From the IMG/VR virus record IMGVR_UViG_3300023176_007743, positions 1 through 52,046 of that record: a DNA stretch of 52,046 nucleotides; one strand, given 5' to 3'. Position numbers and translations under genes: made by a program. Shown in pieces: positions 1 to 52,046 of the stretch (positions are counted from its first letter, which is position 1; the number at the start of each line of letters is the position of its first letter). Under the pieces are notes generated by a model that was not told the DNA's origin, made no database searches, and saw only the letters and a program-made list of their open reading frames with translations. The stretch comes from a virus.

Positions 1-1
1 A

Positions 2-466
2 GTAAGAGAAGTAACAAGTGCGAGAAGAATAGTTCAGAATATGGATGTAGAAGAGTTCAAAGAACAACTAGAAACAATGGAAATGCAAGAAGACTCTCTA
101 GACTCTCTTAGAAAGTCTTTAGAATTTTTAAATTTTGTGTTAAAACACAATCAAAACGAAGAAGTGTTAAGTTTTGCTAAATCTAAACGTAATGAAATAT
201 CTTTAAAAATATTCTGGAAAAAGAGTGAATCTTCAGATAAACATGTCAGAAGGGAAGTTGCTTGGAATAGAAATTCTCCACCTGAAATATTGATGAAATT
301 GAGTGGAGATGATGAGCCTCTTGTCAGACGTGAAGTTGCTTGGAATGAAAATTGTCCACTTGAAGCATTGATAAAATTGGCTAAAGACTTTTATCCGCAT
401 GTTCATGAAGCAGCGAAAGAGAACCCAAGATACCAAGAATACATAAGAAATCAAGAGAACAATTAA
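2..466 (+). CDS. LRV-repeat protein, 5' end outside window
   Basis: The frame is open from the left edge, so the N-terminus is missing; the ATG at 41 has no clear ribosome site and is probably internal. The C-terminal third carries two 26-residue units of the leucine-rich-repeat-variant (LRV) type, with the pattern VRREVAWN, then a Pro-Pro or Cys-Pro turn, then EILMKLSGD. It ends like the repeat protein at 51174-51953 (EAAKENPRYQEY against EAAKNNPRYKQY), so the two are paralogues. LRV units form an alpha-solenoid that usually binds other macromolecules. The stop codon abuts the ATG of the tagged kinase-like gene, implying co-translation. A tag may exist upstream but cannot be seen. The function is unknown and the repeat call is secure. 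Confidence 0.75.
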   Translation, partial: VREVTSARRIVQNMDVEEFKEQLETMEMQEDSLDSLRKSLEFLNFVLKHNQNEEVLSFAKSKRNEISLKIFWKKSESSDKHVRREVAWNRNSPPEILMKLSGDDEPLVRREVAWNENCPLEALIKLAKDFYPHVHEAAKENPRYQEYIRNQENN

Positions 467-1279
467 ATGTCAATTAAAAACATAATCAAAGAAGAAATAC
501 TTAAAGTCTTAAATGAAGGCAAAATATCTGAATACATTAGTCCCTCATTTGAAAATTTTTTGAAAATAACAAAAAAAATTAAAGATTATTATAGTAAATT
601 GCCAGACTCGACAAGGCACGAATTTATTTTGAGAATGTTGCGGGATTATGCTTCAGAAAACTATAAGCATCTTGGTTCTGGTTTTTACAAAACAGTATAT
701 GAAATAAGTGATGAATTTGTATTGAAAATACCTAATATGAGATTTGTAGGAACCGCAGGTCTTGAAGACATCGAGAGTGAAGGGAGAAAAGAAATTCAAG
801 CAAGATTTTCAAGATTAATTCCAAAAGTTTATTACAAAGATGAAGATAATTATTTTATAGTGAGTCAAAAAGTAAACATATTTGATAGTGAAGAAGAAAT
901 AGAATCAGTATTATCTGATTATTTCGAAGACCCTGAATTTTTAAAATTATATGAAGAATACAACAAGCCTTCTAACGATGGATATTCGACATCTACCGCG
1001 ACAAAGTATGAATTTGGTATAGAACTTTTTCTATACCAAATGAGTCGCATATTCAAGGATTTAAAGCCAAAACGCAAATTCAAAAAAACAGAAATTATGA
1101 TGAAACTAAAGAAAATACAATCTAAATATCCAATTATCAATGATTTCATCAATGGCATATATGACTTGCACCAATACGGTTATCACATTAGTGATTTTCA
1201 TTATGAAAACATAGGCTATGTTTTCGACAAAAAAACAAAGAAAATTAGACTTATAGCACTAGATTTAGCAAAGGATTGA
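467..1279 (+). CDS. Tagged protein-kinase-like protein, putative packaged effector
   Basis: The 270-residue protein begins with the recurring tag MSIKNIIKEEILKVLNEG; LNE (15-17) followed by Gly would be a gp21-type cleavage point. The rest has protein-kinase landmarks: a glycine-rich loop LGSGFYKTVY (69-78), a VLK lysine (K87), a catalytic-loop-like ISDFHYEN with D243 and N248, and a DLA at 266-268 in the place of DFG. The usual HRD arginine is absent, as in small-molecule kinases and lipopolysaccharide-kinase-like families. Start ATG 467 directly follows the previous stop. I infer a kinase or kinase-fold effector delivered from the virion; a phosphotransferase acting on small molecules is the main alternative. 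The fold call is fairly sure, the substrate unknown. Confidence 0.68.
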   Translation: MSIKNIIKEEILKVLNEGKISEYISPSFENFLKITKKIKDYYSKLPDSTRHEFILRMLRDYASENYKHLGSGFYKTVYEISDEFVLKIPNMRFVGTAGLEDIESEGRKEIQARFSRLIPKVYYKDEDNYFIVSQKVNIFDSEEEIESVLSDYFEDPEFLKLYEEYNKPSNDGYSTSTATKYEFGIELFLYQMSRIFKDLKPKRKFKKTEIMMKLKKIQSKYPIINDFINGIYDLHQYGYHISDFHYENIGYVFDKKTKKIRLIALDLAKD

Positions 1280-1284
1280 AAGCG

Positions 1285-1350
1285 ATGCAATTATTCAAAG
1301 AAATATTACAATTTTTACAAGAAAAAGAAATCAGGAAATTGTGCAAATGA
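1285..1350 (+). CDS. 21-residue tag-like mini-ORF
   Basis: This short frame encodes MQLFKEILQFLQEKEIRKLC plus a final Lys. Its first 14 residues resemble the N-terminal tag of neighbouring genes (amphipathic, KEIL core, ending L-Q-E). It starts five bases after the kinase-like gene and ends inside the start region of the metallopeptidase gene, in a different frame. It could be a translated leader, or the tag of the downstream gene separated by a frameshift. There is no independent proof that it is translated. Confidence 0.35.
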   Translation: MQLFKEILQFLQEKEIRKLCK

Positions 1351-1838
1351 AAATCAAAAACAATTCGAACATGGACATTTCTCAGTATGAAAAGATGATT
1401 TATCATTTTTACAATCACATGCAAAAAGAACTAGGTTTTGACAAGCAAGTGCAAATAAATTTTGTATCCGACGAAGAGAATCAAAAAAACCCGTTAGGTA
1501 AAACTGCTTATTACGACCCATCTAATTTTTTAATAGTTATTTATGTCGATGGTCGGCATATTAAAGATATATTTCGCTCACTTTCTCACGAATTGATACA
1601 TCACAAGCAAAACTGTGATAATCAATTGTATTATGCTACAGATGAGAACTATGCTCAAACAGACCCTTATTTAAGAAAAATGGAAATTGAAGCAAATAGT
1701 AAAGGTTCTATGTATTTTAGAGATTGGGAGGATAATTATAAAAAAAGCAATAGTTTATTAAAAGAATGGATAGATATTTTAAAAAAAACAAAAAATAGAG
1801 CCATTTTGGGCAAAAAAAATAACAAGCGCACACTTTAG
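1347..1838 (+). CDS. Small zinc metallopeptidase (HExxH)
   Basis: The 163-residue protein contains SHELIHHKQ, with zinc ligands H81 and H85 and catalytic E82, and a downstream MEIEAN segment whose Glu (E113 or E115) would be the third ligand, as in gluzincin peptidases. The N-terminal half has the strand pattern (FLIVIYVDG) that normally precedes the active helix in this fold. The C-terminus is lysine-rich. I use ATG 1347, ten bases after AGGA; GTG 1341 in the same frame is an alternative. A tag-like mini-ORF lies just upstream in another frame. The substrate is unknown; peptidase activity is inferred from the motif. Confidence 0.65.
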   Translation: MKIKNNSNMDISQYEKMIYHFYNHMQKELGFDKQVQINFVSDEENQKNPLGKTAYYDPSNFLIVIYVDGRHIKDIFRSLSHELIHHKQNCDNQLYYATDENYAQTDPYLRKMEIEANSKGSMYFRDWEDNYKKSNSLLKEWIDILKKTKNRAILGKKNNKRTL

Positions 1839-1909
1839 CACTAAACTTGCAAAAAGTTGTCTTATTTGGGTTAAAAGGTGCATTAAACAAGCAATGGGAT
1901 AAAACTATC

Positions 1910-2212
1910 ATGGGTAAAAAATGGAAAAGAAGTTTGCTTTTAAAAAAGCGAGAAAAAAATACTGTAAAAGAAGAAAATGTCGAGATTGAAGTAAAAGTTG
2001 AAGAAAAAAAAGAAGTCAAGGTTGAAGTGGAAACTGAAAGTAAAGCCAAAGTGAAACAAGAACATAAATTTTTCAAAAAAAGTAGTTCTAAGGCAGAATT
2101 AGAAAAGGTTGCAAAAAAACTGAAGATTAAACTCCCTCCTTTGGCAACTAAATCTACAATCATTGACATTTTAGAAAAATGGGAAAAAGAAAACTATGAA
2201 AACAAGAAATAG
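1910..2212 (+). CDS. Charged protein with C-terminal SAP/HeH-like domain
   Basis: The 100-residue protein has a very charged Lys/Glu/Val middle that looks like a coiled or disordered linker. It ends in about 35 residues (SSKAELEKVAKKLKI to IIDILEKWEK) with the helix-extended loop-helix pattern of SAP or HeH domains, which often bind nucleic acid. The frame is open back to a TTG at 1847 without a ribosome site, so I prefer ATG 1910, which has a weak GGGAT about nine bases upstream. The 3' end overlaps the next gene by 17 bases. A DNA-binding role is only an inference from the small domain. Confidence 0.5.
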   Translation: MGKKWKRSLLLKKREKNTVKEENVEIEVKVEEKKEVKVEVETESKAKVKQEHKFFKKSSSKAELEKVAKKLKIKLPPLATKSTIIDILEKWEKENYENKK

Positions 2213-3080
2213 TAAAGAAGAGCATATTTTGCGACATTATATTCGCAAAAAGATATTAGAAGTAATTCAAGAAAGAAAACATAAAGAATGTATGTTGAGA
2301 AAATACATACAAAAAGCTCTTTTGAGGGAATCTTCAGAAGACAAGAAATTTAGCAAATATTTTGGGATAAACATTCTGAATCATGAAGTTTTAATTCAAA
2401 TTAAAGACGATATTCACATGAAGACCAAATCTTTAGGAGACAACAGTGAATTTGTTGAATACTTCAAGAAATATATCATTATGTATTTGGAAGATTTACT
2501 TGCTACCAGTTTTGATATTTTAGACATTGAAAATGAAATTTCGCAAATAAAAGGCGTATTGCGAGAGAATCAAGTTCGAATCGACATCAAACCTGAAAGT
2601 CCTGAAGAGTCTCCTATTGACACTGAGTTGTTTGGCAATGAGGGAGAGGAAGAACTCAGGGATGATGAAGAGACTAAGGAAAAAGAAGAAAAAATTCGTA
2701 TTACAACGACTCCAACACACAATTTAGAAACTTCAGAAGAACGTAAAACCAAACGTTCTGAAATGGAACTGAAAGGTGGTGGTCAGCAGGATGCTAAAAA
2801 TCAAGCATTAGATTTGATGACAGATATTGATGATATTATTATTGATGGTTACGACAAAATATCTGACGATTTGAATCGAGATTTGTTTATTCGTTATCTG
2901 GCTATAAATATTCTTTTGCATATTGACAAAGCACATAATGAAATGAAAGAAGAACCAAAAGATGTAAGAGTTCCAGGTTATGAAGAGGAAAGGCGAGATT
3001 TAGAATCTAGATTGAATTCTGAGGAGCCTGATATGGAGCCTGATATGGAGCCTCCACCTGAAAGTTTGGAAGGCATTTAA
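2196..3080 (+). CDS. Acidic protein with doubled N-terminal tag-like segment
   Basis: The 294-residue protein opens with two successive tag-like amphipathic segments, ILRHYIRKKILEVIQE and MLRKYIQKALLRES, each ending in (I/L)-x-E. A helical region follows (about 50-120), then a long Glu/Asp/Pro/Ser/Thr-rich stretch (about 125-195) that is probably disordered, a second helical segment (DLMTDIDDIIIDGYDKI to LLHIDKAHNEM), and an acidic tail with a short DMEPDMEP repeat. This composition would suit an internal or scaffold-like head protein, but I do not recognise a family. The start overlaps the upstream gene by 17 bases. Confidence 0.55.
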   Translation: MKTRNSKEEHILRHYIRKKILEVIQERKHKECMLRKYIQKALLRESSEDKKFSKYFGINILNHEVLIQIKDDIHMKTKSLGDNSEFVEYFKKYIIMYLEDLLATSFDILDIENEISQIKGVLRENQVRIDIKPESPEESPIDTELFGNEGEEELRDDEETKEKEEKIRITTTPTHNLETSEERKTKRSEMELKGGGQQDAKNQALDLMTDIDDIIIDGYDKISDDLNRDLFIRYLAINILLHIDKAHNEMKEEPKDVRVPGYEEERRDLESRLNSEEPDMEPDMEPPPESLEGI

Positions 3081-3090
3081 ATTCAAAAAA

Positions 3091-3408
3091 ATGCTAAAAA
3101 AAAAATATTCAATTATCAAAGAACTAGAAGAACAGGGTAAACTGGACTCCTCTACTTTGGTTCAAATTTCTAATTTGGAATTGCAAGATTTAATTGCAGT
3201 AAAATTAGAATTGTCAAGTAAGATTGCTCACAATAGATTATATGGCCTGCCTATTATACACAATTTAAAATGGATTGTTGAAGAGGCAATTTTAAAGTTT
3301 GCTTCTTCTAATTCTGAAAATTATTCTCAAATGAAAAGTTTTTTAGGCATCTCTGAGAGGCGTTTTCAGTCATTAAAAGGCAAGTTTCCTTATTTTTTTA
3401 ATAAATAA
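3091..3408 (+). CDS. Small hypothetical protein with helix-turn-helix-like C-terminus
   Basis: The 105-residue protein is mostly helical and not recognised. Residues about 80-100 (SQMKSFLGISERRFQSLKGKF) resemble a helix-turn-helix in which GIS forms the turn. It starts ten bases after the preceding stop, consistent with the same operon. Its 3' end overlaps the 3' end of the minus-strand zinc-finger gene by 19 bases, so the two transcripts converge. DNA binding is a weak inference. Confidence 0.5.
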   Translation: MLKKKYSIIKELEEQGKLDSSTLVQISNLELQDLIAVKLELSSKIAHNRLYGLPIIHNLKWIVEEAILKFASSNSENYSQMKSFLGISERRFQSLKGKFPYFFNK

Positions 3409-3623
3409 AATTGCTTTTTTTTACATTCTTCACACAAAACGTAAGAAAGTATATCTTTTGCTTTCTTTTTGTTAATAACCTTTCCACAATAACATTTTAC
3501 ATGATTTTCATTTAAATGTCTTTTTAATTCACTTTTAGTATAAAGAATAGAAGAATCGGAACAATAAGAACATTTATATACCATGATTTTCACTTTCTTT
3601 ACTTTTTCACCATTAATCTTCAC
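3390..3623 (-). CDS. Zinc-finger protein on minus strand
   Basis: This is the only minus-strand gene I accept. The 77-residue product has a C2H2-type finger (C18-x2-C21-x14-H36-x4-H41) followed by a second cysteine set (C44-x-C46 and C64-x2-C67) that may form another zinc site. The start is GTG at 3623, seven bases downstream of a perfect AGGAG on the minus strand, and a sigma70-like promoter lies immediately upstream (-35 TTGAAA, -10 TATAAT). An ATG at 3584 is an alternative start. It is transcribed divergently from phoH and convergently with 3091-3408. A nucleic-acid-binding regulator is the likeliest role, but this is an inference. Confidence 0.62.
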   Translation of the reverse strand: MKINGEKVKKVKIMVYKCSYCSDSSILYTKSELKRHLNENHVKCYCGKVINKKKAKDILSYVLCEECKKKQFYLLKK

Positions 3624-3643
3624 ACAAGAACTCCTTTTTTTTC

Positions 3644-3671
3644 ATTATACACATTTTTTGTCATTTTTCAA
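3644..3671 (-). promoter_or_regulatory. Sigma70-type promoter for zinc-finger gene
   Basis: On the minus strand, TTGAAA (3671-3666) is separated by 16 bases from TATAAT (3649-3644). The predicted start of transcription falls just before the AGGAG ribosome site at 3631-3635, giving a very short leader. The match to the host sigma70 consensus suggests early expression. Confidence 0.6.
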
Positions 3672-3694
3672 CAAAAAATAAAAATTTTTTTTTA

Positions 3695-3723
3695 TTGAAA
3701 AAGTAAGTAAAATGTGATATAAT
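3695..3723 (+). promoter_or_regulatory. Sigma70-type promoter with extended -10 for phoH
   Basis: TTGAAA (3695-3700) is followed after 17 bases by TATAAT (3718-3723), and the bases before it (TGA) make an extended -10 element. It points at the phoH-like gene and leaves a leader of about 140 bases. It is the best host-type promoter I can find in the window. Confidence 0.68.
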
Positions 3724-3867
3724 GATATATAAATGTTTTATAATATTATATATTTTTATTTATAATAGGAATATATTCTTATAATACGTTTTTTAATCAT
3801 CATAAGTATTGCTATTCAATTTTGTATTTATTCATGAGGATTTTTTATATAAAAGAGGAATAAAAAA

Positions 3868-5187
3868 TTGAATAAAAAAATGTATATTTTAGACTCAAGT
3901 GTTCTTATGGAGGATAGTGAAAATTTATATTGTTATGGGAGAAGTAATGTTTTAATTCCATTTGTTGTTTTGGAAGAATTAGACAATTTAAAGGAATCTG
4001 ATAGTTCCAACAAAAGTTATAGAGCAAGAAAATCTTTAAAAGAAATAGAAAAAGTTGTTAAAAATTCATATAAATTAGGCAAAAATAGAGGCAAATTGTT
4101 AATAGAGCAGATAAATTACGAAGAGTACTTCATTCCAGAATTAGATTTAAACAAAAATGACAATAAGATAATTTATCATGGCTTTTATTATAACAAAAAA
4201 TTAGAGGAAAATCAAGTTTTTATTGTCTCTAATGATTTAAATTTGCGCTTGAAATGTTCATTTTTAGGAATCAATTCTATGTCTGCTATTCAAAAGAAAA
4301 AGAATAGCAAAATAGATGAAGAAATTAGATTGATAAAAGTAAATGATGAAAATATTGATAAAATATATAAGGAGAAGAAGTTATCTAGTGAAGGCTTTAA
4401 AAACAAATTTTATGAAAATCAACCAATAATTGTAACTTCAGACATCGATGATAAAAAAAGTGCTTTGTGCGTGTATAAAAAGCAAAATTTTCATTTAATA
4501 TCAGATTTTAACAAGAAAAACTTCAAAAAAACAAAGGATTTTTTTGATTTTAGACCAAAATGGGCTATACCAAAGAACAAAGAACAAAAATATGCTTATG
4601 AATTTTTATTTGATAAGGATATACCTCTAGTAACGATGACTGGTTTAGCAGGAACTGGAAAGACATTATTAACCATTTCTTCAGCCCTGTATCAGACTTT
4701 AGTAGAAGAAAAGTACAAAAAAATAGTAATTACTCGTTCAATTCAGCCTATGGGTAAAGAAATTGGCTATCTTCCAGGCAAGAAAGAAGACAAAATGGAA
4801 TCATGGATTGCGCCAATCAAAGATAACTTGGAGTATATATTGGGTGACAAACATGCTGTTGAAGATTTGTTTGCTGAAGGGATTATAGAAGTCGAAGCAC
4901 CAACATTTATTCGTGGTCGTTCAATTTCAGACGCTTTTTTTATTATCGACGAAGCCCAGAACATGTCTTTGCATGAAATAAAAACTATTGTTACAAGAGT
5001 AGGGCATAACACTAAAGTAGTTTTTATTGGTGATGTTGAACAAATTGATGATTTTAAACTGACAAAAGAAAACAATGGTTTGTCTCAAATTATTGAAAAA
5101 ATGAAGGAAGAAGAATTATCTTCTCATGTTGTTTTGAAAAAAGGGGAAAGAAGTCCTCTCGCAACAATTTCTTCTAAATTATTATAA
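3868..5187 (+). CDS. phoH: PIN-PhoH ATPase (PhoH2-like)
   Basis: The 439-residue protein joins an N-terminal PIN-type nuclease domain (MYILDSSVLMED, acidic residues at 9 and 16, then a conserved VVLEELDNLK) to a C-terminal PhoH ATPase. The ATPase shows Walker A GLAGTGKT (259-266) and Walker B FFIIDEAQN (D361, E362), and the RSIQPMGKEIGYLPG segment typical of PhoH. PIN-PhoH proteins are proposed RNA helicase/ribonucleases; phoH is common in large and marine phages, where its role is unsettled. I take TTG 3868 as the start because AGAGGAA lies nine bases upstream, while the first ATG (3880) is too far from it. It has its own promoter at 3695-3723. Confidence 0.9.
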   Translation: MNKKMYILDSSVLMEDSENLYCYGRSNVLIPFVVLEELDNLKESDSSNKSYRARKSLKEIEKVVKNSYKLGKNRGKLLIEQINYEEYFIPELDLNKNDNKIIYHGFYYNKKLEENQVFIVSNDLNLRLKCSFLGINSMSAIQKKKNSKIDEEIRLIKVNDENIDKIYKEKKLSSEGFKNKFYENQPIIVTSDIDDKKSALCVYKKQNFHLISDFNKKNFKKTKDFFDFRPKWAIPKNKEQKYAYEFLFDKDIPLVTMTGLAGTGKTLLTISSALYQTLVEEKYKKIVITRSIQPMGKEIGYLPGKKEDKMESWIAPIKDNLEYILGDKHAVEDLFAEGIIEVEAPTFIRGRSISDAFFIIDEAQNMSLHEIKTIVTRVGHNTKVVFIGDVEQIDDFKLTKENNGLSQIIEKMKEEELSSHVVLKKGERSPLATISSKLL

Positions 5188-5220
5188 AAAAAAATGAAAT
5201 TAAAAAGGAGTTGTGTTATA

Positions 5221-5472
5221 ATGGAAAAAGTGTTGAAGATGAAGGAATGGGTTGAAAAGAATAAATTTTCATCTAAATTAGAAAAAGAAGGAACAATTAA
5301 GGAACTTATTTTAGATTATTATGCACACAAGAATGGTTTAGAGGAAGGAGCGACAATAAAAGCGGAAGACGTTGTATCTTTGATAAACAAAGAGTTCCCA
5401 GATTTATTTTTATTTGTTGTGGAAGAAAGTTTCTTAAAAGGCTATCAGCAAAGAATTGAAGATGAATTTTAA
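5221..5472 (+). CDS. Small hypothetical protein
   Basis: The 83-residue protein is not recognised. It is mixed helical with a charged N-terminus and a C-terminal FPDLFLFVVEESFLKGYQQ segment. The frame extends up to ATG 5194, but AAGGAG at 5205-5210 lies ten bases before ATG 5221, so I use 5221. It follows phoH closely and is probably in the same operon. Confidence 0.6.
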   Translation: MEKVLKMKEWVEKNKFSSKLEKEGTIKELILDYYAHKNGLEEGATIKAEDVVSLINKEFPDLFLFVVEESFLKGYQQRIEDEF

Positions 5473-5491
5473 CTTAAAAAAGGATTAGAAA

Positions 5492-6181
5492 GTGTTTCGT
5501 GAGTATATAAAAAGCAAAAATAGCAAAAGCAGAGGAAAGGCTAACATATATGATGTTAGTGGCGACACTAAGTTATTTTTAATATCCCCTTTGTTCGAAA
5601 AGACGGGGATGGACATAAAAGAGGTAATCATCCAGTTGCAAAAGGTTTTTCCAAAATTTCTTTATAACGGTTTGGATGGAATTTATGTTGTTGAACTCCC
5701 TGATTTTAAAAAAAGAAATATAAATGCTTTGTATAAAGATGGTGCGATTTATGTGACAGGAAAGCAGGACAGCATTGAGGATATGCTGGATGATATTATT
5801 CACGAAGTTTCACATCACTTGGAAGACACATGTCACAAACTGATTTATGGTGATGGCAAAATCGAAAAAGAATTTTTAACAAAAAGAAGTGAGTTTTGGG
5901 ATAGATTGGGAAGTAGCAAGCCTAATAATAAAAAACTTCTTTATCACTTGCTTTCTCCTGATTTTTCCGAGGATTTAGATTATTTTTTTCAGGAATTAGG
6001 ATATGACGTAATAGAGAGTATAACAAAAGACATGTTTTGTTCTGGTTATGGGATAACTTCTCTTCGAGAATATTGGGCTAATTCTTTTGAAAATTTTTTT
6101 TTGAAGGACAAAGATCGCGCTCAAAACATATGTCCAGAAGTTTGCGTAAAAATCGAAGAACTTGTAGATTTTTTGAAATGA
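5492..6181 (+). CDS. Zinc metallopeptidase-like protein (HEVSHH)
   Basis: The 229-residue protein contains DIIHEVSHHLED, with H104, E105 and H108 as in HExxH peptidases. A later LREYWANSFENFF segment offers E193 or E200 as third zinc ligand; this spacing and the YWANSFE pattern recall the lethal-factor-like gluzincin family. The preceding stretch GAIYVTGKQDSIEDMLDDI is the usual strand-helix lead-in. The start is GTG 5492, with AAAAAGGA nine to fifteen bases upstream. No N-terminal tag is present, so it probably acts in the infected cell. The substrate is unknown. Confidence 0.62.
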   Translation: MFREYIKSKNSKSRGKANIYDVSGDTKLFLISPLFEKTGMDIKEVIIQLQKVFPKFLYNGLDGIYVVELPDFKKRNINALYKDGAIYVTGKQDSIEDMLDDIIHEVSHHLEDTCHKLIYGDGKIEKEFLTKRSEFWDRLGSSKPNNKKLLYHLLSPDFSEDLDYFFQELGYDVIESITKDMFCSGYGITSLREYWANSFENFFLKDKDRAQNICPEVCVKIEELVDFLK

Positions 6182-6414
6182 ATTATAAGCGATTAGAAAG
6201 TAAAACGAATAAAGGCAGCGTTTGGGTAAAGAAAAACAATAATTTGTTCAAAGGTTTGTTTAATGTTGGTATTGATTTAGGAAATGGTAAATTTTTGTTT
6301 GTAACTTATGTCTCTTGTAGATTAAAATTTGTAGAAAATATGCCTACATCCGATCTCCAACACTCTGTTAGAGTAAATTATGAGGTTTATTGTAAGAATG
6401 AAAAATTGGTATGA
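6178..6414 (+). CDS. Small hypothetical protein
   Basis: The 78-residue product starts with an ATG that overlaps the preceding TGA (ATGA). An upstream in-frame ATG at 6130 lies deep inside the previous gene and is unlikely. It has alternating beta-rich segments (GSVWVKK, FNVGIDLGNGKFLFVTYVS) and no recognised motif. Its 3' end overlaps the following gene. Confidence 0.5.
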   Translation: MNYKRLESKTNKGSVWVKKNNNLFKGLFNVGIDLGNGKFLFVTYVSCRLKFVENMPTSDLQHSVRVNYEVYCKNEKLV

Positions 6415-6718
6415 TTATAAAATTGTAAAAGATGATGACAAAATCACATTTTTTGTAACAAAAACAAGAGAAAACGTATATGCTGTAGAGCCTAAAAGTA
6501 GTTTATCGACATACATTGTTCTGCAAATGATTATGCCAGAACTAGATTCGGGAGAATTGTTGGGAAAATGCTTATCTCAGCCATCCTTTCAGTTTTGCAA
6601 CTACAGCGATTGCGAAGCAGAGACCAATTGGTCTTGGGAGATAAAGAAAAAAACTGTTCAAAAACCTAAAAAAAAGAAATTTGAAAAAAAGAAGTCTGAA
6701 AAAAAGGTTGAAAAATGA
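6380..6718 (+). CDS. Small hypothetical protein with Lys-rich tail
   Basis: The product has up to 112 residues; ATG 6398 is an alternative start 18 bases downstream. The first 85 residues look globular with two Cys near NYSDCEAE, while the last 25 are almost only Lys, Glu and Pro, which may bind nucleic acid or simply be disordered. The stop overlaps the next gene's ATG. The family is not recognised. Confidence 0.5.
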   Translation: MRFIVRMKNWYDYKIVKDDDKITFFVTKTRENVYAVEPKSSLSTYIVLQMIMPELDSGELLGKCLSQPSFQFCNYSDCEAETNWSWEIKKKTVQKPKKKKFEKKKSEKKVEK

Positions 6719-7569
6719 GATTATCATGGTCTTCGATACAAACGTTTCAAAAATGCCCTAAAAGATACAAATTAAAGTATGTAGATAAACTCGTTTCTTA
6801 TAGTTCGAATGAATACACCATATTTGGTAGTACAGTTCATGATTTGTTGGAAGAACTTTGCAATACAAATAGGGATTTGAAAGAAAATGAATTCCAAGAT
6901 TTGTTTATAAAAAGAATTGTTGAATCAGCTTCGTCTAAATTTTTTATAGAGTGGTACAACACAGGCAAAAATTATCTTTTGTCAGATTATTTGGAAGAAT
7001 TTTACGACAAGCATTATAGAAAGCAATTGATAAGCGAAATGATAGAGCAGGGAGAATTCTTGATTGTAAAGACCTTAGAGGAGTTGAAAAATTATTTTGG
7101 AGAATTCCAGGTAATTTCGACAGAACATGAAATGAATGAAGAAATGTCTGAAGTCAAATCTAATTCTACTTGGAAGATAAAATCTTTTATAGATTTGGTA
7201 ATTAAAACAAACGATGGAAAATATCATATTATTGATTACAAGACAACCAATTATGATTGGGACACAAATAAAAGAAGAGATCCGCTTTATACATATCAAT
7301 TACAACTATACAAACATTTTTATTGTAAAAAACACGATTTAAATCCAAAGGACGTTGAGACATATTTCATTTTGTTGAAGCGAAATGAAAAAAGGAAGAA
7401 AGTAGAAATCCTAAGAATGTCGAGCGGAAATAAAAAAAACAACAACATGTTGAGTATGATAGACAAGACTGTACAAAATATTGAAAGGGGGTTTTTCCCT
7501 CCGCTGGGCAATTTTAGTGATTGTCGTTGGTGTCCTTTCAGGCGCAGCGAATTTTGCAATCGAGGCTAA
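6715..7569 (+). CDS. Cas4/AddB-like Fe-S PD-(D/E)XK nuclease
   Basis: The 284-residue protein has the RecB-nuclease layout of PDDEXK_1 and Cas4 proteins: LSWSSIQTFQKCPKRYKLKY at the N-terminus, FGSTVHDLLE (H42), then D160 and HIIDYKTT (D174, K176), and a YTYQLQLYKHFY helix. Four cysteines, C14 and C270-x2-C273-x7-C281, match the split cluster that holds a 4Fe-4S centre in AddB and Cas4. No helicase domain is present, so it is a stand-alone nuclease. It probably works in phage recombination or DNA processing; host-DNA degradation is an alternative. Its ATG overlaps the upstream stop. Confidence 0.82.
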   Translation: MRLSWSSIQTFQKCPKRYKLKYVDKLVSYSSNEYTIFGSTVHDLLEELCNTNRDLKENEFQDLFIKRIVESASSKFFIEWYNTGKNYLLSDYLEEFYDKHYRKQLISEMIEQGEFLIVKTLEELKNYFGEFQVISTEHEMNEEMSEVKSNSTWKIKSFIDLVIKTNDGKYHIIDYKTTNYDWDTNKRRDPLYTYQLQLYKHFYCKKHDLNPKDVETYFILLKRNEKRKKVEILRMSSGNKKNNNMLSMIDKTVQNIERGFFPPLGNFSDCRWCPFRRSEFCNRG

Positions 7570-7592
7570 ATTATAACAAATAAGAGGAAAAA

Positions 7593-8861
7593 ATGAGTGA
7601 ACAAGCAAAAAAAGTAAAAGTTATGGTGATTGGCGACCATTTGTTAGCCCCATCGGGTGTTGCCAATCAACTAAGGTATGTTGTGGATGCTTTGTATGAA
7701 ACAGGAGATTTTTCTTTTGTTTATGTTGGTGGGGCAGTAAAGCATGAAAATTATACTCCACAAAGATTTGACAAGTATGGTGATGATTTGACTTTATATC
7801 CTGTTGATGGGTATGGAACGCCGGATATTGTCAGAAGTTTGTTGAAAACAGAACGTCCTGATATTTTATTTTTCATGACGGACCCTCGATTTTACGAGTG
7901 GTTATGGTTAATTGAGAATGAAGTCAGGCAACAAGTGCCAATGGTTTATTTCCACGTCTGGGACAACTTTCCTGTTCCGAAATACAACAAAAAGTATTTG
8001 TCATCGAATGATGTGATTATCCCTATTTCTAAATTAACAGACAAAATTTGCAAAGAGTTGGTTCCTGAAGTTCCCACAGTTCGCTTGGGTCATACTGTAA
8101 ATACGGATGTTTTTAAGCCTTTGGGTGGGAATCTTAAGGAGGCTTTATTACCTCAATGCAAAGATAAATTTGTATTGTTTTATAATGGTCGTAACGCTAG
8201 AAGAAAAATGGTTGGAACTATGTTGGTTTGGTTTAGAGATTTTCTCGATATTGTTGGTGAGGACAAAGCATCATTTTTGCTACATACTGACCCACATGAC
8301 CCACATGGAGCAAACTTGCAGCAAATTGTTAAAGATTTTAATTTGGGCGATGAAAAAGTTTTATTTTCTACAACAACTTTAAACGAACATCAGTTGGCTC
8401 AAATATATAATGCGGTGGATTTATCAATAAATCTCAGTGATGCTGAAGGTTTTGGTTTGTGCGTGTTGGAATCTTTGGCATGTGAGACCCCAGTCTTGGT
8501 AGGAATGACCGGAGGACCGCAAGAGCAAGTCACAGACGGCAAAAATTGGTTTGGGAGGGGTCTACGTCCATCTTCTCAAATGATTGTCGGTACGCAGCAT
8601 CCCACGCCATATATTTTTGAAGATAGATACAGTAAAGAAGATTTTCTTAAAAATACTGTCGAATTGTACAAAAAATGGAACAAAAACCACAAAGAATACA
8701 ACAAGATGGGTAAATTAGGTCGAAAACATGTATTAAAGAATTATGGTTTTGATAAATTCAAAAAAGGGTTTGTTAACACTATGAAGAAGATACATGAAGA
8801 CTTTGGTTCGTGGGAAACAAGAAAGGGATACAAACCCTGGGCAATCAAAGAAATAAAATAA
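7593..8861 (+). CDS. GT-B glycosyltransferase (family 4-like)
   Basis: The 422-residue protein begins with a Rossmann-type strand and PSGVANQLRYVVDAL, the usual acceptor-side start of GT-B enzymes. Its C-terminal half has NGRNARRKM and then NLSDAEGFGLCVLESLACETPVLVG, the E-x7-E region that binds the nucleotide sugar in family 4. AAGAGGAA lies seven bases before the ATG. It opens the sugar block and is followed ten bases later by a second transferase. Donor and acceptor cannot be told from the sequence. Confidence 0.85.
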   Translation: MSEQAKKVKVMVIGDHLLAPSGVANQLRYVVDALYETGDFSFVYVGGAVKHENYTPQRFDKYGDDLTLYPVDGYGTPDIVRSLLKTERPDILFFMTDPRFYEWLWLIENEVRQQVPMVYFHVWDNFPVPKYNKKYLSSNDVIIPISKLTDKICKELVPEVPTVRLGHTVNTDVFKPLGGNLKEALLPQCKDKFVLFYNGRNARRKMVGTMLVWFRDFLDIVGEDKASFLLHTDPHDPHGANLQQIVKDFNLGDEKVLFSTTTLNEHQLAQIYNAVDLSINLSDAEGFGLCVLESLACETPVLVGMTGGPQEQVTDGKNWFGRGLRPSSQMIVGTQHPTPYIFEDRYSKEDFLKNTVELYKKWNKNHKEYNKMGKLGRKHVLKNYGFDKFKKGFVNTMKKIHEDFGSWETRKGYKPWAIKEIK

Positions 8862-8870
8862 GAGGATAAA

Positions 8871-10115
8871 ATGAAAAAGAAATTAATATTACGCGCTCCT
8901 ATTTTAACTCAAAGTGGTTATGGCAAACATGCGCGTTTTGTCTTGAGAGCGTTGCGCGAGTATGACCACTTGTTTGACATTTATTTGTTGGCGATTCCTT
9001 GGGGAAAAACGTCATGGGATTTGAGAAAAACACCTGAGAACACTTGGATTGACGGTCTTTTGGAAAAAACTATTCACTACATTAATTCGGGTGGAACGTT
9101 CGATTTGTCGGTTCAAGTGACAATTCCTGGGGAGTTTGAGAGAATTGCTCCAGTAAATTATGGAGTTACTGCCGGAGTAGAATCTACGAAAATTTCTCCT
9201 TTGTGGGTTCAAAAATGCAACGAAAATGTAGATAAAATCATTACGACTTCGAAACACGCATCGTTTGGATTTTTGAACACCAAATATTATATGGAAGACC
9301 CTCAGACAAAAGAAAAATTTACGGTTCAAGTGGACAAACCAGTTGAGCATGTAGGTTTTCCAGTTGAAGAAAAGCTTTTTGCAAAAGTTGAAAATCCTGA
9401 AAAAACATTTTCGTTTGACACGGATTTTAATTTTCTCACTGTCGCTCAGTGGTCTCCCAGGAAACATCTAAATGATACTATTCGATGGTGGGTTGAAGAA
9501 TTTTTTGACAAAGAAGTAGGTCTTGTGGTAAAAACTTCTATTGCTAATGGTTCGATTATCGATAGAAACCATACTGAAGAGAGAGTCGCAAATCTTCTAA
9601 AAGAATACGAAGGAAGAAAATGTCGAGTATATCTTATTCATGGAGATTTAAACGAAGAAGAAATGGCGTCACTGTACCAACATGAGAAAGTTAAGTGCTT
9701 GATTTCTTTGGGTAATGAAGGCTTCAACCTTCCTGCTTTCGAAGCAGCGTCGAATGATTTGCCGGTATTAGCGGTGGATTGGTCTGGACACGTTGATTTT
9801 CTTTACAAACAGACGGAGGAAGAATCTAAGCAACTTTTTACTCCTGTCAAATATACTATTGGAAATGTTCAAAAAGAGGCTGTTTGGGATACTGTTATAC
9901 AAGAAGATTCGCATTGGTCTTATCCAAAATCAGGCGATTATAAGATTAAACTGAGAGAGGTGTATAACCAAATAGAAACAAAAAATGAAATGGCTAGGGA
10001 GTTGGGAGAGTGGGTAAGGAAAGAATTTTCTGTCGAAAATCAGTATAAAAAGTTCATTGAAAGTTTAGGTTTAGATACTGAAAAAAAACAAATTGAAATT
10101 GTAGAATTTGATTGA
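8871..10115 (+). CDS. GT-B glycosyltransferase
   Basis: The 414-residue protein starts with LRAPILTQSGYGKHARFVLRAL, the same kind of GT-B N-terminus as its neighbour, and carries LGNEGFNLPAFEAASNDLPVLAVDWSGH at about 280-308, the donor-site region. The middle contains NFLTVAQWSPRKHLND, which looks like the start of the second Rossmann domain. AAGAGGATAAA precedes the ATG. It is probably a divergent paralogue of the gene at 7593 and acts in the same glycan assembly. The substrates are unknown. Confidence 0.8.
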   Translation: MKKKLILRAPILTQSGYGKHARFVLRALREYDHLFDIYLLAIPWGKTSWDLRKTPENTWIDGLLEKTIHYINSGGTFDLSVQVTIPGEFERIAPVNYGVTAGVESTKISPLWVQKCNENVDKIITTSKHASFGFLNTKYYMEDPQTKEKFTVQVDKPVEHVGFPVEEKLFAKVENPEKTFSFDTDFNFLTVAQWSPRKHLNDTIRWWVEEFFDKEVGLVVKTSIANGSIIDRNHTEERVANLLKEYEGRKCRVYLIHGDLNEEEMASLYQHEKVKCLISLGNEGFNLPAFEAASNDLPVLAVDWSGHVDFLYKQTEEESKQLFTPVKYTIGNVQKEAVWDTVIQEDSHWSYPKSGDYKIKLREVYNQIETKNEMARELGEWVRKEFSVENQYKKFIESLGLDTEKKQIEIVEFD

Positions 10116-10125
10116 GGTGAAAAAA

Positions 10126-10449
10126 ATGAAAGAGATAATTTATAAAAATTTATCAATTGATAACCCCCAGAGGTTTTCAAGTGAAATGAAGGCAGCAGAA
10201 GGTTATACGATAATTGATGCAATTATGGATAAAAATGATAACTTGTGTATTGTTATGGAAAGAGACTCCAGAAAATCTGTTGATTCTGAAGGCAATAAAT
10301 TTTTGTTGAACACTTTTGATGCTTCGAAGAATGATTTGATTGACGGAATGTTAAACGCTTCATTGAAAAAATATGATATTGTTGGTACTTACCCTTCTAG
10401 ATCTTCTAATTCTATTTCTTTCCTGCTTGAAAAAAAGAAGAGAGATTAA
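10126..10449 (+). CDS. Small hypothetical protein
   Basis: The 107-residue protein is not recognised. It begins MKEIIYKNLS after a good GAGGTG ribosome site; the frame reaches back to a TTG at 10108, but that lies inside the previous gene and lacks a ribosome site. It ends two bases before the next transferase gene, so it belongs to the same transcription unit. A mixed alpha/beta pattern is visible without motifs. Confidence 0.55.
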   Translation: MKEIIYKNLSIDNPQRFSSEMKAAEGYTIIDAIMDKNDNLCIVMERDSRKSVDSEGNKFLLNTFDASKNDLIDGMLNASLKKYDIVGTYPSRSSNSISFLLEKKKRD

Positions 10450-10451
10450 TA

Positions 10452-12188
10452 ATGAATTTTGTTTTTATTTCTGATTTTTTTGTAGAGCATGTTCAAGGTG
10501 GAGCAGAATTTTGTGATGATGCTTTAATAAGGCAATTGCAAAAAAACAACAATGTTATCAAAGTGCGTTCAAGTGAGTGTACTCAAGAATTCTTAGATTC
10601 AGTTTTTGATTATAAGATTGTTGTGTCTAATTTTGTTGGACTTTCTGAATGCATAAAGAAGTACTTGATTGACAAAAGAAAATACATTATTTACGAGCAT
10701 GACCACAAATATTTGAAAAATCGCAATCCTTCTGGTTTTGATGATTATAAAGCACCACAATCATACATTATCAATGAAGATTTTTATAATCATGCGAATG
10801 CAGTTGTTGCTCAATCTTCTTTGCATGGCGAAGTAGTTCAAAAAAATCTCCCAAAAGCCAATGTTGTAGTTTCTCACTTTAGTTTGTGGAACAAAGAACA
10901 ACTTGATTATTTAGAAAAGTTAAATGATATTAGGAACTTAAAAACAGAAAATAAAAAAATTATAGAAGAAAATGGCTGGTCTATTATGGATTCAAAGATT
11001 GACCATAAAAATACGATAGGCGCAGTAAAATATTGCGAAAAAAACAATTTAAATTATTCGTTTGCGTTTGGTCACTGGAAACAATTTACTGAATTGTTGA
11101 GTTTACATATCGGATTTGTTTTCTTTCCTAAAACTCTAGAAACTATGTCTAGAGTTTGTGTCGAATCAAGAATGCTTGGCTTGAAAATAAAAAGTAACAA
11201 TAATATTGGGGCGACGAGTGAAGATTGGTTTAGGTTGAAAGGAAAAGAACTTATTGATTTGCATCGAGAAGCACCACAAAAAGTTGAGAATTTAATAATC
11301 GCTCAACTTGATTCGAAAAAAAAAGTACTAGAATTTTCAAGTGATGAAGAAGATATTACGGTTGTTTTGACGTTATACAAACGACCGCAGAATTTGAAAG
11401 AGCAGATTGAGGCGATTCGCAATCAAACTGTTAAACCTAAAGAGATTTGGTTGTGGATAAACGAAGAAGATAGTTTATATCATTTTGACCCTCATGTTGT
11501 TGAATATTTTGATGACAAATTGCGAACATTGGAAGGGATAGGTGTCGATAGGTATTTTTGCAACAATCACAATTGGAAATTTTATGGTCGTTTTGCTGTT
11601 GCATTGTTGGCAGATACAAAATATCTGGCATTCTTTGACGATGATACAATCCCAGGAAAGAGGTGGTTTGAGAATTGTTTGAATACGATGCAGACTTCGG
11701 AGGGTTTAATGGGTAGTGCTGGCGTTAAATTACATAGCAATACATACAATCCACACACAAGAGTTGGGTGGCCAAACCCAAACAAAGAGGTTGAGCGTGT
11801 TAGTCTGGTTGGTCATGCTTGGTTTATGAAGAGAGAATGGTTGCCGTATTTGTGGAGAGAAAAAATTCCAACTTTTGATAACGGCGAAGACATACAACTT
11901 TCATATTGTTTACAAAAATATGGAAAAATCGAAACTTTTGTGCCACCCCATCCAGCACATAACAAAGATTTTTGGGGTAGTACAAAAGGTAACGAGTTGG
12001 GCATTGACGATGTTGCTAGTTCAAACAATAACGAAAAATCTCACAAAGAATTTTTTTCTGAAAGAGACATGTGTGTTCAAAATGCTTTATCGAACGGATG
12101 GAATGCTTTATTTGCCTCACAAGAATACAAAGGCTTGTCAACTTCAAAAGTTCATGGTAGTATTGTGAGAGTTGATTTGGGGAATTAA
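10452..12188 (+). CDS. Two-domain glycosyltransferase (GT-B-like plus GT2-like)
   Basis: The 578-residue protein appears to be a fusion. Residues 1 to about 280 have a GT-B-like start (FVFISDFFVEHVQGGAEFCDDAL) and a later ETMSRVCVESRMLGLKI that resembles the donor site. From about 300 a GT-A domain begins (DITVVLTLYKRPQNLKEQIEAI), with FFDDDTIPG supplying the metal-binding DxD and GEDIQLSY supplying the ED motif of family 2. Double-headed transferases commonly add two sugars in sequence. It lies in the middle of the sugar block. Confidence 0.8.
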   Translation: MNFVFISDFFVEHVQGGAEFCDDALIRQLQKNNNVIKVRSSECTQEFLDSVFDYKIVVSNFVGLSECIKKYLIDKRKYIIYEHDHKYLKNRNPSGFDDYKAPQSYIINEDFYNHANAVVAQSSLHGEVVQKNLPKANVVVSHFSLWNKEQLDYLEKLNDIRNLKTENKKIIEENGWSIMDSKIDHKNTIGAVKYCEKNNLNYSFAFGHWKQFTELLSLHIGFVFFPKTLETMSRVCVESRMLGLKIKSNNNIGATSEDWFRLKGKELIDLHREAPQKVENLIIAQLDSKKKVLEFSSDEEDITVVLTLYKRPQNLKEQIEAIRNQTVKPKEIWLWINEEDSLYHFDPHVVEYFDDKLRTLEGIGVDRYFCNNHNWKFYGRFAVALLADTKYLAFFDDDTIPGKRWFENCLNTMQTSEGLMGSAGVKLHSNTYNPHTRVGWPNPNKEVERVSLVGHAWFMKREWLPYLWREKIPTFDNGEDIQLSYCLQKYGKIETFVPPHPAHNKDFWGSTKGNELGIDDVASSNNNEKSHKEFFSERDMCVQNALSNGWNALFASQEYKGLSTSKVHGSIVRVDLGN

Positions 12189-12193
12189 AAAAT

Positions 12194-12406
12194 ATGAGCA
12201 AAATGATGAAAAAACTGATGCAAAAAAGAAAAGAGAGGGAAAAGTTATGTAAAGAGGCGACTTTTGTAAAAAAACAATATGGGGAAGAAAAAGCTAGGAA
12301 ACAAGATGTTGTAGACATGCACAAGCAATTGTCTGACTTTTTAAGCGACAATGACCCTTATTGGTCCACTTGGAACGATTTTATGAAAAGCAACATATGG
12401 AAATAA
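12194..12406 (+). CDS. Small basic hypothetical protein
   Basis: The 70-residue product has a Lys/Arg/Met-rich helical N-terminus (KMMKKLMQKRKEREKLCKEA) and an aromatic C-terminus (DPYWSTWNDFMKSNIWK). It sits between the double transferase and the epimerase with gaps of 5 and 18 bases. No family is recognised. Confidence 0.5.
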   Translation: MSKMMKKLMQKRKEREKLCKEATFVKKQYGEEKARKQDVVDMHKQLSDFLSDNDPYWSTWNDFMKSNIWK

Positions 12407-12424
12407 ATTAAAAGGGAAACAAAC

Positions 12425-13471
12425 ATGTTTTTAATTGCTTTCGGAACTAGACCAGAATTTAATAAATTAAAACCAATTGTTGAAAAAATGGAAGAAATGA
12501 AAATTCCATATCGTTTGGTATGCACAGGTCAACACAAAGAATTGCTTTCTTCTGACAGTATTCCATACGAAAGATTAACAGAAAATTTTCACACTCGCTC
12601 TTATAAATCTGAAAATCGTTTGGATTCTATTGTAGAGTCTGCCATCTGGCATTCATTCGGATTGTTTGATAGTGAATATTCTAAACATAACAAAATAGAA
12701 TATGTCATTGTTCAAGGAGACACAACCTCAGCGTTTGCTTTTGCTCTTTGCGCTTTCCATCGTAAAATTCCTGTTATCCATATTGAAGCAGGGATGCGAA
12801 GTGACAATGTGAATCCGTACCCAGAAGAATTTAATCGTCGAGCTATATCAGCAATTGCTTCATACCATTTTTGTCCAACAGACATAGAGAGAACGAACCT
12901 TGTTGTTGAAGGCATTAGAGGAACAAAATATGTTGTTGGGAACAGCGGTTTAGACAATATTGTTGACATCAAGGGTAAAACTTCTTATCAAGACAAAGTA
13001 ATTATCACGATGCACCGTCGAGAAAATCAAAGTAGGATTGTCGAGTGGTTTGAAGCGTTAGAGGCTCTGGCAATCGAAAATCCAGAATATGAATTTATAT
13101 TTCCGATGCATCCATCTCCCAAAATCCAAGAACACAAGTATATTTTTGAATATGTTAAAGTTGTAGAGCCTATGAATCATGATGATTTTGTTGATTTATT
13201 GAAAGACGTATCTTGCGTGATAACTGATAGTGGTGGCGTACAAGAAGAATCAACTTTTTTGGGAAAAAAAGTTTTTTGTTGTAGAAAGGTTGAAGATTCA
13301 GAGAGAAAAGAAGATGAACTTACAACGTTTGTGCGCGAACCTTACGAATTGTTGGATTTGTTTTCCGTAGAAAAAAACAAATTTCATCTTTATAAAAACT
13401 ATCATTGTCCTTATGGCGAAGGCAATACTGCACAAAAAATATGTGAAATTTTAGAAAAAATGGTTGTTTGA
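12425..13471 (+). CDS. wecB: UDP-N-acetylglucosamine 2-epimerase (non-hydrolysing)
   Basis: The 348-residue protein has the family's signatures in order: FGTRPEFNKLKPIV at the N-terminus, VCTGQHKELL, VQGDTTSAFAFAL, VIHIEAGMRS, PEEFNRRAISAIASYHF and VITDSGGVQEESTFLGKK near the C-terminus. Members interconvert UDP-GlcNAc and UDP-ManNAc in the cytoplasm to supply surface polysaccharides. The length is slightly below the usual 370 or so residues, but all the active-site segments seem to be present. AAAGGGAAAC precedes the ATG. Gene symbol by family resemblance only. Confidence 0.9.
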   Translation: MFLIAFGTRPEFNKLKPIVEKMEEMKIPYRLVCTGQHKELLSSDSIPYERLTENFHTRSYKSENRLDSIVESAIWHSFGLFDSEYSKHNKIEYVIVQGDTTSAFAFALCAFHRKIPVIHIEAGMRSDNVNPYPEEFNRRAISAIASYHFCPTDIERTNLVVEGIRGTKYVVGNSGLDNIVDIKGKTSYQDKVIITMHRRENQSRIVEWFEALEALAIENPEYEFIFPMHPSPKIQEHKYIFEYVKVVEPMNHDDFVDLLKDVSCVITDSGGVQEESTFLGKKVFCCRKVEDSERKEDELTTFVREPYELLDLFSVEKNKFHLYKNYHCPYGEGNTAQKICEILEKMVV

Positions 13472-13473
13472 GA

Positions 13474-14253
13474 ATGAAAGATTTTTTTGAAGAATTTGAT
13501 AAGTTTAGAGACAAATTAGAAGTCGGAGAAAACTTTGCTTTTTCTAGATTCTCTGACGGAGAGTGTTTTATATTGCAAAACAAGAAGTTAGTACTTGGAA
13601 GCAATTTTTATATTACTGGCGACAAAGCAGGTTCTAACATCTATGGCCCAGAAGAGCAGAAGTCTTTCGACCCTGATGCTGACCAATTTTATCGTGGCCT
13701 TTTGTATGACTCTTATAAATACAAGCAATGCAATTATTTTAAAGGAGTCCCTTCTCTACAAGACATGGCGCATATTAATTTCGAATATGATAAAGAACAG
13801 GATGATTTGACTTTTGCAAACCTTTTTATCAACGCCAATTATAAACGTTTTATTGAAGAAATTGTGTTGAAAATATTTCCTAATCGTGATATAATCTATG
13901 TTGTTAACGAAAGAGCAGACCTAAGAGGTTTACCTTTTAAAGTAAAAAAAGATTTTCGTATTGGCTCAGATTGTATGAAAAAGAACAGCAATATTCATTT
14001 TGATATTTTTGAATACATTATTCGAGAAAACATTAGAAATTCGATTGTTCTTTGTTCTGCTGCGAGTTTGAGCAATATAATCATCCACAAATGTTATTCT
14101 ACTTTTCCTGACAATACATATTTGGATATTGGTTCTACTTTAAACCTATATCTTGGAGAAGACATGAAAACATGTATGCACACCAGGGATTATCTTAGGA
14201 GTTATTGGATGGGTGAGAAAAATTTTTATGGTAATCAAGTTGACAAGTGGTAA
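13474..14253 (+). CDS. GT-D-fold glycosyltransferase-like protein
   Basis: The 259-residue protein begins with a segment FAFSRFSDGECFIL, whose RFSDGE is characteristic of the GT-D (DUF1792-like) fold, and ends with a strand and YLDIGSTLNLYLG, the second conserved motif of these enzymes. Between them lie IIYVVNERADLRG and IVLCSAASLSNIII, matching the expected beta-alpha pattern. I prefer ATG 13474 to the in-frame TTG 13468. It follows the epimerase directly. GT-D enzymes act in glycoprotein or polysaccharide glycosylation; the acceptor is unknown here. Confidence 0.65.
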   Translation: MKDFFEEFDKFRDKLEVGENFAFSRFSDGECFILQNKKLVLGSNFYITGDKAGSNIYGPEEQKSFDPDADQFYRGLLYDSYKYKQCNYFKGVPSLQDMAHINFEYDKEQDDLTFANLFINANYKRFIEEIVLKIFPNRDIIYVVNERADLRGLPFKVKKDFRIGSDCMKKNSNIHFDIFEYIIRENIRNSIVLCSAASLSNIIIHKCYSTFPDNTYLDIGSTLNLYLGEDMKTCMHTRDYLRSYWMGEKNFYGNQVDKW

Positions 14254-14264
14254 CGAGAGAAAAA

Positions 14265-14693
14265 ATGAAACTGCGACTAAGAGAAGCCAACATGGAAGAT
14301 TCCAGTTGGATAAGGATGGTTCGTAATAGCCAAGAAAATTCTTGGGCTTTTGGAAATCAACGTGTTGGAAAGGAAGAGCATGAAGATTATATGGCAAAAA
14401 ACATAGACAAATATTGGATTTGTGAGTCTTTTTCGCTTTACGGCTGGACAAAAGTAGGATGGTGCGGGATTGTAGACAAAGATATAAGAATATGTACACA
14501 CTCTCAGTGGAAACAAAAAGGTGTTGGCTCGTTCATGCTTCAAGAACTTCAGCGACACACCAAAGACGAATTCTCAGACAGTTTTGCTAAAGTTAAGTGG
14601 GATAATGAGGCTAGTAAGAAATTGTTCCTTAGAAACGGCTTTAAACCTGTTTTTTTAACTTTCAAGAAAGAAGGAGAAGAAGATGAAGTATGA
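14265..14693 (+). CDS. GNAT-family acetyltransferase
   Basis: The 142-residue protein starts KLRLREANMEDSSWIRMVRN, the first strand-helix of GNAT enzymes, has WKQKGVGSFMLQELQRH, a variant of the acetyl-CoA-binding R/Q-x2-G-x-G/A loop, and ends with the usual DNEASKKLFLRNGFKPVF motif. The frame extends to a GTG at 14247 inside the previous gene, but GAGAG just before ATG 14265 favours the latter. In this setting it could N-acetylate an amino sugar nucleotide, as PseH or WecD do; that is inferred from neighbours. Confidence 0.78.
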   Translation: MKLRLREANMEDSSWIRMVRNSQENSWAFGNQRVGKEEHEDYMAKNIDKYWICESFSLYGWTKVGWCGIVDKDIRICTHSQWKQKGVGSFMLQELQRHTKDEFSDSFAKVKWDNEASKKLFLRNGFKPVFLTFKKEGEEDEV

Positions 14694-14949
14694 AAAAGTA
14701 GAACCGATTTCAGCAAAAAAAGGTGATTTGTCTATCTTGGGAGACAATTTTATTCAAATTATTTTAGGCTTTGTAAAATGTCCCAGAAGAAATGATGTAA
14801 AATTTTTAAAGGTTTTACAGTTATGGAGGTCTTGGGAATCTGGTAATAAAAAAATACTAAGAGTGTGTGACAATTTTGATTATCATATTTTTTTGAATAA
14901 TGCGGTAGTTTATTCAAAGGAAGGAAGTAAAAGTGCAAAAGAAATATAA
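14683..14949 (+). CDS. Small hypothetical protein
   Basis: The 88-residue product begins after a strong AAGGAGA and overlaps the acetyltransferase gene by 11 bases. It contains ILGFVKCPRRND and LQLWRSWESGNKK, with no family recognised. The 3' end overlaps the aminotransferase gene by 17 bases, so it is translationally linked on both sides. Confidence 0.5.
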   Translation: MKYEKVEPISAKKGDLSILGDNFIQIILGFVKCPRRNDVKFLKVLQLWRSWESGNKKILRVCDNFDYHIFLNNAVVYSKEGSKSAKEI

Positions 14950-15616
14950 CCCATATAATATTATAAAGATGTTTGAAGGTGCGATGTGCGACTACACAGG
15001 CGCAAAATATGCAATCGCAACAGACACTTGTACGAATTCATTATATTTGTGTTTGGAGTGGTTTAAATATAAGCAAGAGATTGTAAAGAATTCTAAAGAT
15101 TTTAGGATCAAAATCCCATCAAAAACTTATTTATCTGTTCCGCAGGCTATTATGAGAGCAGATTACGACTTGATGTTTGATGCTGGTCGAAATTATTGGA
15201 AAGGAATTTATCAACTAGACCCTCTGCCAATTTATGATTCTGCTAGGCGTTTGACCTCAGACATGTACATTCCAGGTTCATTTATGTGTTTATCTTTCCA
15301 CATTAAAAAACATCTTAAAATTGGCAAAGGTGGAATGATTTTATGCGATAACAAAGAGGCATACGAATGGTTTAAGAAAATGCGTTACGAAGGACGCTCA
15401 GAAGTTTCTTATCATGTGGACGATATTTGTATGAACGGTTTCAACCATTATATGACTCCGGTAGATGCAGCAAGAGGCTTGATGTTAATGCAAAATTATC
15501 CAGAACACATGGAAGACCTGCCGGAACTTCCACCTTATCGTGATTTGAAAGAATTTAGCCTCTTCAAAGAGGTTCCTTGTTTGGTTGACCACAGGCAATT
15601 TGTAAATTTTTTGTGA
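14933..15616 (+). CDS. Short DegT/DnrJ/EryC1/StrS-type aminotransferase
   Basis: The 227-residue protein has the catalytic half of a sugar aminotransferase: a cofactor-phosphate loop ATDTCTNSLYL (29-39), YDSAR (101-105) in the place of the PLP-ring aspartate motif, and SFHIKKHLKIGKGG (121-134) with K126 as the PLP lysine. Usual family members have 360-400 residues; here the C-terminal small domain is nearly absent, ending at EFSLFKEVPCLVDHR. It could be a minimal active enzyme or a decayed one. The start is GTG 14933 after AAAGGAAGG. The expected reaction is amination of a 4-keto sugar nucleotide, supplied by the dehydratase at 16692. Confidence 0.72.
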   Translation: MQKKYNPYNIIKMFEGAMCDYTGAKYAIATDTCTNSLYLCLEWFKYKQEIVKNSKDFRIKIPSKTYLSVPQAIMRADYDLMFDAGRNYWKGIYQLDPLPIYDSARRLTSDMYIPGSFMCLSFHIKKHLKIGKGGMILCDNKEAYEWFKKMRYEGRSEVSYHVDDICMNGFNHYMTPVDAARGLMLMQNYPEHMEDLPELPPYRDLKEFSLFKEVPCLVDHRQFVNFL

Positions 15617-15629
15617 ATGAGGTTTTAAA

Positions 15630-15821
15630 GTGTGGAAAGTTATAATTGAAAATTATGATGTTGATTCTTATTTTTATACGAAAGTGGCTTGTTTGTCTCC
15701 AAATGAAATTGAAGCAATAGAATTCAAAAAAGATTGTTTTCATGTTGTTTGTAAAATGGATTCTATATTTGAAGGGCAAATTTACATAGGCGATAGTTTA
15801 TATTATCAGTGGGTAGATTAA
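15630..15821 (+). CDS. Small hypothetical protein
   Basis: The 63-residue product starts at GTG 15630, with GAGG eight to eleven bases upstream. It looks like a single small beta-rich domain (WKVIIENYDVDSYFYTKVAC) and has no recognised motif. It ends three bases before the next gene. Confidence 0.45.
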   Translation: MWKVIIENYDVDSYFYTKVACLSPNEIEAIEFKKDCFHVVCKMDSIFEGQIYIGDSLYYQWVD

Positions 15822-15824
15822 GAG

Positions 15825-16049
15825 ATGAAAATAATCCTTCATAGAGGCAATCTAAAGGGTCCAAATTCTGAACTCAAGAATAGCCCCTCGCATCTCAAAA
15901 AAGTGCTTGAGAGTGGCTACGATTGCGAAATAGACGCATGGTGTGTGAATGGAGAGTGGTGTCTTGACCATGACAACCCAGAATGTAATGTTTTGGCAGA
16001 AAAAAAAATAGAAATAATGCGAAAATGGGGTTATAATGATTTTAGTTAA
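15825..16049 (+). CDS. Truncated glycerophosphodiesterase-like protein
   Basis: The 74-residue product matches only the first part of the glycerophosphodiester phosphodiesterase (GDPD) barrel: IILHRGN at the start, SPSHLKKVLESGYDCEIDAW with an E-x-D metal pair, and WCLDHDNPE with the catalytic-type HD. These pieces come in the right order, but the remaining two thirds of the barrel are missing and the reading frame stops at KWGYNDFS. No continuation is evident in other frames. It is probably a remnant or a repurposed fragment. Confidence 0.5.
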   Translation: MKIILHRGNLKGPNSELKNSPSHLKKVLESGYDCEIDAWCVNGEWCLDHDNPECNVLAEKKIEIMRKWGYNDFS

Positions 16050-16078
16050 TTAATTGCATTATTTTATCTGAGGAAAGC

Positions 16079-16279
16079 ATGGAATATATTGAAACTACAA
16101 AAGTAAAAAGAGGAAATATTTTGATTTTCGATAGTGGCAAGTCTAGAATCTCTCTTTGTTGTGGTTCCGTGATGTTGGGTGTAAAAAGAGATAATGGAGA
16201 GATTATGATTCATCGTTTTTATCCTTCTACGTCGAAGGGGTTTACCACTAATGTAAGAATATATAGGAAAAAAAGATGA
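16079..16279 (+). CDS. Small hypothetical protein
   Basis: The 66-residue product follows a 29-base gap containing TGAGGAAAG, a good ribosome site. It is basic at the C-terminus and shows a small beta-barrel-like pattern (RGNILIFDSG, SVMLGVKRDNGEIMIHRF). Its stop overlaps the ATG of the nuclease-like gene. The family is not recognised. Confidence 0.5.
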   Translation: MEYIETTKVKRGNILIFDSGKSRISLCCGSVMLGVKRDNGEIMIHRFYPSTSKGFTTNVRIYRKKR

Positions 16280-16689
16280 GTGTTAAAGGGAGGTCATATT
16301 ATAAAGAGATAGGCACTATTGCAGAATACGCATTTATGACGGAAGCGATGAAGCAAGGTTTGGCCATCTCGATTCCAGCAGGAGATAATTTGCCATATGA
16401 TGTCGTTGTGGATAACGGCCAAAAATTGTTAAAAATACAGATAAAGACGGCAGAAGGGTATAATGGCATATATAATATAAAAAACAGAAGGAGTCAAGGC
16501 AAAAAATATAATTTAGAAGATTTTGATTTTGCTTGTGTTTACATAGAAAGACTTAATATTTTTTATATCATGCCTGTTGAAGAATTCATTGGTTTTTCTG
16601 GAAATATTAGGATTGTTGAGGGAAACTATTTGGGCAACAGTTCAAAGTTGTTTGATAGACAGAATGCTTGGAAATTGTTAAAGGAATAA
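16276..16689 (+). CDS. Small PD-(D/E)XK endonuclease-like protein
   Basis: The 137-residue protein shows the pattern of the intron-associated PD-(D/E)XK group (PDDEXK_5-like): GTIAEYAF (E17), LPYDVVVDNG (D42) and LLKIQIKTAEG (Q55, K57), in the spacing expected for the catalytic core. Such small enzymes act as homing-type endonucleases or resolvase-like nucleases. It sits among sugar genes without an obvious link to them, which would suit a mobile, self-spreading gene. Its ATG overlaps the previous stop. Confidence 0.62.
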   Translation: MSVKGRSYYKEIGTIAEYAFMTEAMKQGLAISIPAGDNLPYDVVVDNGQKLLKIQIKTAEGYNGIYNIKNRRSQGKKYNLEDFDFACVYIERLNIFYIMPVEEFIGFSGNIRIVEGNYLGNSSKLFDRQNAWKLLKE

Positions 16690-16691
16690 AT

Positions 16692-17675
16692 ATGAAAACA
16701 GTAATAATAACTGGATGGAAAGGTTTTATAGGTAGTCATGTAACACTATCTTGTTTAAATAAAGGATGGAAGGTTCTTGGTTACGACAAGTGTACTAGAG
16801 TTTCACTCCCCAATTCTTCAGGAATTATACGCAGCATTAATAGTTGTCATAATTTTTCTAGCAAAGATGTTGATATTTGCGATTTAGAATACATTCCTGA
16901 TTGCGATTATATTATTAATGTTGCTGCGGAGTCTCATGTTGGAAATTCTATAATTGACTGTCAAAGTTTTATAAGGTCGAATATAGATGGAGTTAGAAAC
17001 ATTTTGACATTGATAAACAACAAGCCTTCGAATGTGAGAAAAAGACCTATTTTGCTCCATTTCAGCACAGACGAAGTGTATGGTGATACTGTCGATGATT
17101 CTTTTACAGAGAATTGTATGCTGAATCCGTCCAATCCATATGCTGCCTCAAAATCTTCTGCTGATATGTTGATAAAATCATGGCATAGGACTTATGGCAC
17201 AGAGTATATAATTGTTCGCCCAACAAACAATTATGGAAAATATCAGTATCCAGAGAAGTTAATCCCTTTGTGTGTAAAACTTATAGAATCGAAGCATAAA
17301 GTTAGGTTACACGACCAAGGAGAACCAATCAGAAGTTGGTTGCATGTAGAAGATACTTCAGACGCAATTATGAAAATAATCGAAAGTGGAGTAACTAATG
17401 AAATTTATAACATTGGTAGTAATGAAGAAATCAAAAATATCGAAGTTGCTACGATGATAGTCAACAGCCTTGAAGGAAGGACAGATGTTACATCTCCACT
17501 GAGTCCTGTAAGGCGAAAAATGTATTTTGAATTGAATTACACTAGACCAGGGCAAGATGTTAGGTATTCTGTTGATGATTCAAAATTGAGGGCTTTGGGT
17601 TGGAAACCAAAGCGAAAATTTTCAAAGCATATATATGAAATAGTCCAGCATTACAAAAGTAACTGGAGATGGTAA
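16692..17675 (+). CDS. rfbB: NAD-dependent sugar-nucleotide 4,6-dehydratase
   Basis: The 327-residue protein is an extended short-chain dehydrogenase: nucleotide-binding ITGWKGFIGSHV at the N-terminus, NVAAESHVGNSI, the STDEVYG motif and the active YAASK (Y-x3-K) as in dTDP-glucose 4,6-dehydratase, with RPTNNYGKYQYPEKLIP in the substrate region. The frame extends to ATG 16668, but AAAGGA lies just before ATG 16692. The expected product is a 4-keto-6-deoxy sugar nucleotide, which the aminotransferase could aminate and the GNAT enzyme acetylate. The nucleotide (dTDP or UDP) cannot be decided; the symbol reflects family resemblance. Confidence 0.87.
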   Translation: MKTVIITGWKGFIGSHVTLSCLNKGWKVLGYDKCTRVSLPNSSGIIRSINSCHNFSSKDVDICDLEYIPDCDYIINVAAESHVGNSIIDCQSFIRSNIDGVRNILTLINNKPSNVRKRPILLHFSTDEVYGDTVDDSFTENCMLNPSNPYAASKSSADMLIKSWHRTYGTEYIIVRPTNNYGKYQYPEKLIPLCVKLIESKHKVRLHDQGEPIRSWLHVEDTSDAIMKIIESGVTNEIYNIGSNEEIKNIEVATMIVNSLEGRTDVTSPLSPVRRKMYFELNYTRPGQDVRYSVDDSKLRALGWKPKRKFSKHIYEIVQHYKSNWRW

Positions 17676-17703
17676 ATTTTTTGAAAAACTATAGGAGTTT
17701 AAA

Positions 17704-18009
17704 ATGAGTAACGAAAAAAAAACCGATTTGCAAAAAAAACTTGATGATATGAAAAAACAAAGAGATGTTTCGTTTTCTTTGTCTGACCAAGCATTAATGA
17801 CAATTGCACTGTGTCTGCAAAAAGCTATTGCTGAACAGTCTGATATTACAGAAACCTTGCGAGAACTTGAATTCCAAGTACAACCAACTATTCGTAGTTT
17901 GTTCGTGAAAAATCCACCTGTCTATAGAGTTTCCCCGGAACTGGAAGAGAGAGTAAAAGAGCGTTTCTTGGAGCGTTTAGAAGAAGCGAAAAAAACTCAA
18001 ACACAGTGA
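17704..18009 (+). CDS. Small hypothetical protein
   Basis: The 101-residue product follows AGGAG and is mainly helical (SLSDQALMTIALCLQKAIAEQ, LEERVKERFLERLEEAKK). I do not recognise a family. It lies where the sugar block passes to the zinc-ribbon protein and late sigma factor. Confidence 0.55.
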   Translation: MSNEKKTDLQKKLDDMKKQRDVSFSLSDQALMTIALCLQKAIAEQSDITETLRELEFQVQPTIRSLFVKNPPVYRVSPELEERVKERFLERLEEAKKTQTQ

Positions 18010-18016
18010 GATTGTT

Positions 18017-18274
18017 ATGCCAAGATATAATTTTGTTTGCTATGATTGCAATTTTAGAATGACCATCCAGTGTTTGTTTTCAGAATTAATAGACAAACCA
18101 ATTCAATGCGAAAAATGTGACTCGTTGGACGTTAGGCGTGTTTTTAATTCCTCAAACATTATAAAAGACAATGTCAACAAAGATTCTAAAGAAATTAAGA
18201 TAAAAAAAGCAATTGAGGAAAAAAAAGAAAATATCAGAAGCATGAAAGAAGATTTTAGGAAAGATTGGGATTGA
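18017..18274 (+). CDS. FmdB-like zinc-ribbon protein
   Basis: The 85-residue protein begins PRYNFVCYDCNFRM and has C8-x2-C11 and C31-x2-C34, with an R-R-V-F segment after the second pair, as in the FmdB family of putative regulatory zinc ribbons. The C-terminal 40 residues are Lys/Glu-rich and probably helical. Such proteins are frequent in T4-like phages, but their role is not known. Its TGA lies two bases before the next gene's ATG. Confidence 0.72.
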   Translation: MPRYNFVCYDCNFRMTIQCLFSELIDKPIQCEKCDSLDVRRVFNSSNIIKDNVNKDSKEIKIKKAIEEKKENIRSMKEDFRKDWD

Positions 18275-18276
18275 CA

Positions 18277-18957
18277 ATGTTTTTAAAGTTTGATGATTAT
18301 TATAATTTTAATGATTGGCAGAATAGAAGATTAATGGAGTGCCAATCTTCATATTATTTACCTGATAAAAAAATGAATATATGTGTGGATGTAGGTTCCA
18401 ACACAGGTGCTTTTATTAAATATGCAAGTTCTAAATTTAATAAAATTTTTGGATTTGAAGCCAGTTTGAACAATTGTTTGAAGGCTAACGCTTACTTGTT
18501 TAATAATGATATAACAAATTATTTTATTCATAATTTAGCCTGTTACAGTAATTCAGGAAATATTGTTAAATTATATTCAATAGAAGATAAAAATGGCAAA
18601 AAAAGATGCGGTGATGCTTCTATCGTCTACACTAACGACAATAATTTTTTTGAAAATGTTTTGACTATATCTCTTGAAGATGTATTTGTAATTTGCCAAA
18701 CACAAGAAATAGATTATTTGAAATTAGATTGCGAAGGTGCAGAATATAACTTTTTGAAAAATAAAGAACATTTATTCAAAAATATAGGGATTATTGCACT
18801 TGAATTGCACAGAGCGTATTTGGCTGACGATAAAGCCATCAAATTGTTGAAATTGTTGAGAAATTTTTACAATGTACATGAAAAAGACGAATTTAATTAT
18901 TTGTTGTTAAATAAAGAAAAAAACTATTATTTATCTAACGGCAAGATAATCATTTAA
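18277..18957 (+). CDS. FkbM-family methyltransferase
   Basis: The 226-residue protein has the SAM-binding motif ICVDVGSNTGAFIKYAS, then KIFGFEASLNNC (the acidic motif II loop), and TISLEDVFVICQ followed by IDYLKLDCEGAEYNFLK, which is characteristic of FkbM enzymes. These O-methylate sugars, often to cap glycans. I use ATG 18277 rather than the in-frame TTG at 18265, which lies in the previous gene. It closes the sugar block and fits there as a sugar-modifying step. Confidence 0.85.
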   Translation: MFLKFDDYYNFNDWQNRRLMECQSSYYLPDKKMNICVDVGSNTGAFIKYASSKFNKIFGFEASLNNCLKANAYLFNNDITNYFIHNLACYSNSGNIVKLYSIEDKNGKKRCGDASIVYTNDNNFFENVLTISLEDVFVICQTQEIDYLKLDCEGAEYNFLKNKEHLFKNIGIIALELHRAYLADDKAIKLLKLLRNFYNVHEKDEFNYLLLNKEKNYYLSNGKIII

Positions 18958-18968
18958 AGGACAAAAAT

Positions 18969-19295
18969 ATGTGGTTGATATTAGGTGTTTCTTCCATTAT
19001 CTTTACTACTTTTTCTATATTACTAAATCTTACTTTGTTTTGGTTTAATAGGAAAATAATAATTGATAAAGAAAATGTTGAGAACGATTTGTTTGTCTTG
19101 AAAGACATTTTGGAAGATTATATATACGAACTAGAAAGAGTATCAGGGATGGAAATGTACAATGGTGATGTAACAATAGGAAATTTATTAAGGAAGACTG
19201 TTGCTATAAAAGATAACATAGAAGAATTTCATGAAATTTATTATAGCGTCCCAAGAGAAATTGAAAATGAAAAAGAAATATCAAAAAAAGCCTAA
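18969..19295 (+). CDS. Membrane-anchored small protein
   Basis: The 108-residue protein starts with one strong hydrophobic segment (about 2-26, WLILGVSSIIFTTFSILLNL) followed by WFNRK, so the C-terminal part should be cytoplasmic. The rest is helical, with a GDVTIGNLLRKT segment. Proteins of this build appear near gp55 in marine T4-like phages as I recall them, but their role is unknown. AAAGGAC precedes the ATG. The 3' end overlaps the sigma factor gene by 29 bases. Confidence 0.6.
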   Translation: MWLILGVSSIIFTTFSILLNLTLFWFNRKIIIDKENVENDLFVLKDILEDYIYELERVSGMEMYNGDVTIGNLLRKTVAIKDNIEEFHEIYYSVPREIENEKEISKKA

Positions 19296-19992
19296 AGAAG
19301 AGAGGAAAAGAGGTAAAAATACAAACAATCACTATTTTACAAAAGAACATGAAGATAAAATTATTGAATATAATTCAGAAGAGGATAGTAGAAAAAGAGA
19401 AGCACTATTCATTCAACACATTCAGCCCGTTCTAGATAAGATGATTGAAAAAATCGTAATTACTTTTAAATTTAATGCCTTGGAAAATATAGATGTACTG
19501 AAGGAAGAGTGTAAACTTTGGATTCCATCGGTCTTGGGAAAATACGACCCTAGCAAAAAATCTACAGCATTTTCTTACTTTAGCGTGATAATAAAAAATT
19601 GGTTTCTTGCTCAACAAAAGAAGCAAAAAACAAAAAAAGAAAGAGAAGTGCAATTTATAGATTTGGATGAATTTTCCGATTATAGTGAAGATTCCTTGAT
19701 TTATTATAATACTTACATGGAAGACCGAGAGAAGTTAGAGTTTTTAGATTTCTTCAAAGAAAATATAAAAAAGTGGTATTTTAAAGAAAACGACCCGAAT
19801 AAAAAGAAAATTATTATGTCTATTATAATAATTATAAATGAAGCACAAGACGTAGATTTTTTTTCCAAAAGGGACATTTACTATTATATAAGAGAAATCA
19901 CAAAATTGCCGACAAAACAAATAGCTTTGGTAGTAAAACAATTGTCTGCCAGATATAAAGCATTAAGAGAAGAATGGATAAATGACGGATAA
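19267..19992 (+). CDS. 55: T4 gp55-like sigma factor for late transcription
   Basis: The 241-residue protein has a sigma region-2-like core: VLKEECKLWIPSVLGKYDPS followed by TAFSYFSVIIKNWFLAQQKK and a basic KKERE segment, which parallels the region of T4 gp55 around its [21 protein letters not shown]. The C-terminal part (about 175-240) contains KRDIYYYIREITKLPTKQIA, which looks like a helix-turn-helix. gp55 binds host RNA polymerase and directs it to late promoters. The in-frame start at 19231 lies further inside the upstream gene; ATG 19267 with GAGA upstream is preferred. It stands just before the tail block that it should switch on. Confidence 0.75.
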   Translation: MKKKYQKKPKEERKRGKNTNNHYFTKEHEDKIIEYNSEEDSRKREALFIQHIQPVLDKMIEKIVITFKFNALENIDVLKEECKLWIPSVLGKYDPSKKSTAFSYFSVIIKNWFLAQQKKQKTKKEREVQFIDLDEFSDYSEDSLIYYNTYMEDREKLEFLDFFKENIKKWYFKENDPNKKKIIMSIIIIINEAQDVDFFSKRDIYYYIREITKLPTKQIALVVKQLSARYKALREEWINDG

Positions 19993-20281
19993 AAATTCCA
20001 AAGATGTTTTGGAAAAAGCATATGACAATGCCATACAAGATAGAGATTCTTCGGGTGGCTTGCTAGAAGATTTGTGGATGTACATTGAAAAGGATAGAAG
20101 CCGTTATCAATCTACAGGACACCTTCTGGGTAAATTGCTGGACACAAAAATGAGAACAACAGACCAGTTGATAAAAATTGGCTCTCTATTACAGAAAGAA
20201 AATGTTGTTGACGAAGAAGACTACGATAGTCCAGAAGCATTGTATAAAGAATTAGAAAAAGAGCAGGAGTTCAACAAATAA
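19982..20281 (+). CDS. Small hypothetical protein
   Basis: The 99-residue, acidic, helical product overlaps the sigma factor gene by 11 bases. It contains GGLLEDLWMYIEKDRSRYQ and HLLGKLLDTKMRTTDQLIKI. No family is recognised; its position suggests either a sigma-factor partner or the first product of the tail operon. Confidence 0.55.
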   Translation: MTDKNSKDVLEKAYDNAIQDRDSSGGLLEDLWMYIEKDRSRYQSTGHLLGKLLDTKMRTTDQLIKIGSLLQKENVVDEEDYDSPEALYKELEKEQEFNK

Positions 20282-20285
20282 AAAG

Positions 20286-21410
20286 ATGCCAATAAAAGGA
20301 GAACGCTGGGGTCAGATAAATCGATTTGAAAAGGATGTCGCTGGCTCTAGAGAGTTTGATTTACGCGAAACAACAGTTTTGAGTGCCATGAATGACGCTG
20401 GAAACAAAATGTTTGAGCCTTCGATAGAACATAGCACAGATATGTATGCGGTATTGTTGCGAAGGGAATCAGACACTCCGTTACCTAAAGGTTCAAAAAC
20501 CCCTAGTTTGGCCAGATACAGGTGTTATGTTTTCTCTGGTCCACATTCGGAGATACCTTTTTCTTTAGATGTTTTAGGTTATCCAAAAAATTTATCAAAA
20601 AACAATTTGTCCTTAGACCACTTTACGATTGAAATGTTTCCTATTTTTACTTGTATAGACCAAAGTGTTTCGAAAGAGTGTGCGAAAAAAAAGGAAGGGA
20701 CAATTGTAAAAGTTGATTATGAAAATAAAAGTAGTTTATCCGGTCCTGTAATTACATCTGTAACTTCTTACCCCCCACTAACCCCAGAAAAAACAAAGTC
20801 TACTATATCACAATTTTTAAACGGAACTCCTTACGCTTCTAGGGCAGCAAGAAGTGCTGCATCTTTGCGGATTAATAACGAAAAAGTACAAAAACAACTA
20901 AGGAAAGAGTCTTTAAGTCGAACAAATGGCAGACCTTTGGGTTTACTATGGCCAGTTCCAAGGAGCAAACCTTCTGCTTTCCCGAACAGTAGATATGGAC
21001 CCCGAATTATGAAAAGTGGGAAAGAGAAAAAACATGCAGGAATTGATATAGGTGGGGAAAAAGATGACCCTGTTTTGGCATCAGAAGGTGGAAAAGTAAT
21101 TATTGCAAAAAAAATCAATAAAGGAAGATATTCTTATTATGGGAAATACATTGTGATAGAACATAAAAGAAAAAACAAGATTTATTATACACTTTATGCT
21201 CACTTGAATGATGTAGGAGTTAGATTTGGACAGGAAGTTAAAAAGGGACAGCAAATAGGCAAGGTTGGTTCTACAGGAAATTCAGACGCTCCTCACTTAC
21301 ATTACGAAGTGCAAGTAGACAGGCAGAGTAGAAGCAATAGTGTTGAACCTTATGTTCATTTTGATAATTTGCCAACTAGGTCAGACGGGAGCAAAGTAAT
21401 AAGTGATTAA
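20286..21410 (+). CDS. Baseplate hub-type protein with M23 peptidase domain
   Basis: The 374-residue protein has an N-terminal half (about 1-165) that looks like the oligonucleotide-binding-fold hub domain seen at the start of T4 gp5-like proteins. Residues about 225-360 form a LytM/M23 peptidase: KHAGIDIGG (HxxxD), then YTLYAHLNDV and APHLHYEVQV, supplying the HxH. M23 enzymes cut peptidoglycan cross-bridges, so this should be the tail-tip enzyme for wall penetration, replacing the lysozyme domain of T4 gp5. The next gene, a spike-like protein, overlaps it and would supply the C-terminal needle part. Confidence 0.8.
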   Translation: MPIKGERWGQINRFEKDVAGSREFDLRETTVLSAMNDAGNKMFEPSIEHSTDMYAVLLRRESDTPLPKGSKTPSLARYRCYVFSGPHSEIPFSLDVLGYPKNLSKNNLSLDHFTIEMFPIFTCIDQSVSKECAKKKEGTIVKVDYENKSSLSGPVITSVTSYPPLTPEKTKSTISQFLNGTPYASRAARSAASLRINNEKVQKQLRKESLSRTNGRPLGLLWPVPRSKPSAFPNSRYGPRIMKSGKEKKHAGIDIGGEKDDPVLASEGGKVIIAKKINKGRYSYYGKYIVIEHKRKNKIYYTLYAHLNDVGVRFGQEVKKGQQIGKVGSTGNSDAPHLHYEVQVDRQSRSNSVEPYVHFDNLPTRSDGSKVISD

Positions 21411-22371
21411 GCCAGCGAATGATATAAAAGATTTACCAACTATTGAAAGAGAGGATTTGCAGAACCTGCCTGCTGAAGAAAGAAGTAGATTTAGGGGGAT
21501 TGGTTGCTCTATACTTGTAGAGCCAACTCCTACTTTCAACAAAGCACAGTGTGAAAATATTTTAGATGGTGAGAACAACACATATATTGTTTTTGGTAGG
21601 GATAGACCTGGACCACTTTTTGTGTCAGGAAAGTATGATAATGGTGAGAATCTTGGACCATATGGCCCCAAAGGTTATACTAAGTGTGGGACTATCGATA
21701 TAGTCGCAGGAAGACATAGTGCGGAATCAAAAGATTTTGTTGAAGTCGGGAATGTTAGGAAGTCTACAAAAGTGGACCCTGATTTTTTCAAAGATGCAGC
21801 AAGAATTTATGTTTCGCAAAAAACTGATGTTGATTCTAATTTCAAAATTGGCTCGAAAGACAAAAGAGAGTCTGAAGGCAAGTCAGCGGTCGCTTTGAAA
21901 GCAGATGCAATTCGTTTAATATCCAGAGAGAGCATAAAGTTAGTTACTGGAACAGATACAAAAAATTCAATGGGAGGAAGTATTTTTAAAACTTTTGGAA
22001 TAGACTTGGTGGCAGGAAACGACGACAGTGACCTCCAATCTCTCCTAAAGGGTGAAAATACGAAAGAAGCAATCCAGCGTTTACTACACCACGTTAACGC
22101 TCTGAATGGCATTATTGATGCATTTTTGACATACCAGATGAAGTTCAATCAATCTGTGATGTTACATACGCACACTTCTCCTTTCTATGGCTTGTCAACC
22201 ACTCCATCACAAACATTGTTGGTTGCTGGTCGCCTTAATTCAATGAATATGCAAAACAATGTAAAGTTAAGCCTTTATAAGAACAAAATAAATTTAGTTA
22301 ACTACAAAAATACTTATTTAGAGCCTCCAGGCAAGAAATTTATATGTAGTCGCTACAATAAGACAAATTAA
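21403..22371 (+). CDS. Baseplate spike-like structural protein
   Basis: The 322-residue protein starts at GTG 21403 within the end of the hub gene. It contains beta-rich repeats (GTIDIVAGRHS, AVALKADAIRLISRESIKLVTG) of the kind found in tail-spike beta-helices, and a late HTHTSPF, similar to His-x-His metal-binding tips of phage spikes. Together with the hub/M23 protein it would correspond to a split T4 gp5. The tail LYKNKINLVNYKNTYLEPPGK is unassigned. Role by context and composition. Confidence 0.6.
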   Translation: MIKPANDIKDLPTIEREDLQNLPAEERSRFRGIGCSILVEPTPTFNKAQCENILDGENNTYIVFGRDRPGPLFVSGKYDNGENLGPYGPKGYTKCGTIDIVAGRHSAESKDFVEVGNVRKSTKVDPDFFKDAARIYVSQKTDVDSNFKIGSKDKRESEGKSAVALKADAIRLISRESIKLVTGTDTKNSMGGSIFKTFGIDLVAGNDDSDLQSLLKGENTKEAIQRLLHHVNALNGIIDAFLTYQMKFNQSVMLHTHTSPFYGLSTTPSQTLLVAGRLNSMNMQNNVKLSLYKNKINLVNYKNTYLEPPGKKFICSRYNKTN

Positions 22372-22372
22372 T

Positions 22373-25300
22373 ATGAAAAAAACGAAAAAAACACAACAAT
22401 TTCTTGAAAAACATTCAAAATCCACAGTAAAAAGTAGTGAATTGATTGAAAAACTTGAAGTCCAATTAAGCACTGATGATGAGATTATTGTTGAACTGGA
22501 AAAAGAGTTGGATGACAAAACGGTTGATACTCAAGAAAACATATCGAAAAACTTAAAAACTTTTCGAGAGAACGTTCGAGACATAGAAAAAATATATAGT
22601 TCTTTTGTTGGGAAGTACGACTTGCAACAACTTGCCTCTTTGTCAATTGAGTGTTTGAACAGAAAAGTCCCTTGGCTGTCTGTTAGGGAAGAACTTTGTA
22701 AGGCAGCGGTAAAAGAATTTTTGAAAACAATTGAATTGTCTGAAGCAGCATCTTTTTTGCAACTTTTGGATGGCACGATTGGAAGTGTTGAGAATTTTGC
22801 AGTAAACATATTGCCATTAAAATCAAAAAGACCTCCAGTCTCATCAACAATAGACGATTTTTACGAAAAAATGGTCGAAACTATTGATATTGGGCAAATT
22901 TGTGACGTTTTTACGCTAAAAATAGATAGTTTTGAAGATTTTTTTAAGATACCTGATGTATTGAGGCAAAGATTTGAAGATTTTAAGTCAAATTTGCCAG
23001 AATATCCAACTTTTGATTTCCCTGACAACCTTGAGACTGTTGATTTTTTGTTTGAAATTGAGAAATTAACCGAGAAACAAATTAAAGAGCAAGTTTCCAG
23101 GTTTGTTGTTTCATTAATTTCAACTGTTTTGCAAGAAGTGATTCAAAACAACTGCCTTGATGACAACTCAAGTTTTGTAATCTCATCCAATGTTGATAAA
23201 AGAAACATTTCTAATGCTTTAAGGGACAAATATGGAGCCAACTCCGAACAAATGTCTGATTTGGTAGAGGACATATCCTCAGTTTTGTCAGCATCTGAAC
23301 TGTGTGGTTTGTTAAGAGGCGCATCTAACGACGAAATCATTCAAATTATCAACTTTGTTGTGCTAAAAAAATATCCAACTTTACAACCAGTCTTATCTGA
23401 CGAAGAATCTGTTCAAGATTTCTTTGTATTGTTGTCAAATTCTATTGATTTTGGTATTTGTGAGGAAATAATTCAATCTGGGGGTGAATTTGGACCTTGT
23501 TTGGAGGAAGAAGTCAACAGGTTGCGAGATTGTGCGCTGAAAAGAAAGAATATAACTGGAAGTGAAATAGATTCTTTGTTGAAAAAAATCAAAGATAATC
23601 ACAAAGAAACACTGAGCAAACTGTTTGATGTGTTATCTAGCAGTCAAAACGAGCAATTTGATTTCTCTCGTATATGTGAAATTGATATTGAAACAGAATT
23701 GATAAAAAATTTCGAATTAACTTCTGAAAACATCATAGATTCGGTCCTAAAAACGGTTGGATTGTCATATGACCAAGCCCTTTCTTCGTATGTTTCAAGA
23801 CTTTTAAAGAAAATAGATGTTCCTTCTAAAAAAGATACAAAAATATTGCCAAATTTGGCAAAAAATGTCTTAAGTGCATTAAATGAAGCATATAATTCTT
23901 TGTTTGCCGGAAACATGAGTAAATTTAGGAGTCAAAAGGGAGAATTAATTAAAATTATTGAACAAGCAAGCGGTCAAAAGGGAAATAAATGGATAAATGA
24001 CTATATTGATTTAGCTGAAGCCGACAAATATGCTTATGCAAATTCTTTTTTGAAGAGTAATGCTAAAAAAGTGCAACCAGAATTAAAAAAGAAACTTGAA
24101 ATTGGAGATTTTGTTGGAAATGGCAATGGGAATTTTGTATTTTCTCTGCCTGAAAGAGATGTTAGCGAAGTAAATACGCTTTTTAAAGGTAAAAAGTATG
24201 AAAATGTGTTGCCCAAAAAGACGGAAGATGCTTTTTCGTTTCAATTTTATGGTGAATTAGATGAAAACAACAAGATAGTTGATTATTGCCAAGCAAAATA
24301 CACAACAACAGAACAAAGACAAGAAATTGGTGTAGATTTGTCTCCCGTAGACCCAGATTGTCAAATAATAGAAGTTTATTTGCCCATTTCTTTTGGGTTA
24401 GCAACCTACAATAACCTCTATAATGTTGGGAATCAAAGATCTCAGACTCTTTTTCCCCTCTACAAACAGATATTTAAAGAGTATTATCCAGAATACAACA
24501 AATTTCTTCCTGGTTCTTTAGCCCCTACTGTAGATTATTCTAAGCAAATATCTAAGGCAAACAGCATTTTCATTCAAATGAGAAAAGGTGTTGCTGAAAA
24601 ATTAAAAAATAAATCATCTGACAGGTATTGGTGGAATGCTCTCTCTCGATTGTCGGTAGAAGAGCAAGATTTATACTATAAACGCTATGACATACATAAC
24701 ATTCGAGGTCGAATAAATGATGAAATAATAGAAAAAATGGTGTTTACGATGGAGCGTCATTGGTTGGAAAACATATGGAGTAACCTGAATGTCTCTTATA
24801 CTTATAGGATTTATAAGACAGGGGAGGCGTATTTGACAAAAATCGATTTAAACAAAAGAATCCATACTAATGTTGATGATGATGAACTTTATGGTGGTCC
24901 AAAAGTCAACATAGAAGACATCATATCTTACAACGTCACACATGCTGGTCAAAAAAATTGGGTCAATAACATTTTGCATGGCTCTTTTGCCAAAATTGAC
25001 CCTAAATTGTCTGATTTTAATCCTTTTTTACCGATTTCAGAACTTAGAGTGCCAAGAAGTGCCGAAAATCTATCAAAAAATTCAAAATCATCTTTTACAA
25101 AGGGGGTGATTAAGTATGAATATGGTATTCCTGCCAATGCAAAGGCTAGACAATCATCTTGGTTAGACAAATCGGGAAAAAAATCAGAAATATTCAAGCA
25201 TTTTGTAGACAATGACTCAGTATTGCCAAAATACTTGGGAGAACCAAAGTTAAAAAGTGATGTTGACCCTTTTAATGCTGAAAAAATCATCAAATTTTAC

Positions 25301-28300
25301 AACAATAGTGGATATTTGCTTAACGAAAAAGATAAAAAATACGCTACGGTCATGTCTGGCTTTGATTTTGAACAAATACCTGTAGAATTCAGCAAAAAAG
25401 ATGGAAAAATGCTGATTGCACAGTCGGCAATCCCTACATTTTCAAATATTGAGAAAGAATATCAAATTAAAAACATTTTGAACATCCCAGGTGACGCACT
25501 TGAGACTTTTCGAAACCAACATTCGTTTAGAATGCTAAAAAAAGAAAAAAATTACCAAATCGTTGTAAGGTCTGACGATTATTATAGTTCTAAAACACTA
25601 AAAAAGAGCATATCGGAAAAATATTTGGTTGGCGCACCAAGAAAAAAGAAGAATATTGACAGTTTAGATACAAAAAAGTGGAATTTTTCTTCGCAAGACA
25701 ACTTGATTCCAAAATTTAAACATTTGCAAGGAAAAGAAAGCGTCTGGTCACATGTCTGGTCGAACATTATCATAGAATCCCTCCAGAGGGGTCTTACGTT
25801 GACGGAGAGCGACAAAAAAAATGTTCGCGACTTCTACGTCGAGAGGAATGGCTTCGAGCGTCTAATGGAAGATATGGTGAAAAAATTTTCAAAACACATT
25901 TCAACCTCTCCTATTTTTTCGTCTGTGGAGACAACAAAGCAAGACAAAGGCTTTACAATATCCAACGAAGAAGAAAAAAGGGGGTTGATGGAGGCGAATG
26001 TACTTGAAATGGTTAATTTTTCTCCTAAAATTCCAAAAAACAATTTAATTTGCGACATTGATGTTGATTTATTGCGAATGTCAGAGATAAAAAGGAACGT
26101 TTTAAACAAGCAAAAGAAAATTATAGCCTGCCTTGACGAAGAAAATGCAATTGGCGACATGAATAAGGCGTTATTGGATGCGATTGTTCAAGTTGTTATA
26201 AGAATTTATGCAGTTGAGTACGTCTTGGCGTCCATTTTCTTTTTCTCACGCTACAATTTGAATCCTTTAGAAGTTGAAGATGTTGTTGCTTCTTTTATTG
26301 CTAATACGATTACAATAGAGATAGACAAAGAGGCAGCAAGAATCAACAAAAAAGATTTAAAAAGAGATTTTTATGAAATTGTTGGCTCTTTGTACTTAGA
26401 AACGTTTAAATTGACAGACGGCGATGTAGATTGCGTCGAAGCTTTGAAAGAATTAATAAAAAGACAGATAAGTCTTGTCTCTTCTCGTTTAAAAAACGTC
26501 CTGTATACCCCTGAATCTATTACAAATCAAAAATTTGACATAAAAGATGTCTTTGAAAAGTATATGACTCCTTATGTTGAAATATCTAAGTTGCAATCGT
26601 CGTTTGAGAAAGGGAGATTTGTGGCGACGAACACAAGCGAAATGACAGACTTGCAGACTGAAGATTATTTGCGTGGTTTTGTCGGTTTGGATATGATTAA
26701 AGAACGAGCCAAGAAATACGACACAAGCAAGGCTGGATTTTTCTTGGAAAAATATGTTGTTCCGAAATGGAAAGACAATTACAAACCTAAAGATAAATTG
26801 TTGACAGGTATTGTTGGGCTTGAAGCGTTCAACGACCAATTGAACAATATTGTAGAATCTCCACAAGATGATAGACTAACCAAATATCTTGATACATTGA
26901 AAGTTGGAATGCGTTTGGTCTACAGACCAAATCCAAACAGTAAGGAACACCAATTTCTTAAAAATATTGTGAATAGAAAATATAAACTTCCAAATTATGA
27001 CACAAAAACTTTTTTTGAACCTGGAAAGCGAGAGGATGTTCCTAATCGTTATCACATCAAACAAACAATTTATGGCGAACTTGTAACACGAATAAGACAA
27101 GGCTCAGATGGAGACCCCTCAGTAAAACAAAATATAAAATTAGAATTATATTGGAAGATAAATAACAAAAGCGACAGAGATTCAATAAGAAAAATGTTGT
27201 CTCAAAAAAGTTGGGATCTTTCTTTGTTGACATCGGACAATAAACATAAAAAAAGCATTGCTATTTTTATTGATAATTCAAAAGAGCCAATATCTTTCGA
27301 AGATTTTAAAAAGTCAAGAAATATTAATGACATACAAGACTTTATTGATAATTTTTTATATTTTGATACAGAAGAGCCAGGGGATTTTTTTGCATTTAGG
27401 ACGGGAACCCTCTCCCAGCCAATTGCTAGTGAGTCCAAAACTGAACGTACCGTAGGTCAATCTGTATTGCTGCCGATTTATAATGTTGAAAACGACATAG
27501 ATGTTTCTACTCTTATTGAAGATTTTACTGACGTAGAAGAAAGAATAACAAAAGAAGTTCAATTGGACAATACCACGGACTGTAAAAACAAGCCAGTTGT
27601 GTTAGAAAGAAAGGACATTTTAACTCGAATAGATTTTGTGCAAGAATATGATTTTTGCTTTGAAGATAGATTCGAAAGTATGATTTTTTCATCTGAACAG
27701 TGGAAATTAATTGTAGACAACATATTTGCGATTAATAAAACGGCAAACATGTTGTCTCTGTATGTTGTTTTTTATAATCGCATAACAACAAACGTGTTAG
27801 AAATGTTTAATGCAGTAAAAAGAAATTTGTTTAGTTTTGTAGAAAACATAAATAACCTTGACAATCAAGAATATACTGACTCTAACATGCTAACAAATTT
27901 AGGCTCAGAAGGCTTTTTCTCTCCATCAAATTTAGTTGATGTAGACATTGATTCTAGTAGCTTTTTTGATATGGATGCGATTCGCAATTCAACTCCGTAT
28001 GTGATTATGAAAAGTTTGATGGAAACATTTGACCCAAACATCGCACCTTCAAAAAAGATTGTTGATGTAGCAAATAATTATAAAAAACAAATTATATCTT
28101 CTGCTCGTCCTTTTCTTGAAATGATTGACAAAGATAACAGGACTCCCAAAGAAGAACAAGAATTGGCAGCAGCGGAAGGATTGATAAGTTTGGCACAACA
28201 ATTGGAAAACATACCTGACATGCCAATACACATACCGTCTGTATTTTTTATGGTTGCAGGGTTGATGCCAACCCCTCTTGGTTTCGCTTATTTGAGTTTT

Positions 28301-28438
28301 GAGGCAATTTTGGGAATAGATTTACTAAAACGAGTAGAAGAAAACACGAAGTTGAAACAAAAGATTGAAAAAGAGACAGGAATATCTTTAAACGCAGCAA
28401 GAGAATTTGCCGATGTTTTGTCAAAAGTTTGCGAGTAA
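22373..28438 (+). CDS. Giant structural protein, 2021 residues, unrecognised
   Basis: The protein spans six kilobases between the spike-like and gp25-like genes, so it is almost certainly a tail or baseplate component. The first 750 residues are helix-rich with many Phe/Ile/Leu and Asp/Glu pairs; the middle contains aromatic, Lys/Asn-rich stretches; the last part has a long hydrophobic segment (about 1950-1985, MPIHIPSVFFMVAGLMPTPL onward) that could be one or two membrane-type helices, followed by a charged helix. A membrane-active segment would suit a tape-measure or hub protein ejected at infection, but T4 gp29 is far shorter and I see no clear similarity. No internal stop or frameshift is evident. 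Confidence 0.7.
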   Translation: MKKTKKTQQFLEKHSKSTVKSSELIEKLEVQLSTDDEIIVELEKELDDKTVDTQENISKNLKTFRENVRDIEKIYSSFVGKYDLQQLASLSIECLNRKVPWLSVREELCKAAVKEFLKTIELSEAASFLQLLDGTIGSVENFAVNILPLKSKRPPVSSTIDDFYEKMVETIDIGQICDVFTLKIDSFEDFFKIPDVLRQRFEDFKSNLPEYPTFDFPDNLETVDFLFEIEKLTEKQIKEQVSRFVVSLISTVLQEVIQNNCLDDNSSFVISSNVDKRNISNALRDKYGANSEQMSDLVEDISSVLSASELCGLLRGASNDEIIQIINFVVLKKYPTLQPVLSDEESVQDFFVLLSNSIDFGICEEIIQSGGEFGPCLEEEVNRLRDCALKRKNITGSEIDSLLKKIKDNHKETLSKLFDVLSSSQNEQFDFSRICEIDIETELIKNFELTSENIIDSVLKTVGLSYDQALSSYVSRLLKKIDVPSKKDTKILPNLAKNVLSALNEAYNSLFAGNMSKFRSQKGELIKIIEQASGQKGNKWINDYIDLAEADKYAYANSFLKSNAKKVQPELKKKLEIGDFVGNGNGNFVFSLPERDVSEVNTLFKGKKYENVLPKKTEDAFSFQFYGELDENNKIVDYCQAKYTTTEQRQEIGVDLSPVDPDCQIIEVYLPISFGLATYNNLYNVGNQRSQTLFPLYKQIFKEYYPEYNKFLPGSLAPTVDYSKQISKANSIFIQMRKGVAEKLKNKSSDRYWWNALSRLSVEEQDLYYKRYDIHNIRGRINDEIIEKMVFTMERHWLENIWSNLNVSYTYRIYKTGEAYLTKIDLNKRIHTNVDDDELYGGPKVNIEDIISYNVTHAGQKNWVNNILHGSFAKIDPKLSDFNPFLPISELRVPRSAENLSKNSKSSFTKGVIKYEYGIPANAKARQSSWLDKSGKKSEIFKHFVDNDSVLPKYLGEPKLKSDVDPFNAEKIIKFYNNSGYLLNEKDKKYATVMSGFDFEQIPVEFSKKDGKMLIAQSAIPTFSNIEKEYQIKNILNIPGDALETFRNQHSFRMLKKEKNYQIVVRSDDYYSSKTLKKSISEKYLVGAPRKKKNIDSLDTKKWNFSSQDNLIPKFKHLQGKESVWSHVWSNIIIESLQRGLTLTESDKKNVRDFYVERNGFERLMEDMVKKFSKHISTSPIFSSVETTKQDKGFTISNEEEKRGLMEANVLEMVNFSPKIPKNNLICDIDVDLLRMSEIKRNVLNKQKKIIACLDEENAIGDMNKALLDAIVQVVIRIYAVEYVLASIFFFSRYNLNPLEVEDVVASFIANTITIEIDKEAARINKKDLKRDFYEIVGSLYLETFKLTDGDVDCVEALKELIKRQISLVSSRLKNVLYTPESITNQKFDIKDVFEKYMTPYVEISKLQSSFEKGRFVATNTSEMTDLQTEDYLRGFVGLDMIKERAKKYDTSKAGFFLEKYVVPKWKDNYKPKDKLLTGIVGLEAFNDQLNNIVESPQDDRLTKYLDTLKVGMRLVYRPNPNSKEHQFLKNIVNRKYKLPNYDTKTFFEPGKREDVPNRYHIKQTIYGELVTRIRQGSDGDPSVKQNIKLELYWKINNKSDRDSIRKMLSQKSWDLSLLTSDNKHKKSIAIFIDNSKEPISFEDFKKSRNINDIQDFIDNFLYFDTEEPGDFFAFRTGTLSQPIASESKTERTVGQSVLLPIYNVENDIDVSTLIEDFTDVEERITKEVQLDNTTDCKNKPVVLERKDILTRIDFVQEYDFCFEDRFESMIFSSEQWKLIVDNIFAINKTANMLSLYVVFYNRITTNVLEMFNAVKRNLFSFVENINNLDNQEYTDSNMLTNLGSEGFFSPSNLVDVDIDSSSFFDMDAIRNSTPYVIMKSLMETFDPNIAPSKKIVDVANNYKKQIISSARPFLEMIDKDNRTPKEEQELAAAEGLISLAQQLENIPDMPIHIPSVFFMVAGLMPTPLGFAYLSFEAILGIDLLKRVEENTKLKQKIEKETGISLNAAREFADVLSKVCE

Positions 28439-28468
28439 TTAAATTTAAAAATAAAGAGAAACAGATAG

Positions 28469-28858
28469 ATGCCTGGAATATCAGTAAAACTGCCATTGAA
28501 GCAAGATGAAGTAGATGGCTTGTATCAAATGAACAAAACGTTGACAGAAGTCACCCAGCAAGATTTAAAAATGTTGTTTTTGACATCTCCTGGGGAAAGA
28601 ATATTGATACCGAATTATGGTGTAGGATTAAAAAGATTTTTGTTTGAAAATAGTACGAACGTAGAAGCACTTCAACATGAAATTATTAGTATTGCAATAG
28701 AACAAGTTCAAACTTGGATGCCGTATGTTGAATTGAAACATTTTGACTTTAATTACTCCGAAGGAAACAACCCTCATTTGTTGGGTTTGTCAGTGCATTA
28801 CACAAACAATCCGCTTGGCTTAGACGGCGTTTTAGAAATTGATGGAGAGAGAACATAA
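28469..28858 (+). CDS. 25: Baseplate wedge protein, gp25-like
   Basis: The 129-residue protein matches the GPW/gp25 family: TQQDLKMLFLTSPGERILIPNYGVGLKRFLFE is the conserved core, with the PGER and NYGVG/L motifs, and the length is like T4 gp25 (about 130). In T4-like and contractile systems this protein links the baseplate to the tail sheath and is a core wedge component with gp6. It is followed two bases later by the gp6-like gene, the usual order. Confidence 0.92.
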   Translation: MPGISVKLPLKQDEVDGLYQMNKTLTEVTQQDLKMLFLTSPGERILIPNYGVGLKRFLFENSTNVEALQHEIISIAIEQVQTWMPYVELKHFDFNYSEGNNPHLLGLSVHYTNNPLGLDGVLEIDGERT

Positions 28859-28860
28859 AC

Positions 28861-30663
28861 ATGAGAAATAATGAAAAAAGATTTTTCCCTGTAGATTATA
28901 CGTCTAGAGACCAGCAATCTATAAGAGAAGATTTAGACAACTATGCTAGGAATTATTATGCAAAAATATATAACAATTTCAGTGAGAATAGTTTTGAATC
29001 TTTGGTTTTAGATTTAATTTCATATGAAGCAGATAATTTATCTTTTTATTTGGATTATCAAGCAAACGAAATGTTGCTTGACGGAGCATCAGAGTTTGAA
29101 AATATTCGTCAGATAGGAAAGCAAAAAGGATATAAATATCGAGGCAGACCTTCTTCGTTTGCGATGCAAACTTTTTACGTTATTGTTCCTGCATCTAGCA
29201 CACAAGACGGCCCAGATGTGCTGTATTTTCCGACATTAAAGAGAGGGACAAAAGTGTTGTCGAATAGCGGTGGAGTCTATACTTTGTTAGATGACTTAAC
29301 TTTCACTTTAGATGACGAAATTGTTGTTTCTCAAGTTGATTCTTCTACTGGTTTGCCTACTTTTTATGCAGTAAAAGCAAGGGGAAGAATAATTTCTGGG
29401 GAAACGAAAATTGAACAAATTAATGTTGGTTCGTTTGAAAGATTTTTGAACGTATCGTTTGAGGATGAAGACTTTTCAGAAATAATCTCTGTTTTTGATT
29501 TGCAAGGAAATGAATATTTTGAAGTAGAACATCTAACTCAAAACACAATTTTTAGACCTGTTGCTAATTTTGGTGCAACGAAAAACGAACCTCAATCTTT
29601 ATTAAGACCATTTGCTGTCCCTAGAAGGTTTACTGTTGATTTTGACGACAATGAAATCTTTTTACAGTTTGGAATGGGACAAATCAATAACGCAAGAACA
29701 ATCAATAATCGCTTAGACCCGTCGAATTCTATGATTCAAAAACATGGGAAACAATATATAAGCGATTTTTCGTTTGACCCCACAAATCTTGTAAAAGGCG
29801 ACAAGATGGGTATTGTTCCTACAAACACCACTTTGTTTGTTGCTTACAGAGCAAACACAGACATCACAAGTAATGCTGAAATAGGTGCTATTACTGACAT
29901 AGTAGAGCCTATTGTTGAATTCCAAAATAGAGAACAACTCAATGAAACAACAATTTATGAAATTATAAATTCTTTTGAGACAGAAAATGAAGAGCCTGTT
30001 GTTGGCGAAACATTGGAGTTAACTCAAGAAGAATTAAAAATGCGGATTATGGGCAGTGAATCTTCACAAATGCGAGGTGTTACACCCCAAGACTATGTTT
30101 CTCTTTGCTATAAAATGCCATCAAGATACGGCTCGATTAAAAGGGTCAATGTAGTCACAGACCCTCAGAGCGCAAAACGGAATTTGAATCTTTATATTGT
30201 TTCAGAAGATTCGGAGGGAAACTTTATTCAATCTAACGATGCTATTAAAGAAAATCTAAAGATTTGGCTGAATCATTACAAGATGATTAATGATACTATT
30301 GATATATTAGATGGAAAAATCGTTAACTTTGGAATTGACTATGAAATAACAACTGATATAAATGTTGACAAATATGAAGTTTTAAACGAAGCGTTTATTG
30401 AATTGAGGGATTATTTTGAGATCAAAATGTCAATAGGTGAGTCCATAAATATTACTGAAATATATAAGGTTTTGCGTGATGTAGATGGCTTGGTTGACGT
30501 TTTAAGGTTAGAAATTTTCAATAAGACTTTAGGAAATTATTCTACAACTTATTTAAACATTGATGAACAGATGACAATTGATGGAAGATTTGTTGTTGCT
30601 CCGAAAAATGTTGTTTTTGAGTTGAAATACCCTGAAAGAGACATAAGAGGGTTTGCGAAGTGA
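28861..30663 (+). CDS. 6: Baseplate wedge protein, gp6/baseplate J-like
   Basis: The 600-residue protein begins RFFPVDYTSRDQQSIREDL and ENSFESLVLDLISYEADNLSFYLDYQANE, the hallmark start of gp6/gpJ wedge proteins, and ends with the typical IKMSIGESINITEIYKVLRDVDG core. It would form the inner baseplate ring with gp25. The length is near that of T4 gp6 (about 660). The stop TGA overlaps the GTG start of the tagged ADP-ribosyltransferase-like gene, so the effector is translationally coupled to it. Confidence 0.9.
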   Translation: MRNNEKRFFPVDYTSRDQQSIREDLDNYARNYYAKIYNNFSENSFESLVLDLISYEADNLSFYLDYQANEMLLDGASEFENIRQIGKQKGYKYRGRPSSFAMQTFYVIVPASSTQDGPDVLYFPTLKRGTKVLSNSGGVYTLLDDLTFTLDDEIVVSQVDSSTGLPTFYAVKARGRIISGETKIEQINVGSFERFLNVSFEDEDFSEIISVFDLQGNEYFEVEHLTQNTIFRPVANFGATKNEPQSLLRPFAVPRRFTVDFDDNEIFLQFGMGQINNARTINNRLDPSNSMIQKHGKQYISDFSFDPTNLVKGDKMGIVPTNTTLFVAYRANTDITSNAEIGAITDIVEPIVEFQNREQLNETTIYEIINSFETENEEPVVGETLELTQEELKMRIMGSESSQMRGVTPQDYVSLCYKMPSRYGSIKRVNVVTDPQSAKRNLNLYIVSEDSEGNFIQSNDAIKENLKIWLNHYKMINDTIDILDGKIVNFGIDYEITTDINVDKYEVLNEAFIELRDYFEIKMSIGESINITEIYKVLRDVDGLVDVLRLEIFNKTLGNYSTTYLNIDEQMTIDGRFVVAPKNVVFELKYPERDIRGFAK

Positions 30664-30721
30664 AAAAAAACATAAAGTCATTACTTAAAGAAGAAGTATT
30701 AAAAGTCATAAAAGAATCTAA
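30649..30721 (+). repeat. 73-bp direct repeat, copy 1 (gp6 end plus tag)
   Basis: This stretch covers the last codons of the gp6-like gene, the GTG start and the tag codons of the ADP-ribosyltransferase-like gene. It recurs at 31752-31824 with about four to five mismatches, including the upstream bases TTTGCGAA that are coding here and a leader there. Confidence 0.8.
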
Positions 30722-31745
30722 TGTTTTAATAGGAATTATAGACGACAACTCAAAAAAAATTAGAGATTTATTAATTAAACAATATGAGCCTCAAAGAAAG
30801 TATTATGATGATGCGGAATTCGAATATATGCTTGATAATACACTCGAACAGGAAATTCCAGATATATTTTTCAATGTTGTTTCTTCGAACTTGACAGATG
30901 AACAAATTAGGGAAACTGCTTTGTGGGTGTTAAGTATGATTTTGGAAGAAAATATGCGTGTTGAGGATTGGACAAATATAGATACACTCTCTAGACATAT
31001 AGACGCAGAAGAAGCAATTGAAGAATATTGGAAATATAAAGATGATGCAAATTTGAGTGATTTAAAAGAAATAAAAAATTTTAATCAACTAAATGATATG
31101 CTAGAAAATAAAACAGATGAATTTAGATGGCTTAACGATAAAAAAATTTTTTCAAAATTTTTTGAAAACGAATATGTTGTGGCATATCATTGTGGCTCGA
31201 AGCCACCAAGTGTAGAATTTGAAGTTGGACCGCATTTGTTTTCAGGAGAAGGTGAAGGTATTCTCGGACCTGGAATATATTTTGCCGGTGTTTTTTCAAA
31301 TGAAGAAGAGAGTTTATATTGGAATATGTTCGAAGACACTGCTATGGATTTGGCCATAAAATATTGCAAATACGCTGAAACTCCTTATCTTTACAGGGTG
31401 CGTATAAAAACCAAAGATTTGTATGATAGAATACATGCCAGACCTGAGAAATTACATAAAAAAATACAACAAGCAGTGAGTGAATTGCCAGAAAAAATAA
31501 GATCTTATCATTCAACTATGAGACATGGATATGGAGACTTAGGTCTCATTAATGCTTATAATGTTTTGTTTGGAAAAAGTTGGAAAGAAACATTGAAAAA
31601 ATACAAGGAAATAGGCGTTAAAGGGCAAATTGATTTACTCCCGAAACAGAATGAATATGGAGCGAGAGTTGTAGAAATAGTAGTTTACGACTCATCTATT
31701 ATAGAAAGTGTAGAATATATACCCAGAAACTCGTATAACTATTGA
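30660..31745 (+). CDS. Tagged PARP-like ADP-ribosyltransferase, putative packaged effector
   Basis: The 361-residue protein begins with the tag MKKNIKSLLKEEVLKVIKES; cleavage after IKE (E19, before Ser) is predicted. The C-terminal half has the H-Y-E layout of PARP/diphtheria-toxin-type transferases: VVAYHCGS with H177, GILGPGIYFAG with Y207, and a late ARVVEIVVYDSS offering the Glu. The region between contains AMDLAIKYCKYAE, typical of the donor-loop helix. T4 packages the ADP-ribosyltransferase Alt in its head and cleaves it with gp21, a close functional parallel, though Alt belongs to the R-S-E class. Target and NAD use are inferred. The start GTG overlaps the gp6 stop. Confidence 0.72.
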   Translation: MKKNIKSLLKEEVLKVIKESNVLIGIIDDNSKKIRDLLIKQYEPQRKYYDDAEFEYMLDNTLEQEIPDIFFNVVSSNLTDEQIRETALWVLSMILEENMRVEDWTNIDTLSRHIDAEEAIEEYWKYKDDANLSDLKEIKNFNQLNDMLENKTDEFRWLNDKKIFSKFFENEYVVAYHCGSKPPSVEFEVGPHLFSGEGEGILGPGIYFAGVFSNEEESLYWNMFEDTAMDLAIKYCKYAETPYLYRVRIKTKDLYDRIHARPEKLHKKIQQAVSELPEKIRSYHSTMRHGYGDLGLINAYNVLFGKSWKETLKKYKEIGVKGQIDLLPKQNEYGARVVEIVVYDSSIIESVEYIPRNSYNY

Positions 31746-31751
31746 AAGAGA

Positions 31752-31824
31752 GGATTTGCGAAGTGAAAAAAAACATAAAGGCATTGCTTAAAGAAGAAAT
31801 ATTAAAAGTCATAAAAGAATCTAA
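31752..31824 (+). repeat. 73-bp direct repeat, copy 2 (leader plus tag)
   Basis: This is the second copy of the repeat at 30649-30721, offset by 1103 bases. It carries the ribosome site and the tag codons of the next gene, which indicates that the tag and its translation start were duplicated together. Confidence 0.8.
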
Positions 31825-32422
31825 CCGATGGCGTGACCTGCCGGTAAGTTTACACTCGCATAAATCTCGGTTAGATGAGCCAGACTCGGATTGTTCGAAT
31901 TGTTATGCCTCGCAAGGCGAATATCGCTGGACTCCAATCCCCGAATCTGAACTTTCCAAAAAAACATATTATTGGGTGTCAGAGGGCGATTACACAGGTA
32001 ATTTGGAGTACGGCAAAACTCATGTCCCAGCATCAAAAAAAATATTAGAAAGATTTCCTGAAATTTCGGATGTTTTTGAAAAGGTTAGAAAAGATATTAA
32101 TCCAAATGCTCCCTCTCGCAACAATTGTGCATATGTTTGTGATTCATTAGAAAAAGGGTCATATTGTGCTATGTATGTGGATAGTCCAGAAAGAACCATT
32201 TACGAGGTTAAACTTCATAATCCTCAAAAAATATTTGAAGCAGATGGCGAATGGTGGACGGAAGCAGTATTTAATTCGCCAACAAAGACCGGGCTTGGAG
32301 ATTGGGATGCAGTTCGTCATTATGCAGAGACTTATTGGGAAGGAGTGATAGAGGATTGGGGGATAAAAGAAGTTTTGGTTTACCCTCCAGAATCAGCAAT
32401 AATAGTGGGAAAAGTAAAGTGA
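31763..32422 (+). CDS. Tagged protein, possibly ADP-ribosyltransferase-like
   Basis: The 219-residue protein starts at GTG 31763 (AGAGAGGA upstream) with the tag MKKNIKALLKEEILKVIKES, almost identical to that of its neighbour. The body contains SRNNCAYVCDS, TIYEVKLHN and AVRHYAETYWEG, then IKEVLVYPPESAIIVGKV; this order (Arg, a conserved strand, a helix with Tyr, final strand) is reminiscent of small ADP-ribosyltransferase-fold proteins, but I cannot name catalytic residues with confidence. A toxin-like enzyme delivered with the DNA is the working guess. The stop overlaps the start of the following protease gene. Confidence 0.55.
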   Translation: MKKNIKALLKEEILKVIKESNRWRDLPVSLHSHKSRLDEPDSDCSNCYASQGEYRWTPIPESELSKKTYYWVSEGDYTGNLEYGKTHVPASKKILERFPEISDVFEKVRKDINPNAPSRNNCAYVCDSLEKGSYCAMYVDSPERTIYEVKLHNPQKIFEADGEWWTEAVFNSPTKTGLGDWDAVRHYAETYWEGVIEDWGIKEVLVYPPESAIIVGKVK

Positions 32423-34278
32423 GATTAAAAAAAGAATTAAAGAGACAAATTCTCTTAGAAATGAAGAGTCAAAAAAATATTCATGAAAGCCTAAACCTTT
32501 CGAAAAGAAATATTGACAATTATATCAGAAATTTTGAAGAAAAAATAGCATTGATGACTCCTTTTTTGAACTATTTGATAGAGTCTATGAATAAATTTCA
32601 AAAATTCAAAAAATTGGACCCAGAAAGGTTTGATACAAATGAAAGCATTTTTAGATTTGTGAAGCAACTTGGTAATAATGTATACAACGCCACAAATGTT
32701 TTAGATAGTGAGGACAAAGAAGAAGATTATCTTAATAAATATTTTTATGGTCAAAGAACGGATACATCGCATAATCTGAAGGGTTTATTTGATAGTATAA
32801 CAGATTTCATTATTAGTACTGCAATTTCTAGAGAAGAAGTTAGTGATTTTGACAATAATAATTTAAATATTGTTGTTTTTATGATGAATTTTTATGATTT
32901 TTTGTGGCGTCAAAAGACTCAGTTGAAATTTTATTATGGTTCCGATGTTAGAGGGCGAGGTCTTGAAAGGTTTTTGACAAACTTGTTTGAAGACTTGTTC
33001 CGTATATTTTTTGAAAGTTTTGAAAAAGACAAAGTGATGAAGTCTATTGAAAAATTCATGTACAAACACTTATTTCAAACTAAACAAGAAGACTATGATT
33101 ATGAATATGTACGTTTTCCTCGCGGAACAGAGTTAATACCACGAACAATAGAAGCCTTTGAAGAGAAAAATATATATCATCTATTTGATAATTTAGATTC
33201 CTTTTGTGCATATATGAACGCACTTTGGAGAGAAATCAAAGGATTGGATGAAAAAGAATTAGAAGGAGAAGTTGATTATATAGTAGGTGAATATAAGTCG
33301 ATAATTAATTTAGGACTCGAAAAGGATGCATATCCTTTAGACGATTTTCTTACAGATATAAAAGAAAGTAAAAATAATTTTAAATATTTTTGCAAAAAAA
33401 TAAAACAAATTTGCAGAAAAAATATTAAATTATTTCGTTCGTTAGAGGAGGTTGAAAGAAAATATAATAGTTCAGAAGGTAATGAAAAATACCAAGAAGA
33501 AATGAGTGACTTTTTTAATCGCAGCAAAGTGATGCTTTTTAGAATAAAAATAAAGAAATATTTTTTAAAAGAAGCATACAAAAATTTAACAGACGAAGAA
33601 CGAGAAATTATTTCTCCTGCAACTTATGATTTTGAATACAATACAAGTACTGGAAATAACGTACAAATTCGCGCTTTTTTTAGAAATAAAGAAAAAACAA
33701 AAAAGGGTATCGAATCTATAGAATTATTTTATCGATTAATGAAAGATAGAGGTATAACAGACCATGCGCTTTCTTTGATAAAGACAATACGATTGACTGA
33801 TGTATCAGAAAAGCATCCAACTGGAGGTTTTACGGGGGGTCATTATATCGGTTTTGGTCAGAGCAGAAATTTAATTAGTATCGACGTGAACAATGAATTG
33901 AGTTATCTTGTTCGAGTTTTAGTTCATGAATTTGGACACTTAATTCATCACAATTCTCATCGAGCAGCACAAGGTTTTTGGAGAGACTTTTTACAAGGCG
34001 AAGTGGGGGAAGAACATGTTCCTGAAGAAATGTATGGCTGGGGACAAAAAGAAAAGTTTAAGGATGTAAGTATATTGCCAACTGATTATGCGAGTGAAAA
34101 TTTGTTGGAAGCATTTGCGGAGATATTTGAGAGATACATTATAGACCCTAAGAGTCTTCACTCGGAGGCTATTTATGCAGTAAGAAGGTATTTGTCTTTA
34201 TCTAATTTTTACAACGAAGGTTTAAAAACACGGATACATGAGAACAAAAAAATATTACAGAAGGACCAACATCAGTGA
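32419..34278 (+). CDS. Tagged large zinc metalloprotease
   Basis: The 619-residue protein starts at GTG 32419, which overlaps the previous TGA; the frame is open further upstream but lies inside that gene. The start MRLKKELKRQILLEMKSQ is a divergent tag. The C-terminal 230 residues form a gluzincin-type domain: VLVHEFGHLIHH (H503, E504, H507), then a LLEAFAEIFERYI helix with E564 or E568 as third ligand. The middle 400 residues are helical and charged, without recognised motifs. The protease domain is duplicated in the next gene. It is probably a packaged protease with an unknown host or virion substrate. Confidence 0.72.
   Translation: MRLKKELKRQILLEMKSQKNIHESLNLSKRNIDNYIRNFEEKIALMTPFLNYLIESMNKFQKFKKLDPERFDTNESIFRFVKQLGNNVYNATNVLDSEDKEEDYLNKYFYGQRTDTSHNLKGLFDSITDFIISTAISREEVSDFDNNNLNIVVFMMNFYDFLWRQKTQLKFYYGSDVRGRGLERFLTNLFEDLFRIFFESFEKDKVMKSIEKFMYKHLFQTKQEDYDYEYVRFPRGTELIPRTIEAFEEKNIYHLFDNLDSFCAYMNALWREIKGLDEKELEGEVDYIVGEYKSIINLGLEKDAYPLDDFLTDIKESKNNFKYFCKKIKQICRKNIKLFRSLEEVERKYNSSEGNEKYQEEMSDFFNRSKVMLFRIKIKKYFLKEAYKNLTDEEREIISPATYDFEYNTSTGNNVQIRAFFRNKEKTKKGIESIELFYRLMKDRGITDHALSLIKTIRLTDVSEKHPTGGFTGGHYIGFGQSRNLISIDVNNELSYLVRVLVHEFGHLIHHNSHRAAQGFWRDFLQGEVGEEHVPEEMYGWGQKEKFKDVSILPTDYASENLLEAFAEIFERYIIDPKSLHSEAIYAVRRYLSLSNFYNEGLKTRIHENKKILQKDQHQ
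33589..34250 (+). repeat. Metalloprotease module, direct repeat copy 1
   Basis: About 660 bases encoding the protease domain recur at 35771-36430. Long runs are identical (for instance around 33720-33800 and 34150-34250), while a stretch near 33815-33865 has diverged. The N-terminal parts of the two genes are unrelated or highly divergent. Confidence 0.85.
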
Positions 34279-36443
34279 AAGAAATAATCAAAAAAGAAAT
34301 TCTTAAAATTCTTAAAGAAAACACAAAAAAGACAGAAAGGTCTTTTGAATTTTTTCAACGCTTGAGTGAGAGTGAAGATGCAAAAGTGAGGAAAAATGCT
34401 GCTCAAAATAAAAATTGTCCACCTAAAATATTGCGGAAATTGAGTAGAGATCGCTCATCTGTTGTTAGAAAGGCTGTTGCTACGAACGAAAATTGTCCAC
34501 CTGAAATATTGATAGAGATGGATAGAGATAAAAGCGTTAATGTTAGAAGGGGTCTTGCTAGGAATAGAAATTGTCCACCTGAATCATTGAGTTTGATGGG
34601 TGCTACTGACAAAGATGATGGTGTTAGATTGTTTGTTGCTAAAAATGAGAATGCTTCATATGGGACATTAATAAGATTGTTGCAAGATTCATCTAAAAAG
34701 AGCGATACAATTATAAAAGCAGTACAAAACAATGTAAATTACAAGCGATATGTTAAAATGATTGAGGAAGAAAATTCAAAAGAAAAAATTGATGGATATA
34801 TTGAAGATATTAGCAAAAATATTAACAAAAATTTGAAATTAATCATGAAATTTGTTCGCAATAAAATTTATGATTTTGAAAAAATAAACAAAATATTAGA
34901 AGAAAACATGCTAGAAGGTGATGTTGTAGATTTTTTTCATTCGGCTGAAAAAATCTTGAAACAAGCAAACAAAGGATATTACAAAGAAACGCCCACCATT
35001 ATTGTAACACATGATAGATACATTATAGGAGTTGAAGATTTGAAGAAAAAAATTACATCCTTTATAAGCACATATATAAAACATTTTCGGGGTGAATATA
35101 ATATTTTAGAATTTATGTCCATGATGGATAGATATATGTATCAATTATTGGAGTATTTTGAGTATGACCGTAAAGATGACAATATCAGTGCAATAGTGGC
35201 GAAACATTTTAAACAACAAGTCTATAGTTTGTTTGTCCAAAGATTACCTCGCAGAGAAATTGTACGTTATTTGAAAAACTATATGTTTGATTATATTTTT
35301 CGTTCTGAGTATGATTATGAATCATCTGAGTTACAACAAATAGGAAAAGGAAGTTTATTTGAACGTTTTGATTATGTTGTTGGAATCTTAAGTTCTATAG
35401 AGAATGGAAAAATCGATTTATCCAGACTTATTGAATTTGTTCGTCCTGATAGTAGTTTCGTTGGCAAAGATGATGATTCATACTATGTTTATGATAAAAT
35501 AACGCAGGAAAACAATGAGTTTGAATTTGTTGATAGTTTTATATTTCATATAGAAAATGAATATGATTATTTTGAAAGAGAATTACAATTTATTTTAGAT
35601 GAATATGACAATCCATATTCGTCGAATGATTATTCTTTTTTGCGTAGAAGACTTGTTGAAATGGGTCAGAGTATAGATTTATTTTCACATCACAAACTTG
35701 ATATTGATTTACTGGAGTGGTGCAAAGAACGAGTTCGCAAAATGCCTGAAATGTTTGTATTCAGACACTTGACAGACGAAGAACGAGAAATTATTTCTCT
35801 TGAAACTTATGATTTCGAACATACTACAAGTACTGGAAATAACTTACAAATTCACCTTTTTGCTAGAAGTGAAGAAAAAATAAAAAAGGGTATCGAAGCT
35901 ATAGAATTATTTTATCGATTAATGAAGGATAGAGGTATAACAGACCATGCACTTTCTTTGATAAAGACAATACGATTGACTGATGTAAGAAAGAAGGTTC
36001 GAGGAAATCTTGCGGGAGGTTATTATGACCCTAGACTTTCGAGAAGAAATTTAATTAGTGTCGATGTGAACAACGAATTGAGTCGTCTTGTTCGAGTTTT
36101 AGTTCATGAATTTGGACACTTAATTCATTACAATTCTCACCCAACAGCACAAGGTTTTTGGAGAGACTTTTTGCAAGGCGAAGCAGGGGAAGAACATGTT
36201 CCTGAAAAAATGTATGGCTGGGGAGAAAAAGAAAAATTTAAGGATGTAAGTGTATTACCAACTGATTATGCGAGTACAAATTTAAAGGAAGCATTTGCGG
36301 AGATATTTGAGGAATATATTATAGACCCTAAGAGTCTTCACTCGGAGGCTATTTATGCAGTAAGAAGGTATTTGTCTTTATCTAATTTTTACAACGAAGG
36401 TTTAAAAACACGGATACATGAGAACAAAAAACAATGGCGATAA
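34275..36443 (+). CDS. Tagged LRV-repeat zinc metalloprotease
   Basis: The 722-residue protein begins with GTG 34275, overlapping the previous TGA, and the tag MKEIIKKEILKILKENTKK (ILKE before Asn). Residues about 30-140 hold four LRV-type units (VRKNAAQNKNCPPKILRKL and following), kin to those in the proteins at the two window ends. A helical middle of about 350 residues follows, then a gluzincin domain with VLVHEFGHLIHY (H611, E612, H615) and the LKEAFAEIFEEYI helix, about 85 percent like that of the upstream gene by eye. The repeats may choose the target and the protease cut it; that is inference. Its end overlaps the next structural gene by ten bases. Confidence 0.74.
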   Translation: MKEIIKKEILKILKENTKKTERSFEFFQRLSESEDAKVRKNAAQNKNCPPKILRKLSRDRSSVVRKAVATNENCPPEILIEMDRDKSVNVRRGLARNRNCPPESLSLMGATDKDDGVRLFVAKNENASYGTLIRLLQDSSKKSDTIIKAVQNNVNYKRYVKMIEEENSKEKIDGYIEDISKNINKNLKLIMKFVRNKIYDFEKINKILEENMLEGDVVDFFHSAEKILKQANKGYYKETPTIIVTHDRYIIGVEDLKKKITSFISTYIKHFRGEYNILEFMSMMDRYMYQLLEYFEYDRKDDNISAIVAKHFKQQVYSLFVQRLPRREIVRYLKNYMFDYIFRSEYDYESSELQQIGKGSLFERFDYVVGILSSIENGKIDLSRLIEFVRPDSSFVGKDDDSYYVYDKITQENNEFEFVDSFIFHIENEYDYFERELQFILDEYDNPYSSNDYSFLRRRLVEMGQSIDLFSHHKLDIDLLEWCKERVRKMPEMFVFRHLTDEEREIISLETYDFEHTTSTGNNLQIHLFARSEEKIKKGIEAIELFYRLMKDRGITDHALSLIKTIRLTDVRKKVRGNLAGGYYDPRLSRRNLISVDVNNELSRLVRVLVHEFGHLIHYNSHPTAQGFWRDFLQGEAGEEHVPEKMYGWGEKEKFKDVSVLPTDYASTNLKEAFAEIFEEYIIDPKSLHSEAIYAVRRYLSLSNFYNEGLKTRIHENKKQWR
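35771..36430 (+). repeat. Metalloprotease module, direct repeat copy 2
   Basis: This is the partner of the module at 33589-34250, about 2180 bases downstream. Both copies end at the same codons (NEGLKTRIHENKK), so the duplicated unit stops close to the 3' end of each gene. Confidence 0.85.
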
Positions 36444-37984
36444 AACGTTACGCAGCAAATGCTGACACCACAATAACAAACGCATTTAAAACAAATTTGA
36501 CAGATCGCGGAACAGGAAGCAACATGGGCTTGTCTGATACGCTAGAAGTTTTCTCTTTATATGGACAATCCTCCGGTTCAGAAGGATATACGCAAGAATT
36601 GTCTAGGGTGCTTTTGAAATTTCCAACAGATATAATGTCTTCGGACAGAAGCGAAGGTAGTCTTCCGAACAGTGGTAGCGTGAGTTTTTTTCTTAAGTTA
36701 TATAACGCAGAACATGGCTATACTTTGCCTAGAAATGCGATATATAATATTGTTCGAGTTGTCACAGATTGGGAAGAAGGTCATGGGTTGGACATGGAAA
36801 CATATTTGGACGAAGTAAAGGGAGGGACAGGTTCTACTTGGATAGATGCAAAAAAAGGCGTTCAGTGGACTACTATAGGTGGCGATTATTTGGACACACC
36901 TGACAACTACTACAAAAAAGAATTATATCGTGGTGATGAAGATTTAGAGATTGAAATAACCGGCATGGTTGAAGGGTGGCTCAGTGATGGAAATGCAAAT
37001 TATGGTTTAGGTGTTCATTTGACATCCTCGCAAGAATCTTATTATTCTTCATCAACCGGGTTAAACACTAATGTTTTAATTCACAATCCTGATGGCTCTC
37101 AGACTTCATATTACACTAAAAAGTTTTTTGCTAGAGATTCTGAGTTTTTCTTTAAGCGTCCTGTTATCGAGGCTAGATGGGATTCTTCTAGGCATGATGA
37201 TAGAGGACAGACATATTTTTCTTCTTCTTTGATGTCCGGGGAAGACAATTTAAACACCCTTTATTTGTATAATTATGTACGAGGGAGATTAAAAAATATA
37301 CCAAATTTGACTAATGGAGTGATTTGGTTGAGTTTGTATTCTGGCTCTGTTTCTGGTTCTGATGTTTATGTGCCAACAGGTTCGAAAATACAATTGCCAG
37401 TTGGTGGAGGGGTTGTAACAAATTTAGATGTTGATGTCACAGGTGGTATTGTAGCAACTGGAATATATACAGCAAGTTTTGCACTAACATCCTCTGTGCC
37501 AAAATTAGAAAAAGTTTTTGATGTTTGGCACTATGGTGGGAATGAATTGTTCAGCGCATCTTTTTCTCCTAAAACTTTGCCATCTTATCAAACTTCCCCT
37601 AATGTCGAGTGGGTTTCTTCTGTTACGAATTTAAAGGATAAATATACAAGAAGTGAGACTGCAAGAATTAGGTTATTTACAAGAGTTAAGGGTTGGCAAC
37701 CAAACATTTGGACAAAAGCCTCTGTAGAGCCAGAATTAACCGTTGTAAACAGTGCTTCGTATGAGATTTTCCGCGCAACAGACTTAGAGAAAGTTATCCC
37801 ATTTGGAACTGGCTCTAATCTTCACACATTAATGTCTTATGATGCTTCTGGTAGTTATTTTGATTTAGATATGTCTCTTTTGGAAGGGGATACCGCTTAT
37901 GGTATTCGATTTGCATTTTACGATGAAGAGAGAAATACTTGGGATGTTCAAAAAACAGAATATAAATTTAGAGTAATAGAATAA
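36434..37984 (+). CDS. Baseplate/tail structural protein, DNRLRE-like N-terminus
   Basis: The 516-residue protein starts AIKRYAANADTTITNAF and continues with GTGSNMGLSDTLEV and ELSRVLLKFPTDIM, the pattern of DNRLRE-type beta-sandwich domains (aDt..., a GSN.G loop, then a conserved LLKF strand). The rest is Ser/Thr/Gly/Tyr-rich with repeated SGS and beta-strand patterns, as in tail fibres or wedge-surface proteins. It lies between the effector cassette and the giant wedge-like protein. The structural role is likely; the exact T4 counterpart is not clear. Confidence 0.6.
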   Translation: MAIKRYAANADTTITNAFKTNLTDRGTGSNMGLSDTLEVFSLYGQSSGSEGYTQELSRVLLKFPTDIMSSDRSEGSLPNSGSVSFFLKLYNAEHGYTLPRNAIYNIVRVVTDWEEGHGLDMETYLDEVKGGTGSTWIDAKKGVQWTTIGGDYLDTPDNYYKKELYRGDEDLEIEITGMVEGWLSDGNANYGLGVHLTSSQESYYSSSTGLNTNVLIHNPDGSQTSYYTKKFFARDSEFFFKRPVIEARWDSSRHDDRGQTYFSSSLMSGEDNLNTLYLYNYVRGRLKNIPNLTNGVIWLSLYSGSVSGSDVYVPTGSKIQLPVGGGVVTNLDVDVTGGIVATGIYTASFALTSSVPKLEKVFDVWHYGGNELFSASFSPKTLPSYQTSPNVEWVSSVTNLKDKYTRSETARIRLFTRVKGWQPNIWTKASVEPELTVVNSASYEIFRATDLEKVIPFGTGSNLHTLMSYDASGSYFDLDMSLLEGDTAYGIRFAFYDEERNTWDVQKTEYKFRVIE

Positions 37985-38023
37985 TTACTGGAGAACTTAT
38001 ATATTTTTTAAAAAGCAAAAGAC

Positions 38024-41000
38024 ATGAAAAATAAAACATATTATGAAACAGGCAAAAAAGTTGAATCTTCTAAATTTATTGAAAATTTCATCAAAAATTC
38101 TAGAAAATACATTCCTCCTGTAGATTATTCTACGGCATCTAATTTTGTTCGATATGGCTTGGCAGAACAATATTATGAAGATTCTATAAAAAGGATTTAT
38201 AAGACTTATCCATACGATGGTTCTCGCGCTGAGAAAGAAGAATGGAAGAGTGATTCTTCTCCTCTGGACATTTATTTGTATGATAATTTATATCCTAGAA
38301 CAAACGGTTATATTTCTATTGGTAACAATTGGGGAACCCAAGAGTTTATAGCGAGTGGCTATGGCGCACCTTCGACTGCATCCTACGAATATATTCAAAT
38401 CAAAGGTGGTCCAAATTTAGGCTTTGATTTGTCAGGCGACAGAGAAACACAAAAAAAAGCAAAAAATATATTTAAAAATTCTAATAAATATGACGAGTCA
38501 AAAAAGAGACAAAGCAATTTAGAGTTTAACACTACTGGAACATACAGTGGTAGCAACAACGGCATTACCGTTGAATTTTGGTACAAAAAGGAATCTTTTG
38601 TTTCGACTTTTACTGACAAAGAAGTCATATTTGATTTGTGGAATGGTCAGTCTACGACTTCAAACGACTATGGCAGGCTCACTATTGAGACTGACAATAC
38701 TGCTGCTGCAAGTCCATTCAGAATCACAGTTGCATCGGGAGCAATCGGCGTACAGTATCAAACAATTGGAGTGACACCCACGCACAGTAGCGTAGGTGGA
38801 GGAACCTGGAACCATTATGCTTTTACATTTCGAACTGTTGACGGAGATTTAGAAAGTAAACTTTACATTAATGGCAAATTAGACGACACAAAGACTTACG
38901 CTGGGCAAGGGATACAGAAGGTCACAGGCTCTTTGATTGCTAATATCGGTGCATTAAGGACTGCTCCTCAAGGAACAACAGGGCCGGTAGAAGGTCATGG
39001 CAAGATGCACTCTGCATCGCTAGATGAATTTAGGTTTTGGAAGGTTGAAAGAACAGAAGAGGAAATTGAAAGATATTGGAATACACATGTTGGTGGTGGT
39101 TCTAATACGGATGATGAAACAACAACTTTGGGTGTTTATTACAAATTTAACGAAGGCATTACTCAGACTTCATCCATTGATTCTTTGGTATTAGATTATT
39201 CTGGTCGAGTTTCGAATGGCTCTTGGGTTGGCTATGAACAATCTTTAACTCCACGTTCTACAGATTCTGCGATTGTTGAGTCTGGCTATTCAATCTCTGA
39301 GTACAAAGACCCTATTGTTTATTCGTTTCATCCAAATGTGCTTTCGTTTCTGTCTGAAATGACTAATGCCGGTTATGAGCATGACTTAGAAAACAATGCG
39401 TCTTTGTGGTCAAACATTCCTGATTGGATTGTGGAAGAGGACAGTTCGAAAGGTACAGGCGATTTAAAAAAACTCACTCAGATTATGGCAAGTTCTTTAG
39501 ATTATACTTATTTGCTGATAGAGAATTTAACAAAATATCGCAATATCAATTATCCTAGTGAAAAAAACAAGCCGATTCCTTTTGTAAAAGAATTGTTGTC
39601 AAATATGGACTTCGAGACACACAAAATGTTTGACGAAGCAACAGTGATAGAAACATTTTTGAACAAAGGGAGAGAAGGGAATTATGAAGATGATGTAAGC
39701 GAAATAAAAAACATCATATATCAAAATATATATAACAATTTACCACAAATTTACAAACAAAAAGGCACAAAAGAGTCATTTCGTAATTTATTGAGATGTT
39801 TTGGTGTCGATAGCGAACTAATGAAATTAAACGTATATTCAGATGGGGAAGAATATACGTTTAAAGATAATTTTGATTTTTCTAGCAAGCCAAGAAATTT
39901 AGTAAATTTTTATTATCCTGACCATTTAGGTGGAACTGTTTTCCAGACCACGGCAAGTGGTGATACAATAAACACTAGGTCTTTTATATCGGCATCTTCT
40001 GTACTAGCAAAGAATGACTACACTCCATTTACTGTCGAAACTGAATTTGTATTTCCAAAAAAGTTTGACCAAGTAGACAGGAATTTTATTCAAACAAATT
40101 TCATTTCGTCATCATTGTTTGGATTTTACCCAGCTTTGTCTAGCGACCAAAATGTTTTAACTTGGCAAACCCCTAACACTGCAAGTATTCAAGTTTATGC
40201 AGTGAAAGAAGAGTTATATTCAAAAAGAGCAAAATTTGTACTTACCGGCACTGTTGTAGATGAATTCCCTGTCCTAACAAGCAGTTATTATCCAGACATT
40301 TATGATGACGAAAAGTGGAATTTTTCTGTTAGTATAAGGCACAACAAATACCCTTACACTTCGTATGTTTCAGGGACAAAATTGTCCAACGAAGGCTCTT
40401 ATATATTGGAATTCTTTGGAGTAAATACAACATTAGATGTCGTGCCTAAAATTGGGAACCAAGAAAAAAGTTTTTATTTGACAGCATCTTTAACATACGA
40501 CCAAGGGCAGTCGATGCTGCGTTCTGACAAAAGAATATACGCAGGAGCGCATAGAACTAACTTCACAGGCTCAATTCTTTATAACACGGATGTTTGTTTG
40601 TCTAGCGTTCGTGCTTGGCTGGAATATTTGCCAACATCTTCTGTAATAAATCATTCAAAGTATAACGATAGTTATGGCATAAAGGGCTTATTCGAAGGTG
40701 CTGGAACATACGATGAAAATTTTGATAATATTTTTGTTCCAAAGTCTGAAACATTGTTGTTTGATTGGTATTTTTCTTCCAATACAGGTTCTGATTCGTC
40801 AGGAGAATTTTTTGTATACGACGAGACATCAGGTTCAGCAGAACAAGCAGGTCGCTATGGAGAATATGGGACAAGAATAGGCATAAGACATCCAGGTAGA
40901 GGCTATGGGTTTACATCTAATTCAGACGATGCTTTTAAATTGAATTATTTGCCAACACTGAAGCGCACATTGCCAGAATCTCTTTCAAGTGCCAATATGA

Positions 41001-44000
41001 TTGAAATATTGGATGAAAATACCGAAGTCAGAACAAAAGAAACCAGACCATCAAAGTATATTTTTCGCTTTGAAAAAAGCATGTATCAAAATATATCTGA
41101 AGATATGATAAATTATTTAGATACAATTGTTGAATTTAATAATTTGATTGGTGAGCCTGTCAATCGCTATAGAAAATCATATAAAAAGCTTGACAAATTA
41201 AGACATTTATATTTTTCAAAAGTTGAAAATGAGCCAGACTTAGAAAGATTTTTGGAATTTTACAAGTGGATTGATTCAGCAGTTGTCAAAATGCTAAGTC
41301 AGATGCTACCGGCGTCCACTAAAACACCGGAAAGGATAGCGAACACTGTAGAGTCTCATGTTTTTGAAAGGAACAAATTTCAACACAAGTTTCCTTTTCT
41401 GGAAATCAAAACTTCTACTACTGGAAACATCAAAGGACACAAACCTTATCAGTGGAAAGATTATCATGCTCCAATTGGCTTAAGCGAAGAAGAAAATGGT
41501 TTGTGGTGGAATAAAAAATCTAAATTAGATACTAATATCTGGAACTTAAATGCAGATGTTGAAAGTAATCGCTTGGCGATTGGACGCATTCAGGACGAAA
41601 AAACCAATAGAAATGAAAAAAATCCTTATTTTTATTCGTTATCGCGCACGAAAGAATTGGGTGGGGGTGTCAACTTCAATTCGCAAAAAAGATTCGTCTA
41701 TGTGGATGTATTGCACCCTAATGGACCTCTTTATCAAAACTTGTTGGTTGTGTCTGGTGCTTTCCTTGAAGAACCAAGGAGCAAATACAACACAAAGCAA
41801 AAAGATGCTGCTTATCATCCCATAAAAACCAAGAAATATAAGTTCAGCGTATATTCAAATAAGGGCAATATATCTGGTTCTGGCAAGGAATTGGCCCCTT
41901 TTACAATTGTTTCTTCTTCTGTATCTGGGGTGTTGGCTGGAAACAATTCTAAGAATCTAGCGATCGCAAATTATCACCACGACCAGTATGGCAGAGAAAA
42001 GCCATTTCAAGGACCATTTACTGAAGAGCATGTGGGTGGATACCAATGGAGACATATCGCATTAAATACTGGTTCTAATTTAGACGACAGAAGCAATCGT
42101 CCTGAAAAGTTTGGTGGAATTGTCGATGGAACAGAATTTTTATTGGTTCCTAGTGATTATGAAAGTACAAACAATCCCCCTGCATCTTGGAGTAGAGATG
42201 GATTAGTAAAACGTTATTTGAACGTCAAAAACATCAAAACTCTTACAACAAGGCGAGTGTTAGGCAATTTTAACAAAAACTATCAAGTTGTAAGTACAAC
42301 AGGAAGAACAGATAATAATATATATTTTCGTAGAAATATGGGAATTAGCGGAACAAACATTGTTTCCTCTTCGTTGGCATCCAATTTAATAAATTATGGT
42401 GTCGCTAGAAGAGATTTGACTGGTTCCTTATCGGTCTTTGCTGTTCGTTTTAACGCTCCGGGTGGACTTGAAACTTCTAATGGTTTTTTGGATGTCGAAG
42501 CAAACGAATTGTCAGTATATAATTCTTTGAATTGGAGAAATTGGAGAAATAGAACTCAACTTAACGAATTTTGGAACAGTGCATCTTATCAGTATGGAAT
42601 CGACAATGTAGCATCTCCGGTGTCTGCCTCCGAACACAAAATGCATAGAAATACTTTCTACAGAATTGAAAAGTCTGGCAGTTCTTTTGTTACAGCATCT
42701 GTAAACAATACATTTTTGTTTACCAACTCTATCCCTTCCAGCGATTTAAATTACACTTGGATACGAAAAACTGCAACTACTGCTAGTGGAAATCCAATAA
42801 ACAACCAAAATGTTCCGTTTAGATACTCTGTGGGTTCAACACACGACAACAAGCACAGGAGCATTACCTTTGTAAGTCAAAGTGATTTTGGTAGTTACAA
42901 GAATTTGTTTTCAGGTATAAGGTATTTTGGTCTGCCAAACCCATACGTTCCTGCTGCTGAGTTTATTCCTGTAGATTATGTAAACTTAAATACAATTATA
43001 TATGAGCCGATTACAAGCTCAACAAACACTTTGGGCTATCCTAGTTTGGTTGCTACAGATATAGATGGAGACAATATTTTTACTGCAAATTACATTAATA
43101 AAGTCATAACTCCTGGAGATGGAACTGAAGAAACGCAAAATACTACTGGTATACCAGGATTAGCATCGATTTTGCAAGCAATCAACTGTCACAGAAATGG
43201 AGCAGGAGGGTGGGAAGTATGGAAGCAAACTAGAATAGCAAACCATCCAGTGGCTCGACATATGAGAAGAAACAACATTTTTTCTGTTGCAAAAACTCCT
43301 ACGCAGAATTTGTTGCAGGGAGATAATTTTATCCCCATAAAACCTTACGAATTCGAAAATTATATAGAATCATGTGTCGATAATAACAATTATCCGCTTC
43401 AAGTTCTGCTTGAAATTAGCGGAAATGTTATATCTTTAAATAATTCGTATTCAAATGTTGTAAATGCTTTTGCAGAGGAAAAACTCAACATTGATGCTGT
43501 AAACAGAGAAAAATATACAAAATATCAAGACTTGTTCGATTTGTATGGCAACCCAGATTCTTTGTATCGAGACAACTTTATTGAATTAAGGTACAAAGAA
43601 TCTGTCTTTCCGACAAAAAAATACATCAATATCTCCAGAAACAGAAGAAGAACTTTCTTTTTGGAATCGGGTGGTTATGGACATAATGGATTTGATAGAA
43701 ATGTATACCAAAGAACTAATTATTGGCCTGATACTATTGAGCGAACTGATATAGACGGTGCAACTCCGTTTAAAAACGCTGTTGATTATCGATGGGGTAG
43801 GAGTGTATATCCATTTGGCAATTCAAGAATATGGCATAAAATAGAAGATACAGCATACATCCCTATTCTTGAAATAAGAGAAAGAATCAAGACAGGCTCT
43901 TATGACGGTGAACTTTCTAATTTTACTACATCTAGTGTAACTAATTTTCCTTATGTTGACGCAAATGTCCAAGGGATGTTAGGGTCGGGGCAGTCTTACT

Positions 44001-46552
44001 TAAGTGGGGCGTTAGTGTCGGATGCTATGCCTTCTTTTGTTTATGATTATCCGACAGCATCACTTCAGTACGCTTATTTGCCTAATATTGGAAAATTCAC
44101 TGAATATAATTGGCCTTATGATGTATTTAAACAGTCTGGCAAGCGTCCTTGGTACGATTCCTACGAGGAATATGCAAAAGACATAACAGTCCTTGGCAAA
44201 GGCTATTCAACTCTAGCAGAATTTAAAATATCTAATCATATAGAAGATTATATTAAAAGTGGATTTTTTCAAGAAAACAAAAATTGGCTTTCCAATCAAG
44301 GCTCTTATGTTAGTCAGAGTGCTGAATCGTCTACAGGCTCTTATATTGAAGATTTTTTTGAACAATACACCAATTCTGACTTAATGAAACATTTTGAGAA
44401 ATTTATTGAAGACCATCGTAGTGTAAATGGGGAAATAAAGCATTTGACTTTGACATGTGATGTTGTAAAGAAGATGCTCCCTTACAATGGGTTTTATCCA
44501 ATCAATAGAACTACTCAACTTGGCAGTTTGTTCTCTCAATCGTTAGCCCCTTATATTTCCGGGTCAAATTACGAAACAGACAGTGGTGCTGCAAGAGCGT
44601 TACAGTCGGCATTACAACCTTATTTTGCACCTGGGATTGTTTTTAACACGATAAAGTCTGGAATAGCGGTTGATTGGCCATATTTTACAGGTTCATCTGA
44701 TTATTTGGAAAACTTGTGGCAAAATGATGGTGGCAAAAGTTTGTCTAGTGGTACACCACCAAGTCCTTTTTGTTTGTATATATCATCATCTGGTCCAGAA
44801 TTAGGAATTACTGCCACTGACGATTGGAAGTGTTACTTATTGTCGTCTTCTTTTGATTCGACGGATGGAAATGCAGGGAAATTTCATGGGAGACTCGCTT
44901 TCGAATCACTTGTAAACTTAGAAAAGTCGCTACTGAAAGAAAAAAATATATTTTTAATGGCTCCAGACAAAATTAATCAATCTAGTGGAAGTGCAAACTC
45001 GGAATATCCTTATTTTTCATGGAGTGGCGAGAAAAAACCATTTTTTGAAATGGCTATGCACAACTTCTTGGCAGAAGTTCCTAATTTTTTCCTTAAAAAC
45101 AAAAATTTGACATCTTTTGTCTCAAAACCAGAAAAAAACTTTCAGCCTTTGGTAAAAGATGTTACATATTATATGGATGTTGTGCTGAAAAAAACTAACG
45201 ATTTCAATATGATTGCAAGTCATCACAGTTCTTCTATTCCTTCTGGTTCTACATCAGCGTTAGCAGTAACATGGGGGGATGAACAATCTTATCATGGAAG
45301 GTATTTTGGTCCACCTTCGTACAAATTTACTAGAGGCGACACACCAGGGTATGGTAGTAATTACAATTCGGATATTTCAACCGACCAACTTGACGTAAGA
45401 GCAACAAATATGGGAGACCCAGCCTATGCTCCCTTTACTCCTCCTTATTTTTATGGAGAGTCGCGAATAAGATTATCCTTCCAGCCATCAGAAACTAGAA
45501 AATACTCTATTGATGAGATTTTTTCAAATGCATTGGCAAGTAGTTCTAATCAGATTGCTTTGGACGGGGTGGACGAATTTTTGCCTTTTGCTCAAAATAA
45601 CGTTATGACGCTAGAATCTTCAGTAAATCTATTCGAGAAAGAAAATTCTTTGATTTCTGGGGATTCCACCGGACTTGATTCTTGGAAAATAGTGCCAAAG
45701 TTTGAATGTCCAACTTTGAATTTTACGGAAGAATCGTTAGATGTGGGAGGTCAAGATTCTGGTTATCAAACTGCTAGTTTGGCTAGAGGAATGTGGGGTA
45801 CATATGGAAGTTTACCAACAGGCTCAGAAGGCATATATTTCAGTCTAGAAGAAAGTTTTCCTCAAGTTTTGAATGCAAACTTAAACGATTCAGACACAAT
45901 TGGCTCTCTCATTCAAGTTTGTGGTTTTACGGCAGCGCAGAAAAGAATTGGAGAGATAAACGATAAAACTAAAATTTACGAAGCGATAATTGCGATTCCT
46001 TATGTTGAAAGAGAGTTAAAAGATGGTGTTAACATTGCGAATAGAAACTTTTTTAGATTAAAAGAAGAAGAAATAGAAAAAGACTCTAGTATTGATTACA
46101 TGATGAACAAAGTTAAAGATTATTATCTCCCACCTTTCATGGACTTTACGAATCCAAACAGCGAAGTCAATCCTTTTGTATTCTATATTTTTGAATTTGA
46201 GGAAGAATTGGACAAGCAAGATTTGGCTGATATTTGGCAGGGAGTCATGCCTAAGCCAGCAACAAGAGCAACAAAACAAAAGGTGACGTTAAAGCACCCT
46301 ATTAGCCAATCTGAGATGTTTTTTGACCACACCCTACCCTCTGATATGCGCTGGTTAATTTTTAAGGTTAAAAGGCGTGCTAGAAAGAATTATTTTCAAT
46401 TATTTGACAAATCAAAAGAGAAAGGCTTGGAATCTGATGTAGATACTTTGATAAAAGATTATAATTACAATTGGCCATATGATTTCTTTTCACTTGTTGA
46501 ATTGGCGAAATTTGATGTTGAATGGGCGATAGGAAAAAAAGATGAAGAATGA
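38024..46552 (+). CDS. Giant baseplate protein with LamG-like domain, 2842 residues
   Basis: The gene covers 8.5 kb. Residues about 165-400 form a LamG/concanavalin-like jelly roll (ITVEFWYKKE, WNHYAFTF, SKLYINGKLDDTK, ASLDEFRFWKVERTEEEI), a fold that often binds carbohydrate. At about 565-610 is IYQNIYNNLPQIYKQKGTKESF followed by RNLLRCFGVD, a motif found in large phage structural proteins. Much of the rest is Ser/Thr/Tyr/Asn-rich and beta-like, and the C-terminus (LPSDMRWLIFKVKRRARKNY) looks conserved. The position corresponds to T4 gp7 (1032 residues), but it is almost three times longer. I take it as a wedge or peripheral baseplate protein. Confidence 0.72.
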   Translation: MKNKTYYETGKKVESSKFIENFIKNSRKYIPPVDYSTASNFVRYGLAEQYYEDSIKRIYKTYPYDGSRAEKEEWKSDSSPLDIYLYDNLYPRTNGYISIGNNWGTQEFIASGYGAPSTASYEYIQIKGGPNLGFDLSGDRETQKKAKNIFKNSNKYDESKKRQSNLEFNTTGTYSGSNNGITVEFWYKKESFVSTFTDKEVIFDLWNGQSTTSNDYGRLTIETDNTAAASPFRITVASGAIGVQYQTIGVTPTHSSVGGGTWNHYAFTFRTVDGDLESKLYINGKLDDTKTYAGQGIQKVTGSLIANIGALRTAPQGTTGPVEGHGKMHSASLDEFRFWKVERTEEEIERYWNTHVGGGSNTDDETTTLGVYYKFNEGITQTSSIDSLVLDYSGRVSNGSWVGYEQSLTPRSTDSAIVESGYSISEYKDPIVYSFHPNVLSFLSEMTNAGYEHDLENNASLWSNIPDWIVEEDSSKGTGDLKKLTQIMASSLDYTYLLIENLTKYRNINYPSEKNKPIPFVKELLSNMDFETHKMFDEATVIETFLNKGREGNYEDDVSEIKNIIYQNIYNNLPQIYKQKGTKESFRNLLRCFGVDSELMKLNVYSDGEEYTFKDNFDFSSKPRNLVNFYYPDHLGGTVFQTTASGDTINTRSFISASSVLAKNDYTPFTVETEFVFPKKFDQVDRNFIQTNFISSSLFGFYPALSSDQNVLTWQTPNTASIQVYAVKEELYSKRAKFVLTGTVVDEFPVLTSSYYPDIYDDEKWNFSVSIRHNKYPYTSYVSGTKLSNEGSYILEFFGVNTTLDVVPKIGNQEKSFYLTASLTYDQGQSMLRSDKRIYAGAHRTNFTGSILYNTDVCLSSVRAWLEYLPTSSVINHSKYNDSYGIKGLFEGAGTYDENFDNIFVPKSETLLFDWYFSSNTGSDSSGEFFVYDETSGSAEQAGRYGEYGTRIGIRHPGRGYGFTSNSDDAFKLNYLPTLKRTLPESLSSANMIEILDENTEVRTKETRPSKYIFRFEKSMYQNISEDMINYLDTIVEFNNLIGEPVNRYRKSYKKLDKLRHLYFSKVENEPDLERFLEFYKWIDSAVVKMLSQMLPASTKTPERIANTVESHVFERNKFQHKFPFLEIKTSTTGNIKGHKPYQWKDYHAPIGLSEEENGLWWNKKSKLDTNIWNLNADVESNRLAIGRIQDEKTNRNEKNPYFYSLSRTKELGGGVNFNSQKRFVYVDVLHPNGPLYQNLLVVSGAFLEEPRSKYNTKQKDAAYHPIKTKKYKFSVYSNKGNISGSGKELAPFTIVSSSVSGVLAGNNSKNLAIANYHHDQYGREKPFQGPFTEEHVGGYQWRHIALNTGSNLDDRSNRPEKFGGIVDGTEFLLVPSDYESTNNPPASWSRDGLVKRYLNVKNIKTLTTRRVLGNFNKNYQVVSTTGRTDNNIYFRRNMGISGTNIVSSSLASNLINYGVARRDLTGSLSVFAVRFNAPGGLETSNGFLDVEANELSVYNSLNWRNWRNRTQLNEFWNSASYQYGIDNVASPVSASEHKMHRNTFYRIEKSGSSFVTASVNNTFLFTNSIPSSDLNYTWIRKTATTASGNPINNQNVPFRYSVGSTHDNKHRSITFVSQSDFGSYKNLFSGIRYFGLPNPYVPAAEFIPVDYVNLNTIIYEPITSSTNTLGYPSLVATDIDGDNIFTANYINKVITPGDGTEETQNTTGIPGLASILQAINCHRNGAGGWEVWKQTRIANHPVARHMRRNNIFSVAKTPTQNLLQGDNFIPIKPYEFENYIESCVDNNNYPLQVLLEISGNVISLNNSYSNVVNAFAEEKLNIDAVNREKYTKYQDLFDLYGNPDSLYRDNFIELRYKESVFPTKKYINISRNRRRTFFLESGGYGHNGFDRNVYQRTNYWPDTIERTDIDGATPFKNAVDYRWGRSVYPFGNSRIWHKIEDTAYIPILEIRERIKTGSYDGELSNFTTSSVTNFPYVDANVQGMLGSGQSYLSGALVSDAMPSFVYDYPTASLQYAYLPNIGKFTEYNWPYDVFKQSGKRPWYDSYEEYAKDITVLGKGYSTLAEFKISNHIEDYIKSGFFQENKNWLSNQGSYVSQSAESSTGSYIEDFFEQYTNSDLMKHFEKFIEDHRSVNGEIKHLTLTCDVVKKMLPYNGFYPINRTTQLGSLFSQSLAPYISGSNYETDSGAARALQSALQPYFAPGIVFNTIKSGIAVDWPYFTGSSDYLENLWQNDGGKSLSSGTPPSPFCLYISSSGPELGITATDDWKCYLLSSSFDSTDGNAGKFHGRLAFESLVNLEKSLLKEKNIFLMAPDKINQSSGSANSEYPYFSWSGEKKPFFEMAMHNFLAEVPNFFLKNKNLTSFVSKPEKNFQPLVKDVTYYMDVVLKKTNDFNMIASHHSSSIPSGSTSALAVTWGDEQSYHGRYFGPPSYKFTRGDTPGYGSNYNSDISTDQLDVRATNMGDPAYAPFTPPYFYGESRIRLSFQPSETRKYSIDEIFSNALASSSNQIALDGVDEFLPFAQNNVMTLESSVNLFEKENSLISGDSTGLDSWKIVPKFECPTLNFTEESLDVGGQDSGYQTASLARGMWGTYGSLPTGSEGIYFSLEESFPQVLNANLNDSDTIGSLIQVCGFTAAQKRIGEINDKTKIYEAIIAIPYVERELKDGVNIANRNFFRLKEEEIEKDSSIDYMMNKVKDYYLPPFMDFTNPNSEVNPFVFYIFEFEEELDKQDLADIWQGVMPKPATRATKQKVTLKHPISQSEMFFDHTLPSDMRWLIFKVKRRARKNYFQLFDKSKEKGLESDVDTLIKDYNYNWPYDFFSLVELAKFDVEWAIGKKDEE

Positions 46553-47234
46553 TAATATAAACTCGGTAATGTCATTGTTTGAATCAATTAAAAAAGAAAT
46601 ATTAAAAGAAATTGGCCCCGATTACGAATACGAACCAATTAGTCCAGAAGAAATTGAATTGGACAAGAATCGTGGTAATTTTTATTTTGGGAGAAACGTT
46701 GACTGGTTAGGATATAAGGGAAGAATGTTTCGTGCAACACCTTATAATTGTTATCCAATAGAAGGCAACATTTTTTATGAAGAGAAATTAGAGCGTGTTG
46801 CTGACTTAATAATTCACGGAGAAGAAAGATTTACATTTTATGCGCCATATGGAATGTTGAGTAAAGTAGACTACATTGATGTTAAAGAGTCATTATACAA
46901 TGACGAAGATGTTTTGACAACTGGCGATGAAGAAGTGGATGAATATTTGAAACTTGATTGGGAAGAGTATGTGGATGAACATTTATATTATTTAGACCCA
47001 TTGGATGACGAAGAAGAGATAGAAAATATTCAAGAAGATCTTCAGAATAGACTAGAAAATGCGGTTGAAAATAACGAAGGAGACCTTGGAAGTTGGAGGT
47101 GTCAAGTTCGAGATGGAAATCATCGAACATTTGGAGCATTTAAGGCAGGCGAACCGTATGTTTGGATTATAATTTCTGAAGACCAAATCGAAGATAATAA
47201 AAATAATCCAGAATTTATGAAGCAGTTACATTAA
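46542..47234 (+). CDS. Tagged DGNHR (ParB/sulfiredoxin-like) protein
   Basis: The 230-residue protein overlaps the giant gene by 11 bases; TAGGA lies eight bases before ATG 46542. After nine residues comes a tag-like MSLFESIKKEILKEIGPD. The C-terminal part has WRCQVRDGNHRTFGAFKAGEPYVW; DGNHR followed by a helix is the phosphate-binding signature of the ParB/sulfiredoxin-like fold. The middle is very acidic (DDEEEIENIQEDLQ). Such folds bind nucleotides and can be nucleases or ATP-using enzymes. Its place inside the late structural block and its tag suggest another packaged cargo. Confidence 0.58.
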   Translation: MKNDNINSVMSLFESIKKEILKEIGPDYEYEPISPEEIELDKNRGNFYFGRNVDWLGYKGRMFRATPYNCYPIEGNIFYEEKLERVADLIIHGEERFTFYAPYGMLSKVDYIDVKESLYNDEDVLTTGDEEVDEYLKLDWEEYVDEHLYYLDPLDDEEEIENIQEDLQNRLENAVENNEGDLGSWRCQVRDGNHRTFGAFKAGEPYVWIIISEDQIEDNKNNPEFMKQLH

Positions 47235-47248
47235 AGAGTATTAAGGTA

Positions 47249-48196
47249 ATGAATTTTTTTGATAAAAAAGAAGATGTTTTGGAATTGGAATTGACTCCGC
47301 ATGGCAGAAATAAACTGGCGAAGGGAGAATTTCGCCCAACTTACTACGCTTTTTTTGATGACGACATCATCTACGATGTAGAACACATGGGGCTAGAAGA
47401 AACACAAAACGCTTCTCAAAAAAGAATATTGGAATCTATTGTGACAAAACCCTTTGTGTCTTTTTCAAATAGACAAAGTGGAAGTTTAGATATTGCACAA
47501 TATGACCAACATTACGCTTATTTTTCTCACTTAGGCACAACAAAAGAAGTGCAAGAAGAACCTGGGTGGGAGATTCGCTTTTTAGAGGGAAAAATATCAT
47601 CCTCAGCAGATTTTTTAACAGGTGCGCTAGGTGACATTAGAATTCCTCAAATAGAATTGGAAGATTTATTTATAAAAACAAAAGTAGTGTTTCCGAGTCA
47701 ACTAGAAAATCCTGAATTTCCTGAATTTCACGGAGAATTGTCTGAAAATTGCGAACAAGAAGAAGAATTTCAGTTTGAAGACGGAAGTGAATACGAATTA
47801 GAAGTCGAACCTTTAATTTTAGAATTATATGAAAACAACGTAAAAATAGATAAAAGCAATTTTACTATAGAATTGTTTGAAGTAGAAGGTGACAGACTGA
47901 AACAGTTAAGATTTTTCAAGGAACCACAACGCATTGTAAATGATATTTTATTGGATGACGATGAGATTGAGGAGATTGACGTAGAAAGTATAGAAAATAC
48001 AGATGTAGAGTATTATTTTGACATAGAAGTGGATGATGAAATAGACTCTCCCATGATAGATGAAAGAATGAGCGGAAAAGATAGATATAATAATTCAACG
48101 ACATCTAAAAAATCTAAAGAAACAAAAAATAACAATAAATTTCCAGACATTTATGTCTTTGACGAATTGGAAGAAGATGACGAATGCCAACAATAA
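47249..48196 (+). CDS. Tail/baseplate structural protein
   Basis: The 315-residue protein begins NFFDKKEDVLELELTPHGRNKLAKG and PTYYAFFDDDIIYD, a start I associate with a structural protein of marine T4-like phages that follows the gp7-like gene. The middle is beta-rich and the second half is extremely acidic (LLDDDEIEEIDVESIEN), ending in a Ser/Lys/Asn-rich linker. AAGG lies six bases before the ATG. Its ATG-proximal neighbour and overlap with the next gene support one operon. Not assigned to a T4 number. Confidence 0.6.
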   Translation: MNFFDKKEDVLELELTPHGRNKLAKGEFRPTYYAFFDDDIIYDVEHMGLEETQNASQKRILESIVTKPFVSFSNRQSGSLDIAQYDQHYAYFSHLGTTKEVQEEPGWEIRFLEGKISSSADFLTGALGDIRIPQIELEDLFIKTKVVFPSQLENPEFPEFHGELSENCEQEEEFQFEDGSEYELEVEPLILELYENNVKIDKSNFTIELFEVEGDRLKQLRFFKEPQRIVNDILLDDDEIEEIDVESIENTDVEYYFDIEVDDEIDSPMIDERMSGKDRYNNSTTSKKSKETKNNNKFPDIYVFDELEEDDECQQ

Positions 48197-50523
48197 TAAA
48201 TCAAATATTAAACAATATAACATCAGTGGAAGACCCAAATAGCACTTCTTTATCCCCCTCAGTAGAAATTTCGCCCGATGGTGGAGCATTGGAAGCAATC
48301 AACAACGATTTACCTGACGAGGCAGCAATTTCAGTAGTGCCTGGAATTTCTAATTTAAACTTAGAAAAGTCTTTACAATCAATCTTGCCTAACATCAAAG
48401 TTAACAAAATGAAAATAGAAGACCTATCTTTTGCTTATAATGTTAATATACAATTGGAATACAAATTTGATTTTGATTTTGAATCTGCACAAGAATTGAT
48501 AGAAAAATACTTTGTATCTTCTATAAACACTGTTATTTCCAACAACCCTTCGGAAAAATTAAAAGTCGAAAAGCGTTCTTTGTTTTTTTGGGATTCGCCA
48601 CCTAAACCACTCAACAAGAAGTTTGGCTTTCTTTCGCTAGAAAAAATTGCTGAAGAATTTATTTATATTCATAATTTTAACATTATAATTAACAAATTGG
48701 AAAACAATGCCAACCCTCCATCAGTTTTCTTTATTTGCAAGGTGTTTTTTGACGAGAAAACTTTCAATGACGACTATAGCTTGCAAGACATTGAAGGTTT
48801 AGACGAAAAAAACAACGGAAAAGCGAAAATTATAAATTTTATTGCAGATGGCGACTATGACATACATGAAACTTCTTATTATACTAGAGAAAAAGAGTGG
48901 CAAGGGCCGACAAATATTAAATTAGTAACGGATTCACAAGGTTCTGTAAAAGAAAAATATTACACCTACAGCAAACTTTATTTTGACTCAGAAGAAGTTT
49001 TTATAAATAATACAAAAATTAAAAGCAATTTAACCAACTCTGTTTTGAAATTTTCTAATGAATTGATTAGCAAAGAAACAAGCCCTCCTCCTACAGAAAA
49101 TAGCACAATCAAAGTGCATAGTGACACAAAACAATCTTATCCTCCAAAAATATTTTTTGACTTAAGATGGGCCGAGGTTGTCAAGAAAGCGATGGGGGAT
49201 GACAAGTATATCGCAGAAAACAACCCGGAAATACACAATTTGTGCAAAATTAAAACAATTAAAGTCTTCAAGAGAAGAATAGATGGAGATAGATATAACA
49301 AAGAGGCGATAGGTTTCTTTTCTAATGACAAAGGCGACATACAATATAGCGGAAACGACTTTTTAATAGAAGAAAATAAATATGATTTCAATAACGAAAA
49401 AAATATTAGAAATTTTATTTTTGTTGATAAAACATGCGATAAAAACAATTTCTACGGAACGTATGAATATTCCATAGTTTTTGAATTAGACAACCAAATT
49501 TATACCATGTTGAAGGATAAACAAAAAAAAATAAAGGTTGCAAAGAAAAATTTAGTTAGTTTGCAACACAATTTAGAGACAAATGGTGACTTTTCATACA
49601 CTGACCAACGTTTAGTAGATAGTTTTTATGACTTTTCCAACACCTATGGTCTTTTTTCAAAAAAATCAGTGCAAGAAGTTGATTTTTCTATGAAAAATAG
49701 CTTTAAATTGTCAGATGACAAGCAAGAATTACAAAACACAATAGAAAAAGTATCAATATTAGAAGATTATATGCAAAAAATATTGCGAGAAGATGACCAA
49801 AAACTGTCAAAAACAAACAGAACGAACTTAACTTATGAAATAAAGTTAGGAAAATTTGAATTTATCAAAGATAGCAGTCTTTTTTTGTTTGATAAAATAG
49901 AAGATAAGTATAAAATTTCTTCATCTGACTTAAACGACATCTTGAAAGATTCTTTAACTCCTAAAAAAATAATAAAAAATAACGAAATCAAAAAAAATAC
50001 AAAAAACTTCAAAGATGAAAAACTTGACTCTGAAAGTCAAACTTTGTTGCGAGAAATAAGAGATAAAAATGAATTTTTCGGCTTAACTCCTCAAGTTTCG
50101 TCGAAAAATGGACAAAAATTCACATCATCTATTGATTTTTACGAAAAAAAACCTTCATCTTTGCTAGAAAAGCCTATGAAAGAGTTTATTTTTGACGAAA
50201 ACTTGTCGCAAAACGGTGTTTTTGAGATATTTAATAACATGGAGCAAAAAGAACAAGATAAAGAAGTCGAAATTTATTATTTTGGTGGCTATGGCGAAAA
50301 TATGAGCGATGTACGCTGGAATAAATTAGAGAATTTAGACGAATTTCAAGATTCTTTTCTTTTATGTCGCTTGCAATTTAAAAAACACTCGAAAGAAACA
50401 ATTGCAGACAAATACTTCTTTCTGAATCAAGAAGTTACGCCAAAAAACAACACATATGTTGAATTTTTTACGAAAGAAAGCATCATGGAATTATCTATGG
50501 TTGAAAATAACAATAGGAAATAA
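48184..50523 (+). CDS. Large probable structural protein, unrecognised
   Basis: The 779-residue protein overlaps the previous gene by 13 bases. It is rich in Lys, Asn, Asp and Phe, with alternating strand patterns in the first 400 residues and more helix after that (QRLVDSFYDFSNTYGLF, VSILEDYMQKILRE). No enzyme motif, signal peptide or membrane segment is visible. Its place at the end of the baseplate run suggests a tail component, but this rests on context only. Confidence 0.6.
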   Translation: MPTIINQILNNITSVEDPNSTSLSPSVEISPDGGALEAINNDLPDEAAISVVPGISNLNLEKSLQSILPNIKVNKMKIEDLSFAYNVNIQLEYKFDFDFESAQELIEKYFVSSINTVISNNPSEKLKVEKRSLFFWDSPPKPLNKKFGFLSLEKIAEEFIYIHNFNIIINKLENNANPPSVFFICKVFFDEKTFNDDYSLQDIEGLDEKNNGKAKIINFIADGDYDIHETSYYTREKEWQGPTNIKLVTDSQGSVKEKYYTYSKLYFDSEEVFINNTKIKSNLTNSVLKFSNELISKETSPPPTENSTIKVHSDTKQSYPPKIFFDLRWAEVVKKAMGDDKYIAENNPEIHNLCKIKTIKVFKRRIDGDRYNKEAIGFFSNDKGDIQYSGNDFLIEENKYDFNNEKNIRNFIFVDKTCDKNNFYGTYEYSIVFELDNQIYTMLKDKQKKIKVAKKNLVSLQHNLETNGDFSYTDQRLVDSFYDFSNTYGLFSKKSVQEVDFSMKNSFKLSDDKQELQNTIEKVSILEDYMQKILREDDQKLSKTNRTNLTYEIKLGKFEFIKDSSLFLFDKIEDKYKISSSDLNDILKDSLTPKKIIKNNEIKKNTKNFKDEKLDSESQTLLREIRDKNEFFGLTPQVSSKNGQKFTSSIDFYEKKPSSLLEKPMKEFIFDENLSQNGVFEIFNNMEQKEQDKEVEIYYFGGYGENMSDVRWNKLENLDEFQDSFLLCRLQFKKHSKETIADKYFFLNQEVTPKNNTYVEFFTKESIMELSMVENNNRK

Positions 50524-50527
50524 GAAA

Positions 50528-51211
50528 ATGAAAAAAATTTTAAAAAATTGGAAGAAATTCCTAAATGAATCTCGAAATTTAGAAGAGGCTCGTTTTGACC
50601 CAACTGATCTCCCCCCAGAGCCAGAAAGTGTAGTAGATCGATATTACTCAACAAAAGGAGTAAAAGATCCGGCAGAGAGGAAGCGCATAAAAAATGCGAG
50701 AAAATGGTATGACAAACAAACGAGAGACCGCCGATATTCAGTTGGTTCTTCTAGACTTACAAATGACCCTAGATTTGAAGAAGGTCGGAGGTATGAACTC
50801 TCAATGCATCCAGATCCAGAAGTCAGATTGGGTCTCGTCAAAAATCTATCCACACCAGACTACATTCTCATACAAATGTACGAAAATGAAATGACACTTC
50901 AAAAGCAGGCACTACAGAGAAGAAAAAGTATGGACCCCGAAAGGCCACCGATGTCTCATGGTGAAATTAGAGGCTCACAAGATGTTATGCTTGCAATCGC
51001 GCAGAGAAACCCAGCAAATTTAGAACTCAGTGGGCTATTTAATCGTTCAGATATAAAAAGAGACCTAGCCAAAATGAGAGCCTGGAAATCTAGACAAAGG
51101 TCTGCTGAAGAAAAATCAAGAAAGAATGTTGATGAACTTGATTCAATAATGGAACGGAAAAAAAAACGAAAAAATGTCAATAAAAAAAATAATCAAAGAA
51201 GAAATTCTTAG
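50528..51211 (+). CDS. Tagged basic protein with degenerate LRV-like unit
   Basis: The 227-residue protein starts at ATG 50528 with MKKILKNWKKFLNESRNLEE, a tag variant in which FLNE before Ser fits gp21-type cleavage; the frame is open upstream into the previous gene, but this start has the tag. Around residue 100 is HPDPEVRLGLVKNLSTPDYI, resembling one LRV unit. The rest is Arg/Lys-rich. The last 13 or so residues are read in another frame from the tag DNA of the next gene, which begins 38 bases before this stop. No known family. Confidence 0.6.
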   Translation: MKKILKNWKKFLNESRNLEEARFDPTDLPPEPESVVDRYYSTKGVKDPAERKRIKNARKWYDKQTRDRRYSVGSSRLTNDPRFEEGRRYELSMHPDPEVRLGLVKNLSTPDYILIQMYENEMTLQKQALQRRKSMDPERPPMSHGEIRGSQDVMLAIAQRNPANLELSGLFNRSDIKRDLAKMRAWKSRQRSAEEKSRKNVDELDSIMERKKKRKNVNKKNNQRRNS

Positions 51212-51239
51212 AATACTCAAAGAAAGTGTAGAAGAAGCG
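51174..51239 (+). repeat. 66-bp tag repeat, copy 1
   Basis: The first 66 bases of the LRV gene, coding the whole tag and a few further residues, are identical by eye to 51976-52041. The bases just before the ATG (ACGAAAAAA) are also nearly the same in both places. Confidence 0.88.
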
Positions 51240-51953
51240 AAATATTATCGCACAACCCCAGAGAGACTTGCTGAGTTGAGTGAGCATGATGATTATAAAG
51301 TCAGAAAGGTTGTTGCTCGTAATTTCAATTGTCCACCTGAAATATTGATAAAATTGAGTGGAGATAAAAATGATGAAGTCAGAATGGGAGTTGCTTATAA
51401 TTTATATTGTCCACCTGAAATATTGATAAAATTGAGTGGAGATACAAATGATGAAGTCAGACATTTTGTTGCTCAGAATTTAAATTGTCCACCTGAAATA
51501 TTGATAAAATTGAGTGGAGATACAGAAGTAATTGTCAGATCGGGAGTTGCTAGGAATAGATATTCTCCACCTAAAATATTGTGGAAATTGCATAGAGATC
51601 GCTCATCTGTTGTTAGAACTAGTGTTGCTTGGAATATAAATTGTCCACCTGAAATATTGATAAAATTGAGTGGAGATGAAGATGATGATGTCAGATCTGG
51701 TGTTGCTTATAATCAAAATTGTCCACCTGAAATATTGATAAAATTGAGTGGAGATACAGATGAACTTGTCAGAAAGAATGTTGCTAAGAACGAAAATACT
51801 CCACTTGAAGCATTGTTAATCTTAATTAAAGACCCAGAGCCGAAAGTTCGTGAAGCAGCGAAAAACAATCCAAGGTACAAACAATATTCAGAAGATGTAG
51901 ATAGAGCAGAATTCAAGGCGAGAGATGAACTAGAAGATGCATTGTTTGACTAA
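51174..51953 (+). CDS. Tagged LRV-repeat protein, eight units
   Basis: The 259-residue protein has the tag MSIKKIIKEEILRILKESVE (ILKE before Ser), then eight 26-residue LRV-type units from about residue 29 to 236. The typical unit reads CPPEILIKLSGD, a variable DxD-like turn, then VRxxVAxN. Units 1, 5 and 8 are divergent; the others are nearly identical. The C-terminus is a charged helix (VDRAEFKARDELEDALFD). It should form a curved alpha-solenoid for binding a partner and has no catalytic motif. Its start lies within the end of the previous gene, and another copy of the same gene type starts 22 bases downstream. Confidence 0.82.
   Translation: MSIKKIIKEEILRILKESVEEAKYYRTTPERLAELSEHDDYKVRKVVARNFNCPPEILIKLSGDKNDEVRMGVAYNLYCPPEILIKLSGDTNDEVRHFVAQNLNCPPEILIKLSGDTEVIVRSGVARNRYSPPKILWKLHRDRSSVVRTSVAWNINCPPEILIKLSGDEDDDVRSGVAYNQNCPPEILIKLSGDTDELVRKNVAKNENTPLEALLILIKDPEPKVREAAKNNPRYKQYSEDVDRAEFKARDELEDALFD
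51330..51755 (+). repeat. 78-bp tandem coding repeats (LRV units)
   Basis: A near-identical 36-base block beginning TGTCCACCTGAAATATTGAT occurs at 51330, 51408, 51486, 51642 and 51720, always in steps of 78 bases (one 26-residue unit); the copy expected at 51564 has diverged. Coding repeats this similar at the DNA level can expand or contract by recombination. Confidence 0.9.
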
Positions 51954-51975
51954 TCTTTAAGGAAAAACGAAAAAA

Positions 51976-52041
51976 ATGTCAATAAAAAAAATAATCAAAG
52001 AAGAAATTCTTAGAATACTCAAAGAAAGTGTAGAAGAAGCG
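51976..52041 (+). repeat. 66-bp tag repeat, copy 2
   Basis: This is the second copy of 51174-51239, 802 bases downstream. The two copies flank exactly one gene, as expected from tandem duplication of a tagged gene. Confidence 0.88.
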
Positions 52042-52046
52042 GAAGA
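51976..52046 (+). CDS. Tagged protein, 3' end outside window
   Basis: Only 23 codons are visible, encoding MSIKKIIKEEILRILKESVE followed by EAEE at the right edge. The tag is identical to that of the preceding gene, so this is very probably a further member of the tagged family and perhaps another LRV protein. It starts 22 bases after the previous stop. Confidence 0.7.
   Translation, partial: MSIKKIIKEEILRILKESVEEAE

Follow-up and report, generated by a model that had tools for sequence, protein, structure and literature searches.

The exact repeat at the end of the viral contig analysed here is probably best explained, as a whole, as the 5′ end of a gene duplicated in tandem within a phage of the T4 superfamily, in which a capsid-targeting tag precedes exchangeable cargo. 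The two genes, A and B, owe most of their differences to a few variable codons in their leucine-rich-variant (LRV) repeats. About 20 genes of this phage bear related N-terminal tags over mostly unrelated cargo, and several of the tagged genes separate core tail genes that stand next to one another in relatives.

The duplicated gene and its age

The stretch of DNA that was analysed (the window) is a whole IMG/VR record of 52,046 bp, which ends 5 bases past the second copy of the repeat. The first-pass annotation had described a 66-bp identity between 51174-51239 and 51976-52041, with a repeat protein between the copies. Both observations hold: the exact match, which starts 5 bases upstream of both start codons, is 71 bp long, and the repeat protein is encoded by gene A. 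The copies are spaced 802 bp from start to start. When a 51-base core was searched with up to three mismatches allowed, only these two places in the window were found, and none of 100 shuffles contained a match. The features of the locus are as follows.

51169..51239, + strand: repeat copy 1, the last 5 bases before the start codon and the 22 tag codons of gene A; identical to copy 2
51174..51224, + strand: predicted targeting propeptide, residues 1-17, ending in LKE before S18; L/I-x-E motif as in T4 gp21 substrates, putative cleavage
51174..51953, + strand: gene A, 259 aa, with tag, LRV solenoid and C-terminal helix
51252..51812, + strand: LRV repeat array of 26-residue repeats (78-bp units)
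51954..51975, + strand: intergenic stretch TCTTTAAGGAAAAACGAAAAAA, recurring after gene B with one extra A
51971..52041, + strand: repeat copy 2, 5 bases and the 22 tag codons of gene B; runs on as a complete gene in a second contig, G001
51976..52046, + strand: first 23 codons of gene B; the full gene of 234 aa is at 10803-11507 of L007

An exact search of IMG/VR returned one further contig with both copies, IMGVR_UViG_3300023116_000053 (57,698 bp, G001). It overlaps positions 40256-52046 of the window with 9 mismatches and no gap in 11,791 bp (99.92%), and the two contigs represent nearly the same phage. None of the 9 mismatches falls in gene A; three of them cluster in a 12-base stretch of the large tail gene (window 43148-43159). 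Both repeat copies are present in G001 with the spacing seen in the window. The sequence beyond position 52046, where the first-pass annotation had proposed to look for more copies, carries the complete gene B followed by an unrelated gene of 971 aa, Y. The same annotation had named an assembly artefact, the joining of two similar reads, as a possible source of the repeat. The window does end where an assembler could break at a repeat, but G001 spans A, B and Y with equal spacing, which rules out such a join with very little doubt left.

Genes A and B each consist of a 22-aa N-terminal tag and an LRV solenoid and can be aligned from end to end, B being one 26-residue repeat shorter. As the intergenic stretch also recurs, the duplicated unit is the whole gene with its spacer. 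The tandem duplication proposed from the tags thus stands, but it extends well beyond them. Gene duplication in itself is ordinary.

Identity at silent sites had been taken as a sign of a very recent event, an argument that did not survive a count of the sites by the Nei-Gojobori method. The tags of A and B comprise 12.5 silent and 53.5 nonsynonymous sites without a change, and outside the tag 16% of nonsynonymous and 8.6% of silent sites differ. Were silent divergence in the tag equal to that found elsewhere in the gene (0.086), the tag would be expected to carry 1.07 silent changes, and the probability of finding none is 0.33. The silent identity of the tags therefore does not date the duplication; descent together with protein constraint on the tag suffices. 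By region, pS and pN are 0.093 and 0.181 in the repeat array and 0.034 and 0.046 in the C-terminal tail, where A and B show 6 differences over 138 nt. With all sites taken together, conservation is stronger in the tag than in the remainder of the gene (P 2.5e-5), and barely stronger than in the C-terminal tail (P 0.05). The first-pass annotation had also considered that a coding requirement might fix the bases of the tag. This is ruled out because different codons encode these residues in further tags of this phage (51174 vs 467; 51174 vs 34275; genes are given by their first base and listed below).

The LRV solenoid as cargo

Gene A matches the Pfam LRV family with an E-value of 2.2e-27 (94 bits, cut-off 21.6). 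Its AlphaFold2 model has a mean pLDDT of 93.4, with 92-98 in blocks of the solenoid and 71-77 in those of the tag, which is modelled as a separate helix. Searched against the PDB, the model gives the LRV protein 1lrv as its best match (E 2.8e-8); compared with that protein, the LRV array here is tagged, phage-encoded and duplicated. The alphaRep structures 4zv6, 6bzx and 4xl5 also match. These artificial HEAT-like binders have a similar fold and, in the part of the source cited, a constant frame with variable positions (PMC3754942), whereas the array here is natural and is built from 26-residue units.

Across the 11 repeat units of the two genes, the eight most variable codons, chosen as such, differ at 54% of bases and the other 18 at 8%. 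The changes affect all three codon positions of the variable codons, and codons for the same residue are spelled differently in only 4%. Positions 15, 18, 19 and 22 lie in the second helix of each repeat at one-turn spacings, with helix boundaries taken from the model, which suggests that they form one exposed face. We compared the variable positions with those of other LRV arrays; of nine other stretches given, three (L057, L061 and L054) had the required four units. L057 and L061 share with gene A 6 and 7 of their 8 most variable positions, and L054 shares 4 of 8. A pattern special to this phage is ruled out by the largely identical columns of L057 and L061, and the variable columns are a property of the LRV repeat family.

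Silent variation in the gene A array is 0.04, compared with 0.11-0.32 in the three other arrays. As it is so low, the array seems to have been expanded recently or to be homogenised. Unit A4 shares 26 bp, four variable codons included, with a unit of gene 34275 at a distance of 17 kb, so that LRV units do move between loci. Diversification of the variable codons by a retroelement was considered and rejected: all three codon positions vary, and a reverse transcriptase (PF00078) was found in none of 6 records, all of them partial.

The only sequence relatives of gene A are its counterpart in G001, within IMG/VR, and a protein of one Moorella phage at 35%. An LRV match was obtained in 2 of 14 phage records, namely the window and G001, and in none of the other 12, so that the LRV cargo looks particular to this phage among the records tested. 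LRV proteins at other phage loci (for instance L044, L045, L048 and L052) also have tag-like N-termini such as MNIQHTIKEELRLFLEGK. Titles and abstract openings on LRV and phage brought up nothing that looked relevant. We read A and B as predicted binders with a variable surface; that their target is a host defence protein is a guess by analogy to IPI of T4.

Tags and cargo as exchangeable modules

The tag is not confined to A and B. We built a profile from 13 tags, 11 of this phage and 2 from other LRV phages, and applied it, with a threshold of 5 bits, to the genes of eight phage sequences. It matched 37 of 669 N-termini, a count that includes the seed sequences and counts genes in the overlap of window and G001 twice. 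The controls gave matches in 3 of 669 C-termini and 7 of 3345 shuffled N-termini, and none in 411 internal stretches. Sixteen of the matches are among 566 genes of the six other phage sequences; two of these, in G005, have the look of chance matches, being located at least 20 residues from the protein start. Flavobacterium phage immuto has a single tag-like gene, which neighbours its baseplate genes. A scan of IMG/VR for one common form of the tag returned at least 153 places in at least 120 loci. Helical amphipathicity was not significant in 6 of 7 tags and was dropped as a proof of the tag. Among titles and abstract openings we found no paper naming this tag family, although a text search is blind to sequence. 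Tag-like helices such as MKLTKAKIKQIIREELRGLV are also seen at the C-terminus of some phage proteins (L056 5367-5942, L048 1122-3065, L063 7177-9264); T4 Alt is cut at its C-terminus as well, according to the passage cited (PMC9026906).

Several of the tagged genes are found in the tail operon, where comparison with relatives exposes them as additions. Eight core tail genes are colinear in four related phages (G002, G003, G004 and G005). In these, a single gene, 1-36 bp from Y in all four, separates the homologs of Y and of a 315-aa gene, and otherwise nothing lies between core genes save at one junction. Three of the four have the second half of the large gene as one gene between the 315-aa and the large gene. 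The gene between Y and the 315-aa gene in the relatives was equated with the 779-aa gene of this phage by position only, with no similarity in blastp. The phage of the window carries nine extra genes at four of the seven junctions: 30660, 31763, 32419 and 34275 at one, 46542 at another, X, A and B at a third, and 16312 of G001rc at the fourth. Seven of the nine score at least 14 bits with the tag profile and G001rc 16312 scores 6.1 bits; X has another type of tag, recognised by eye. Between the 315-aa gene and Y, this phage has the gene of that position plus X, A and B, and the place of A and B is empty in the four relatives. Gene X overlaps the first 38 bases of gene A, where its last codons, stop included, come from tag DNA in a different reading frame; this overlap may be the scar of an earlier exchange at the repeat. 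Further genes to which the text refers are as follows.

41..466, + strand: untagged LRV gene sharing repeat DNA with gene A
467..1279, + strand: tagged gene, its tag having 92% identity with the gene A tag over 39 nt; match to a PHROG 'kinase' with E 1.8e-6
30660..31745, + strand: tagged gene; start region shared with 31763, cargo without similarity
31763..32422, + strand: tagged gene with DUF2441-like cargo (24 bits, Pfam cut-off 25)
32419..34278, + strand: tagged gene with metallopeptidase-like cargo (HEFGH motif, by eye, no family match); homologous to 34275, different tag
34275..36443, + strand: tagged gene with tag, LRV repeats and metallopeptidase-like cargo (HEFGH motif, by eye)
46542..47234, + strand: tagged gene between the large tail gene and the 315-aa gene, inserted relative to the relatives
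50528..51211, + strand: gene X, with the other tag type MKKILKNWKKFLNES, by eye and missed by the tag profile; last codons from the tag DNA of gene A in another frame

Most cargo gave no family match. One C5 methylase scored above the Pfam cut-off, and Tpt1/ART-like and other matches fell below it. The methylase-like gene (G001rc 41996-42970) adjoins the capsid protein gene and starts with MKLIMENWRKYMNEQ, like the tag of gene X. Elsewhere in the window (7593-17675) is a run of genes that by eye resemble genes for sugar transfer and nucleotide sugars, like those annotated in Flavobacterium phage immuto.

Nine pairs of tags have DNA in common. Four of these pairs are adjacent genes, A and B included, and in the other three adjacent pairs the cargo is unrelated: the start regions of 30660/31763 are 94.7% identical over 76 nt and those of G001rc 47127/49010 are 92.8% identical over 139 nt, of which 60 precede the start, in both cases with no cargo similarity outside the tag; 24511/25571 have 29 nt of tag DNA in common and no cargo similarity. 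The remaining five pairs connect the tags of 467, 34275, A and B. Conversely, homologous cargo can bear different tags, as in 32419 and 34275 (40% over 675 columns, E 1.6e-124) and in 45761 and 47127 (31%, E 3e-57). As neighbours share tag DNA over unrelated cargo and related cargo bears different tags, tag and cargo have been recombined. The 3′ parts of 32419 and 34275 (33576-34160 and 35759-36340) are 89-91% identical DNA in two blocks, with the proteins overall at about 40%, which suggests partial conversion or duplication. In G003 (L079, 142559-144781 of the record), five small tagged genes are clustered; 7 of their 10 tag pairs share 34-49 nt at 83-98%, and by eye the cargo differs.

The same is seen in the wider family. 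Among the matches listed, 36 within-locus tag pairs from 23 loci average 90% DNA identity compared with 81% between loci, and cargo is similar in 0 of the 36. Codons for the same residue agree, again among the matches listed, in 77% of cases within loci (47% predicted by codon usage) and in 58% between loci (43% predicted). This excess of agreement within a locus is what would be expected if ongoing gene conversion between neighbouring tags, and not descent with protein constraint, upheld the identity of the A and B tags, and the 26 bp shared by A4 and the unit of 34275 argue that sequence does move between loci. However, at 12.5 silent sites identity is expected from descent alone often enough (P = 0.33, as above), and the C-terminal tail and the intergenic stretch are also nearly common to A and B. 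We therefore treat conversion as a possible but lesser explanation, and keep to descent with constraint.

A role of the tag DNA as a recombination handle is plausible. The first-pass annotation had seen in the repeat a ready substrate for deletion or amplification of the gene, and as a class this is supported by adjacent genes in which common tag DNA precedes unrelated cargo. The window and G001, however, have the same arrangement where they overlap, and no variant in copy number was observed.

Capsid targeting as the probable role of the tag

T4 packs IPI-III and Alt by means of an N-terminal capsid targeting sequence (CTS), and gp21 cuts after L/I-x-E; the propeptides of IPII and IPIII are identical (PMC9026906, PMC3012670, PMC7411985, in the passages cited). 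The tags here are likewise short N-terminal sequences on otherwise unrelated proteins, and they end in the L/I-x-E of gp21 cleavage (PMC9026906, PMC7411985, as excerpted), those of A and B reading LKE|S. Moreover, the adjacent T4 genes ipII and ipIII share their first 32 nt and then diverge, as adjacent tagged genes do here. The differences are that the tag is about 17 residues long instead of 10, that about 20 genes bear it instead of four, many of them between tail genes, and that the tag profile gave no match to T4 ipI, ipII or ipIII. In its apparent working the tag thus resembles the T4 CTS, while its sequence shows no match to the three T4 proteins compared. In phiKZ and SPN3US, too, a gp21-like protease removes N-terminal propeptides from ejected head proteins, cutting behind a short motif that has Glu as its last residue (PMC7411985, PMC9026906, in the sections cited), but the propeptides of SPN3US are about 110-130 residues long and their motif is AxE (PMC7411985, same section).

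The motif [LIM]xE[ASGNQ] was found in residues 9-30 of 17 of 22 tagged and 10 of 73 untagged proteins (2000 shuffles: mean 3.2, maximum 9), and in 1-3 of 20 in five internal windows. These four residues were fixed after the tags had been seen; the 22 include several paralogs, some proteins called tagged by eye, and one core head-module gene that is not cargo (G001rc 36659). The MKITKxxLKxIIKEEL family was found without use of the motif, and among its matches listed 35 of 137 have the motif in residues 17-28 (shuffles: mean 11.9, maximum 23), the other 102 lacking the strict form in this window; two later windows of the same proteins have it in 4 and 7 of 137. The looser [LIMVF]xE peaks at residues 19-20 among the matches listed, directly after the conserved stretch.

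A suitable protease is also encoded. The S77 prohead protease was detected in 5 of 11 records searched, including G001 (E 2.8e-31), with no match in the window itself. The gp23-like capsid protein of G001 has LLKE|AS in its N-terminal region, kept in the 3 homologs found among the relatives, and from its position we infer that this is the cut site of the capsid protein. These two proteins on G001, together with a homolog of a phage baseplate wedge protein, place the phage in the T4 superfamily. Of the 21 tag-bearing contigs larger than 50 kb among the matches listed, 20 were searched with the S77 model that matches in G001, and 13 had a match; the 7 without one may be fragments. None of 16 control contigs larger than 40 kb, chosen by an arbitrary 14-mer and on average shorter, had a match. 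S77 marks T4-like phages generally, and the association alone does not prove the function of the tag. Given the L/I-x-E ending of the tag, the S77 protease of the phage and the LKE|A site of its capsid protein, the mode of action of the tag most likely resembles that of the T4 CTS.

It could instead be a helix of late proteins with another task, such as docking to tail or baseplate, oligomerisation or membrane contact, with L/I-x-E a by-product of its Glu-rich composition. Many tagged genes do lie inside the tail operon, the T4 propeptides go unmatched by the profile, and L/I-x-E is short and in its tested form absent from 5 of the 22 tags. But a by-product of composition would not be expected to exceed every same-residue shuffle in two sets or to peak just past the conserved stretch of the wider family, and both the sharing of tags by proteins with unrelated cargo and the distribution of S77 over tag-bearing and control contigs speak for targeting. 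Another task is thus unlikely, and we prefer a capsid-targeting tag.

If the tag is such a signal, it would act as a propeptide that binds the prohead core and carries the cargo in; the S77 protease would then cut it off after L/I-x-E, and the cargo would be injected with the DNA. The solenoid cargo of A and B would be a binder whose surface is variable and whose target is most likely a protein of host defence or regulation. The duplication would let two binders diverge, and the repeated tag DNA would provide the homology through which cargo is gained, lost and swapped. A review has suggested, in the passage cited, that the CTS offers T4-like phages an evolutionary route to the uptake of various proteins (PMC9026906). 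The cargo classes may also be like those of phage polyvalent proteins and packaged ARTs and metallopeptidases in the part of PMC5512222 cited, given ART-like matches below the cut-off and metallopeptidase-like genes recognised by eye; the same part places Alt-type ARTs near baseplate genes in T4-like phages. Polyvalent proteins are giant and multidomain, whereas here mostly single cargo domains follow a short tag.

The A/B locus offers a concrete, testable case of tag-mediated cargo exchange, and the pair catches two binder-like proteins that diverge mainly in a few variable codons per repeat. More broadly, we lean slightly towards the view that the N-terminal tag (K/R)xxIIKEE(I/L)xxxLxE is a widespread capsid-targeting signal of uncultured T4-superfamily phages, which would mark hundreds of packed and injected proteins, with its DNA a handle for swapping cargo and LRV binders one cargo class. 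If the tag is indeed a capsid targeting signal, N-termini could be used to catalogue injected phage proteins, such as anti-defence factors and host-modifying enzymes, in metagenomes, with no need for cultivation.
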